Positions 1 to 64,000 of a stretch of DNA of 64,000 nucleotides are shown one piece after another. The translations under genes were made by a program, and so were the position numbers. This DNA comes from Rhynchonema sp. JSB1_4 (lineage: Eukaryota > Nematoda > Chromadorea > Monhysterida > Xyalidae), in the NCBI GenBank assembly GCA_030248065.1, contig JASAMV010000278.1, positions 62,001-126,000 on the forward strand, in the 5' to 3' direction. The notes below the pieces were generated by a model. That model was not told the DNA's origin and made no database searches. It saw nothing but the letters and a program-made list of their open reading frames with translations. How positions within the stretch are numbered: position 1 is the stretch's first letter; each line of letters begins with the position of its first letter.

Positions 1-952
1 TTTATATGGTGACATTTTATTTAGTGAAACGATGTAGCTGTGCGAGTTTCGCAAATTTCGGCCTGTTTTCATAGACAGGCGAAGTGCCAGGCCGGTCGGC
101 GGTGCGAACACCTCTGGCCAATGTGCCCTCCATGATGAATTTCTGATATTTTTCTCACTGATCCGTCGTTTATCTGCTGGCTACCGCTTCCGCGGTCAAC
201 ATTTTTCTTCGTGTGACCGTATACTAATAAACAGATATTCCGTATCCTAATTTGCATTGTAATTTTCTTCGCATCTATTTTTAGAATGAATCCAACAAAA
301 CCAGCTGCACGACTGCCGGTCGGCCGAACATGCCTGGTAACACGGCGCCCTCACTCGCCATACTTTTCGATCAGTGCAGTATGTTCAGGTCGAGACAGGT
401 TGGTTATTGTTTTGTCATTATTTTAGTCACGGTGTGAGGTGAAAGATCAGCATGGACGGACTTTCAGTCGAATCTCGCTAGCAGGGATCCTGATTTTAGT
501 CCCGATCCCGACTACAACAAGCCGGAGCCCGGACCGATCCGGCATTCTTTTCGGGATCATAATCAGGAAGTATAAATTAATGCCCCGAATTCGAGCAAAT
601 ACATATACTGTGTCTGAATTGTAGTGTATATTTAATACCTGTGTCGTGTGCCAAATGAAACATCAGCCTGTCCTATAAAATGTTGGAATTGTAGGATTGC
701 GCCAGAAACCGATCCCGATCTCAACAAAACCCCGCTAGAGCATTGCGTCCGGTATTTTTTGAACACGAAAGTGTCCATGTTGAATCTCAATTTTGTCGTT
801 GACGTTTGACGCCACACAGTAAACACTTACATTACTTATATATTCTTTACAATGACCAAAAGTGATGTGTCCTGCCAACCGAACGCCGCAAAGGGTGTAG
901 ATTGTACTGACAAACAGTAGTAGAGAGAGTGCAACCGAAGTGTCCTTTCCAG
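1..952. other. Left-end flank, no confident gene
   Basis: This stretch lies upstream of the first recognisable ZP exon. The 5' exons of that gene (signal peptide and start of the ZP-N module) should be here or off the window, but I could not fix them. Two short open stretches could be coding on the plus strand. One is at about 475-575 (Asp/Pro-rich). The other is at about 695-810, after a possible acceptor (attgtag). A copy of the dispersed 10-mer (TGAAACATCA, reverse of TGATGTTTCA) is at 656-665. Confidence 0.3.
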
Positions 953-3900
953 CTCAACCCGCGTGGCATGATGTACTCTGTGACAATGGTGGTCAGTTTC
1001 CACCCCCATTTTATCACCAAGGTCGACCGTGCTTATCATGTCAAATGTTTCTATGGCGAAGTTAATGAAATCGTCACAGTCAACATGGATGTCAGGTTCG
1101 TTTTGTATGGTGACGATGCGCAGGGAAACTTGGTCGAAGCTGGCAACCAACACAACAATATGTTGCACATTTCACTTTACGATGAGAGATACAAAACATT
1201 ATTCTTGAGCATGTACTATTTTGAGCCGTGGCCAGTTTGAATGGAAGTAACGCCTGATTCATTTCGACAACGGGACAATCACGAAAATTTTTCTTCGGAC
1301 CGCATGTTTTGCCGCTGTAGCCTTCGCAGATAAATTTCGCTTTACACTGTTGTTCAGTGGAAATGAAGCTGGCGTGTAGACGTGTCCTACTGTAGTGGGC
1401 AAACCCTGTCGACATATTCACCAAGTCGTAATATATAGTCTTCAGTCGTGATGCTTGCCTTGAACAACATGAAAGGTCACTGGCGCACTGTGGCCACCCT
1501 CATTGCAGTATGTTACCCACATCGCCCGCGTCAAGCGCGATGGCAATGCCTCAATGCACCTATTCGATTCGATCGGGTGGAGTCGACGGGCCGCAAGTGG
1601 AATTCGCCAATATTGGTGACAAAGTGATACATCGATGGGATTGTGACACCGGTTCATGATTTTCTCTTCAGTTTGGCGTGCGGAGGACTTTTTATGGGGT
1701 TCGTGTCCGACAATAGGTCACCGTCGGTCTATGACACCGCGTAATGTTTTTTGATATATTGCAATAATTAATTGGGATTAATATCTTGGGTGTCTCTCTC
1801 TCTCTGCCTCATCTCTCTGCGTGATCACCATATATGTACATGGTCGTCTGCTGGTGCCTTCGCGCTGACGGCGGTCTGGACCAAATAACTGGACGAAATT
1901 CACTGCTGTCACGTTCACGTCATTTTCAGACATGTACAGATTTCTGGTGAAAAGCTGTTACGTCGAGGACGGACAGCACGACCCGGTGGCGGTGGTGGAT
2001 GCAAATGGGTAAAATATTGAAATTAACTTTCTCTAATCAAAGGTTGTGGTGCTTGTGGCACGCACAACGCGTTGATCAACGCGTTGCCACAAGCACCACA
2101 ATTAAACCTCGCTTTGTGCAAGCGCAGCGCAGCCACAAGCAAACCGCGCATTGCGCTAAACTTTGTCTATTGCCAAACTCGGTCCGATTCGGTCACCGCG
2201 TTGCTTCTTATGACAAGGATGCCATTTAGAGATCTAGTGATTTCGCTGGCGAGCGAAATCTTTGTATAATCTGGCGGAATTATAATTTTTACGCTCGTCA
2301 AATTCGGCTCCAGTCTCAAATGTTTTCTGTAATAACACAAGAAGTAACTTCTCCGATGAAAACAGGGCCTATCATCGATCACCAAGTTTTAAATGTTTGA
2401 TTCTTTACACATTTGTAAAAATAATATGTCCTCTTTCGTAGTTGCTCGGTGGATCCGGTTGTGCTCAGTGAAGTTGTGTACGACCCAAATGCGGCCGTGG
2501 CCTACGCCGAAAGTCATCAGTTCAAATTCGCTGATGTTTCACGCATGTTCTTTGTGTGCCAAATCGAGTTGTGTCTGCTGGAGAGCGATGTTTGCGACGG
2601 GGTTGTGGTTAGGAATCTGATCACAAGGATATATATATGTAGTTTATACTCACACTTCTGAACGACATCTTTCGTATATATGGTGTCTTGAAAAACATGA
2701 AAAGTTAATTCTTATGGTATGTTTTTCGGAACATTGTGATTGCTTACCAAATACAAATCATATCAAACTGGTCACGCTATGGTTTGTTGACTTTTGCATA
2801 AGCAACGTTAACGCTGTCCGGGGGCACAACTATCGGCAAAAAGTCGACATAACCTTCATACAAATTGTTACGCAACCATTTCGTCCCTTGACTTGTCTTC
2901 ATAAGTTCGATATCGGCTCATTATGCCTTTACTTAGGTGGCAGACAGAAAAAAATAAATGTTTCTTTAATTTTTTGACATTATTCATATGCTAAAATATA
3001 CCGAATACACTTTCAGCCCCCGACGTGCGGTGCATCCCGTTCATCTCGTTCACGTCGCAACTCGATCCTGATCCGACCCCTGACCCCTCAAGTCATTCAA
3101 TCTTCGTATTTCGGCGCCGGCTCACTTTATCGCGACACCAATCCAAATATCCACATTTCGCCACCGAATATAACGCATTATTCAACCACCAATGAAACAT
3201 CAGCCAGCTTGAATACTGACGAGACCTACAATCGCACGACGACATCGGCACCGTTGAATAATGCTGAAAGTCGCAGATTGGAGCGACCCGAGATTGATGT
3301 CAGGTCCGAATCGGTGACCGTATTTGATCTCGATCAACCCATGCAGGGTTTGATGGAACAAAGTAAGGCGGGTGGGGTGAATACTTGAGACTGAGACCAT
3401 CCACTTAATGGTTGACGTGAAAAAGAGCTTTTAGCCACACGACGTTTTCTATCACCATAAATAGTCGGACATCAACGACAAATCGTCAAGCGTTTCGTTT
3501 TACTATGTGCATGGGGAACAGGGCGTCGTCAGTGTGAATCCGACCATGGTGCTGTATCGCAAAAATCTTTGCATTTTTTTCACAGTTTGACCACTTTTTT
3601 GACTGATGTGATGCATTTGGGAAATCAACTGCCTACACAGCGCAATTAACTGATGTTTCACATGTTGTTTTCATGGGAAGTCAAAATCATGTCGTTTGCA
3701 CACTGTATAGCAACCAAGTTTCTATACCATGGTGATGTTTCATTCGCCACACAATAACACCCCAAACCAATTTGCAGAGCTAATGCAACACCCACAACCG
3801 AACAGCGAGCTATACGCATTAATCACAGCACTCCTTACCGACCCAGTTAATTCGGATTCGGAATCTGAGTGCGGAGGGGTGAACCCCCTGGCGACGGTCA

Positions 3901-4055
3901 TGATCGTACTATTCATTCTGTTGTGCGTGATTATAGCGATTGCCAGTGTGTGTTTATCGATGCACTACCGACGCAAACTGCTGTTGCTGGCGATGGACGA
4001 GATGATGACTCACATATCGCAGGAACACGAATGTGGAATGGTCCACAATAAATAG
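953..4055 (+). CDS. Cuticlin-like ZP-domain transmembrane protein (5' incomplete)
   Basis: Cuticle or apical-matrix protein that would polymerise through its ZP domain outside epidermal cells. Exons read by eye, all phase-consistent: 953-1095, 1509-1651, 1930-2008, 2442-2601, 3017-3376, 3465-3548, 3711-4055 (438 codons). Exon 1 holds the cuticlin hallmark ITKVDRAYHVKCFY. Exon 2 has the MPQCTYSIR and RWDC motifs. Exon 3 has YRFLVKSCYVEDG. Exon 4 has FKFADVSRMFFVCQIELC. Exon 5 opens PPTCGAS and carries a furin-like RSRR about 10 residues later, then a Thr/Asn-rich region with N-glycosylation sites. The last exon has one hydrophobic segment (about 23 residues, ending at YRRK) and a short cytoplasmic tail. 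This order (ZP, furin site, membrane anchor) is standard for the family. The N-terminal exons are missing. The exon 6 donor (ATG/gtgctg) is the weakest junction. Confidence 0.8.
2044..2101. repeat. Nested short palindrome in ZP gene intron
   Basis: 17-bp arms (2044-2060 and 2085-2101) are perfect reverse complements. They enclose a perfect 20-bp palindrome centred on GATC (2066-2085). It could form a stable hairpin or cruciform. It sits in the intron between ZP exons 3 and 4. No target-site duplication was recognised. Confidence 0.7.
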
Positions 4056-6450
4056 AGCTAAACGGTGTTTACCATCTTTGTGGTAAACAATTTTGTGCGC
4101 CATCACAATGGCCACTTATTACGAAAATTTCATGCTACAACTGATCTTGCGGATCTCATAATTAGACCTGATGCACCTCAATTGGAGCCAAGTTTGGTTG
4201 CTTCTAGCATAGTAGACCTGCGGATGTATTTATACGTATAAGATTGTTCAGTTCGCTATATCGCTAATCACAGCCGTATACACTGTACTTTTATTTACGT
4301 AATTTATTCACTGTGTGCGGTCTGCAACTTGTCTTCACCGGTGTTTTCTGGGTAAAAGCGTGCAGCGCTGCTGGTTCCGCCGCCTTTATTATGTAGATAT
4401 GCGTATGAATATAAGGTATCTTTGCCAGTTTCAAACGTGGTTTTGGAAAAAAACGAATGAATGATGCAAACGGAACAAATTAATGAAAACCGACCAATTT
4501 TCAAACAAGCACTAGGTAAGAGCGATTTTTCAACAAAGTAAAAAAGCACTACCGGATAAAAATCGTAGATTTTTTTCGGCTGCAATGAAAACCTACATTT
4601 TTCTTTGTTTCAGTTGTTGGGCCAAATTAACACAAAAATTTGAATCGGAATTTTGAAATTCAAAAATTGCTGATTCTTTATGAACTTTTGGTGCAGGAAT
4701 CAGGTGCCAAGCCAAACTAAAATGCAAGCCACATGACAATTTCTTGAGACCAACTTATATTTAAGTGGAACTAGTATAGTTCGTCCATCAGCTCATGTAA
4801 CTTTGTGTTTCTGCTGGCTGGCTTGTTCCCTTCCTCCACGTTCTAATGAAAGAGAAATTGAGGGTGACCGACTTTGCAAAAAAAGCTGAAAAAATAGGTT
4901 AGAATGTGTCGAAAAAGATTGAATTCGATCAAATTTAATGTTAACTCAAAATAAAATGGATAAAACACGTTGATTTCAAAAAGAAATCACAATTTTGGAA
5001 CAAAAATAATTTTTTCGGAAACTCAATTTCTCTTTCATTAGGACGTGAAGGAAGGGAACAGGTCGGCCAGCAGCATCACAAAGTGACATGAACTGATGGA
5101 CGGACTATGCCTATGTACTCCAAAACAAATCTTTAACCCTTCCCACAATAAATATTTCACAATTTAGATCGCCAGGAGCTCCATCTAGCAGTCTGATTGA
5201 AAAATGTCAATTTTCAACCCTTTTTTCTCATAGAGCCGCTGATAATTTATAGGAAAGACTCGGGCACGTTGTACAATCGGAAGAGTCGCATTTCTAACCA
5301 CCACAACAACAGTGGTAAACAGTAGCTCAGCTGTACGTCAACAGCACGCAACCGGCAATAGCACACGTATACCATACTGAGGAGGAGGAGTGAACGCGCA
5401 TGCCGAAATGGAGGTGCATGTTTGGCTGCTTAATCGTCCGATGCACCGGTTCACCCAATGCACAAAACTGGGCTCAGACATTTGGTTTTCAGGAAATTTA
5501 ACTCTGTTTTTTTTTGTAAATTTCAGCCTCTCTGAAGGTCTCAATGCAACTGCACTTTTCACAGTTCACTGTTGCACGGTTTAGTGGTGCTCTGGTGTTG
5601 TAACACATTACGCAGATCTTGCGCTCAACGCGCCAGCAGCCAGCGGCAACACTCATACATGTTGTTTCAAAGTTTCAATTCAATCTGCAGTCACATTGAA
5701 GATATTGAATCACGAATTGAAACTTTGAAACAACTGTACGAGTTATTTGACAGACGGTTATTCAATTCGACCATCAGAAATCACCGATATTTCCAAATTT
5801 GGATGCTTGCGCTTGTCCAATCTTGGGAATTTCGAGATAAAAATGTACGCGAGTGTTTTACTACGCGGTGTGTGCAGTCCAAAAGTAAAAATTTGAATTC
5901 ATAGCATATCACATATACAAAAATGTAAGTTGGTCCTGTTTCGTTGGAAAAGCCTCACTACTTCTCTGTTCAGTTGCGAAATTGGTTTGCATGGTGTTTC
6001 ATAAGTTATGCGATTTTATTTCGTTCGTTTGTCCAAAATGAAACGGTGGTCGCCTGAACAACGAATAAAATAAACAACAACTTATCAGGCTATCCTATGC
6101 ATCTGCATTACGCAAGCAATCAATGTTTCGTATAACATGCCGCAGAGGAGTGCTACAAAAGTTGGCGACTCTGCGCGCGAGTAAAACAGCACGGATAATG
6201 GGTAAAACCCAGCGCCTATGTATGTCATGACAACAGCCTGATGACATTACAGTGTGGGTACACACCAAGCGCTGACTCATATACCAAACCCAGCAACAAC
6301 TTTACTAAAATTTCGCGCGCACACACGTGGTGGCAATTGGTTTTTTGCAAAATAGCTGCTTTTCAAGTTAACACAGACGATTGGTAACTAATAGCCGAAC
6401 TTTCAGAAATTTTTGTCCAAAATATATCGTTAGCAACAATAATCTCGAAA
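4056..6450. other. Intergenic region between ZP gene and flotillin
   Basis: No gene recognised in 2.4 kb. It contains one MITE-like element (4776-5108) and AT-rich DNA. A short inverted motif near 5660-5735, where a segment of about 13 bases reappears reversed, makes an unsupported 110-codon open frame. The flotillin promoter and 5' UTR should be at the right end. No TATA box or trans-splice acceptor was identified with confidence. Confidence 0.4.
4776..5108. mobile_element. Foldback/MITE-like element, about 333 bp
   Basis: The ends are inverted repeats: left ATAGTTCGTCCATCAG (from 4776), right CTGATGGACGGACTAT (to 5108), differing at one base. The inverted similarity extends inward for about 90 bp; TTCTAATGAAAGAGAAATT near 4840 recurs reversed near 5025. 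It has no coding capacity, so it looks like a non-autonomous DNA transposon. A TA target duplication is possible but not certain. Confidence 0.65.
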
Positions 6451-9400
6451 ATGTTTTTTCGCACTTCCGGTCCGAACAAGGTCATGGTTGTCAGTGGTAA
6501 GTAAAAACGCTTTCCATGTTTTTATGAGGATTTTTCACTTTTTTCTTCATTTTCCCAGGTTGCGGTCATTCAGAGCCGCTCTACATCGTTGGTGGGTCGA
6601 AATGGGTTTGGCCGTTTGTGCAGAAATGTCAGAAATTGTCGCTGAATGTAATGACGCTTGAAATCAACAGTGCTCGCGTCTACACCAAACACGGAGTACC
6701 GATTTCGGTCACCGGAGTCGCGCAGGTGATGTTTCACTGTTTTTTGAATGCATTTGTTCGAATGACTGTTTACGTACACGTATCCCGCACTGACGATGCC
6801 ATTGGTCCACCACTTGCAGTATTTGTGAGTTGGAAATGAGCGCCGACAGCGTCCAGAAAAAAACAGTGGGTCCACAGAAAACAATCACCAAAAGTCACTT
6901 ATCGAATGCAACAGGTCAACAGACTGGGTAAACTTGTGAAACATCAAAACTACTGATTTTCAAGGTGAAAGTGCCGGGTCAAAACAAGGACATGCTGCGC
7001 ACCGCGTGCCAACAATTGTTGGGCAAGAAAGACGAGCAAATACAGCAATTGGCACTGGAAACTGTTGAGGGACATCAGCGGGCAATTATGGGACTCATGA
7101 CCGTTGAGGTATGAACTCTTGCTGGCACCCTCCCTGCAACATCAGGTTCATTTCTATGATCAGTATCACACCCCAAGTTTGGTGATCGCATTCCAAGATC
7201 TGCGTTGGCCAGGTGACTTTTTTCTCATTGACTATTTCCCAATTTTATGCGCCACCCACTCAACTGGGGTGAACGTGCTGTTCATGACCGACACTGTAGC
7301 TGCCAGACAGCAACTTTTACGCTGGTGGAAATCAGTGTGGCAAATTTCGCAACGTTTCTGGATGAGAATTAGGCAGAATGGATATTCCAGTCGTATCTGC
7401 GATCACAACAGACAGGGGAGACACTCGCCGTGTTCAAGCTGCACACAGATTCGTGCAAATTTCAGGCTTAAGTCTCTCAATTTCAATTTCAGGAAACTCC
7501 CATTCAGCTCCCACCGTCCCCACAGCTCCCACACTTTACAGCCCCTCCTATTCAGCCCCCACCTAGCTTCAGCCCCCTCCTATGCAGCCCCCACCCAGCT
7601 TCAGCCCCCCTCATATTCAGCTCCCATCCGCTTCGGCCCCCTCCTATTCAGCTGTCGATGGTTGGTCTCCAGGTCGGAGCTTGCGCGGATTGCCTGAGTC
7701 AGGCGTGGATGCTGCTGGTTCTGTTCTGTTCGAATAAATGCGCTCGTGCCGTAAGGTCGGAGCTCGTTTGCGTGCATTAGCTCCAGAATTACCACAGTTG
7801 TCCGAGTGCAGCAGTGATCCAAGAAGAACAGCTGTAGCAATGAGCCATTCGCGGTTTCACTTCAGATCAGTTCATGCTTGGACATGGATGGCTTAAAGGA
7901 TCTCCGCCATATACATATATGCGACCGAAACCAATCTCAATGAGACTTGGCACCGTAAGTGGGCTTGGTCCAAAACACTCACGGCCAAGAAGATTTTTTC
8001 CCATATCAGCTCCCTGTCTGAGCCTGGAGGGCTAAAAGGTAAAAAAATTTTGACCCTACCTCAGCACCTTAAAATTAAAATATCGATCTGTTTCGCATAT
8101 TCCTTGTGTGCAGTTTGTTCACAAATTTTTCATAAACGCCTTGGGTCTAATTTAGAACTATATTCACTTTTTTGGCACTACCACAGCTCGCGCTATTTTG
8201 CCAAAACCACGGAAATTTTCGAAAAAAAATTTTCCGTTGTATTTTCCGGTCACATAGAAAGCACACAGAGCTTTTATATAAAGTAGGCAAGAAAGCCCGT
8301 ATATCATGCTATTCAGGCGATCAATGACTAATTTTCCACCGCTGATAAGTTTCGACAAAAGCTCGCTCAACTGTGGTGAACCTCAACTTTTGTGCCATTT
8401 TCTGTGGATCCCAAGCACACTTCTATCTTATATTTTCCTATTTTAGTAACAATGTACCGAGGTGATATATGGCACGCTAGATAGTAAAAATATAATTGTT
8501 GTTAATTATGTGCAAATCTAGGTTGGTCCGGCTGCATGCTTGGAGGTACGAGCAATAAATGAGTTTTACACAAAATTCATAATTTTAGCAAATTTTCGCT
8601 TCCTTCATATTTTTAGCCTACCTACATTTGCGACGGATTTGTGGCTTTTGCTGTCCGATGAAGCCCCAACGTTGTTGTTGTTTATCGATCAAAATCCATA
8701 ATTCTAGTTCTAACGTATCCTGAGAAAAATCATGTTAAGTGAAGGCACCGCAGACGCTGGTCCTGTTGTAAGCCCGGTTGTAGTTCCAAGTCCAACGCAT
8801 GGACCTCAATTAACACGATTTTTCTCAAGATACGTTAGAGCTATAATTTTGAATTTTGATCGATAAACAACAATAACGTTTGGGCTTCATCGGACAGTAA
8901 AAGCCACAATTCATACCCAACTGTAGATAGGCTAAAAATATGACGGAAGTGAAAATTTGCTAAAATTATGAATTTTGTGTAAAATTCATTTATTGCTCGT
9001 ACCTCCAAGGATGCAGCTGGACCAACCTAGATTTGCACATAATTAACAACAATTATATTTTTACTATCTAGCGTGCTATATATCACCTCGGTACATTGTT
9101 ACTAAAATAGGAAAATATGAGATAGAAGTGTGCTTGGGATCCACAGAAAATGGCAAAAAAGTTGAGGTTCACCACAGTTCAGCGAGCTTTTGTCGAAACT
9201 TATCAGCGGTGGAAAATTAGTCATTGATTGCCTGAATAGCGTGATATACGGGCTTTCTTGCCTACTTTATATAAAAGCTCTGTGTGCTTTCTATGTGACC
9301 GGAAAATACAGCAGAAAATTTTTTTTCGAAAATTTCCGTGGTTTTGGCAAAATAGCGCGAGCTGTGGTAGTGCCAAAAAAGTGAATATGGTTCTAAATTA

Positions 9401-12400
9401 GACCCAAGGCGTTTATGAAAAATTTGTGAACAAACTGCACACAAAGAATATGCGAAACAGATTGATATTTTAATTTTAAGGTGCTGAGGTAGGGTCAAAA
9501 TTTTTTACCTTTTAGTCCTCCTGGCTCAGACAGGGAACTGATATGGGGAAAAATTTTCTTGGCCGTGAGTGTTTTGGACCAAGCCCACTTACGGTGCCAA
9601 GTTTCCTTGAGATTGGTTTCGGTCGCGTATATATGGCGGAGCCCCTTTAATCTTTGAGACCAGCATTCCTTATCTCACCTGGCGTTAACTCTTGCCGTCT
9701 TCCAACTGAAGAGAAGGAACCCGACTATATTTGTATGCTGGATATTGTCTTGTCTCGGTTCGGGAAAAGCTTCAGTGCCACAATCGTGAGATATATATGC
9801 TGATTAGGAGAGGGCTGTGTGGGTGGTGGGGGCTGAATAGGAGAACCCTGCAGTGTGTTAGTGTTTTCTATCCATCTACAGCAGTTGTGCTTCACATTTC
9901 AGGAAATCTACCAGGATCGCCAGAAATTCTCGGAGCATGTTTTTGAAGTGGCCAGCTCTGACCTGGTCAACATGGGCATCACCGTGATCAGCTACACGCT
10001 GAAGAACATACATGATGATCAAGGTATCAATATAACAATCGGCTTATAGTAATGTCGTCAAATCATGTCGTCGCATCTTGTCGTGTATTACTTTCGCGCT
10101 CATTTGAGGTTCATCTATTATTGCGTATTCGACGACTTTATTTGACGACATGATTTGCGACAAAAGTATTAGCCTAACACTCGACCCTCTTTATATTTTG
10201 GACAGGACCAGACATTTTGGTTATAACTATGTTCACTGTATACACAGTGTGGTTTTGTTGGTCAGAAGGTTGACGGCAGAGATTATATATGTACGCAGTG
10301 GGTATCAAAATAACGCTCGAAATCCACACATAAGGTCACAACAAAGAGACACTGTCAGAAAGGGCCCATCTTCCATGGCCTTTTCGATACACAACTCATA
10401 AAATTAGGCTATCTGGCGGCTCTGGGCGCGAAACGAGAGGCCGAAGTGAAACGCGATGCTCGACAGGGCGAAGCTGAAGCACACAGAGACGCAAGGATAA
10501 AAGTACGCCTATTTTTAAAAAAATTTGTCTTTTGTAAGTTGTCATCAGCAAACTCAGGTTAAAACTTTGTGATCGATGAGACTGGCTTTATCTTTGGCAT
10601 TTTGTTGTTTTCTTTTTAAATTCTTGACTGAGCCTCTTGACCGCCTTCAATTATCAGGCATTGTGTTAACTGGGAACCTGACCGAGTCATTTCTTTTGCG
10701 TTTGGGTGAGGAGGGGAGGGGCAGGGCGGAAGGCAGAGTACGTCGCGTGTGCATTGTGTCTGCAGCAAAACAAAGCAGCGATGCAGCAAAAGTCATGGTC
10801 ATGGTCTGAGACCGGTCTCAGATATGGAGTTACGAAGTCGGCGATAGCACCATCGTGTTTCTCGAGTGCGAAAACCCCATAAACAACCTTAACATTTCTG
10901 GTAACCCAACTTTTCGGCGAAATTTACTTCGGACAGCACTCTTTCCATACAAAAAGTCGAGGTCATGGTCTGGCACCGGTCTCAGTTGTGAAGTTACGAA
11001 GTCGGCGATAGCACCGTCGTGTTTCTCGAGTACGAAAACCCTCGGGATATTAACATTCCTAATGTTAAATAACTTCTGGGCCCTGACTACTACTTTGTGG
11101 AAAAAAGGGAAAGAACGTTTTTACAAAAATGTCGACTGTATCTTGCCCGCATTCGCCCGTGCGGGACGAAATTTTGGGTCGGCATTTTAAGCCACGGTAT
11201 GTACCTCGTGTGCAAGTTTGAGCTGATTCGGTTGAGTATTGTTGAAATAGCGCACGATTACAATTTTCAAAAAGCGCACTATAGGGAATATCAAGCATAT
11301 GTCGCTTTAGCACTACCGTGCTAGCTCCGACACATGAGCAACTGCCTGATGTTTCACGGATGGGTGTGTTGTAGAACAATCTTTTCAGGCCAAGCCAACG
11401 TCAGACATGGTAGCACTTTCTATTTCGTACAACAAAAACTAACAAATTGTAGCCAAAAGTTACAAGCAATTGTATGTAAATCCACTTTCCACAAGAATTC
11501 TGTCAGTTACAATTTTTTGTAGCTGGATACAATAGAGCTGAAAATGTTTCGATGGCACGATTTTCTTTCGCTTGGGCAAGCATGAAAACGTATGTTTGAT
11601 AAAATTAGTTATTGGTCGCACAATGACTAAATCAGAATTCATCTACCCTGATCTTCAGGTTCAACCTTAACCACTTTGCTATTGGTCGCACAATGATCAT
11701 ATAAGAATTCATCAAATTAATCCTGATTTTCACGTTCAGTCACGCTTAACCACTGTGCTATTTGTGATTCTCACAAAACATTTTCAGCTAAAAATAATCC
11801 AGCAGATCAACCACGTTGGCGCAGGTCTGAAACATTTATTTACTACATGCTTTGTGTGCGATCACGCAACGCAACGTCATTGCCCCGTCACTTTCCCTCT
11901 TTACAATTCAGGAAAAAAATTTGACCAATTCTTATAAAGTCATTGTGCAACCAATACTTGTATTTTTGACAAAACATTTACAGCTAAAAATAATCTAGCA
12001 GATCAACCACGTTGCCGCAGGTGTGAAACATTCTCTTTACTACATACTTTGTGTGCGATCACGCAACGCAACGTCATTGCCCCGTCACTTTCCCTCTTCA
12101 CGATTCAGGAAAAAAATTTGACAAATTCTTATATAGTCATTGTGCGACCAATACCAATAAATTGCTTTTAGAGATCATAAACATTATTTAAAATATCGGG
12201 CCCAGTTCAAATAGTGGATAAACAATCAAATTTTGTCGAGTTAGGACGGTCCCACCGGTGTGCACCCAGCTACAATTTTTCTCTTTCTTAAAATGCGAGT
12301 TACAAAATTTTCTTTTGTAGCTGGATACAATTGTACCCAGTTACAATTGTAACTTCTTACAATTGTATCACTCACAATTGTAACTGAGCGAAGTGACTTT

Positions 12401-14810
12401 TGTACCTGTTTACAAATTGTAGCGTTTTATTGTAAGAACTTAGAATTTGTATGAAATAGAAAGTGCTCCCTGATGTCAGCAAAGTGCATAACGCCCTATG
12501 TAATTTCTGTCGTCTAACGATTTCAGGAAGCGCTGGCTGAAGAAGCCCGCGTGCGCGCCAAATTTGAAAACGACATCGAAATCGCGAAAGGCAAACGCGA
12601 TTTTGAGCTTCAGAAAGCGCATTATGACGAAGAAGTGAACAGACAACGTGCGCAAGCCGACATGGCATATAAACTTCAGGTTTTTGTTATTTTTTTGTAC
12701 CGTAGTTTTATATTTATTTCTGCATTTGCAGTTTACCTAGTGCTGGCTAAACTGGTATGCGGTCTACTCAGATCGTCAACTGCATACAGTACACTACAGT
12801 CAACACTACAGTATTATACACAGTCAACTACATGTACAGTAAGTCATCAAACTCAAAACAGTCCGAGTGAGCGCTACTTACGCTTGGCATTCGGCGTGAG
12901 TTAGTTGACCATGTCACTAGGCCGCAGTGTGCCTTATTTATTTATATATTTTTTATTTATATATTTTTATTATATTTACTTCATTGGTTGCCCATCAGCT
13001 GTATAGCCTCCCTGATCATCGCTCCAAATGTTGAGTATGCTTATTAGTTACTACCTGATATATTTATTTCATTTTTACAATTCTAAACAACTTTTGTGAA
13101 ACATCACAGGCAGCCAAAACGCAACAATCGATCAAGGAAGAAGAAATGAACGTGAAAATTGTCGAACGATCGCAACAAATTGTGCTGAACGAAGAGGTAA
13201 AAAGGTTTATTGGTTCACTCGAAGTACGTCTTTGTATGGCGTATTCTCTCTGTATGGTGATCGCGAACCTGCAGGATTTCTGTGTATACCTTGGTCACCA
13301 GATTTCTTTGTAATTTCAAAACATTTAGTGGGCAATCTATGCAGTTTTGACTGCAAAAACAATAATTACCCTGATCAAATTTGTATGATATCAAGCTCAA
13401 AACATACACACAAAAAGGTCGCACGGTAGCAAATCCCCAGACCCAACCCGATCCAATCCAGACCTGCCAGAGAGTATTGTATACCAGACTTAATTTCCGT
13501 TGAGGTTTTTACAAAAATAAAATTCAAAATTTTTCAGGAAATCAAACGTCGCGAGAAAGAGCTGGACGCGACCGTTCGCAGAGCTGCCGACGCAGAAAGA
13601 TATCGAATGGAGAAAATCGCTGAGGCCACAAGACAGAGTGTCATACTTGATGCACAGGCTGAAGCCGAGGCTGTCAAGGTGTCGGGGTGTGAATCAAAAC
13701 CGATAAAAAAATAAAAAAATCGATGTTCGGAATTCTTAACTCAGCAGCCACTTTTCTGAATATTTTCTCGCTTCCACGGTGCACTCGCACTGACGATGCC
13801 CAGGTGCACCGCCTGGCGTACAGTGAGACAATTCAGCCGTTCTTTGAATATTTGTGTTGGACATGGCGCCGCAGACACTGGCCCCACACCCAGATTTTGC
13901 GTTGAACAAGTTTTGAATAATGAAACTCTACTTACACTTCGTCATCATGGTATTCATACACAAGCGCGCGCCCTCAGTTTTCACGATTGCTGTATTTGCA
14001 ACAAAATAAAAAAATATTTATAAATTAAATATATAAATATTTATATATTTTCAAAAAAAATATTTATAAAATTGTTTTCTTCCATAAATGCTTGCAGTTG
14101 CGCGGCGAAGCGGAGGCATTTGCGATCGAAGCCAAGGCGCACGCGGAAGCGGCACAGATGCAGAAGAAAGCGGACGCGTGGAAAGAGTACAAGAATGCAG
14201 CCATGGTCGAAATGTTGTTGGATGTCTTGCCAAAGGTATGGGAAATAAATTTAAAAAAAAATCAATTATCTGACGCAGATTTTTCACGTCACGCGGTCCA
14301 CTATCAGAATCGGTTATTGATCCGGTCTGGTCTGAGCTTGTTTTATTGGTCACGAGACTATTGGCATCGGTGATTTACTGATACTGACTGACACTAATTC
14401 TTGCCATTGGATTTGTTTACGCAGAACTAGGGTAGCAAGGAAAGTTTTAAGCTGGTTAAAATTGGTGGCACGTCCGTAAATCCGGACATAAATCACGCGA
14501 CCAAATAAACAAAACCCGGCCGACACACTAATTCTGATACAATCCGGCTGCAAAAAGAGTGTTGTGAATCTGTCATCTATCGTCATGCATATGGACAGTG
14601 GGGTGTTGTTTGCATCAAATTTCAATCAAAGATGTCTTTTAGGTAGCGGCCGAGTTTGCGAACCCTCTGTCGCAATACGACCAGAGCATCAAACTGGTGA
14701 GCACGGGCGATGGCGAAATCGGGGCGGCGAAATTGACTGACGAAGTTGTGCGTATGATGAACACCCTGCCACAAATGGTCAATGGCATGACCGGTATTGA
14801 CATTACCAAG
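6451..14810 (+). CDS. FLOT1: Flotillin-1 orthologue (ten exons)
   Basis: Membrane scaffold protein of plasma membrane and endosomes, acting as flotillin hetero-oligomers in microdomains and endocytosis. Exons: 6451-6496, 6559-6725, 6965-7108, 9903-10023, 10408-10502, 12527-12679, 13110-13196, 13538-13678, 14098-14235, 14643-14810; phases match and sum to 420 codons (vertebrate flotillin-1 is about 427). The start [16 protein letters not shown] is typical. SPFH/PHB hallmarks follow: [53 protein letters not shown]. The C-terminal half is the Glu/Ala/Lys-rich flotillin coiled coil ([16 protein letters not shown], [37 protein letters not shown]). The model ends at GMTGIDITK/gttggttgg. Either a last tiny exon of about 7-10 residues was missed, or the reading continues 18 codons to a TGA near 14865. 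Introns 3 and 5 carry transposons. Confidence 0.93.
7655..7896 (-). pseudogene. 18S rRNA 5'-region fragment, part 1
   Basis: Read on the minus strand this is the start of small-subunit rRNA. From 7896 downwards it reads a TTAAGCCAT-like start, then GTGAAACCGCGAATGGCTC, then ACAACTGTGGTAATTCTGG and AGCTAATGCACGC, and it ends soon after the CATTTATTCGAACAGAACC-like helix near 7655. These match conserved 18S blocks with lineage-specific differences between them. It is only about 240 bp and lies in a protein-gene intron, so it is a dispersed rDNA fragment, not a working rRNA gene. The block continues at 9651 on the other side of an inserted element. Confidence 0.85.
7897..9646. mobile_element. 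1.75-kb TTAA-flanked foldback transposon in 18S fragment
   Basis: A large inverted repeat. The left arm (7897 to about 8720) and right arm (about 8800-9646) are near reverse complements, including two mirrored 60-70-codon frames that are not genes. The element is bounded by TTAA at 7893-7896 and at 9647-9650. The termini read AGGATCTCCGCC on the left and, reversed, AGGGGCTCCGCC on the right. TTAA target duplications are characteristic of piggyBac-superfamily insertions. Removing the element and one TTAA rejoins the 18S sequence (GTCTCAAAGATTAA followed by GCCATCCATG on the minus strand), which proves insertion. No transposase is encoded. Confidence 0.88.
9651..9692 (-). pseudogene. 18S rRNA 5'-end fragment, part 2
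   Basis: Minus-strand reading GTCTCAAAGATTAA (ending at the TTAA of the foldback insertion), preceded by a degenerate GCCAG-containing stretch. This corresponds to the extreme 5' end of 18S rRNA, just upstream of the part at 7655-7896. Together they are one rDNA fragment interrupted by the foldback element. The outer edge near 9692 is approximate. Confidence 0.7.
10051..10172. repeat. Small inverted repeat in flotillin intron
   Basis: GTCGTCAAATCATGTCGTCGC near 10052 recurs in reverse as TTTGACGACATGATTTGCGAC near 10139-10162, so this is a short foldback/MITE of about 120 bp. Related words (GTCGTCAAACCATGTCGCC and TTGATTTGTCGACTTTG) appear near 16490 and 16885, suggesting a small family in the window. 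Confidence 0.5.
10790..11330 (+). repeat. Dispersed repeat A, copy 1
   Basis: About 540 bp. It starts with two imperfect tandem copies of a segment containing GAGTTACGAAGTCGGCGATAG (about 10830 and 10990) and ends in GCGCACTATAGGGAAT...GTGCTAGCTCCGA. A second, inverted copy is at 24904-25470. No intact protein is seen; the short open frames differ between copies. It lies in a flotillin intron. Confidence 0.7.
11412..12466. mobile_element. Composite DNA transposon with nested MITE
   Basis: The terminal inverted repeats are AGCACTTTCTATTTCGTACAA at 11412 and its reverse complement (one mismatch) ending at 12466. The subterminal region is rich in TACAATTGTA words. Nested inside at 11680-12153 is a second element whose ends are TATTGGTCGCACAATGA and its reverse. 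That element contains an internal tandem duplication of about 220 bp (CAGCTAAAAATAATC...CACGTTG). A partial copy of its left end is at 11610-11679. All are non-coding. Confidence 0.7.
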
Positions 14811-15399
14811 GTTGGTTGGTATCAGACTTTGCTGTCGGAAATAATTTTGATGTCGTGTCCGCAATGACTGTGAAGGCTCATTACGGGCGGTCAACCTTGT
14901 CTGTAGTTGTGTATATGACCGGGTGGGAATGGTACCCTTCATTTTTGACCGCAATGAAGAGTATTCACCAATCACCGTGTCATATTGTTGCCAAATATGA
15001 GACTAAAGATAAGTAGGTAAATCGAGCAACGAAAATGCGTTTTTCAAAATGTTAGTTGACTTAGAAGATTTTACTATGAACAGGCTACACTGTTACTGAT
15101 CGTATAATTTTATTGACATCACAAGGCATGATACCATCGGTTTTTTCTTGTCGAAACATGCGATTCGATTTCCAGGCGGCAAAGGCGAAATAAAATTGAT
15201 GTGTGTGTCATACGCCTCTGAAGCCCCGATATGCTGTGATTTCTTTGCTTTTTACCATATGTTTGTTTTTTTTGCCGCATTAATTTAGTTTTATCATAAT
15301 GAAAAAAGTTTCTTTGCATATGTATGTTGGCGGACCAAAAGAATGGAAGCAATGTACGCAATGAAAAATGCATGCCAAACATAGACAAAAAAAACAATC

Positions 15400-18300
15400 T
15401 CATTCATAGTTCTGTCTGACGCCAAATGCTGTGATCACGGGTTCGCCTGATGTTTCAAGGGACGAAGTTGGTCCATCAATGACATCGTCGTCATCCACTG
15501 AAACAAAAAAAATTTAAATTTTTTAATCCAGCCAACTGAACTTTCAAGCCTTTATTGCAATCGGACTTTGAAGTCTTTGCCTTTGAAGCCTCATCATACT
15601 CGAACCCTATCTTGGTCATTACGTGATCCTATGTGTCAAGGGCACTTCGTGATTCACTGGCGGTACGGCCACAATCTCGACCAACGTAAAGTAATTTTAG
15701 CTGTCCGGACAAAAACGTGTTGTGTGATCATGAATAATGATGCTTCTTCAGCACAAAAGTCACATATGCATCCACAGCCAGGACTGGGCTGAAACCGATC
15801 ATCAAGTGTTATTCATCTTCAACACATCATCAACATTCTGCATTATACACAGTGTGACCCAAAAGTAGAGCACTCACAATCGACAGTGCCGTTCCTGGTC
15901 AACCACCTTTCCATCTGCCGACGTCGTCGCGCGATACGCAATTCGATCTCGGCCTGTTGTTGTTGTAAGTCGTTGAGTCGCTGATGCAATTTCAGCTCCT
16001 CCAAAGTCGCGTCGTCCGGAATTTGACCTGCGCACAATTTGGGGCATTCGTTTTCACATTTTCAGACAAAGAGAAGCTTTTTAATTAACTTCTTTTGGTT
16101 TTGAAAACGAAATCAACTGAAAATATGATCAGGCTTTATCGAACATGTGGTGATATCGGATCACGTGAGCTTGTGCACTGAGGATATTTTGAGATTTTTT
16201 ACTGATTGCCTGATTTTGACCAACGAGTTGTGTCCAGACGTCTCCAAATGGACAACTGTTTGGTCAGTCAAAGTGGGTGCATCGGTAAAATCGCTCACAA
16301 TCCAAAAAAGGCTCGTGATCCAATCAGATTAAAGCCCAGTGCCCGGGAAATGCTAAGCTTGGGGACACTGAGTGGGTGGGCCATGGGGCCGAATTTTGGA
16401 TTTGCCCATTAAATGAAACCATACATGTATGTGTGGAGCACGGATTGTGCGCATACGATAGTTGGCTAACAGTACTGTGGTCAAATCAAGTCGTCAAACC
16501 ATGTCGCCAAATCACATGTATTATTTCTCGCGCTGGTCTCACAGTGCTGGCCAAAAGTTTTTAGAATTTTGTTCTGTGGTAAGAAACGTGCCTGACTGCT
16601 TCACACAATACAGTTGAGCGAGATCTGCGTGGCATGGATATGTAGGGCAGTGTACCCGCAACACATCAAACCAACATCGACCTCCGATTTCCGATCCCAC
16701 GGGGCTTGGGTGCCCACAAGGGACTTTGGTCCACATTTGGGGTTGGCCAAAAGTTTTTAGAATTTTTTAGTTTTTGACTTTATTTTGCCGTACAAGGTTC
16801 CACAAGAGTCTTTCGTGATTGGGAATCATATTAGCTGTGTGAGAAACTGTTGTTTTGCATTTATGTGTATGTATTTATTATTGCTTGATTTGTCGACTTT
16901 GATTTGACGAGAGTAGTATTAGTTCGATTGTAGTTCTCGCTTCACTGCTGACCCCTAATCATCCGTGGGCAGCCCGCGAAAGGGACCTGTTTGATGTTGG
17001 AATCGCCGTCAGGAGCGCAACAGAATTTCTACCGAGCTGATTCTGACACCAATCAAACTGCCATCGGGTGGAATTTTCGAAACGATGTTAGGCCGTCTTC
17101 ACAATGACCCGGTTTCCCGGTTTCCCGGTTCTAAATTTACGTCTTTTGGGCAGCACCTTACTGGTCCCTTTAGGTACTGGTCCCTTGTATGTAGTGTACT
17201 CCACCAGGAGATCAAATGGGACCGAACCGAACTTATCGCATACGCACGATCAGTACGCCATTTGGATTCATTTTACAGCCAAGTCCAAGATTCTACCCCA
17301 TGGGCCACTTTTCTTTTCTTAGCATTTCTCAGGATAGCGCTTTACGAACACCAAGTTTTTGAGACCGGTTCTACATATGTACCTTTTACAAAAAAAGTTA
17401 AATACGAAACCTGTCGATTTTGACAATGCCTGCGCGGAGTTTGACAACTGCGATTGGCGACGTTCCACATTGCGACCGCTGCCCGACATTCGACCGAACA
17501 TTCGGCTCTCCAGAGAACGGGATTCGCGCGAATCCTGATGTTTCACAATGTATCTTGTCACTATAGGATGGACAGAAAGTGCCGTCTTACAATTAATGAG
17601 TCCAGTGCAGCTAATGTATATGTACATAGTATCTGCATTATACAGCAAGTATAACTATAGCCAGGGTTGGATTAAAAAATTTTTTTATTATCGAACTTTT
17701 TTTTAAAAAAAAACTTTTTAAAATTTTTTTTAAAAATCACTTTTTTTTATTCCGGATTCCCAAAAAATTGGTTTCTTGAAGAATGAAATTTCTGAAATCA
17801 TGTTAGTAAGGTATGTTTTGAGGGACACTAAAGAGAACTTTTCCACTGACTTGCATGTTTACGTAATCACCTGCGATCTGATCCCCTTGGTCATAACTTT
17901 GAGAAATTCGAAGGTAACTGTGGGTATACATACTGTATATGACAAAGGGAAGACCAACATTCTGTTTGTGAATTTGGGGATAGATTTGAAGAGAGATAAA
18001 GACTCGCACCATACTCACTTTGTGTCACAAAAGCAACAAATAGCTAATCCGCACAACTGCAAACAGGCGAGCAACGTGCAGTCTGTCGATAGCTTACGAC
18101 ACGCTCAATAACTGTACAGTATACGATATGGGGTATCCTATATTATACATACAGCTGTTGTTGGGATGTCTGGGAACTGGATGAGTCCATCACAACACCA
18201 TTTCAAACTGAAATATAAGCGCCGCAGGCAATTTTTTGAGGATCATGGGCAATAAAACACATGAAAATATGCCTTTTTACCTTAAAAAAGTCACAAAATA

Positions 18301-21300
18301 ACGAAAAAAAGTGAAAAAATAATAAAAAAAGTGGACTTACTTTTTAAAATTTTAAAATAAAAAAGTGGCCAACTTTTTTTGTTTAAAAAAAATTTTTTTT
18401 TACAAAAAAATTTTTACTTTTTTTAAATCCAACCCTGACTATAGCTAAACGAAGCACGAAAACGTGCGTCAGCATTATTGAACTGGGAAAATGCCTCAAA
18501 CTTGGCTTATTCTACCTACAACTTCGTCGACGCATGAGTCCAGTCTGCGGTTGCCATATGTAATGTACACTAAAGGCCTAGCTATACTTCGTTCTCTCAG
18601 AGAACAAAGAACAAATTCTCGCGCGCTGATTGGTCCACGTATGTTGAACAGCCAATCAGCGCGCGAGAATTTGTTCTTTGTTCTCTGAGAGAACGAAGTA
18701 TAGTTAGACCTTTACGGTATTATTTCTGGTGCTCATTTAGCGGTGCTCGTCGACCAGACACGACTTGCATAGTCGACGACATACAGCAAGATAAGCCGAT
18801 CAGTGCGCTCAATGAAAATCTGAACGCAACCTAATAACAGAAAAATAATGTAAATCAACACACAAACCCACCAAAACGTGTTCGATGTCTTCCGGCCGTA
18901 TCTCCGAATGGTGCCGTCGCGTCCCGCTGACTGATGTTTCACTACTCAGCGACCTTGAAGTTGCTTTATCGTGTTGTTGTTGTCGATGTTTCAACGCTCT
19001 CACAGTGGTCGGAGCAAAAGTGGGTGAAACAGTTCTAAATGAGTCACCCTGTGCTGTTGCCTGACTGACAAGTGTTGACGAGGTACTTGGAAGGGACCCT
19101 ATATTGTCACTGTCAGCAGACTGCGTTTGTTGATGTTTCATGCGATCTTCGGCAGTCTTTATCGCCTGATACAGAGAGCGCTGTCGCGAACTGACTGATG
19201 CTTCGACAACATCCACTGATGTACCATCAGTATTGTAGTCCGGTTCGGTTTCGCGGAATCGTAATATCCTGGGTTCGCGATCTTGGAAATCAGTAGGTTC
19301 AGGTTCATTGTTCCGGTTCCCAGATCCCACTGGATGCGGACCCGTGCCCTCCTGGTGCATTATTGGATTTTCGTATGCCCGTGGCTCCAGATTGTCCTTG
19401 TTGTTGCCTGTTGCTTGTTGCTGCAGCCTTGCCTGATCCTCAACGTTCAATATCTGCTGTCGAGTCATTTTGCGGGCCTCCTGAAAAAAATTGCGCAAAG
19501 GCTTAACCCGGATATTATCCATAATACATTTTCGGGCAATGCATTCTCGTGATTTGTACTGGGTATTGCTTTGTACAGATCATCATGGTAAATCATTCTG
19601 AGCCACATCAACACGTATGGCAAACATCGGCGGACGGAGGCTGAGTTTGTCAATTTCAGTTTGGATTCTATTTTGCGATGGAATTGAGGCGACAGAAATC
19701 TGTAACAGTCGTGAATTTGTTCACCATCCTTTATGCTGGACTCATATTGACAAAATACTGCGTCATTTGTACATAAACGTAAGATTGAAAGTCGAAGGTG
19801 TAGGTGCGATACACGCGGTGCTGGCCCAACCAGACAAAAATCGTCAAACTCAACCAACACTATATAACCTCTGTGTCCGCTCCGTCCGCCAGAAAGTTGC
19901 AGCGGGAGCGGGGGAAGGGAGGCGGGTGGCGAGTGGCAAACCTGCTTCGCCGTTTCTTGTCTGTCTTCGATTATCGCCCACGCTCGTCCGTCTCGACCAA
20001 AGTTGAGTCGCAGCGTCTCGAACACGTACCAATACCAGAACGGCAGCACGGACAACAGGAAGACCAGACCCGGTATGACCATCGACAGATCATTCTGCGG
20101 TGCATCGAACGTGAAATAGATTATCACCGTTGACAAACCTGCGAAAAAGCTATTCTGTAAAACTCGACGATCGCTGATCAGATCGGTAAAAGCGCGAATT
20201 TGGGCTCCTACATCTATTTTTGGGGGGCGAAATCAAACTTGGTGATGGATGGTCCGGTGCGGTACTGTCCTGTCTTGTTCAAACCAGAATATTGATCGGT
20301 ACTGAATAACCCCACGGCTGCGCTAGAAGATTGATTGCTCCCGGGGCCGGGGCTGTCAATATTGGTTTTGTGTTAGCCTTTATTTTGTGACGGTTCGTCA
20401 CGAGCGCAGACTTCTTAAAACTCCCATTGCTACTCGATATGAATGTTTTTAATTTGCTTAAATTGACATCAATTCAAATTTGGGCACCGCGTTTAATATC
20501 ACAACATGCGGCCGAAACAAGTTGAAAAACACACATGCATCTGTCCATACGCATGCAGCGCCCGCTGCAGCGAAAAGTTGGTTTGAATAGCCACATAACC
20601 GATACAAATCTCGCGTGCTATAATTTTCCCATTCTGCTTCATAAAAAAGATCCCTGCCTCCTCACTCCTCACCGATATTGTGCACGGCCGTTTCAATGGC
20701 CACAGTGCGACAGGTACGCCACGGTTGGCGAAACAGGACGGACAGGCCGAAACCACCGAAGAGTCCGATCACCATTATGACGAGGACGGACACAAATGTG
20801 GGCCAGGTGATGAGAGAGAAGAACCAAGGGAAGCGAGCGATGAAAAATATGCACAGCAGCACCGAAATGATCACCTGTGAAACATCAGCTGGTTTGCTTT
20901 TGGGGTTGGATTGTAGTGTTTAGTAATCTTGGATACATGCACGGTCAGCCTCGGTTAAATGTTGCCGGGGGATCGGAATTTTGCCATTTTTATGATAATG
21001 GCATTTTCGATCACTACAAATATTCGGTTACTGGCAGATTCGGGGATTGTAATATTTTTCGAAGATTGTTCACCATTATAGCGGTCTTCCTATTGGAGGG
21101 CAAATTCCGACTACTTGAACCCTGTGGACCTGCTGAGAACTCAGTTGCTGATATTTGCGTGATTGATGGGACACATGATTACAAACCGGAAAAGTGACAT
21201 TTGGAATTGCCGCGGCCGAACCAATACCAATTTCTGAACTAATATTCACACTAATGTAATAATATAATAACTAATATAATAAATAACTAATAACTAATAT

Positions 21301-21523
21301 AATAAAAATATTCACACAACCACCCCAATACCGACCAACGCCGGTTGCAGCCAGGGCAGCAGTTTGAGTTGGTATTGCGGATAGCGTTTGCTGGCGAACA
21401 TCGAAATCGATATTGGCACCAGAATTAGGATTAGGATGGTGATCAATGCGATGAAGGGCAGATGTGCGCCCTGATCATCAAGGACGTGCGCGCCAAGCGT
21501 GAGCAGCCACAGTGGCAGCATTA
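15400..21523 (-). CDS. SLC10-family (bile acid/Na+ symporter-like) carrier, C-terminal half with long tail
   Basis: Multi-pass membrane carrier. Exons on the minus strand in coding order: 21523-21321, 20874-20673, 20138-19942, 19480-18878, 17534-17411, 16027-15878, 15497-15400; junction phases agree throughout. The first three encode about six hydrophobic segments. SLC10 marks are MLPLWLLTLG at the start, RTVAIETAVHNIG across a splice junction (the family's ETGxQN-type motif) and the PFWYWYVFETLR end. A hydrophilic tail of about 320 residues follows: Gln/Ser/Thr/Glu-rich, then a coiled coil (ELKLHQRLNDLQQQQAEIEL), ending VRQNYE. The first half of the transporter (TM1-4) is not found. The next exon upstream would lie beyond 21.5 kb, past transposons and perhaps past the Helitron. 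P3-like (SLC10A3) affinity is my best guess; substrate unknown. Confidence 0.7.
17662..18437. mobile_element. Non-autonomous hAT-type MITE, 776 bp
   Basis: The ends CAGGGTTGGATT (17662) and AATCCAACCCTG (18437) are inverted repeats, continuing into A/T homopolymer-rich arms. The flanks are identical 8-bp direct repeats, ACTATAGC at 17654-17661 and 18438-18445. An 8-bp duplication plus CAGGG-type ends is diagnostic for hAT elements. It holds one 111-codon open frame without recognisable homology and no transposase. It lies in the intron before the SLC10-tail exon 17534-17411. Confidence 0.9.
18571..18714. repeat. Near-perfect palindromic MITE, 144 bp
   Basis: Two arms of about 62 bp, with TAAAGG at the left end and CCTTTA at the right, are almost exact reverse complements around a loop of about 18 bp (centre near 18643). 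It could fold into one long hairpin. It lies just downstream of the long SLC10 tail exon, within the intron. Confidence 0.8.
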
Positions 21524-21618
21524 CTGAAACATCACGGTGCTGGTGTTCGTTACATGTACATGATGACCAAATCAGAAATCCAGAAATAATCCTGATTTTT
21601 AGGTTTAGACGCTCTTAA

Positions 21619-22307
21619 AGGGCTCGGGACACAACCGAAGGAAGGGCAGCAGAGCGCAGTGTTATACATCGTTGGAAAGCACTGTGGCAGCATATGTCAC
21701 GCACAAATATTAGGCTCCTCAGATATTCGCTATCTCTTGGTAGAGCGACTTTTCGTTCCAGAAAAAAGTGAATTTTTTCACTACTTGAAACGACCGGTGC
21801 AGAAACCCCAAATAAGTTGAAAGTCAAGTAACACGTGGATAGGATTACAACAGCTTCTGGATAACTTATCATGAGAACTTCAGTCGCTCAAAGCATTGCT
21901 TCACTCGGTGAGGGTGCGAAATGTTCCAAAAATCGGCCACATTTTTCGAAAACACAAGTTTGTCTCTAAATTTTGAGGCTGCGCTTTGTGTTGCAGAAAT
22001 GAAAATGCAATAGAAAAATAGAGCATTTTCGAAAGTACCAGAAAATAAGGTTTTTAAATTTGGAAACACTTAGATAGCGGCGTGACAGGCCGAAAAAGAC
22101 CTAAAAATTGCCACTAAACTGCATAGTTGCATTCATTGACGGAAATGTGATGTAAATAAGCCACGTATTACATTGCATTGGAAACGAGAAAGTCAGATAA
22201 ACGCACAATCCAACAATCTAGACCAGTTTCAAGACTTCAAACCCCCACGGTCCGGCTGCTGCAGCCACGCCAGCCAGAATAAGATATTTGGCTATAAGTC
22301 GTTACTG
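21619..22307. mobile_element. Foldback element B, left half only
   Basis: Starts after TTAA (21615-21618) with AGGGCTCGGGACACAACC. It is more than 95 percent identical by eye to the first 690 bp of the complete element at 22312, and stops exactly at the next TTAA. The insertion interrupted an older piece of the GGTCGCACAATGA-type element (21555-21614). Confidence 0.75.
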
Positions 22308-22311
22308 TTAA

Positions 22312-23967
22312 AGGGCTCGGGACACAACCGAAGGAAAGGCAACAGAGCGCAGTGTTATACATCGTTGGAAAGCACTGTGACAGCATATGTCACGCACAAA
22401 TGTTAAGCTCCTTAGAGATTCGCTATCTCTTGGTAGAGCGACTTTTCGTTCCAGAAAAAAGTGAATTTGTTCACAACTTGAAACGACCGGTGCAGAAACC
22501 CCAAATGAGTTGAAAGTGAAGTAACGCGTGGATAGGATTACAACAGCTTCTGGATAACTTATCATGAGAACTTCAGTCGCTCAAAGCATTGCTTCAATCG
22601 GTGAGGGTGCGAAATGTTCCAAAAATCGGCCACATTTTTCGAAAACACAAGTTTGTCTCTAAATTTTGAGGCCGCGCTTTGTGTTGCAGAAAGGAAAATG
22701 CAATAGAAAAATAGAGCATTTTCGAAAGTACCAGAAAATAAGGTTTTTAAATTTGGAAACACTTAGATAGCTGCGTGACAGGCCGAAAAAGACCTAAAAA
22801 TTGCCACTAAACTGCATAGTTGCATTCATTGACGGAAATGGGATGTAAATAAGCCACGTATTGCATTGCATTGGAAACGAGAAAGTCAGATAAACGCACA
22901 GTCCAACAATCTAGACGAGTTTCAAGACTTCAAACCCCATGGTCCGGCTGCTGCAGCCATGCCAGCCTGAATAAGATATTTGGCTATAAGTCGTTACTGT
23001 TCAAGATTATTGCACATTTGATAGCATCAAACGATGTAGCCTTAACGTAGCTATCGAACGATATATAACATGTCCATACTATCTCTTACTATGGACAAGA
23101 AACGGTCAAAATTCCGAAATGGCACACGGTGACGTGACGGTTCATTCCAGAATCGTCAAAAAAGCAATTTTTTAACCTCTGCTCTTAAGCGTAAGAATTT
23201 ATTGGGGCTTGTTATATATCATTCGAAAGCTACTCCCGAGATACATTGTATGGTGCTGTCACATTAGCAATAGCTGTTAACCATAAGCATTTATAGATGA
23301 ATATCATATTCAGGTTAGTATGGCTGCCCCGAGAGATCTGTAGACCTTGGGGTCTTCGGACCTTGATAGATTGTTAAACCAGACGTTTCTGTCATTTTTT
23401 TGTGTCGAATCCGATACAATCTGTGGCCTTTATGTGTTACAATCCTGGCGATGAATGTAACCACCTAATTTAGCGGCAATTTAATGGACTTTTAGGCCTG
23501 TCACGGAGCTAGCCAAGAGTTAAAAAATTTAAAAACCTTATTTTCTGGTACTTTCGACGATGCTCTATTTCCCCATTGCATTCTTATTTCCGCAGCGCTA
23601 AGCGTGGCCTCAAAATTTAGGGACAAACTTGTGCTTTCGAAAAATAAGGCCGATTTTTTGAACGTTTCGCACCCTCACCGTCTGAAGCAATGCTTTGAGC
23701 GACTGAACTTGTGATGGTAAGCTATTCAGAGGCTGTTGTAATCCTATCCACGTGTTACTTGACCTTCAACTCATTTGGGATTTCTGCACCGGTCGTTCCA
23801 ATTTGTGCAAAAATTCACTTTTTTCTGGAACGAAAAGTCGCTCTACCAAGAGATAGCGAATCTCCAAGGAGCTTAAAATTTGTGCGTGACATAGGCTGTC
23901 GGACTGCTTTCCAACGGTATGTAACAATATGTCCTGCTACCCTTCCTTCGGTTATGTCCCGAGCCCT
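22312..23967. mobile_element. Foldback element B, complete copy, 1,656 bp
   Basis: Flanked by TTAA at 22308-22311 and 23968-23971. The termini AGGGCTCGGGACACAACC and, reversed, AGGGCTCGGGACATAACC form long imperfect inverted arms of roughly 450 bp. The TTAA duplication suggests mobilisation by a piggyBac-type transposase, as for the element at 7897. No transposase inside. An 85-codon frame occurs in each arm but only because the arms are copies of each other. Confidence 0.8.
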
Positions 23968-23971
23968 TTAA

Positions 23972-24903
23972 AGATTATTGCACATTTGATAGCATCAAAC
24001 GATGTAGCTTCGACGTAGCTATCGACTGATGTATAACATGTCCATACTATCTCTTACTATGGACAAGAAACGGTCGAAATTCCGAAATCGCACACGGTGA
24101 CGTGACGGTTCATTCCAGAATCGTCAAAAAAGCAATTTTTTAACCTCTGCCCTTAAGCGTAAGTATTTATTGGGGCTTGTTATATATCATTCGAAAGCTA
24201 ATCCCGAGATACATTGTTTGGTGCTATCACATTTACAATAGCTGTTAGCAATAAGCATTTATAGCTGAATATCATATTCAGGTTAGTATGGCTGCCCCGA
24301 GAGATCTGTAGACCTTGGGGTCTTTGGACCTTGATAGGTTGTTAAACAAGACGTTTCTCTCATTTTTTTGTTTCGAATCCGATACAATCTGTGGCCTTTA
24401 TGTGTCACAATTCTGGCGATGAATGTAACCACCTAATTTAGCGGCAATTTAATGGATTTTTAGGCCTGTCACGGAGCTAGCCACGAGTTAAAAAATTTAA
24501 AAACCTTATTTTCTGGTACTTTCAACGATGCTCTATTTCACCACTGCATTGTTATTTCCGCAGCTCTAAGCGTGGCCTCAAAATTTAGGGTGTTCTTGTT
24601 ATTCTTCAAAACTTGTGTTCTCGAAAAATATGGCCGATTTTTGGAACGTTTCGCACCCTCACCGTGTGAAGCAATGCTTTGAGCGATTGAAGTTGTGATG
24701 GTAAGCTATTCAGAAGCTGTTGTAATCCTATCCACGTGTTACTTGACCTTCAACTCATTTGGGGTTTCTGCACCGGTCGTTCCAATTTGTGCAAAAATTC
24801 ACTTTTTTCTGCAACGAAAAGTCGCTCTACCAAGAGATAGCGAATCTCCAAGGAGCTTAAAATTTGTGCGTGACATAGGCTGTCGGAATGCTTTCCAACG
24901 GTA
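23972..24903. mobile_element. Foldback element B, right half, truncated
   Basis: A direct repeat of the right part of the complete copy (from GATTATTGCACATTTG, compare 22999), offset by about 970-984 bp. It is cut at 24903, where dispersed repeat A begins, in the middle of the arm. With the left-half copy this gives the order left half, full, right half, as expected from unequal exchange or template switching between tandem copies. Confidence 0.7.
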
Positions 24904-25470
24904 TCGGAGCTAGCATGGTAATGCTAAGCGACATATGGTTCATTCCCTATAGTGCGCTTTCTGAAAATTTTGATCGTGCGCTATTTCAACAATACTCAAC
25001 CGAATGAGCTCAAACTTGCACACAATGTATATACCGTGCCCCAAAATGGCCACACAAAATTTCATCCCGCTGCGTGCCCACACGCGCAATCGCGGGCAAG
25101 ATACAGTTGTCATTTTTGTAAAAACGTTCTTCTCCTTTTTTTTTTTCCACAAAAAACTAGTCAGGGCCCAGACGTTACTGAACACCAGAAATGTTAATAT
25201 CGCATATAGGGTTTTCGCACACGAGAAACACGATGGTGCTATCGCCGACTTCGTAACTCCACGACTGAGACCGGTTCCAGACCATGACCACGACTTTTTG
25301 TATGTAAAGTGTGCTTCCCGAAGTAAAATTTCGCCGAAAAGTTGGGTTACCAGAACTATTAAAGTTGTTTATGTGGTTTTCGTACTCGAGAAACACGGTG
25401 GTGCTATCGCCGAGTTCGTAACTTTTAGTATGAACGGTTCCAGACCATGACTTTTTGTACAGAATGTGTG
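24904..25470 (-). repeat. Dispersed repeat A, copy 2 (inverted relative to copy 1)
   Basis: Reverse complement of 10790-11330, running from GGAGCTAGCATGGTAATGC through CATTCCCTATAGTGCGC to two copies of CTATCGCCGA(C/G)TTCGTAAC. The copies differ by small indels and substitutions, including a T-rich tract near 25130. Confidence 0.7.
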
Positions 25471-25659
25471 GTTCTAAAGCCAAAATCAGCGGTTATATGT
25501 GTTTTTAATTTTTGTTACGTCAAAAATATATTAATTCCAATTCGTTAAATGTTTTTCAGCTCAAAAAGAGCCATAATGGACGCTCAGACACACACAATAA
25601 TGCATTAGTGCACGCTACGTAGTTGCCTGATTCATAAAGCGCACAATGTATTAAACACA

Positions 25660-25740
25660 ACACACAGCCAGCCAGCCGGCACACACACACACACAGGCAG
25701 GCGGCAGCCAGCACACACACACACAGGCAGCAAGCACAAC
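25660..25740. repeat. CA/GCAGC simple repeat tract
   Basis: Three short (CA)n runs separated by CAGCCAGCCGGC and GGCAGGCGGCAGCC words. The minus-strand open frames across it translate to Cys/Val repeats and are not genes. Confidence 0.8.
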
Positions 25741-25802
25741 AGGCAATACAGCAATGCACGCGTAGTTACATATGTAGTAAAGCTTGTGAAGGAGATTGGC
25801 GA

Positions 25803-25872
25803 AGCGATGTCCGAGCGGTATAACGCGCAGCACTGAAGATGAAAGGCCGCGGGTTCAAACATTCACGCGCGC
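25803..25872 (+). pseudogene. tRNA-like sequence (tRNA relic or SINE head)
   Basis: Contains an A-box-like segment (TGTCCGAGCGGTATAACGC), an anticodon-arm-like CTGAAGATG (as around the GAA anticodon of tRNA-Phe) and a B-box-like GGTTCAAAC, in the correct order and spacing. The acceptor stem does not pair well, so it is unlikely to be a functional tRNA. It may be the polymerase III head of a SINE, but no SINE tail was identified. Confidence 0.4.
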
Positions 25873-26758
25873 AGCCAACTTTGTTTTATTTTTACAAACT
25901 TTTAATGAATTCTGGATAACATTTTTCAGTTTTTTCGTGTTTTTATTTGAGATTAATTATTAAGCACAGGTGCGGTTCGCAGTTTATGCGCTGTGATGTC
26001 ATTCATGATAAAATACGCACAAGGTATCAACTTCCTAATTAAAATTGCTGTTGCTCTCTAATATTCGAAGCATTTCCGCATTTTATAATTTGACTTTTGT
26101 CGGAAGATAGTAATTTTTACGTGACATTGAATCCGAGATCAGATGCGACGGCCGCCAACAAAGCAATCTTGGAGTGACTTACGGTGAGGGTGTTTGAGAC
26201 TTATTTCATAGCTGAAGCTGGGGGAAGGGGGAAGGGCAATTTTATTGCACAGCTTTTGGCACTAAAACAACAAGTACATGCCATTATACGCCAATAATCG
26301 GTGCGTTACAAATGATTGTGCGGTGGTGATTAAACGCATACGTACCGGGGTAAATTACATAACTTAACAAGACATGAAAGGTGTCCCTCAAGAGCGCACA
26401 CACGCGCGTGGAGGGGGCGCACTGCATCAGTTCGCATTCTGCTTGCAATTGAGGGCTTTTCTTCTTTCCACAACCACTGTGCTCACTGTACGCAAACGAA
26501 CAATAGAGGAAACACAATGTCTCATTTTTTTTTGAAAATACCAATATGTGAGCATCGCAAGAGGTGCGTGAGGCCCATTTTTGGGCTGAAAACACAAACG
26601 TGCCTCCATTGTTAGATAATTTATGGTTCTCTTCAGGTCGAAAAAACATTTCTCTTTCTACCCACATTTTTCTGTTTTTAACATCCTGGATCTGATATGC
26701 AGGTTTCTGATTTCTTTTTGTGTCAAAATAAGCGGAATTTTTAATTCATGTGCTTCAG

Positions 26759-27494
26759 ATGATTAGATCTGGATTCGCAAAGGTGTTGCTTGCAGCCGTT
26801 GTCATCCTCACTGGTCGTCACAGCGCAAGCTCTGCAACTCGGCTGGATCCTGACGACCCCAACCAACCTCCTGATGTTCAAGCCCGATTTCAAGATGAAA
26901 ATCACCCGCCGACCACATCAACACTTCGACGCCCCCGTCGCGGTATATTCAAACGAATCCATCAAATGCGCAATGCCCTTCGGTCAGTCCGTCGACGGTA
27001 CTATCGTCCATTCCGTCGTTGTGCCGTCAAGTACTGTAGGCAGCGAGGGTTGTGGTCTGCAGAGGGACGCACCAAAGGCAGTATTGAGTTCGAGCGTCGA
27101 TACCAAGGCCAACCTCTGGACACTTTGTTGTTGTGCACCTATCACAAGTCCATCAATCCAATGTGTCCCCCCAATCTGCCCAATCAATTGGTGGAGTCCG
27201 TGACGTGCTACTTCTGTGGTGGAAATGGCAGAACAAAGAGCTTGAACTGCCACCTGTCCTGTCCAGAACACCGCGATGAATACATGTGGACTCCGTGTGA
27301 AGCGTGGGACAAATGTGCAACTTTCCGTTGGGCATGGAGTCGGCGAATGAAGCAAAAGCCAAGCTCGCCGCGATTCACATGCACCGGCTGCGTGCTGTAT
27401 CTGGAGAAAATGTGCACAACACCAGCAACGCCTTTGGATCAGGCAGTCGTGTGGGGCAAAGCAGTGTTGGATCGATGCAAGCGAGCTATGACAG
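26759..27494 (+). CDS. Helitron gene exon 1: N-terminal Cys/His-rich region
   Basis: About 245 codons. The N-terminus (MIRSGFAKVLLAAVVILTG) is hydrophobic and signal-peptide-like, odd for a nuclear transposase. It is followed by an Arg-rich segment, then Cys/His clusters (CAVKYC; LLLCTYHKSINPMC; CYFCGG; CHLSCPEH; CTGC) that look like treble zinc-binding knuckles. It ends with a strong donor (ACAG/gtaggt) in phase 1, matching the acceptor at 28329. It could be a separate gene whose donor happens to match, but the phase match and downstream continuity favour one transcript. No family recognised. Confidence 0.5.
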
Positions 27495-30400
27495 GTAGGT
27501 ACATCACTGTAACTTTGAATCCAGATCAATTTTGAGGTGTTTTGGTTTCTATGTATACATGAGGAAGATGTATGGGATCTCAGTGTCATATTCAGAAAGG
27601 TTGAAATGTTGTGAATAAACATTGAGAATCACACTGGATGGCGAGTATTTGAAAGCAGGTCCAGGGGCGTAGCTAGGTCTGAATTTAGGGGGGTACCTGG
27701 ACGAAAAGTCGTTTTCATCCAGTGCTTGTTTAAAACTCGGCGCCTATCAAACCATGCATCAGTCAAATCAGCAGACAGTAGACAGCAGTCAATTTTGACA
27801 TTTTTGTTCCCGGATAAACACCAAAAGCCAGTGAAAATGCGTGGGTTAATTTTGCGCGCGCAGCGCGCAATTTTTTGGCATTTGTAGTGTTTGAGATCCA
27901 AAATCTTGCAATTTTGGGGCCACCGTGCCTGTTCAAATTCGGTACCGTACCGATTAAATCCCATATGGGTCAAAGCAGTGGAAGCGCGCACAGCGCGCGA
28001 TAATTTTGACTATTTTTGTTCCCAAAACCACTAGAAGCCGGCAAAAATGCGTGTTTTTGACGCGCGAAGAACGCGATTTTTTTTATTTTTGAACTGTTTT
28101 AGAGTGAAATCTTGCGATTTAAGGGGTCCTTTTTCCCTTCTTGTGACTTCTCAGAGGGGGTACGTACCCCCTAAACGGCTGAGGGGATACCTGTACCCCA
28201 GGTACCCGTCTCCTACACCACTGAGCACGGCGCAATATACCAACATTACATACTGCGCTCAGTACATTATGTATTCCAAAATTATTATAAATATGCCTCA
28301 AACAGTATTTTTAATATTTTCATTTCAGCAATGGCACGCGGTGTTGGACTGTTGGCAAAAAATGATAACAACGTGTCGCAACCGCAACATGGTCAATCCT
28401 CAGCATCTACCGACGATGCCCAAGACACAGCACAGCCGCCGGATACCAGTGCAACGACAACGCCGACTGCAGATGGTCAGAATCAAGATTCGAATACAGA
28501 TGTCAGCAGAAGTCAATCCCAACCACCCGGTTTGTTGCGAATCATTTCTGCGAATCTTACTCAATTGTAGTCCAACTCTCGAATTTCGAGCGAGAGATTG
28601 CATTGGCTTGCAAGATCAAGGTCGACACCGGTTTCAGGGCAGAGGTTCGGAGCAAACGAAAAAACCAATTTTGTAACGTACGTGCAGTATTCAATTGCAA
28701 TAAGAACTGTACGTGAGCAAGCTATTATCGGTCAATGATGCGCGGGTCGCACAAAAGTTTTACATACATTTTTTAGCCATTGAACGAAAAGACACTCGGG
28801 TGCAATGTGCATGGTTCGCCTGTAGGAACAAAGCTGATGCTAAGGAGAAAAACTCACTGGCAATGCAGTCGGCTGTCATCAGATTGAAAAGGACCTGTGC
28901 CAACAAAGATCGATCCGATTGTTTCTTGTGCTCCGCGCACCTGACCAAAGTGGAACGTGGCCATGAAGTGAGTGCTATGCATGAGCGGCAACACCGCGTA
29001 CATTTCGACCCAAAACTGCATCCGGTATACTGTATAGTGCAATTGTTTGCATTTTTGAGCAAGTCTATCGACCAACATTTACATTATGTAGCGGTTTGAC
29101 TTTGATTATCGACGAAGACGCTTTGCGTCCATTTTTGAAAGAACTGCAGTATGGCATTCTAAAAATTAATTGAGGCTTTAGTGTATACTTTTCAGCCACT
29201 TTCTCATGCAGCGACAGGGCTTGTCATCAGCACTAACTGTATTGGTTGTGAAGCTCCAACGCATCTGTCACGTCGACTCTGCCTTTCGAATACTGATCAC
29301 AGTCACAAAATTGAAGACCGAGACCAGCTTATTGTGCTTCCATGTGATTCAATCACGTGGTCGTTCCAGCCGTACTACACTCCTGCTATTGAATCCAATC
29401 ATCCAATCGCGTTCTTCTGTGGGACCTGCGCTGGCATCAAGAAAGCGGAAATCAGGCGACTTAAGGACAGAGATAGGTATTCGCAACCTCAGCGCCAAAC
29501 CACTTTGAGGCGCAGAGGCGTTGAGTCCTATTACGATGAACCATTACCGAAAATACGACGAATTCGTGCTGCCTATCACGCACACAAATCACCAACACTG
29601 CGAAGAAGCTGTGAAAGCGCATTGCTAGCGTACCACTCAGACCCGGAACTACGTGAACGACAGAACATCGCCAAGAAGGAGAAGTATGCCGCACATCCAT
29701 CCCCTATTCTGAGAAAAATGAAAATCCGGTATTCATTGTTGCCTTCGCCTAAAAAGCACAAGCAAGCTGAACATCGTCGTACGGCCAGAAAACTAACACT
29801 TGAACCACCCACAGCCCCAGCTCCCTCACTCACGCTGCACAAGCGATTGATGACGCGTGCGGAGGAAGCAGTCTTAGTGTTGAATCAGAGAAACGCTGTC
29901 ACAAGGAATCGGTCAACCGTGCCACAAGGTACTGTCGATGGGTGACCAGAAACCATGTTTGCTTGGACCTCATGTGCGCACTGGCGCCATGACATGCATG
30001 GGCTTTTTACAGAAACATGTTACAGACCACAGTGGATGTTTACCACCACCCAATTGGATTCAGAATAGTTTTAGTGGGCAGCCAACCGACAAATATGCCA
30101 GGTTGAAACATAACACACATCGGTGTTAATGGCACCGTAGTTGAAGGACTTTTGTGATAATTGGAATCTGGTTCTTTCCAGGTACCGGTGCATCCAGCGG
30201 TCGATACGTAAGGCCGGACGTTGTCAGCACCAAAGAGTACCGACGTGGGACCCGCCAACGTGCATTACATCAGGCTGTGGAGTTGATGGCCAGCCGGCGA
30301 AACCCGCCATCAGCACAGACGGTAAATGAGAGAGGCTTCACAAGACACGGAAACATCAGGCTGTCTTGCATACGCACCATAGCCATGCCGTGCAGGTATA

Positions 30401-33400
30401 GTCAGTATCCCAACAAGACCAGGCACATGATACCTACATACATACGTAGCGGTGTAGCTGATGGTTCACGGCGACTATAACACGCATACATAGGCCTCCT
30501 TGCTAAATCATGGGTCAACCAGCGCAAGTGGTGGCTTGATCTGGCCAGTAATATAGCTGTATAACAGATACTACATACATATATGTAGTTGGCACAGTGT
30601 ATATTGACTGATGAACACCGCGACGTATTTTCAGCTGTGTGCTCGCAATTCAAAACGCAAAGCTGTTAATCTACTGAGAGAAAAGGCCACTATCAGGGCA
30701 CTAGTTGACATCGGCTCTGCTTCTGAGGAAGCTGTGTCGAACAGGAAGCGAGGCTACACAAACAGGCTTTACGGGTACGTCTGTTTGCTGTGAAATAACG
30801 ATGGGTCGGTTTTTTCATTGTTTTGCATTTGGCTACTCTACCCACCCACAGTCAGTGGTGTCGTTGGATGGGGGAAGGGCTACCCATTAGTATCCGATAT
30901 CCGGTATTTCACCCAGAGTTTCTTGGGATTTCGCAAAACGCTGCGTTAGACTTGTGCGTTGAGTGGGTGGCAATCACGGGACCGTTGCAGCTAATACACG
31001 CATAATGGGCTCTGCCGATTAGGCAACGCGTTTGAAAAGCAAACGTTTGTTGGCTTCTTGGCTGATGTTTCATAGTAAATGCGTGCGAATCTGTCCTGCT
31101 GAGGTAATGGTTCTACAATACATTAAAATTATCATATCTGCAGCAACTACGAGATCGCGAAAAAACAGCTGCAGCAGCAAGACGATCAGAGTTCCGTCGC
31201 AGTCATTCGAACTTTGGAGAAAATTTACGGTGGTGATCAGGGTCATTTGTCATCATCCAAAGATCCCTTTTCACTGAAATCCATCCCTGAATATCAACTG
31301 CCGACAGAGGACGAAGTCGACTTGAGTGATGCGTCGTCAGTAGATAAACTTTCCGTCTTGCACACAACATGCGTTTCGCCACCGCCAATCCTGTCTCAAG
31401 GGCAAACCCAGGTCACTGACCCACCTCAAGCCTCAACACCAGACCCACGTGATTCCGATGCAGATTCAGACAATGAACCAGACAATCACATGGAAAAGGA
31501 GAAAGTTCCTTTGATTCCGTGCAGCTCAGAAACTTGCGTGCTGCCTACGAATTGGGCTGGTCGGTTGAATCTCGTGTTGTCCCGGCTGAGCAGCGAGAAA
31601 GGAAACGAACAAATTTGCAAAGTTCTTGCCGAAGCGGAGTACTGCTCAAAATGCACACCATTATATTGCCCACTGGGCATCAACTGCGAGAACATTCTTA
31701 CGATGATACTGGTCGTGTCTCCACACTTTCGGTAAGATTCACTCGGTGATTTTCTAAATTTTATGTCATAAAAAATAACCACGATCATGCTTTTGCTGTG
31801 GTTTCGCTCGCAACAGGTAGGCACAGAGGCTAAATTTTTATGGGTGCGATCCTGTAATTGCGGGTGCTAGGATAGTCTCCATCCTGATCTGAAGTGAGCT
31901 TTTTGTATTGCAGGAGAATGCGAACTATCCGGCGACAGTGGTATCAAGCCAGAGAATGTCTCATTTGGAAATCCAGATTTTGGTTGGCTGTGAAAGTTGG
32001 AAGCGTCAAACAGTTGAATTCAGTGCTGGCGAATTTACCGAGGGTTAATTACACTTATTTCACGATCTCACATTCAATATCTTATTTTTATTGTAGCATA
32101 ATGGTAATTGAAACTATAGGACTTTTAACCATCAGCAGCTGGACCACAAAAATGATCATTTGTTGATTTCGGTGCGGATGGGCATGATAACAAGACAGAA
32201 GAAACAGCTAAATCACAGCTTGCGTCATGCACACAAGCAAAGGACTGCAACGAGAGCTGTAAAAATTATTGGAATCAGAGTTATATATAATCACTCAATA
32301 TCTCTCACCAGTCACCAGTTTTGTCACTTTAGAACTTGAGTCTTGAATTTTTGAAACGCGGTTGCGAAACCTATTTATGATATGATCAACATACAGATGC
32401 GTATACGTGTATGTATGTGTTCAAGTCCGGAGAATGCCGACCTGTACCACAAATATGATCAAAATTCCGAGCTTTTGGCCATTCGAGTCCTGCCCCGAAC
32501 TCCAATGCCGATCACCTATGCATTTCGATCTGACCCCGAACTGCTGACCAGTTTGAAGAGCAGTCCGATATTTAAACGCATCATAATGCAGGGAGTGAAG
32601 CAATCGAAGAAGAAGGATGTCGAAATTGTTGAACGTGACGATGTTCAGGAAGCTGAACTCCGAGATATCCACAAGTCATCGTTCGAATCGTTTCAAACAG
32701 CAATCTACGACCAACCAACCGAAAAATGTGACGTTTGCCACGAATGGAGAAAGCGAACGGATTTGTGGCAGCTGAGTCGCATCAAGGTCACAGATGCTGA
32801 CGCAAGTGAGCTGTTTGTGTATTGCTTGTAATTTAAAGATTTTTTTAAAGCTGACTGTCAGGATGACGGTGGTCGCTATCCCCCTATCGGCATCGGGTCA
32901 GGTTAGATCAGGTTGGGTGGTCGGCTGCGTGCACTATGGTAAATAGGTACATAAACTTCGTAATGCACGGTGGAGTTGAGCATTTTTTGAGAATGGGTGG
33001 ACGTAAATACATACGTAGTACATATAAACACATGGTTGCGCCACTAATCGAACTCGAACTCAATGCCAGCGGCAGCGCAGTTTATGACGGCCATTGTGTT
33101 CAGGTTCGTTTGACGACAGCAGCAGTGACAGTGACACTCAACCAGCAAGGACGGTGTCAATACGCAGACGACGACTACAGCCCATCGACGCACCAATTCC
33201 ACAGCATCGCCGGGCCCGGGTACCGGCTCCAATTCGAAACATCCCATTCGAGCACTGGAACTCATTGATCACCAACTGCAACTTGGATCCAAACGGGTTC
33301 AGTGCTTGCGAACTCCATTGCGAACCGGACATTCGGACGCAGCTCAGACAAGGACTGCCTCCACTGTACTCGGCGTGGAACAGCATGCAAGTGGAACCTG

Positions 33401-36400
33401 TCCCCAAAGAACTCTCAGCCCTTAACAGAGTTGAGAAAATGCTGATTTCAACTGCTCAATCGTTCATGACCATTATCAAACTTCAGCCAATGGCGAAATT
33501 GCCGGACAAGCAAAAAATGCCTGCTCTGAAAGGTTAGTGCATCTCTGGTCCTTTCTATGGGCGTACAAGTTTCATCTTTTCTGATTTTGATTACATCAAG
33601 TGCAAACTTATTCATTGAACACAGACCGGTATCAAACTTTGTGATCGCTTAAGCCAGGGTCAAAAACAATGCTGGGAAACAGTGGAGAGGAAGCACCTGA
33701 CGAAATAATGTTCACCATGGTTTATTTAAGATATGCACGTTCTCAAGCTACATTACCGCTAATGCTATGTATACGTACATTGACCTGATCGCCTGAGGCC
33801 AGAGCGGCGGTCCGCGCGCATGTCCGGGAACAACTTCGTTGAGAACGATTAGTGATTTCTATTTTAAGGTTGTTTGCAGGTCTTGCGATCAATTTGCCGA
33901 TTCCGGTCGATTCAACACTGGCTAAGGTGAATACAGCACTACCGGGTGATGCAGCAAAGCGTGCCACAATCGTCGTTCAAGGTCTGCCTCCAACGACAAA
34001 CAAGACAACCATTTTCCGGGCGCTTGTAGACATGAAGAAACTCTATGCCGCACTGGCATGTCTGAAGAAGAAACACAACAATTTTCTTTACAAAGACATT
34101 CAACAATCAGCCGGAGACCCGACGCACATGATTGACATTGACACCAGCAAACCGGATCCGATGCTGACGCAGACCTTGCCTGACAATATGCAAGAGTACA
34201 GCGTGCAGAATATGTGGATCGACAAGCCAAATCAGAAGGACACTGAATTGTTCCAGTTAGTTTGATACCTTGGCTTGGTGCTTACTTTTAGCTCATGGCG
34301 ATGGCGATATCAAACTTGGTGTCCGGTATGTCAGGGTTCGGCAGTATATACGTACGGTTTGTGGATCTCAAATGCTGTGATATATGTTGAACGGGCCATC
34401 CGACTACCAGCTTTGATGAACTGTACCTGGGGTCTGTGATAACGGAGTTTTAGCGTGTGGGAATTTCAGGCAAAAACGGGTCACGGAGAAGCCAATGTTC
34501 AACACCAAACACATGGACGCGCGATGTTTTCCTGATTTGCACCCAAGCGGGCAGTTTGGGATGGACCATGAGCGAATTCGACCGGTGCCAATCACACAGT
34601 ACATCAGACACAAGATGCACCACACTGAACCGCAGTTCCGACGAAACATTCCGTATCTATTCTTCCTTCAATCGCTGAAGGATAATAGATCTATCGACCA
34701 AGGTACGGGCAGATAGAGGAAGCACTTTTTACATTTGGATGGTATAGGCAATGTAGATTCTCAAGTATTCAGGGAATAGCCAAGTACCAAACCAAGATAT
34801 GCCTACATTACTATGTTTTTAATACATTTTAATCACGCAGGTTTGTACGGTACTCTTCACGGAACACGGGACCGAAAGAAGTCAAAAGAGGATGTGATCA
34901 AAGCAATCGAGCGCAAAGACGACGAAATAGAAGGACAACTGAACACTGTATTTCAAAAAATAATTGGGTCCCCTGCATACTGGGCTCAACGCAATTCGGA
35001 CTTGAAGGCCCTTGATCGTGAATTCGGACCGTGCACGTTCTTTTTGACACTGAGCTGTGCAGAATACGCCTGGGGTGACATGCTGTCAGCTCTCAGAGCC
35101 CGGAACCCCGACATTCCCAACATCGATCAAATCCCACTTCGCCAGCTCTGTAACATGGATCCCGTCACAGTCACTGAACAGTTCGATCGGCGATGGAACG
35201 CAATTCTGAAGGTCCTGACAAATCCAAACGGTGGTCCACTTGGAGTCGTTGAGCATCATGTCTACAGGCTGGAGTATCAGGGGAGGTTTGTCGAGTTGAT
35301 TGCTCTTACGAGAAGGTGACCAACAGGATGATTGAACTTTGTGAGCGCACAAGCCATTCACACCACTTAGAGTTTTATTTTATGGGTATTACTTTTTGTT
35401 CTGAAATCGGTTAAATCAAATGCATGCATCACTTTTGCAATTATTGGGCACTGTGTTCAGTGGGCTGAAATTGAGGCAATGCGCATAAGTTTATTTAAGT
35501 TGCGAACCCCAAATGTACAGAAAAGCAGCTGCATAGCGTGTAGTCGGGTCCGGAATACCACACTATACTGTACATATGCATAATGTGTCCAAACCCACCC
35601 AAGGACCATCATAGGTGGTGGTGCTTCAATGTAATCTGAATGGAATGTGCTAATTCCCAGTCAAGTGTATCATATGGTTTGATGCTGCAATGTAGTCCGA
35701 ATGGAATGTGCTGATATTCGTTTTGTGGTACCGCACTCAGACATGTGTAACAACATTGCAACCAAGAGCATTCTCTTCAGAGGTGCGCTTCACGTCCACG
35801 CCAAGTTTTGGATCAAAGACGCTCCGATCATCGGCGAATCCACCGAAGCTAAAGTCAAAGCGTTCATCAAACGATACATCTCATGCGCTCTGCCAGAACC
35901 TGCCACCAACCCTGTGTTGAGTAAGCTGGTCAAAACGTACCAGGTACACAAGTGTTCGAAAACCTGCATGAAAACCGGTGGAACGAAACGCTGGGTCAAG
36001 TTCTGCCGTTTCGGTACGTTATTTTTACGTTATCTTCATTGGCACATTACATTGTTGCTGACAGAGTGGCATCATTCAGGTTATCCTCGTGATGCATCCG
36101 AGTCACTACAACTCAATCCAGTCGACACTGTGCTGAAGAACAGACAACACGGCTCCCGAGACAAAATCTACAAGCTGCCACGAACCGACAAGGAGACCAG
36201 GGTGAACGACTACAACCCAGCGCTTCTTCTCCTGTGGCAGGCCAACATGGACTTGCAGTTCGTTGGAGAACACAGTGAAATCTTGAACACCTATATAAGC
36301 GGGTAAGTGACATGTAAGTGTACCAAGCCAGCAGGGTATTACGGAAAGAGTACCTAATCGAGGCAGGCGCGGTGGCGCATGTCCCATATGGTTTAACAAA

Positions 36401-39400
36401 TACAGTATGTTGGGCCAAGGTATAATTAAACGCGCTTTTACCACGACAACTACAGTCCTACCAAAAGGACAACTTTTGGACTAGAATACTTCGTTCAAAG
36501 TTTTTTTGTGATGTGGGTGAGTTAACGAAAACACTATCACGACAATAGGGCACACTGGTTGACCGCTGTATACCTATATGTTTACAATCGTCGTTCCTTT
36601 TTATTCGAGTCAAAGGAAGCCATGTGAACGTGTAATCCAACACCTAGCTGAGGTCGAACTTCCACGACTCCTCTTGAAAATGCAAAGAAAGAGAAATTCC
36701 ACGTGACATGCACGCAGCCAATGTTATTAGAAGTCTGGAGCATTGCTTCATGTGCGGACGCTTTACGTGGCGTGTGACGTCTGATTTCTCTTTCTTTGCA
36801 TCTTCAAGGTGACTCGCATGAAATTGCGACCTTGGCCAGAAGCAACTGGGTCGCACGTAGAGCGGGTATTTGGACCAATAAAATAACTAAAGACTATACA
36901 TTATGTTTATGCAGCATGTAAAGTACATACCTATGTATTTGAGGTTTTTGCTATTGAGTTCATACATATGTATATGTACGTACATATGTAGTTAACTTAT
37001 ATAGCGCCATTTTGCGTTGCATCATAACATGCTATAATTTGGTGCAGTCCATGTGTACATAGGTTGATAGGCATGTGTAAGCATGAGAACAGTCAACCAG
37101 ACCGACCACCAACCACCTTAAGCATTTCTAAGAATAAGCACATTTATTCTTTCCAGATACATTTCGAAAGCAGAGAAGCAGGACACCGAGGCAATTTGGG
37201 ACACGGTGGATGGCAGCAAGTCGATACAATCCAGACTGAAGACTGCGGCCTTGCGGTTGCTCAAAGCACGTGAGGTCGGAGTTGTCGAGGTAGCCACCCG
37301 GCTGTTGGGCGTTCATCTCTATGGCTTCTCCGACAGTGTTCGCTGGTTATCTACTGCCATGCCTGAACTCAGACGCAGAGCTCTGAAGGATTGGAAGCAA
37401 ATTCAGAAAGAGCGAAATTCTGATTTGTCGGTTTTCAAGGACAATTTACAGGTGACTAAAATTATATTTGGAATTTGAAAAGTTTCAGGCTAAATTTAAT
37501 GGCTGTCGAAGTTTTGGAAAGCACCAAACAACTTTCGTTAACATAATCAGGCAACTGACTGACTGACTGACCACCGCTGTTTTGTCACCCGCTGTTTTGC
37601 GTCCCGCCATATTGTCTGTTCCCAGTTAAAGCCCATTTTCTTACTTGTTGATCTTCGCCAGTGTAGATCTCATGGACTGGGAAGCTTCAAACTTTCAAAC
37701 TCTTAACTTTTCGAGGACGTCTACTTTCCCAATCGACCTGATTCCATGGAGCGTGTGTGTCTGTGGGACGTTGCCCGCAAGTATACGTTCAACACCAAGC
37801 CGTGTCCCGATCTGTCATGCACTTGTTGTCTCAGACTCAAGTCAGGGACCGGATGTTTCAAGAAACGACGCGAGGACAAGCCACAAGTCATAAACACGCA
37901 GCACTACAGTGTTGGAGACGAAAAGAAGGAACAGTACTACCATCAACTGCTCATGCTGTTCTGCCCATACCGCAATGAGATCGACGATTTGAAAGGTATG
38001 TATAAAGTAACACTACGCCAACACGAGCCCGATTTCGGAGGTGCTAGATTGGTGAAACATTCATACGTGGCTGCTGATGTGGGAAATTTTACACGTTCGT
38101 TGTGGAATAGAACGTGGTGCATGAGGATTTCTCTTTCTTTTGGTTTTGCCAGTGCACCAACTCCGAAATCGGGCGTTGGCGTAGTTTGCCTTTATGTACT
38201 AAAACAAGGTTAATAAAGCACCGAGATCAGCACAGCGGACAAGCCAAAAAAACAAAAAAAAAAAAAATCAAGGTGACTTCTCAAGGTGACTTTGCTCAAT
38301 TGCCCAGCACCAAAAGAAAGTTTGCATAATTTTGCCAGTTATTCCAGGTCAGCATGCTTCGTATGAAGAAGCGTTCTTCGACAAATTGGAGCAAGGCGAC
38401 GTTGATCCCGGCTATAAAAAGTTCACCGATGCCGTGAAGAGGCTGGAAGCAATGAAAAACAAGAAACGCAAGTTGGAGAACAAGGTGATCACCAGCCAGA
38501 CTGGGAGCCAAGCAGAAGACGTCACTGATATCCCAGCAGCGGTAGAAGATCCAACCGCTGCGAAAAAGAAAACCGTCACGAAAGACGAATTAGATGAAAT
38601 GGTCGGCAAACTGAGCGATGAACAGCTTCAGGCTTTCAATCTCGTCACGTCACACATCAAACAACAGAACTCTGCCAAGCAGCCGAAACCGAAACCAATT
38701 CGACTGTTTATATCAGGTGAGTGGCTGACGGTTTATCTTGTGCTTCTAGCGCGAAAATGCAAACGGAAAGAAACGGCTGAAGCCTGAATTTCTTAGTTGA
38801 AGGATTGGAAAGAATGTTTGTGCCCTTGATCAGATGAAGACAAGGCCTTGACGAATTCAACAATGATGCAGCATTTGGCTGGTATGCACTTCGCTGGCAT
38901 GGCGGGTCGGCTTGATCGGGTATGGTCGGGGTTGAAAATGGGTTGGGTCAACTTGCGATTTTGTGATTACTGTGATTTCCGCCATCGTAAAAGATTCTCA
39001 CAGCTTACTGGAGAACAACTTTTAGGCTGGGGAAAACCACTGAAAAAATGAAATGGCAAGATGTGACCGAACTCATGTTCAGCCAAGACCACACCCGACC
39101 AATCCCAACCTGACCGTGCCAGCAAAGCGCATACGGGCCTGTATGCCCCTGGTCTGAAGAACGACTTTGTTTTGCAGCTAGTGCAAAGTTTCATTCCATT
39201 TTGCTTCCAGGTGTGGCCGGGACAGGGAAGTCGTTTCTGATTGACTGTATTCGATCCTGGTGTGCACTCATGTTCCCCGATCAACATGCCGCTGCTACCG
39301 TTGCTGCACCAACCGGTCTCGCAGCGTTCAATGTCGGGGGAGTTACATTGCACCGGCTTCTCAACCTTCCGGTGCAACGAGGCGTCTCAAAGGTCGCCAA

Positions 39401-42400
39401 GTACTACAACTTGTCGGAGGATCTGATCAAAACCAGACGGTCGGAACTCAACCACACGAAGGTCTTCATTGTTGGTTAGTTTTCCATGAAGGCAGCAACG
39501 GAAAATTTGTTGATTGTACATCAGAAATTAACAACAGAAACTTGTTATTTATAATTGCTATTGAAATAAATGTTGTTGTGTGTCTTTGAGAGACGAACAG
39601 AACAACAGGTGCTGTTCGTCTCTCAAAGACACACAACAACATGAACTTCACACGGCACTTCCCATCCTAGCAAGGCATGGCAGAGAAAATTTTCCCAGAA
39701 GATACGTACCCACACTAAGGCTGCATTTTTAGATGAGATAAGCATGGTGAGTAACGTCACACTGTCGATGGTCAACATGCGCCTACGATCAATCTTTCCC
39801 ACTGACCAATCCTTCGGTGGTCGAAATCTCGTCGTCTTCGGTGATCTTCTTCAATTGCCCCCTGTTGGCTCCAAATCGGACAGCAGCAAAGGTCAAGGGG
39901 TGTGTGGACACGTGTTTCAGCCGATGACGCGAAAGCAAGCAGCCAGACACTATGGCAGCGCAGTGGCCGGCAGGGAGAACTTATGGTCGGATTTCGAGTA
40001 CTTGGAGTTGACTAAAAACCAACGGCAGTCGAAGGACCTTGAATTCGCCCAAATGCTGAATCGGTTCCGCATCGGCGAACTTCTACAAGCTGATGTCGAG
40101 CAACTGAAGTCTCGGTTGATCGAGTCACAAGGCCAACCCGGCGACAATCGATTGGACGATGTAGCATCTGTCTTTCTCGACCTGTCAAAGTCCGGCGCAC
40201 CGCCCCTGTGTCTGTTTGCGCTCAACAAAGACGCAGGTGCATTCAACGAGCACATGTTGAAACGAGCGAACATTGATGTCAAGCTGTTTAGTGCCGCTGA
40301 CATCAACACCCGAACCAAGAAAAGCCACAAGGTTTGTTTTTACAGCGATTTTAAAAAGTGCACATATTGCTTGCTCGTTTTTTCCAATACATATGTTCGC
40401 CAAACTATGTATGTGCTTCAGATAACCAAAAACGCAACGAAGAACGCTGAGTCTCGTGCCGGGCTTGAAACGTCACTGAAAATTGGTATCGGCTGTCGTG
40501 TCATGCTGCGAAGAAATATGAATGTTGATATTGGCCTCGTCAATGGTGGGTGCTTGCACTTGTCATGCGCTTTGCATGCATAGGTATAGGTCGCACAATG
40601 ATCACATAAGAATTCATCATATAAATCCTGATTTTCACGTTCAGTCAGTCTTAAACCGGGCCCACCGCTATTGTTTTTTGGGTTTTCGACCTCGTTTTTT
40701 CTGTTTGTATCGTTAATTGGCACTGGGATCAAGAACATTAACCTTGAAAAACTTTACCAAAATGACGATTACTGATCGAAATCGATCCACCAACATGGAC
40801 GTTCGGGAACGAACCAGCCCAATATTGACGCACAGTCTGTGCATGGAACTCAGGACCCGCGAAGCAAAATTCAAAATCACTGACGGTGGTATAGGCGCCG
40901 GGTTACGGTAGCTTGACAAAACATTTGTCTTTTGCAAAACAGCTAATGTTTTATCGGGCTACCGTGACCTGCTGCCTATATCACGCCCCAGTGATTTTGA
41001 ATTTCTATTGTAATTACTGATTATCATGTGCGGATGTGCGTCAATATCGGACAGATTTGTTCCCGATAGGCCGTGTTTGCGGATTGATTTCGGTGGGTAA
41101 TAGCCACTTTGGTGAAGTTCGGTAAAATTAATGTTCTTGATCTCGATGCCAACTAACGATGTGAGCAAAAAAACGTGGTCGAAAATCCAAAAAAACCATA
41201 GCGGCGGGGCCGCTTTAAGCACTGTGCCATTCGTGATTCTCACAAAACGTTTTCATCTGAAAATAATTCAGCAGAGCACCCACGTTGTTGCGGGTCTGAA
41301 ACATTTCACTGACTGCAGTCTTTGTATGTGATCGCGCAACGCAACGACATTGCCCCGTCACTATCCTGCTTCACGATTCAGGAACAAAATTTGACCAATT
41401 CTTATAAAGTAATTGTGCGACCAATATATACTGTATATACGGCATATGCTGTATAGTAACACCACCCGAAATCGGGCTCGTGTTGGCGTAGTTTGCCTTT
41501 ACCCAGATAATTTATACATGTGCAAGAAAGTAAGTGGTATGCATACATACAGTACCAGCTGCAACCCTGAATGAAGCCTGGTTGTACGCGAGCATGCCTC
41601 TGACGCCGGCGGGTACAGTGCAGAACCGCCTAGCACAGAGGCGTGCATGCGGACGCACTCGTGCTGCATGCTTAAGGGCAGACATCATCCAGTTGCAGCT
41701 GGTACTGTAGCGACACAAGGTACACCGCAACGAATACTGTCAAACCCATGCACACGCTCAACGGCAAGTGTGCATTGGGCCGCAGCTGCAAGTGTATTTA
41801 CTTTGTGCCCTTTAACATAAAGCTAGAAAACTAAATTTGACCAGCGTAATAAGTGCCCGAAGTGGGGAACACCTTCACATTTGATAAATTTCAATGCCGC
41901 AACTCTATTAAAGCTATACTATACATGGACGGACGATCTAAAGGTACAGTGCCATGACCCTGCTTTTTGGTCCAAGTGGCCCCAGCACCACGTTGTGTAA
42001 TTGCACTTTATGTTTGAAGTGGAAATCTTTCGCAGCGAACAAATAATTGCAGGAGCGATGGGCACTGTGCACGGATTCGAATGCAGTGCAGTCAACCCAA
42101 AGCACATCGAGTTCACGCTGGTCAAATTCGATAAGCTACCCGGCACACATCGAATTCCAAGACTGAACGCTGACTTCGAGCTGTCTCAGGGACTGTACAT
42201 TACAAGAAACCAGTTCCCACTCATCCTCGCTTATGGGTTGTCCATTCACAAGTCTCAAGGTTTGTGCACGTTATTTGCCATCACCAACGGTTGGTGTTGA
42301 TTGTCCAAAACTCAAAAGTGTCACGGTCACAGATTAGGTATAAATCAAGTGTATACAATACATGCTAAACTGTTCGAGGTCCGCATAACTCGTGCATGTA

Positions 42401-44603
42401 CACTGCGTACGCAGGCTACAGCAAAATGTGCTTGCTCGGTTACTGTCAAAAAAGGCCTATGCTATGTATATCTACATTGCGTGCCAGGTCCCAGTCGTAT
42501 ACTATTCACAGGAGTACGAGCATCTCAAATATGGTACGATTTGCAGGTCTATCTCTCGACCATGTGCTCGTTGATGCAGGATCATCGGTATTTGAGCCGG
42601 CTATGGTCTATGTAGCTCTATCGCGTGTGCGCACGCTCGATGGGCTACATTTGATCAACTTCAAGGCCTCGAAGATCTATTGCTCAAAGGAGGTCGTTCT
42701 CGAATACAACAAGTTGCGTGTCAAGGCACTGAACACTGCTCACTTGCCTGCCTATCCGGAAAAAGTGGCCCGGGTTAGTGCTGGGTTTCAATTAATTAAG
42801 TTATGTGTTATTGCACTTGTACATCGGATAGAGCAGCGGGGCCAAAACAGCGGGTGAAAAAAACTTTTACTTTTCCTGGGCACTACGCTTATGTGGGTGG
42901 GTATTCTACATAGTCTCTCGCACACAAACGTGGCGGTCTTATACGCAACCAATTGTGGTTACCGTTTGTACCGCCACGAAGCAAACCCACCCATTTGCTA
43001 TTACATTGCTTGATTTCAGTACATCCCACCAGAGGAACTGCAGCAACAACGGCAAGCTCCAGCGCAAATTAATCTGCAGTTGCAACAGTCAAAACGAACA
43101 GTACCACCGATCCCCAAGCCGAAAGGTGCTCCCAAAACCAAGCGCCCACGCGTGGCTGGCTCTCAACCAGTGTCGGGAACCACTGCGAGATCGCAACAGA
43201 GACCGCAACGGCCAGTTCCACCATTGCTACGACTGCGTAATCCGACGAATTTCTGCTACTCAAATTCCGTGGTGCAATGTCTATTGAACCTGGGTGGCAG
43301 TTTTTGGGACGCGGTCAGTTTTTGTTGTTCTTCTGCATTGATGTTCTTGTTGAATAGTATCAATGCTAACCTCAAGTATCCATCCTGTTTAACACTGTCG
43401 GCACTTTGTGCACTACACCGCACCGTAGATAGGTTAATCGGTCCGATGTGCCTGGAAGTTCTATATTTTTATTGACAGCAATTTTTAAATTTCTTGCGAT
43501 CCTGAATTTCAAAATATTGCGGGAATACAATTTTTATGAGCATGGAAGGATAACAGACCTTAGCATTTATGTTTCACAGCTTCAGATGACTCAGTACCAA
43601 ACACTAGCCGGTGATTCCGCGGTTGTGACCGAACTTCTAGCGTTGAAGAATGCTGAACTGACTGGAGCGCTGGTTCCACGTGACACAGTGAAGTTGAGAA
43701 AAGCGATCGACGCGATGAACATTGTTGTCGGTTAGGGCAACTATTGTTACCATTATAGCTCAAGCTCTAGCTCAACAGTGCACACGTCTATTTTGGGTGC
43801 TTTCGTTTCAGCACGATACGACAACGACCAGCAACAGGACGTGAACGAGTTTGCCAATGTCCTCATTCAATGTCTTCCGGCTGAGATACGATCGAAGTTT
43901 GCATTTCGAGTGGGTTTGCAAAATGTATTTATGAGCGCTTATGTTTAGTGCAAGTGATATTGCCGAATTCAGTGATTGAGCAAGGAGATGAGCTCAACAG
44001 TAATGTACACCAACAGACAGCATTGTTTTTCAGGTGGAATATGACCGTCAATGTTCGTTCTGCGATTGGAGCAGTAATCTTTCGGAGCCGTGTTTTCAAT
44101 GGCAACGGGCCCTGATTGAAACATCGACAAGCCATTACGTTGATTTTGATGCCATGATCAAAGATCACATGAGAAGCAACATCCAGTGTGGGCGTGATGG
44201 CCCAATTGGCAGGCATTGTCGCGCAACACATGATCGTGCTGCATCGGAGGTGACCAATCACAGCGGCAGTCCCGAATACGTGGTTCTCGTGCTCAATCTG
44301 TTCAACTGGGTGGATGATCGGTGGACTCCGAAGATGCATCCAATGTGGTGGAATCTGAATCCCATTGACGTCACTCTGCCGGGGTTGACTGGGAAATTCA
44401 AGGTGGCTGGCATTGTTGAACACTCAGGCTCGGAGCCCAAGAGAGGGCATTACTGGTGCTGGAGAAACATTGGCGACTCGAATAAAGAGTCATGTGAGTT
44501 TGCCAAGGTCGAGGACTGGAAACCCATCGATACAATAAAGCCAATAACGCGATCGGATCATGCGCCATCCGGGGCCTACCTGTTCATTCTACAGAAAAAT
44601 TAA
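26759..44603 (+). CDS. Helitron RepHel transposase with C-terminal USP domain, 27 exons
   Basis: Rolling-circle transposase: HUH/Y2 Rep nuclease plus Pif1-family helicase, with an added deubiquitinase-like domain. Exons: 26759-27494, 28329-28529, 28777-28967, 29196-29928, 30182-30321, 30635-30774, 31144-31731, 31914-32043, 32397-32805, 33104-33532, 33880-34255, 34470-34702, 34841-35285, 35781-36013, 36080-36302, 37157-37451, 37716-37995, 38348-38716, 39211-39474, 39733-40331, 40422-40545, 42053-42259, 42547-42773, 43020-43313, 43580-43730, 43812-43909, 44034-44603. Every junction is GT-AG and phase-consistent; the sum is 8,685 nt (2,894 codons plus stop) with no stop or frameshift. Key residues of nuclease, helicase and protease are present. 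Start: the ATG directly follows an AG acceptor, so it could be trans-spliced or lie behind an untranslated exon. The first nine exons are less certain than the rest. Transposon termini (5' TC, 3' hairpin and CTRR) were not found. Confidence 0.85.
28777..29928 (+). CDS. Helitron gene exons 3-4: zinc-finger-like and basic region
   Basis: Exon 3 (28777-28967) has CAWFAC, then C-x8-CFLCSAH with a second His, a C2HC/C2H2-like arrangement. Exon 4 (29196-29928) begins with TNCIGC and SRRLC clusters and FFCGTCAGIKK. It then becomes strongly basic, with repeating R/K-E-x-Y-HSDPELRERQ-type segments that suggest helical DNA- or RNA-binding repeats. Such repeated basic blocks are usual in front of the conserved core of animal and fungal Helitron transposases. 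The phase at each junction agrees. Confidence 0.6.
33104..34255 (+). CDS. Helitron gene exons 10-11: DUF6570-like region
   Basis: Exon 10 is an acidic Ser-rich linker followed by VPKELSALNRVEKMLISTAQ and a MPALKG end. This is the arrangement (PxELSxLxRVEExLIS...ALKG) of the DUF6570 segment upstream of the Helitron-like N domain. Exon 11 continues with GLAINLPIPVDSTLAKV and IFRALVDMKKLYAALACLKK, the DUF6570 C-terminal part (GHVINFP; VRRxKVxxALxWLK). The preceding exon 9 carries CDVCHEWRKRTDL, the usual CxxC just before it. These identify the gene as Helitron independently of the helicase. Confidence 0.75.
34470..35285 (+). CDS. Helitron gene exons 12-13: Helitron-like N domain
   Basis: Exon 12 has ARCFPDLHPSGQFGM followed by PITQYIRHKMHHTEPQFRRN, matching the ...FPxLFPxGxGxF...RHxxxxxDxRF pattern before the Rep. 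Exon 13 has SPAYWAQRNSDLKAL, FGPCTFFLTLSCAEYAWGDM and DPVTVTEQFDRRWNAILK, the classic signature of the domain (GxxxYW...LGxPTFFxTLSxADxxWP; VTxxFxxR). It ends LEYQG/R, one residue before the HUH strand in the next exon. Confidence 0.92.
35781..37451 (+). CDS. Helitron gene exons 14-16: HUH/Y2 Rep nuclease core
   Basis: Exon 14 (35781-36013) opens RGALHVHAKFWIKDAP: the HVH metal-binding pair that gives HUH nucleases their name, followed by the FIKRYISCALPEP and HKCSKTC segments usual in Helitrons. Exon 15 (36080-36302) has NDYNPALLLLWQANMDLQFV and ends TYISG. Exon 16 (37157-37451) starts YISKAEK. The two tyrosines of the Y-x3-Y catalytic pair are therefore both present but encoded on opposite sides of an 854-bp intron (36303-37156). 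All key residues are intact. Confidence 0.92.
36655..36850. repeat. Inverted-repeat MITE in Helitron intron
   Basis: GATGCAAAGAAAGAGAAAT-like arms (left about 36679-36697 with AATGCAAAGAAAGAGAAAT, right ATTTCTCTTTCTTTGCATC at 36782-36800) with further inverted similarity outside (CGAACTTCC/GGTCGCA-type edges). Non-coding. It lies between exons 15 and 16. Confidence 0.55.
38005..38215. repeat. MITE-like inverted repeat in Helitron intron
   Basis: ACACTACGCCAACACGAGC near 38011 and GGGCGTTGGCGTAGTTTGCC near 38173, each next to an oppositely oriented CCGATTTCGG word, form the ends. A single end with the same words is at 41465-41500 in another intron of the same gene. Non-coding. Confidence 0.55.
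38348..42773 (+). CDS. Helitron gene exons 18-23: Pif1-family helicase
   Basis: Superfamily 1B helicase that unwinds DNA during rolling-circle transposition. Exon 18 contains LSDEQLQAFNLVTSHI and RLFISG. Exon 19 contains Walker A GVAGTGKSFL, then AAPTGLAAFNVGGVTLHRLL. Exon 20 contains Walker B DEISMV, FGDLLQLPPVGS and ELTKNQRQ. Exon 21 has LVNG and exon 22 opens AMGTV, with IHKSQG at its end. Exon 23 has YVALSRVRTLDGLHL. Motif order and spacing are those of Pif1/Helitron helicases, and no motif is damaged. The intron between exons 21 and 22 (40546-42052) carries nested transposons. Confidence 0.92.
39570..39642. repeat. Perfect 31-bp inverted repeat (hairpin) in Helitron intron
   Basis: Arms 39570-39600 and 39612-39642 are exact reverse complements around an 11-base loop (AACAACAGGTG). 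It lies in the intron between the Walker A and Walker B exons, about 90 bp upstream of the acceptor at 39732. Perfect arms imply recent origin or maintenance. It could be a tiny MITE or a structured element. Confidence 0.85.
40587..41426. mobile_element. MITE with GGTCGCACAATGA ends plus nested foldback
   Basis: The ends TATAGGTCGCACAATGA (about 40585) and AATTGTGCGACCAATA (to 41426) are inverted. They are the same family as 11680-12153 and the fragment at 21555. A second foldback (about 40655-41215, with mirrored CCGCTATTGTTTTTTGG and CCAAAAAAACCATAGCGG words) is inserted in it. All lie in the Helitron gene intron between exons 21 and 22. No coding potential. Confidence 0.75.
41547..41712. 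repeat. Foldback repeat in Helitron intron
   Basis: ACAGTACCAGCTGCAAC near 41549 recurs inverted as GTTGCAGCTGGTACTGT near 41694-41710, with further mirrored words (GCATGCCTCTG and CAGAGGCGTGCATGC). About 160 bp, non-coding. Confidence 0.65.
43020..44603 (+). CDS. Helitron gene exons 24-27: C-terminal USP (peptidase C19) domain
   Basis: Ubiquitin-specific-protease-like cysteine protease fused behind the helicase through a Gln/Pro/Lys-rich linker (43020 to about 43230). The Cys box is NPTNFCYSNSVVQCLLNLGG (exon 24). The second box is DQQQDVNEFANVL (exon 26; compare the QQDAxEFL of USPs). Exon 27 opens with a CSFC zinc-ribbon-like pair and a later C-x8-C. It then has EYVVLVLNLFNW, the His box HSGSEPKRGHYWCW, and SDHAPSGAYLFIL near the end (Asp candidate, typical USP tail). 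Catalytic Cys and His are present, so activity is plausible. All three junctions are in phase with the helicase, and no stop separates the two. Confidence 0.85.
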
Positions 44604-44751
44604 AGTGATACTTTGGACGGCAGAACTTTCGGTTTTGATTGTGTACACTTAAATGTCATCGCGTTCACTGAGATAGATTAGATGCCACAGTTTACTTCGC
44701 GTACCATGTTCAATTTTCTTTGCACACTCGTATCTTTACTTACGCATGCTA

Positions 44752-44955
44752 TGCCATATTTTCCAGATATTTTATGATAAAAAATTAAATATCAATAATT
44801 ATTGTCTCCTGCCGGTTGCATCATATTTTAGACAAAAATTATTATTTGCCCAGCTATCACCAGCCATCGATTCGATACTGCAGTTGATTTCGAATCCACC
44901 ATCTCAATTAAACCTGGTAACCATAAACAACGAAACAATAATTAGTTTACAGTGA
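44752..44955 (+). CDS. Possible short exon downstream of the Helitron gene
   Basis: After a good acceptor (ATTTTCCAG at about 44766) an open frame of about 63 codons runs to a TGA at 44953-44955. It has a protein-like composition (contains LLFAQLSPAIDSILQLI and NETIISLQ) but no recognisable domain. It follows the Helitron stop by 150 bp, so it might be an alternative 3' exon of that gene, a piece of another plus-strand gene, or chance. Confidence 0.25.
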   Translation, partial: CHIFQIFYDKKLNINNYCLLPVASYFRQKLLFAQLSPAIDSILQLISNPPSQLNLVTINNETIISLQ

Positions 44956-44960
44956 GAAAC

Positions 44961-45378
44961 GTAAGCGAAAATAATATTTTGTGTGATGGGCAGCACTTTG
45001 ACGCTGGTCGAAGTTCGTGGCATCTGAAACATGTCAGATTATCTTTTACAAACGAGAAGCTCAACTGATCACGGCAAGAGCGGAGTGGATCCAAATTTTA
45101 TACCGATCTGATGCAGTGTGTATCTTCTAAACAAAATCATTGTTCCATGTAAAAATGTCGATGTTGCGACTCATCACTAAAAACCGCTGTGAATAAAAAA
45201 TGCGGACACAAAATTTCGGTCAGCGCGCACACGCACACTTACCTTGCATTTTGTTGGGTAAAAACCAACTGTACCTAGCGGGTGTTCAGTAGTCATGTTT
45301 GCGTGAAGCATCACTTTCGTTTGCCCGTTGCCGGTGAGCAAGAGATCACTATCGGCTGCATTCACAAACGGAAGGTAG
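44961..45378 (-). CDS. Two orphan exons of an extracellular domain
   Basis: Minus strand. Exon 45378-45243 follows an acceptor AAAACATCAG and ends at a strong donor (TGCAAG/gtaagt). It encodes 45 residues containing NGQTKVMLHANMTTEHPL, with an N-glycosylation sequon. Exon 45023-44961 (acceptor CATGTTTCAG, donor TTAC/gtttct) adds 21 residues ending SVKVLPITQNIIFAY. Phases agree (0). This resembles the end of an extracellular N-terminal domain leading to a first membrane helix, as in SLC10A3/P3-type carriers. It could therefore be the missing 5' part of the minus-strand SLC10 gene, with the Helitron gene inside the intervening intron. A ZP-type origin is an alternative. Neither neighbouring exon was found. 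Confidence 0.4.
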
Positions 45379-46115
45379 CTGATGTTTTACTTCGTAACGA
45401 CTACCCAGTGAGTCAACGCTCACTTTAATTCACCGACGAATATCTTTGAAACTATGCATAATTTATCAGATAATTGACTACCAATAAAAAGAGCAGTTTT
45501 TGAGTTTGTTGAAGTTCGTGTCATGTACATACGTCAAAAATATCAAAGACGGATTCTGCCACCAATTAATTGTACTCTGTTTATTGGGCACCTACTGCAT
45601 CTACTGACCGAGCGTCGTGATGTTTGTCAATAGTTTGTGTTTAACTTTATCTGTTTCGGTGACCAGCTCCGTGGCAGATAAAAGATTAGCAATATAGCAT
45701 CTTTTCATTCATAAAAATCAACGTCAAAAATTTATTTTTTACAAGGAAAACGACAAAAGCAATGCAAAATTTCGCTCATTCTTGTGCGAAATGAGTAACA
45801 AAAAGTTAGTAACAAATCGTGATCTATGAACACGCTGTATGAGTTACTTTGTACAGCTGTCCGAGTTTCGAGAAGTCACACAAACACACTAACAATGCTG
45901 AAACTGAACAAAAATAATGATACATTACTTTGTGCACTGTAGCCTGTTTCTCGTGTATTGGTTGCCACACTTGCCTTGGAACGTGCATTAGTGCGGTGCT
46001 TCACTCCAACTAAAAAGGAAACCCGAATGATAAAACAATAATGTCGACGTCCAGTGGAGAAAATGATTATTATTTGTTATACTGCTGTTGAGGGCAACAG
46101 CACAACACAGACAGT
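45379..46115. other. Short intergenic or intronic gap
   Basis: No supported exon. An upstream exon of the orphan minus-strand exons may lie around 45620-45690, where the minus strand is open, but the splice phase did not match. No repeats were recognised. Confidence 0.35.
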
Positions 46116-49100
46116 TCACACTGGCACATGACCGGCTTGCTGATGCGGCATTTTGTTCTCTTTGTCCACTGCGTCGTACAGCACATGACGCACGCGACGA
46201 TGCTTGCTGCGACATTTGTTGGCGATCACCCGATAGCCCACATAGCCTATCAGCAGCGCGACAACCGCAATTAACACAATGAAGAGCGTCGCCTGCACGG
46301 GTCCAGTCAGCAATGTGTTCAGTCCCGTCACAATGCCTGACAGCGTGGTGCCGACACTGTCGGTCCATGTCTTGATTGCCTTCTTAGCAATTAGCGTGCT
46401 GCCGTTGATGAAATCCATAACGGTGGTGCTGTCGATGGACATGGAGGCCACATATTGCATCAATCGATTCGCTCTGTCCTGTTGGTACTGCATTGAGCTC
46501 AATCGATGATTGATCATGCTGAACGGCAGCGGTTGCACGGGCACCGCACTGGCCAGCAAACTGCCATTGAAGACGAAGAACGAATCTGGGTCGTTCGAAT
46601 ACATTGGCATCAGGGCCGGCGGCAATTTCTGCACGGCCTTGATTGTGCCGTGGGGACCGTAGTACTGGCCATCGTCGCCGCGCAAAACGATGGGCAACTG
46701 CATGTCACAGTCAACAGTGGGGGCTGCGGTGGTTAGGTCTTTTGTGCCCGGAATGACGAAGAGCAGCTGATGTTTCACTTGTACGGGCAGGTACTGGTAA
46801 CACGTCGAGCCAACCACGCCGTCGGTGTAGATGTGCGTCGGTTTGACGTCATGACACTGCCAAACCATCAAGACGTCACCTAAAACCAGAAATACTCTTG
46901 ATTTAGCACGACTTAACGCAGAAAAACACAATCAACTGTCTCTGCTTCTGCGGTAAACCTCCGCATGGTTAAATTTCTGTACAGTAAGCAATTGCGTTGT
47001 CCCTGATCTACTACCCTTCTACATAGTCACCATCATGTATAGTGAATAATCTATATAGTGTACAACAATGAGGGTCAAGTCGAGATCAATCCACTATGTG
47101 TAGATGCAGTTCCGGGTGCAATTCTGGGCTGAAAGTTGAAGTCGCGTGCACTACGTGCGTGCACGCGAAGTTACTTCGACTGTTCCCTATACTTTGCACT
47201 GTTTCGCACGCGCGTGCACGCGACTTCAACTTTCAGCCTAGAATTGCACCCGGTACTGTATGTACATACTTATTCATACATGTTCGCTAGGTACCACGTT
47301 TGGTTACATGGCTAAAATTATGGACTTTTAGTCAGACTAGGCTTTCGAAACAAATTGTTTAATAAATCAAACAACGAACCAGCCCAAGCCGCTGCTAAAT
47401 CGTCACGTTTCATGGCCGCGCGCACGCCAAGTGTGGGGTCAATGATCATCAGTCCCAACAACGTGTCGGCGTTGTCGTTGGACAAAGTGCAGATTTGCTT
47501 CCAGATGGTTTGGAACTTGGTCTAAAACAGCGAGAACATATCGAGTGTCAATTTTAAATTCTATCGAATTGTGTCTCATGTGCAGCTTAATTCGGATTTT
47601 TTTCAAATATAGACCTCAGTGGAGCTGCATGGGATTGGTATTTCCGTCTTTCTGTTTCCGTCTTTCTGTTTGCATTTCTGTAAACATTGCTGTTTTTACG
47701 TTTTAAAGCAGTTTGAAAACTTTATTACAGATCACGCAGGTGGCATTATTTGGGACACCAGTAAATCACTTTGAATAAACCGCAACGGCTGACCAAGGCA
47801 GGTCCAATCTTATATGATTACCAAGTTTGATTCTGACTGATGCAAAACTGACCTGGAGGTGCTGATTGAAGTGATACTCCAGGAACTGAAAACGGGAATT
47901 GAGCGATGCCATTTCTCGAAACACGGAGTCGATCTCATGATGCATGTGAAGCTCGTTGCCGGGTTGATTGATGGAATAGATTCGGCCGGCGAAGTCGGGC
48001 ATCGCCACCAAAACGTTGCCCTGTTCAGCCTGATACACCGGCTCATTGATGCAGGCCACGTGGGCGAGCGGATTAGAATCGGGTTCGAACGACAGAGCGA
48101 TCTGCTCTGATTGAATAACGACCAGGTGTCCGCGCCTGCAAAATAAATCAATGTACCTAGAGTTTTTAAATTCAATAAATATTAATTAATGGTAAATATA
48201 TGTATATCTGCTGCTGTTACTAATCTATGAATCGACGCGAAGAACAAACAAACAGCACCTGTGCCAAGTTTTCACGCAAAAAGGGCCAATTACAACTACT
48301 GTATACCAAGGGCGCATCCATGAGGGCACCCCTTATATCCCCTATGGTCAAATTGGCCACTGAAGATGGGCCACCGTTTTGAAAGAAACGGACCTCAAAC
48401 TCGCAGGATTTTCACTCTGATACACGTCAGAAGTTCAAAAAATCTTTTAAAAATCTTTAAAATCTTTTAAAAATTTTCAATGAAATTCCGTGTTCGGGCG
48501 CGCAAAAAAGTGCCAAAACTTCGCGTGTGTTGTTACTTTCTGGTGTAAAAAACGCAAACACAAAGCACGCAGAATATGCAAAGCACGCATGCAGGCTTGA
48601 TATTTCATTGCGATTATATAAACAAACTGACTACCTTGCTGCGTCATAGACGACGCCAGGCTCAAAGGGGCATGAAGCACGCTGCATTGCGGTGCCGTTC
48701 CAAACAATGGTCATTTTCCGCTGAATACACGCGCCTGAAAAGAAATAAGTCAATTTAATCCACCTTACTTGCATTCTCATTTCTAATCTCCACTGCTGTC
48801 CAAATCCACAGTTTCATCACACGTTCACGAATCGCTCCTCCCATTTTAAAAGTCAGATTGGACTATGCAACAAATAGACGAGTAATCAAGAAACCTTGAG
48901 ATGGATGACAGCCGGTCAGATCACCGAAAGAGGTGTGCAGATCGTGGCCATGCAGAGAAGCAATTTGTCCGAATTCCACAAAGTAGTTCGTGACCTAAAA
49001 TAATGGACTGATTTTAAAATTGTTCAATTTCAACAGCAATTATACGTGAACAGCGACGTAAGTTTTAATGTACCTATGCAATTTATCATCTACCGGAGAA

Positions 49101-51315
49101 TGCCAAATAAGTCCCCCCCCCGGATTAGTTCCCCTCTGGGGGCTTATCCACCCAAAAACACAAAGAATAAGAACCTCAACATTGTAATTTTCATGTTAAC
49201 AAGTATGCGTCACTGGTTTAAAGTAGCTAAACGCAGGCAACTGAACCGTTTGTAAACTTCAGAAGAAAGAAAACCAGATAGCTGAATATTCAAGATGCAT
49301 TGGACACAGTTTCGTGTTGCAGCAATATTCCGAATCAGCCCCCAGGGGACTTATTTGGCAGTCTCATAATTAAATTCATTGGTTTTTAAACGTTGAACGC
49401 CTTGTCTAGGTGTTTACGAATCGATATCCCAACATCATAGCTCACTTCGTTTTAGGACTGGTATCCTCTTGATGACACCAACTTTTGGTAAAACGACCCA
49501 GCACTGCGTCACATGCCACATATACGAAAGCTCATTGGAAAATTTATAAATTTGACACAAACATACCTCATTTGTAATCGTTTGCATCCACTTGTATTCG
49601 ACTGTCAAGTTGCGGTCGGTGCCGTACTGATTTGTTTCTTCATCATACCGCAGATCTTCCCAGTTTTTGTTGATAAGAGTCGAGTCGTTTCGGATAAAGG
49701 CTAGCATTTGCAAGCATTCGTTGATCGGCAAAGCCTCGGTCTGAAATAACTGCACTTCATGCTCACACTGCACTTTAGTATAATATAATTCATGACATTT
49801 TTCCTTCGTTTTTTATAATTTTTCGTAATTTATGCCTTTCGAGGCGCATCAAATCCAATCCCGGTCAGAGACCATTACATATTTACTTGGGACATCAACC
49901 AGCCTGCCATCTGAGTCTATGCCATAATGTTCGAGCTAATCGATAAAATTAATGCATGCGCAGAAATAAAATACAGTCTTCCCCTTATATGGTGAACCGA
50001 TCGAAATCAACGGATGGAGCACAATCTGGAATATTTATCACACATAGAGGCGATTAACGGCGGGTTGACGACCACACTGTCGTTCACTATGAGTCATTCA
50101 CCACGAATAGTTCATTATAAACTGCGACGACTGTGTGCTGAACTTTAGCCTAGATTATCGATTGCCAGTGGCACTACGCCATAGACAGAGATGGCAGACC
50201 AGTTAATGTTACACGTCAACATGTAGTGCTGTTTAGTGAACGCTGTGTTTTGATATCATCGTTGGATTCAAATCACATAAAATACAAAAAAAATTATGAA
50301 AACATTAATATTAAACTCTGGAAATCAATTAAATGCCTAAACTTTAATGTAAATGACCACATGACAGCAATGACCACATGTCCAAGTGACACAGCAACTG
50401 ACCTGCATCTAAGCTCTGTGTCATAAACCTGGCCTAGTAGTTTGGTCACTAAATTAATGTCGTCAACTCAAGCAGCCCTGAATGAGCTCGATAAATATGC
50501 GGATACATGACACTAAGCCGGGCTTCACAACGCATTTGCGCCTTGCGCGTCACCATGTAGTGTTGAAGCATAGCCAGGTTGACGCGCATGCAGTGTGAAT
50601 TCGGCCTAAGCCTGAGTTAACGACATTTGACGACATGCAGGGCTTTTAATTAAGCCAATTTTACTAACCCATTGGGAGCCTTAGTTAAACATCCAGATTT
50701 TGGCAAATGGGCCATAATGCTCCAGTGGACATGACAACAAGCCCAAAGTTATACCTGATCGTAAGTGCTATCACCAGTACAGTATCGTAAAACTAAAATT
50801 TTGTTGCCTCAAAATTGCATCAGACATATCAATTGAGAACGTGTGTGTTCCAACATATAAACATTACTCATATTTAGTTACTTGGTGTGCTGCCATTGAT
50901 TCCACAAGCCAACAGGGGCGGACGTGGAAAGACCCAAAGCCAGGAACCGCAATCAGCAACAACGAACCAAACGACGCTTACAAATTGTCTGTTTTTTTTC
51001 TAACTAATGTAGAGAAACACAAGCCCGTACCTCTGTTAACAAAGGCTCGTGCGACTGCATGCCCAAGAAATTCTCGAATGTGACGACATAATGCGTCTCC
51101 TTGAAGCATTTGGCAGCGGTCGTTGACACAGAATTGTATCGCTGACGATAAATGGTGGCGTTGAAATATTCGGTCGGCTTCTTGGGGTCGACATGTGCAT
51201 CACAATTCAGTTTGGCTGGTGGGGCAATTGTGGTCGATGTCTTGGTGCGACCGCACATTTGGTACGCAAGTGCGCCGAGTACATAAAACAACTCCAAGTA
51301 AAAGATGCGCTTCAT
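46116..51315 (-). CDS. Spliced mononegavirus/chuvirus-type surface glycoprotein homologue (endogenous)
   Basis: Type I membrane glycoprotein. Exons on the minus strand: 51315-51031, 49740-49567, 48994-48895, 48734-48635, 48135-47853, 47521-47380, 46879-46116. Phases agree and total 1,848 nt (615 codons plus stop). It has an N-terminal signal-peptide-like segment (codons about 4-19), several N-glycosylation sequons, spaced cysteines in the ectodomain, one hydrophobic anchor of about 23 residues starting roughly 55 residues before the C-terminus, and a short basic cytoplasmic tail. Length, layout and ectodomain style resemble surface glycoproteins of chuvirus-like negative-strand RNA viruses, which are known as endogenous copies and as envelope genes of BEL/Pao retrotransposons. 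No retrotransposon Pol or LTR is adjacent. Six introns and an open frame suggest long residence as a host gene. Assignment is by general resemblance, not a search; an unrelated host membrane protein is possible. Confidence 0.5.
47112..47253. repeat. Foldback repeat, about 142 bp
   Basis: Arms of about 55 bp starting CCGGGTGCAATTCT and ending AGAATTGCACCCGG are near-perfect reverse complements. It lies in the intron between the last two exons of the glycoprotein gene. Confidence 0.8.
48307..48500. repeat. Dispersed repeat C, degenerate copy
   Basis: AAGGGCGCATCCATGAGGGC, a GGTCAAATTGGCCACTGAAG-like word and GGGCCACCGTTTTGAAAG match, with changes, the repeat at 52617-52975. It is located in a glycoprotein-gene intron. 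Confidence 0.55.
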
Positions 51316-51811
51316 TTGGTGAAGTTTGCAGTCTGAAGCTAAACCGGTTTTTGCAGAGCAAAAAAATCTGTAAAGACAAAAAATGCAGACCACAATTTGC
51401 AGGAACCAAAAGTAATGCTGCCCAAAAAGAAAAAAAAAGAAAGAAAAAAGACCCCCCCCCCCCCCCCCAAAAAAAAAAAAAAAAACAAAAAAAAAAGCCA
51501 ACAACAATTATTTACGCTTTCCCTCTTATATACTTAGATTGGCGTATAATTACTGTTGGTTTCTCTGATGGGTTACGCACGTCTTATGATGCAACAGGCA
51601 ACCAAAAGCACACTGCTTCAATTCAATCCACTTTTGTGCCCAGTTCTTTTGTTCTTTACCTACATGGGGCTCAATATTGTATCCATGCCTGTGCGACCGC
51701 TCATAAAACCCCTTACCAGTACCTACATGCACGACGCGTAATCGCACCTCGTTTGGCCCATTTTTATGATTTCTCACAATGCTTGAACAGCATTATGCAA
51801 CAGAACGTCCA

Positions 51812-52057
51812 GGCTGCATTTATATAAGTGAGGTTAGCGGCTAGTAGCCGCAACCGCAAGCCGCACTTATACAACCATTTTTGCGGCCACGGCGCTGTTG
51901 CGGTGATGATGACAACTTCCAGCGTGCTGACCTCAAATGTTGCGTGTTGGAGCAAGCAGCGACTAAAAACTGACCGCAGCCGGTTAAAAAAGTGGTTATA
52001 TAAACGCTGCTTGCGGTTGCGGCTACGAGCCGCAAACCGCATGTTATAAATGCAGCC
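51812..52057. mobile_element. MITE with GGCTGCATTTATA ends, 246 bp
   Basis: Terminal inverted repeats GGCTGCATTTATA and TATAAATGCAGCC. The arms are rich in GCGGCTxxTAGCCGC and GCGGTTGCGGCT words, so the whole element can fold. No clear target-site duplication. Confidence 0.7.
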
Positions 52058-52616
52058 CCAGCACCACCACACGTGTATACTGCCTGGGGCCATGTGCCCA
52101 TACAGCGCTCCTCATTATTGTTACGTTGCGTTGTTTTCAAATATTTACGTTCGCAAGCGCAACCTTTGAGCTCGACAATTACCCTCCTTGGGTGTCATTG
52201 TTGCAGGACGTCATTTTCAAATGCATTTGCACAAAAAATACGATTCATATGTTGGAGTGGAAACATATGACAGGTCATGTTAATCTTACATTTCAAACTA
52301 AAACAAGCTCTTTATATCGAAATTGGTCTGATACAACCAAACTACACGGGGTCCCAAAAAAAACGATCAAACCAGTGTCTGCTAAATGTCCAAGACGAAC
52401 ACGTTCACAAGCAAAAAAATTGCACACCGGACCGACAAGTTTTTTCCTAGCTGCAGGATTCAACAGCAAAAGCGGTGTTTAACATTAGCCTATTTCCAAA
52501 TTTGATGTTCAGTGTTGACGTTTTTTATCTTGCTGCACGTTTAGTTTGGTCTGCTTTACAATGCAGTTTTTTAGTATTAATGTTCAAATTAGTGGGCCGC
52601 GTCATTATCATTGGAT

Positions 52617-52975
52617 CAAGGGCGGATCCAGGGGACCACAGGTGCCATGGCCTCTCCCTTGGTCCATTTGGCCTCTGAAGGGGGCCACCGTTTCGAAAGA
52701 AAGAAGGGAGAAGGACCCCTCGCACTTCAAATCAGATACGCCCATTGCGTCACATATGTACATCCATTTTCGAAAAGTTGGCGTTCGCGCGCGTAAAAAG
52801 CGCCAAAATTCGAAGTGCGGGTTGAATTTGTCACAGTTTGTAAAACATCTGATGTAAAAAGCGCGAGATTCTGAACAAGCACTAGATAAAAATTACTTTT
52901 CGAAAATGGAACAAGCACTGGATAATGGATTTGGGCCCTCCCTTGGCGAAAGCTGGATCCGCCACTGCATTTCAT
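52617..52975. mobile_element. Dispersed repeat C (short DNA element)
   Basis: GGGCGGATCCAGGGG at the left and CTGGATCCGCCACTG at the right are inverted, with CCCTTGG words in both ends. A degenerate relative is at 48307. No protein. Confidence 0.55.
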
Positions 52976-53146
52976 ATCAGACTTTTGTCAACGATAAACT
53001 GATGCTTCACCCTCGCTATAAAATCGAGCAAAGCATGGAAACCGCAAAATGCAAATGGAATTTAACACCGCGAGCAACAAAAGTGTGCACATGATATTTT
53101 TCTGCCTGCTGTGCACTTGTCAGCATTGATTGTCGCAGTTTTATAT

Positions 53147-53688
53147 GGCGTTGCACTTTTTTACAACGACGAGAAACAAAGAAAAAAATGGAATGCAACT
53201 ATAAATTTGATAACTCTAGTTCCATGCCACAAGACAATCTTGCGCAGCAAATAAAACATTTTCTTATCAACACTGTTTATATTTATGCTTATGTCTTTTA
53301 TACGTATGTTAAAAATGATTTTATTTATGTTTCTTCTTTTGCTAAGGACATGGAATGGGAACTGCAAAGCGGAATCTAGATGGGGTAGTCATGCCAGCAT
53401 GAAACATCAGCTAATAAATGCATTTTTTACAACGACGAGAAACAAAGAAAAAATGGAATGCAACTATAAATTTGATAACTCTAGTTCCATGCCACAAGAC
53501 AATCTTGCGCATCAAATAAAACCCTTTCTTATCAACACTGTTTATTTATGCTTATGTCTTTTATACTTATGTTAAAAATGATTTTATTTATGTTTCTTCT
53601 TTTGCTAAGGACATGGAATGGGAACTGCAAAGCGGAATCTAGATGGGGTAGTCATGCCAGCATGAAACATCAGCTAATGTTGGCTTCA
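53147..53688. repeat. Two-copy tandem duplication, about 265-bp unit
   Basis: Units 53160-53420 and 53425-53685 are nearly identical (both contain GAATGCAACTATAAATTTG and GGGGTAGTCATGCCAGCATG). They differ by a few substitutions and a short indel, so the duplication is recent. Each unit contains one copy of the dispersed 10-mer. No coding evidence. Confidence 0.85.
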
Positions 53689-54694
53689 ACAGGTGACAGT
53701 TCTCAACAACAATGAAAAATATAGTTCGGCCAATGAAATTATTTCTTGCGATTAAGTTGCACTGAGACAAATGGGCAGGGAATGACTACATAGCATGCCT
53801 AATTTACGTTCGTGGTTTTATATTAGTTTTCGAGTTAGGCGGTGTAATATTGAGCCAAGTGTTTTGGAAGGCCACAATGAGAAGGTCATATGAACTAAAA
53901 CAACACTTGCAGGCGTGTCAAGTTTATTTGCAACAAGCCCCCAGCGCTTGATGTTTCACGTCAAGATGACTGCCAGTCGCACGATTTTTTTATGCAAGGC
54001 TATTTTATAGCGTGACTGAAACATAAGTAACATAACAAGGCAACTGACTGGCCCGCTTAAAACTGTAATTACACATTTTCGGCTTTCGAATAGCATGCGA
54101 AGGAGCCTATTGTCGCGCTAGATGTTCAGTGTCTGTGTATACTTTTCTTTGGTTTCACTTATTCAGTTTTAGTTTCCTAATATTCGGTTTCTTGTATTCA
54201 TGTTCAAATTGGTGGGTCATTATGTTACATTCAATAGTCATTAATCACTGCAACATCACATTTTGGCGGCCATACATTGATGCTTCACCATCACTATAAA
54301 ACGACTGAAAACTTGTCAACATTCATAGTATGTAATACTTTTATCAACAACTGAATTTTTTAGAACACGAAGGAAAAATCCAGAAAATAGACATTGGATG
54401 CGCTATGCAATAGTAATTTCAGTTTCATATTCAATATCACCGAAGTCGCAAGGCCGCACAGCAAACCTGTTGTCTGACTTTTCAGACAACTACATGTGGC
54501 TGTGGCATGTGTTATGCACATTACATACATATGTGCATACACACGCAGTTTAAGCATAAACCATTTCATGCTTCTCCAGACCGACGCAAAGCAAAACAAC
54601 CCAAAAACTGGCCAGTACCCAACCCGATGTATTTTGGGTACATAACAGATAAACACACATTTGCCCAGCGCTCGCGCGATATAAAAGAACGATA

Positions 54695-54895
54695 CAAGAC
54701 AGAAAAATGCCCTAAGGGGCATAAAATAAATATGGTTCCCAATCGAAATACAAGGCATAAAACAACTATATCGTTGTGGTGTTGTTATGTTCATCGTGTA
54801 TAAAAGATAGATACTAGAAAAATCTGCGTGCCCCACAAATCCTGCATATGAAGAAACTCCACATATTGAACCATATTCCCGGCGCGGGCCCTGAT
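54695..54895. repeat. Inverted repeat arm 1
   Basis: About 200 bp, exactly mirrored by 55490-55695: TATGAAGAAACTCCACATAT here, ATATGTGGAGTTTCTTCATA there. The arms are separated by about 600 bp of unrelated sequence. Mirrored open frames on opposite strands are a by-product of this. Confidence 0.85.
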
Positions 54896-55489
54896 ACCGA
54901 CAGAACATAAACAACAGTGAGCTGCAGGGCGCCAATATCCAACGCTATATGATACATACAGCAAGGCAAGGACACGCACATCACGCGGCGCGTTCGGAAC
55001 AAAGCCAGGGGATATCCAGCACCAAAGCAAAGGACATATGTCCTGCGTATGGCTCTCCTGTGTTTCTGCTCTTGATAGTGTGAAAATAATAGAATTTTTT
55101 CAAGAAAGTTTTCAAGAGAGCTTCGATGGAAAGTAGTGCAAGAATGCGCACCTAACCTTAACACTAGGAATGACCTACTCCTTTACACGACTATACACGA
55201 CAAGACTCGTTGTTCCGTTTTAATGTTAATATTTTGAAATGTAGTTGACGACTACGGATGCCAATCTGATACCAGATACACAGTAATTGGGCATGGGAAC
55301 ACTTTATGCAAATAACAAACGAAATAAATAACATATAATAAAACTGATTGGCCGAGTAACTTAATTTTCTGGTCCCATTTCTGCAGAAACTGCAACAAAA
55401 TGCGCAAGGATTGGAGCACAGAGCTTTCTCTTGACGTTCTAATTTCTTTAGCTGATGTTCACGCCAACCAGTCGAAGCATTAATTGGAG

Positions 55490-55695
55490 TGTACAGGGCT
55501 CGCGCCGGGAATATGGTTCAATATGTGGAGTTTCTTCATATGCAGGATTTGTGGGGCACGCAGATTTTTCTAGTATCTATCTTTTATACACGATGAACAT
55601 AACAACACCACAACGATATAGTTGTTTTATGCCTTGTATTTCGATTGGGAACCATATTTATTTTATGCCCCTTAGGGCATTTTTCTGTCTTGTAA
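55490..55695. repeat. Inverted repeat arm 2
   Basis: Reverse complement of 54695-54895, starting GGGCTCGCGCCGGGAATATG and ending within CCCCTTAGGGCATTTTTCTG. Confidence 0.85.
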
Positions 55696-55939
55696 CAATG
55701 TGTCACGACACCAAAGATGCATATCGGTGTGAACAAGCCACATTGACATGGTCCGCGATACCAAAGTTCAAGAAAAATCCCACTTATAAGAACAGAAGAA
55801 ATTGAGTTTCCCGGGGCCTTTTTCTTACCCCAGGACTTTTTTTTCGGAAAAAACGTTTTTTGCGGAGACAGCAGCGAAGAAAATAGGCTGGGCGAAGGGA
55901 GAGAGAAAAAAGAAGAAAGAAAAAATTTTCAGAGACCCC

Positions 55940-56222
55940 CTTCGGAACAGGACGGGGTGCCCCAGACAAAGAGCAAAAAAGACAAAACAACGAAACGGCA
56001 GGGGGGCACGCGCCCCACCACCCCGCACCACCCCACGGCCCCCACGACGGAAAGGCACCCCCCGGGGCGGGAACCCAAAACCCCCCCCGGAGAAGAGACA
56101 GAACCAACACCACACAAAAAAAAGAGACCGCCACAGCAAAACCCCGGCCGCCCCACAAAAACCCCCACAACCCAGCCCGGAAACACCGCCCCGCCCCACA
56201 CCCCCCCGCCCCCCCCCCAATA
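55940..56222. other. Extreme A/C-only block (possible assembly artefact)
   Basis: Nearly pure A, C and G with almost no T on the plus strand, and many C and A runs (for example CCCCCGCCCCCCCCCC near 56205). It begins after a G/A-rich stretch at 55850-55935. Composition shifts abruptly back to normal coding-like sequence at 56223. It may be real simple-sequence DNA or badly called long-read sequence. Open frames through it are meaningless. Confidence 0.5.
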
Positions 56223-56633
56223 ATGCGCCGAGAGCGCGTGCAAGTCGTGGCTTTTTGCGTTGTCGGGCAGTATCACAACATTCTTCACGGCACCGTTCGG
56301 CCGATAGCAAGCACTAGTCGAAGGCACAATCTTGAGCGCGCCATTTTTTCCGGGTATCGGACGCAGGCGCGGAGGAACACGAACCACGCCCCCATCTGGG
56401 GACAAACGCTGTCCGCTGGGCAGAGGCCCAGATGGGTACAATCGACGGGCGGCTATCGGCGGATAGGTCAAGTGGGTGGAGATTGGCGCAAACGTTGTTT
56501 GAGGGCTGCCGGCGTGAAAGCGATAGCCTGCTCGCTGTGGTACTGCGGTTGGCGTTGGATCATCAATGATGATTGTTGTTCTCGATTTGGCCTTTGGGTC
56601 GCGATAAGCGGATGTTGATTGTTCGGATGACAT
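56221..56633 (-). CDS. Coding-looking N-terminal exon of unknown protein
   Basis: Minus strand, ATG at 56633-56631. About 137 codons of Pro/Ser/Arg-rich, low-hydrophobicity sequence (begins MSSEQSTSAYRDPKAKSR; includes TTIIIDDPTPTAVPQ and PSGQRLSPDGGVVRV) with codon usage like the other genes. It is open until it runs into the A/C-only block at 56222, where the frame becomes poly-Gly and Trp. The rest of the gene is either hidden by that block or lies in unrecognised exons. No domain recognised; probably a disordered cytoplasmic or nuclear N-terminus. Confidence 0.45.
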
Positions 56634-57035
56634 TTAGATGCTTGAAAGATGAGGATTTTATTTATGTTAATTTCGCCATCGAGGATCGACAGCGTTGTAT
56701 CTGAAGGAATGAAAGCAAAATGTAAAACCAGTTTAGTTTCATAGATCTTGACGCTAATGGGGAAGGGTATCTATCTCGAGCCGACCCCAAAAGGTATCTC
56801 GAGTAAGTAGATTCAAGGCTTTCAAAGGCAAAAATAGGTGTTTTGCGACCTCGGAACCCCTAAAAATCGCAAACACCCAAGCATGGTCATTTTAGGCCAA
56901 TTTTCGGCCAAAATGTCAAAAAGTACGGACGGACCACAGGGGTACCTTGGGTAAGCTCTGGGGGTATCTCGAGTAATTCCGAAACCTTCCCCCCTAGGGT
57001 ATCTTGGATCGATTGGCCTGCCACCACACTCACTG

Positions 57036-57433
57036 ACCGTAAAAACCTAAATACACCCCCCCCCCCCGGAATAGAGCCCCCTGAAAGGGGTCAGTGAATT
57101 AATAGAGCCCCCTGCCCTAAGTAACATCCCCTATACAGTAGTGTATTAACGCTTGATAGTGGTGCACAGGTACATTTATGCACGTTCGTTGTTCGTTCAG
57201 AGCACATAATACGCCTCTTATTGACCAATAGACACGAATAAATGCGATTACAAGCGAAAAACATTCTTTCAAACCCCTTTTTAGGTTTTTTTGGGGTATT
57301 TTTGGGAACAATTTTTTCAGGTTCGGGGCAGTGAATTAATAGAGGCCCCCCGGAATAGAGCCCCCCGTAATAGAGCCCCCCAAAATGGGGTCAGTGAGTT
57401 AATAGAGCCCCCTTCTATTTAGGTTTTTACGGT
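57036..57433. mobile_element. TA-type MITE, copy 1 (about 398 bp)
   Basis: The ends ACCGTAAAAACCTAAATA (57036) and its exact reverse (to 57433), with subterminal ATAGAGCCCCC words repeated inside. Related to the shorter copy at 58420-58586. Confidence 0.8.
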
Positions 57434-58419
57434 ATATTTTTTTTCTTTTTCTTTGGGTACCATTTTTTCCTCGGAAAACAGGGAAAAAACGAAAAAATTT
57501 TTTCCTTTTGTTTCCTACCGAACTCTGCTTGCAACTAGTCCTGGGCACAATACCACTTTTGACACCCAATACCAATACCCAATACCAATACCAAATTGGT
57601 GACCCAATACAAATAATACCGGGTGAGACCCAATACCAATACCCAATACCAGATCAATACTACTGAAGTGCATAATACCGGGTGAGACCCAATACCAATA
57701 CCCAATACCAGATCAATACTACTGAAGTGCCTGGTATTGGGTTTGGTATTGGGTTGGTATTGGTATTGAGTATTGGGTATTGGGTTGGTATTGGTATTGG
57801 GCAGTGCAGTGGCTGGGGGGGGGGGGGGGGGTGGGGCCCCCCCAATGGTACCCTACCCGCCCCGGCCTGGTACGCTACCCCCCTACCCGCCCCGCTCGGG
57901 TACCCTACCCCCCTACCCAGTGCTGTGGCTGGGGGGTCCCCCCCAATGGTACCCTACCCGCCCCGGCCTGGTACGCTACCCCCTACCCGCCCCGCTCTTG
58001 TACCCTACCCCCTACCCGCCCCGCCTGGTACCCTACCCGCCCCAATTTTTACCCCCAAAATGCCCATTTTTCGGTCAAAAATGCCGAAATTTCGACCGAA
58101 AACTCTGAAAAGTGCAAAAAATCTCGCGCGGCGCGCGATATATGCACTTTTTAGTACATAAAAACAGGCACCCGAAAAAACTTGTGTTGTACCCTACCCG
58201 CCCCGAAAAATATCCCCCCCCCCCCCAGAATCCCAGGTACACTACCCCCCAACCCGCCCCGATTTTTTCGTGCTTTGTACCCTACCCGCCCCGCAAAAGT
58301 AGCCATAGCACTGCCCCTACCCGCCCCGATTTTTACCCCCAAAATGCCCATTTTTCGGTCAAAAATGACCAAATTTCGACCAAAAACCCTAAAAAGTGCA
58401 AAAAATCTCGCGCGCGATA

Positions 58420-58586
58420 TACCGTAAAAACCTAAATACAAGGGGGGCTACATTAATTCACTGACCCCATTTTCAAAAAATTATTTTCGTTTCTCACCGA
58501 GAGCGTTCCAAATCCGGGGTTATTTTCGAGCGATATTCCGAGGGGGGCTCTATTCCGGGGGGGGCTCTATTTAGGTTTTTACGGTA
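58420..58586. mobile_element. TA-type MITE, copy 2 (about 167 bp)
   Basis: The ends TACCGTAAAAACCTAAATA and its exact reverse complement. It is inserted into one of two copies of a local duplicated unit. The sequence before it (CTCGCGCGCGATA) and after it (TGCACTTTTTAGTACATAA) is contiguous, without the element, at about 58124-58160. Confidence 0.85.
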
Positions 58587-61500
58587 TGCACTTTTTAGTA
58601 CATAAAAACAGGCACCCGAAAAAACTTGTGTTGTACCCTACCCGTCCCGAAAAAGCTTCCCCCCCTGCCCCCCCCACCCAAAACGGATTCCCCCCCCCCC
58701 AAATCCCAGGTACACTACCCCCCTACCCGCCCCGATTTTTTCCACCTATGTACCCTACCCGCCCCGCAAAAGTAGCCACAGCACTGGTCAGTGTTGGAGG
58801 TGGGGGGGGTGGGGTAGCCCCCCCAGTAAGTACAGTAGGTATCCCCCCCTCGCCTGGTACAGTAGGTATCCCTCCCGATGTTTGGCATGGTACAGTAGGT
58901 ATCCCCCCCGATTTTAACCCCTTTGTACAGTAGGTATCCCCCCCGATTTAGCCCCAAAAGTGCCATTTTTTACCAAAATGACCAAAATTAGTGTTAAATC
59001 AGTGGTTTTTACTATACTTGCGTATTTTTCCGCAAAATATATTTTTGGAAAAAAACCGTTTTTTCCAAATATTTTTCCAGTACTTAAGGATACCCATGGT
59101 CCAAAAACGCCTATTTTGGAGAAAATTTTGTCGGGAAATGGCCTGAAACATGCTAAAAATGCACTTGGAGATTAAAAAGTGCTCATTTTGAACTGTTTAG
59201 CACCGATTTACATTAGTTTTGACAACATCCTTTCGTAACCCTTGAAAATATTTCGGAAATTTTTGGGAAAAAAACCGTTTTTTTCCCAAAAGTTGCCACT
59301 TGGAAAAATTTCCGGAAAAATAAAAACGTATTTTTCCGGGCCTCGGAAAAAAACGGTTTTTTTTTCGGTTTTTTTCCGAAAAAAAACGGTTTTTTCCCGG
59401 CCCGCAAGTATAGTTTTTACCTCACAAATTACCCCAAATTCGCGCGCTACGCGCGCAAATACTACGTTTTCACACGATTCCACACATAATAAACACATTA
59501 AAAATTTTCACCCCAAAACCTAACCCCCCCAAACTCCGCCTAGGTACATAACCCTGCATAACCCCCCGCCCAGGCCATCGGCTCTGGTACAGTAGGTATC
59601 TCCCCTCTCCGAGCGCGGTACAGTAGGTATCCCCCCCTCCAGAGTACCTCCAACACTAGCACTGGTATTGGGCAGTGTTGGCGGTGGGGGGGGGTTTGGG
59701 GGTAGCCCCCCCAGTACAGTAGGTATCCCCCTCGCCTGGTACAGTAGGTATCCCCCGATGTTTGGCATGGTACAGTAGGTATCCTCCCCGATTTTCACCC
59801 CGGTACAGTAGGTATCCCCCCCGATTTTGCGTCAAAAGTGCCAATTTTTGACCAAAATGGCCAAAATTAGTGTAAAATCAGTGGTTTTTACCTCAAATTA
59901 CCCCAAATTCGACTGCGTTTTCACACGATTCCACACATAATAAACAGATTAAAAAATTTCACCCCAAAACCTAACCCCCCAACCCCCCCCAAACCCCCCT
60001 AGGTACATAACCCCCAGGCCATCGGCTATGGTACAGTAGGTTAGGTATCCCCCTCTCCGAGCGCGGTACAGTAGGTGTCCCCCCTCCAGAGTACCTCCAA
60101 CCAGTGGTGTAGCTACCCAGGCGGGGCGGCAACCTACTGTACCACCCAAAATGCGGGGCGGCAACCTACCTACTGTACCAGCCGAGCTAGGGGGGGGTCG
60201 TACCACTTGGGGGGGTCATCTGGAAACCGAAATTTTTTATGTCTAAATACTGAAGAAAATGTGGCCTAAAACACTAATTTCGCGCGTAGCGCGCGATTTT
60301 TCGCCTATTTGCAGACAAATATGCTAATTTTATGCAATTTTAAGCCAAAAATGAATGTTTTGGGTGAAAAGTTAGGTGGGGCGGCAACCTACCTACTGTA
60401 CCAGGGGAGGGGCGGCAACCTACCTACTGTACCAGGCGAGGGGCGGCAACCTACCTACTGTACCTAGGGGGGGTCCCCCCCCCCCCCCCCCCTCCCCAGC
60501 TACACCACTGCCTCCAACACTGGTATTGGATATTGGGTATTGGTCTTAGTATTGGTTTGGTATTGGGTTTTTGGTCTGGTATTGGGTTGGTATTGGGTTT
60601 GGTATTGGTTTGGTATTGGGTTTTGAGTCAGGTATTGGGTTTGGTATTGGGTTTTTCTGGATTAGTATTGGGTATTGGCAAACCCAATACCAATACACAA
60701 TACCAATACTAGGCCAGCTTAAATACCAATACCCAATACCAGAATTACACCCAATACCAATACCAAACACTGGTATTGGTATTGGTATTGGGTGGTATTG
60801 GTATTGGGTATTGTGCCCACCCATACTTGCAACCAGTGTAGTGGCAGGCCCATGTGTGGGAGGTAAGTATGATGCGGGGTTGGGACCGGAAGCGTGAGAG
60901 GTATGATTTTGGTCCAGAGGTCGCAATCGGGCCGGGTTTGGCCGGCCCGGCCCGGCCCGAGCCCCCAAATCTCCGGCCCGGCCCGGCCCGGCCCGGCCCG
61001 ACCCGTACCCCCAAATCTCCGGCCCGGCCCGGCCCGAACCCCCAAATCTCCGGCCCGGCCCGGCCCGGCCCGAATTTTTGGCTCAGATTTTAACCCAATT
61101 TTTGTCATAATTTTTGCGATTTTTGAATCAATTTTTTTTGTTGAAATTTCAATGTTTTCCATGAAAAAGTCGCCAGATAGACAATACCAATGGTGTGGCT
61201 GGGGGGTCCCCCCCTAGGTACAGTAGGTAGATGACGCGCCATCCTGGTACAGTAGGTAGGTCGCCGCCCCCCGGCTGGTACAGTAGGTTGCTATTTTTGG
61301 CTCAAAATGGTATAAAATCAATATTTTTCATTCCAAATAATCGAAAAATTTTGAGGGTTTTGGAGTACATTTTCATCTAAACTTGGACATAAAAATTTTG
61401 TTCCCCCCTAGCTCGGCCGGTCGGTACAGTAGGTAGGTTGATTTCAGGCCTTTCTGGTGGTAGTGTAGGTTGATTGCATGCCTGGGTAGCCACACGACTG

Positions 61501-62474
61501 GACAATACTGATCACTTACTTGCTGAATCCGTCAGAAATTTTAGTATTTTGGACAAAAAACCCCTACTTTTTCAGTAAAATAAGTCACTTCAGAAGCTTC
61601 GGGCCGGGGTGCCCGGCCCGGCCCGGCCCGACCCTCCAAATCTCCGGCCCGGCCCGGCCCGGCCCGAGCCAAAAGCCCAAAATCGCGGCCCGGCCCGGCT
61701 CGGCCCGGCCCGGCCCGGCCCGGCCCGAGGTCGGGCCGGCCCGATTGCGACCTCTGTTTTGGTCACCCAAAAAGCCGAAAAAACACCGTTTTTGTGATAC
61801 AATTTTGGCCAAAAATTGAGGTAAAAATAGTACTTTTTCGAAATTTTCGCCGAAAATCGCCTAAAAATACGTATTATTGGTGGGCTTGCGCGTGGAGCGC
61901 GCGATTTTTTGGAAAATAAGGTAGAAAAACACCGATTTTTGCCTTAAACAGGTATAAAATTGCTCGTGAGAGGTATGATTTGGAGTTGTGAGAGGTAAGT
62001 ACTCAACCCCCCCCCCAACCCCCCCTCGGGTTTTGTGGTAGGTAAGTACTGAGGGGGGGGGGTAACCCCCCCCCCCCAACCCCCCCCCCCCCCAGCCACT
62101 ACTATGCTTGCAACCATCAATTTATGGTTTTCATAGGCAAAAATGGGTATTTTTCGACCTCATAACCCCAAAAATCGCGCGCGCTGCGCGCGCAAACCTC
62201 CATATCTAATAGCTATTTTAGGCAAATTTTCGGCCAAAATGCAAAAAAGTACCAATTTTTGGGCTAATTTTACAGTATAATGCATGCAAAAAACACGACA
62301 ATGGAGATTGGAGAAACAAAACAGAGAGCAAAAAATGGATTGGCAGAGAAAAAATTTAAAAAATACTTCCTCCGCCCGTCGATGTGGTAATACCAATATC
62401 GATGAACTGGGCATTCTTGACATTCTCAAAACTGCTCAATTGAGACTATATTTCATTATTTTGCTTTCATTGGT

Positions 62475-63250
62475 TTATTCGGTCAAGCACCATTGATATG
62501 GAATCACAGCTGATCTGTGTGGCGGATAACATCCGACCATGTCTTTATGCGCTGGCATCACTGGATCATCGGTGGGAAGCACCCACAGCTCCACACAGCA
62601 TTGTTTGCAGCACGAGCACAGCTTGTGGCACAGAACACCGGGATTTTCATCTGAAATAAGATACAGTATATAGTCCAGATTTTTATCAATGATGTTGCGA
62701 AATATGTAACTATGGTCCAACCAACCGTCCAACTGCAATTCGTCCTGGTATTTGTCTTTCCATTGTTGTTGACATAAAGGCGCTTTGATCTGAAACGAAA
62801 TGATTTCATTGAAATTATGCCACATGAGATCGTATGTGCCCATTGTCAGCCAGTTTCGCCTTCTTCTCACAGACTGGCGGTGCACCAGGTCATTTTCCGG
62901 AGCAGAGCAAATGCACAGTTATCAATACAAATTTGCATTGCTTCCTGCAAGTGTTTCACTTCACCTATACATTTGTCCACAGGTCACAAATAGGAAACCG
63001 GTGCCACAGGTCATCGTCAGACCATCACAATTTCATATTCACCAACCCCGCATTCACACACAGCCAAGCAATCGGTGTAGGGTATGGCAGGCCGACCCGT
63101 GTCGGTATGGTTGCGGCAATCAGACAGTTGTTTTTCGCATGGCGACAGTCGAAATCGTGAGCTGGCACGATGTGAGTGTTGATAAGTCGATGTCATGTGT
63201 TGCGTTACAGCACTGAGCACCAGTGATATTGTGCTCAAACTGGTCAACAT
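62475..63250 (-). CDS. Secreted Cys-rich protein, divergent paralogue 1
   Basis: Minus strand. Exon 1 is 63250-63047 (68 codons); exon 2 is 62789-62475 (105 codons including stop); the junction is phase 0 (TGCGGG/gttggt and tttcag/ATC), giving 172 aa. The N-terminus MLTSLSTISLVLSAVTQ looks like a signal peptide. Exon 1 ends with a cysteine cluster finishing CLAVCECG. Exon 2 starts with IKAPLCQQQWKDKY, later has VLCHKLCSCCKQCC and ends with two more Cys. An internal acceptor at 62651 (TTATTTCAG), with a possible donor near 62724, would split exon 2 as in the paralogue. The structure matches the plus-strand gene at 63457 exon for exon, so these are a duplicated pair. Function unknown; a secreted disulfide-rich peptide, not assigned to any family. 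Confidence 0.6.
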
Positions 63251-63456
63251 GCTGACTGAATTCTTATGTGTTGATTTTTTGATTTGTAGTGTGAAAATCT
63301 TTGTCAGTAAAAAATCTGCCTGCGCCCATTAGCTGGGAGTGAACGCACTTCCATTGACTAAGTATTTGCAAACGTCAGAAAAGTGCAACTATGCTTTCAC
63401 AGGTTCTTTTAATATTGAAAAAGGAAAGGAGTTAAAAATATTATTTTGGAATCATC
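63251..63456. promoter_or_regulatory. Shared intergenic region of the divergent Cys-rich pair
   Basis: Only 206 bp separate the two start codons of the head-to-head paralogues, so the promoters must overlap or be bidirectional unless untranslated exons exist. AT-rich; no TATA box or known site was assigned. Confidence 0.35.
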
Positions 63457-63969
63457 ATGTTAATTCGGAAATATAGAATAACGTTGCTTCTCATGACAAC
63501 TGCAACTTCATCGTCAGCGAAAACCGGAGACAGGTGCGACGTGGGACTAAGAAAATGCCAAAGCAACGCCGATGGTGATTGTATGGATACGTGCGCTTGT
63601 GGGGTTAGAAGTTTGACATATAAATATTGGCAAATCTAAGAATAGTTTTGCGTTTATTTCGTGAATGCTTCAGGTCAAACTGAAATACTGTCAAGCCCTA
63701 TGGTCAACGAAATATGCGAAGGAGTTTGCGAGTCAGATTTTTATCATTTTTTATAGAGATTGTTTGAACGCTGATTGATCGATCAACCGATTTGCTAAAT
63801 ACCAAACGGTTCATTTTCAGATCCGGACGTCTGGTGCAAAAGTTTGTGCCAAGAGAAAAGTGAGGAGCCGAAATCCAATAACGATCGTGATTTGCCAGAC
63901 GATGCTTCAAAAATGGATGATGCATCTGGATGGAGCACCAAATGTTGCGCCAAGCCAACGTGTTGTTGA
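63457..63969 (+). CDS. Secreted Cys-rich protein, divergent paralogue 2
   Basis: Exons 63457-63603, 63674-63761 and 63821-63969 are phase-consistent (384 nt, 127 aa). A signal peptide (MLIRKYRITLLLMTTATSS) is followed by CDVGLRKC and CMDTCACG at the end of exon 1. Exon 2 has VKLKYCQALWSTKY, aligning with IKAPLCQQQWKDKY of the minus-strand paralogue. Exon 3 has DVWCKSLC, an acidic spacer, then CCAKPTCC at the C-terminus. The conserved marks are CxCG at the first splice site, CQxxWxxKY opening exon 2 and CxxxLC in exon 3. The exon 2 donor (GATT/gtttga) is the least certain point. The TGA is followed by the window end. Likely an extracellular disulfide-rich effector or structural peptide; no named family recognised. 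Confidence 0.6.
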
Positions 63970-64000
63970 GCATTAATTCCAACCATAATTGCGATTAAAG

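Follow-up and report, generated by a model that had tools for sequence, protein, structure and literature searches.

The window, a stretch of 64,000 nucleotides from the nematode Rhynchonema sp. JSB1_4, contains on its plus strand (26759-44603) a predicted gene of 27 exons, which runs from a start codon at 26759 to a stop codon at 44601-44603 and encodes 2,884 residues with zero in-frame stops. It was assembled by a Viterbi splice model that scored splice sites and codon usage from the given start to the given stop, with GT-AG borders imposed, and its introns measure 51 to 1,507 nt. The initial model had 28 exons, of which a 48-nt exon (38834-38881) was removed, the flanking exons fusing directly through the Walker A motif. 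A preliminary description of this DNA had joined 27 GT-AG exons into about 2,894 codons without a stop; the exon number and the stop-free frame stand, whereas the length does not, so that at least one junction differs. The best exon chain scored 436.8, versus a mean of 37.3 and a maximum of 60.5 in 60 dinucleotide shuffles, and 30.0 for the reverse strand. This high score is not due to chance, but the codon table was trained on the gene itself, which favours its score, and the independent support therefore comes from homology.

The 5' part is the portion of the model of which we are least sure. Residues 1-1,064 gave zero Pfam matches, the start codon sits immediately after an AG, and similarity to a sibling family of the same genome (family B, see below) begins at residue 876, besides one weak match (residues 345-482, E=0.009). 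Exon 1 (26759-27494) carries the start codon, a Cys-rich N-terminal region and a first Cys/His unit, and its first 57 codons are partially copied on another contig, C1038. Exons 2 (28329-28475), 3 (28571-28708), 6 (30182-30321) and 7 (30635-30774) were placed by the splice model alone. Exon 4 (28777-28967), where the second Cys/His unit begins, also has the weak family B match, and exon 5 (29196-29928; splice model and comparison) continues this unit and adds a basic region. The two Cys/His-rich units (about residues 87-182 and 350-456, within exons 1-5, 26759-29928) resemble each other weakly (E 0.063), and are perhaps a duplicated zinc-binding domain without a Pfam name.

The main similarity to family B sets in with exon 8 (31144-31731; splice model and alignment) and extends over exon 9 (32426-32805), likewise placed by the model and the family B alignment. 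On the spliced pieces, Pfam then recognised DUF6570 (3e-15) in exons 10 (33104-33532) and 11 (33880-34255), and the Rep domain, Helitron_like_N (3.3e-19), which begins within exon 12 (34470-34702) and continues in exon 13 (34841-35315), whose open frame alone gave 4.3e-19. Exon 14 (35781-36013) holds the HxH motif of HUH Rep nucleases at 35791-35799 (H1573 and H1575, at 35791 and 35797), which was compared with APHIHMLLW of the homologue P0001. The two tyrosines of the YxxxY motif, Y1723 and Y1727, are encoded in exon 15 (36065-36302; Tyr at 36292) and exon 16 (37157-37451; Tyr at 37158), so that the motif, YISGYISKAE, matching YVTSYITKAE of P0001, arises only through splicing of the 854-nt intron 15. 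Both introns flanking exon 17 (37716-37995) match families B and C in column and phase, and exon 18 (38348-38716) was placed by the splice model and intron comparison.

The helicase was matched by PIF1 (1.4e-24) and Pif1_2B (2.7e-7), and matched Pif1 in the PDB at 2.9e-36. The Walker A lysine (39228) lies in exon 19 (39211-39474; Pfam and motif position), the Walker B aspartate is at 39474, and exon 20 (39733-40331; Pfam) covers Pif1 from Walker B onward. The 2B domain follows in exon 21 (40422-40545; Pfam). Exons 22 (42053-42259) and 23 (42547-42773), assigned by Pfam and the splice model, complete the helicase, and we take them to hold the motif V region and motif VI, respectively.

Behind the helicase, the C-terminus of the spliced protein matched UCH (PF00443, E=9.6e-14) over 231 positions of the profile (3-233 of 254). 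Exon 24 (43020-43313; Pfam, alignment and motif position) comprises a linker and the USP Cys box, with the oxyanion Asn N2588 at 43239 and C2593 at 43254. Exon 25 (43580-43730; Pfam) continues the domain, exon 26 (43812-43909; Pfam and alignment) bears the QDxxEF box, here QDVNEF, and exon 27 (44034-44603; Pfam, alignment and motif position) encodes the second half of the USP, with H2834 in GHY (44448), D2861 (44529) and the stop. In the unspliced open frames alone, Helitron_like_N, PIF1 and Pif1_2B were matched, and UCH stayed under its curated cut-off. The HVH, Y-x3-Y, Walker A and B, and USP Cys and His boxes listed in the preliminary description could all be located in the spliced model. 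Its reading of the locus, an intact Rep-Pif1 protein of Helitron type in which a C19/USP module follows the helicase, is thus borne out by the UCH match and the motifs; it had named a missing C19 match as grounds for refutation, and the match obtained excludes these.

In an alignment of 12 Helitron USP sequences, conservation reaches 90% or more in the catalytic Cys and His columns. Four residues after an invariant Trp, the third catalytic position is D, N or S across the rows, and D in the window. The remaining 11 sequences share just 16-23% identity with the window USP. A profile made from the 12 matches the solved structures of USP15, 46, 8, 12 and 21 (E 2.6e-27 to 6e-26), and the window USP sequence alone reached a best E of 0.045 against the PDB.

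Related genes in the same genome and in other organisms

Profile searches of the 204-Mb assembly located Helitron_like_N at six places on six contigs, PIF1 at seven places on four contigs, and DUF6570 in the window only. UCH was found at 75 places, the majority of which are presumably host USPs. In sibling family B, contig C1037 carries Rep, PIF1 and UCH in this order, and C3379, C4416 and C3518 share 96.8-98.0% identity with it across 4.2-4.5 kb. Family C comprises C1835, C917 and C1540, which are 91-98% identical in their main blocks. A more distant relative lies on C2629, where the analysed stretch stops before the expected USP start. The sibling gene models are intron-dense, with 48 predicted exons in C1037 and 27 each in C917 and C1540. 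In C1037 and C1540 a USP stands behind the helicase, with its Cys, His and Asp positions retained; the C917 gene model is without the Cys exon. Pfam matched UCH on the C1540 tail (1.7e-8), and gave zero UCH match on the first C1037 tail tried, which was without its Cys exon.

Of the 12 window introns in the Rep-helicase part, seven recur at the same column and phase in C1037, five in C917, five in C1540 and four in C2629. Rotation of the intron positions yielded 0.4-0.5 matches on average, and the observed counts were reached in 10-11 of 2,000 rotations. The families sharing these introns are only about 29% identical in protein. Several introns, being shared beyond the rotation expectation, are therefore old and belong to the lineage. 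The high intron number does not indicate domestication, since several of the introns also occur in multi-copy families of this genome.

The USP-Helitron exons of the sibling families show fewer amino-acid than silent changes. Between copies, each family being compared with a single reference and some of the contigs possibly being alleles, we counted 24 synonymous versus 5 nonsynonymous changes in the family B Rep-helicase exons (20-21 of 23 being missing in the partial copies), 27 versus 3 in the first 11 Rep-helicase exons of family C (2 of 11 missing in C1835), and 4 versus 1 in a set of five USP exons of family B that leaves out the Cys exon. The compared exons had zero stops and zero indels, and a second comparison counted 0 gap positions in exons, versus 19, 57 and 22 in non-exon sequence.

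The same combination was found in other organisms, with 12 database proteins joining UCH to Helitron or Pif1 domains. Among the best 120 of 6,243 matches of the homologue search, 6 carry PF00443, 62 carry PF02338 (OTU), 3 carry PF02902 (Ulp1) and 49 none of these. Searches with the USP region added P0121 (of 2 matches including the query) and P0122-P0126 (of 8 including the query). The top match, P0001, was predicted from a single 10.8-kb metagenome contig and has 2,176 aa with the domain order DUF6570-Rep-PIF1-UCH; P0002, P0121 and P0125 have this order too. Named sources of the fusion proteins include Nasonia vitripennis, Dysidea avara and Anthonomus grandis, and the Nasonia model (P0056) covers the second half of UCH only. 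For the weevil protein P0126, the predicted structure (mean pLDDT only 61, from 19 sequences) resembles Pif1, the Helraiser transposase 7lcc and USP18, USP46 and Ubp8. P0127 (Athalia rosae) and P0048 resemble USP-Helitron proteins, with UCH giving no match above the curated cut-off. In P0048, the match below the cut-off covers the first half of the profile only; separately, its N-terminal stretch, for which Pfam gave zero match, appears Ulp1-like by eye. In viral contigs, the 80 retained out of 403 relatives match the helicase part alone, at 26-32% identity, and were taken for Pif1/RecD-like helicases.

Judged from these sequences, the fusion of a USP with a Helitron protein is not peculiar to the window locus, and appears to belong to a broad group. 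It would be very improbable for the window model to have merged two adjoining genes, a Helitron Rep-helicase and, after it, an unrelated host USP. The USP does begin in a new exon, exon 24, as two genes would have it, but this exon has no Met ahead of the Cys box, and the same module order is seen within single predicted database proteins and in the two sibling families. The two-gene model was therefore set aside.

Could the USP be a catalytically weak or dead module that binds ubiquitin and is not a protease? The usual Cys-box consensus of USPs is GLxNxGNTC, from which the window box deviates, and P0113, a protein with tandem C-terminal USPs, has a first USP without catalytic Cys and His. Against a dead module stand the Cys, His and Asp positions, retained in the window and in families B and C, and we consider it unlikely. 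In both P0113 and P0123, which has tandem C-terminal USPs as well, the second USP retains GHY and the first reads GYEY (P0113) or GGQY (P0123) at the catalytic His, which suggests an inactive-active pair.

Copy number, ends and surroundings of the window gene

The window gene is the sole copy of its family found, save a partial 5' copy on C1038. Queried across the genome, its USP found nothing else above 29% identity. The partial copy (C1038:108802-109597) consists of the 5' flank and the first 57 codons (85% identical in nucleotides, 95% in amino acids), followed by other sequence; the locus has thus been partly duplicated. A search for further copies, as the preliminary description had proposed, met with multi-copy sibling families, and with nothing beyond this fragment for the window family itself. 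Copies sharing a 3' end, which it had suggested looking for, were not found: the 3' flank is unique in the genome, and no second copy marks the ends.

Helitrons are recognised by 5'-TC and 3'-CTRR ends, a 3' hairpin, and a target between A and T. In 4,997 bases around the 3' flank, CTRRT occurred 34 times versus 29.95 expected, and the sequence at 44604-45100 folded no better than its shuffles (z 0.78), so that CTRRT counting and 3' folding recognised no ends for the window copy. Comparison of the family B 3' ends with each other revealed no clear terminus.

Two introns harbour repeats, for each of which 40 candidate copies were scored. Intron 21 contains an outer MITE (40568-41428) with inverted arms and copies 79-92% identical, enclosing an inner repetitive MITE (about 40651-41219) with copies up to 96% identical. 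In intron 15 lies a MITE-like repeat of about 305 bp (36594-36906), its copies being 84-86% identical. The MITEs that had been described as old are therefore present in the introns, and their age holds in part, given the inner copies of intron 21.

A single copy and an intact frame beside intronic MITEs fit host domestication without showing it. By this account the gene would be an immobile Helitron retained by the host as a DNA-binding helicase-deubiquitinase, which we regard as possible but rather doubtful. It is favoured by the sole family copy, the USP query at or below 29% elsewhere and the unique 3' flank. If drift amounted to 0.02-0.04 per site, an assumption that takes half the divergence of the nearest intron 21 MITE copies and presumes that the MITEs inserted here, 7-14 stops would be expected, and the probability of finding none would be 8e-4 to 6e-7. 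However, an age read from the divergence of MITE copies can exceed that of the insertion at this place. Many domesticated transposase genes lose catalytic motifs, whereas all checked Rep, Pif1 and USP motifs are retained here, as a transposase requires. The partial 5' copy on C1038 and the several copies in the sibling families likewise speak against domestication.

Alternatively, the gene may be an ordinary transposon that has gone silent, the last member of its family, intact because it fell silent recently, and without a host role. This is a serious possibility, if not quite a probable one. The sibling families, with their 91-98% identical copies, show that multiplication of intron-dense USP-Helitrons has taken place in this genome, and the window motifs are intact. 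On the other hand, neither a second copy nor a shared 3' flank was found, and the nearest copies of the intronic repeats are 86-92% identical, pointing to some age.

A repeat of about 1.37 kb (24902-26275) directly precedes the gene and is present in at least 40 other places (40 of 1,833 candidates scored), mostly at 94-97% identity. It was considered as a Helitron with read-through capture and rejected, as inspection by eye found no CTRR end, and its 3' end showed no arms resembling a hairpin nearby. Downstream, on the minus strand, 46116-46931 and adjoining stretches hold frames that resemble the fusion glycoprotein of a virus (Pfam Monjiviricetes_fusion, 4.2e-16) and seem to represent an endogenous viral gene next to the Helitron. 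Exons of a predicted multi-pass membrane protein lie at 18872-21551, also on the minus strand, with zero Pfam match; by eye, we take them to resemble an SLC10-type transporter.

Predicted deubiquitinases beside the Helitron helicase

We think it probable that the locus is an intact, intron-dense gene for a Helitron Rep-Pif1 transposase whose C-terminus is a deubiquitinase of the USP class, that it is one of a broad group of Helitrons bearing a USP, and that the USP acts on ubiquitin of the transposase or of host proteins. Nicking and joining by Rep and strand movement by Pif1 are known chemistry of the Helitron family; in the window protein, HUH nicking, the use of two tyrosines and translocation by Pif1 are indicated by motifs only. 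With its HUH motif and tyrosine pair, Rep would cut a single strand and join it, and Pif1 would peel off this strand and carry it along. The USP, held at the transposition site through the polypeptide that it shares with Rep-Pif1, could then strip ubiquitin off the transposase itself, or off host proteins such as PCNA, RPA or histones on the single-stranded intermediate, and thereby hold off degradation or a response to damage. That the USP is catalytically active, what it acts on and what is gained by it are our inference: by analogy with other transposons, its likeliest role is to free the transposase, or host factors present at the intermediate, of ubiquitin. The VTD domains of zebrafish Helitrons are reported to cleave ubiquitin chains, with a suggested protection of transposition proteins from degradation (PMC9741609), and Ulp1 and OTU proteases are suggested to act in transposition (PMC2836005, PMC4067079). 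USPL1, a member of the USP class, is reported to prefer SUMO, and a modifier other than ubiquitin is conceivable for the window USP too. Since the same fusion occurs in related elements of this genome and in other organisms, Helitrons may repeatedly need to have ubiquitin removed.

Several known systems are comparable. In OTU Helitrons, a predicted deubiquitinase is joined to Rep-Pif1 and, in P0004, P0053 and P0098, the OTU stands behind the helicase; their protease is an OTU, whereas that of the window is a USP (C19). Helentrons with a VTD, a herpesviral tegument-like domain, also encode a deubiquitinase, but as described in PMC9741609 it is of the VTD class and accompanied by a C-terminal AP endonuclease; neither was matched in the window protein, the AP endonuclease giving zero Pfam match across four spliced pieces. 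Trichomonas XP_001314237.1 (transposase_11 and Peptidase C19; PMC2836005) also links a C19 domain to a DNA transposase, but one of the transposase_11 family, unlike the rolling-circle Rep-helicase of the window. Ulp1/C48 transposons (Mutator-like and Ginger; PMC2836005 and PMC13317346) and the Ulp1 Helitrons P0092, P0099 and P0100 likewise join a protease for ubiquitin-like proteins to a transposase, in P0092 behind the helicase, but the family is C48 and not C19. Helraiser (PDB 7lcc) is a Rep-Pif1 transposase that matches the window sequence over the helicase (E 8.6e-25); to our knowledge it is without a USP module.

In the passages of PMC9741609 and PMC4067079, among others, a USP is absent from the Helitron accessory modules named (RPA, OTU, AP endonuclease, SET, VTD), and searches of open-licence papers, PMC9741609, PMC2836005, PMC6431247, PMC4067079 and PMC13317346 among them, listed no USP-class Helitron. 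To this extent the C19 module behind the helicase, unfamiliar in the preliminary description, has no Helitron counterpart in these papers, but the fusion is not restricted to this locus, as it recurs in the 12 database proteins and the sibling families. The USP would be a further ubiquitin-removing fold in Helitrons, and it lies in the slot that OTU or Ulp1 occupies elsewhere. A slot shared by enzymes of unrelated classes predicts a common target or step, and with the added fold the purpose of Helitron deubiquitinases becomes a testable question. Judging by the intron-dense copies with conserved introns, a large transposase gene of many exons may be able to multiply as DNA. For annotators, such proteins should not be labelled as host PIF1 or host USP genes.

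A wider scheme is also conceivable, although we hold it only tentatively and think it rather unlikely: Helitrons would need a ubiquitin- or SUMO-cleaving enzyme beside the helicase, the slot being repeatedly refilled by unrelated folds (USP, OTU, Ulp1), with USP old or perhaps oldest, and the window gene, which the host may have retained, would be the last of a USP lineage dense in introns. Of 131 sequences aligned to the window Rep-helicase part, 117 cover at least 70%, 13 less, and one gave no match. A quick tree was built from 47 chosen sequences (15 USP, 17 OTU, 3 Ulp1 and 12 without), 44 from the 117 plus P0113, P0123 and P0126, re-added by their helicase part; it is unrooted and has long branches (P0126), and the USP labels of P0048 and P0127 lack a Pfam match above the cut-off. 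As the root is not fixed, gain and loss of the USP look alike on it. The USP and OTU labels each required 6 changes, of which starred branches force at least 5, and the Ulp1 label required 1. The label for no protease required 9, a clustering no better than in 44 of 500 shuffles. A single USP capture common to all USP-Helitrons was rejected, since a clade of the 15 USP sequences gave a p-AU of 3.2e-103 and the label changes 6 times. Within this tree, the OTU protein P0053 groups with the USP proteins P0113 and P0123.
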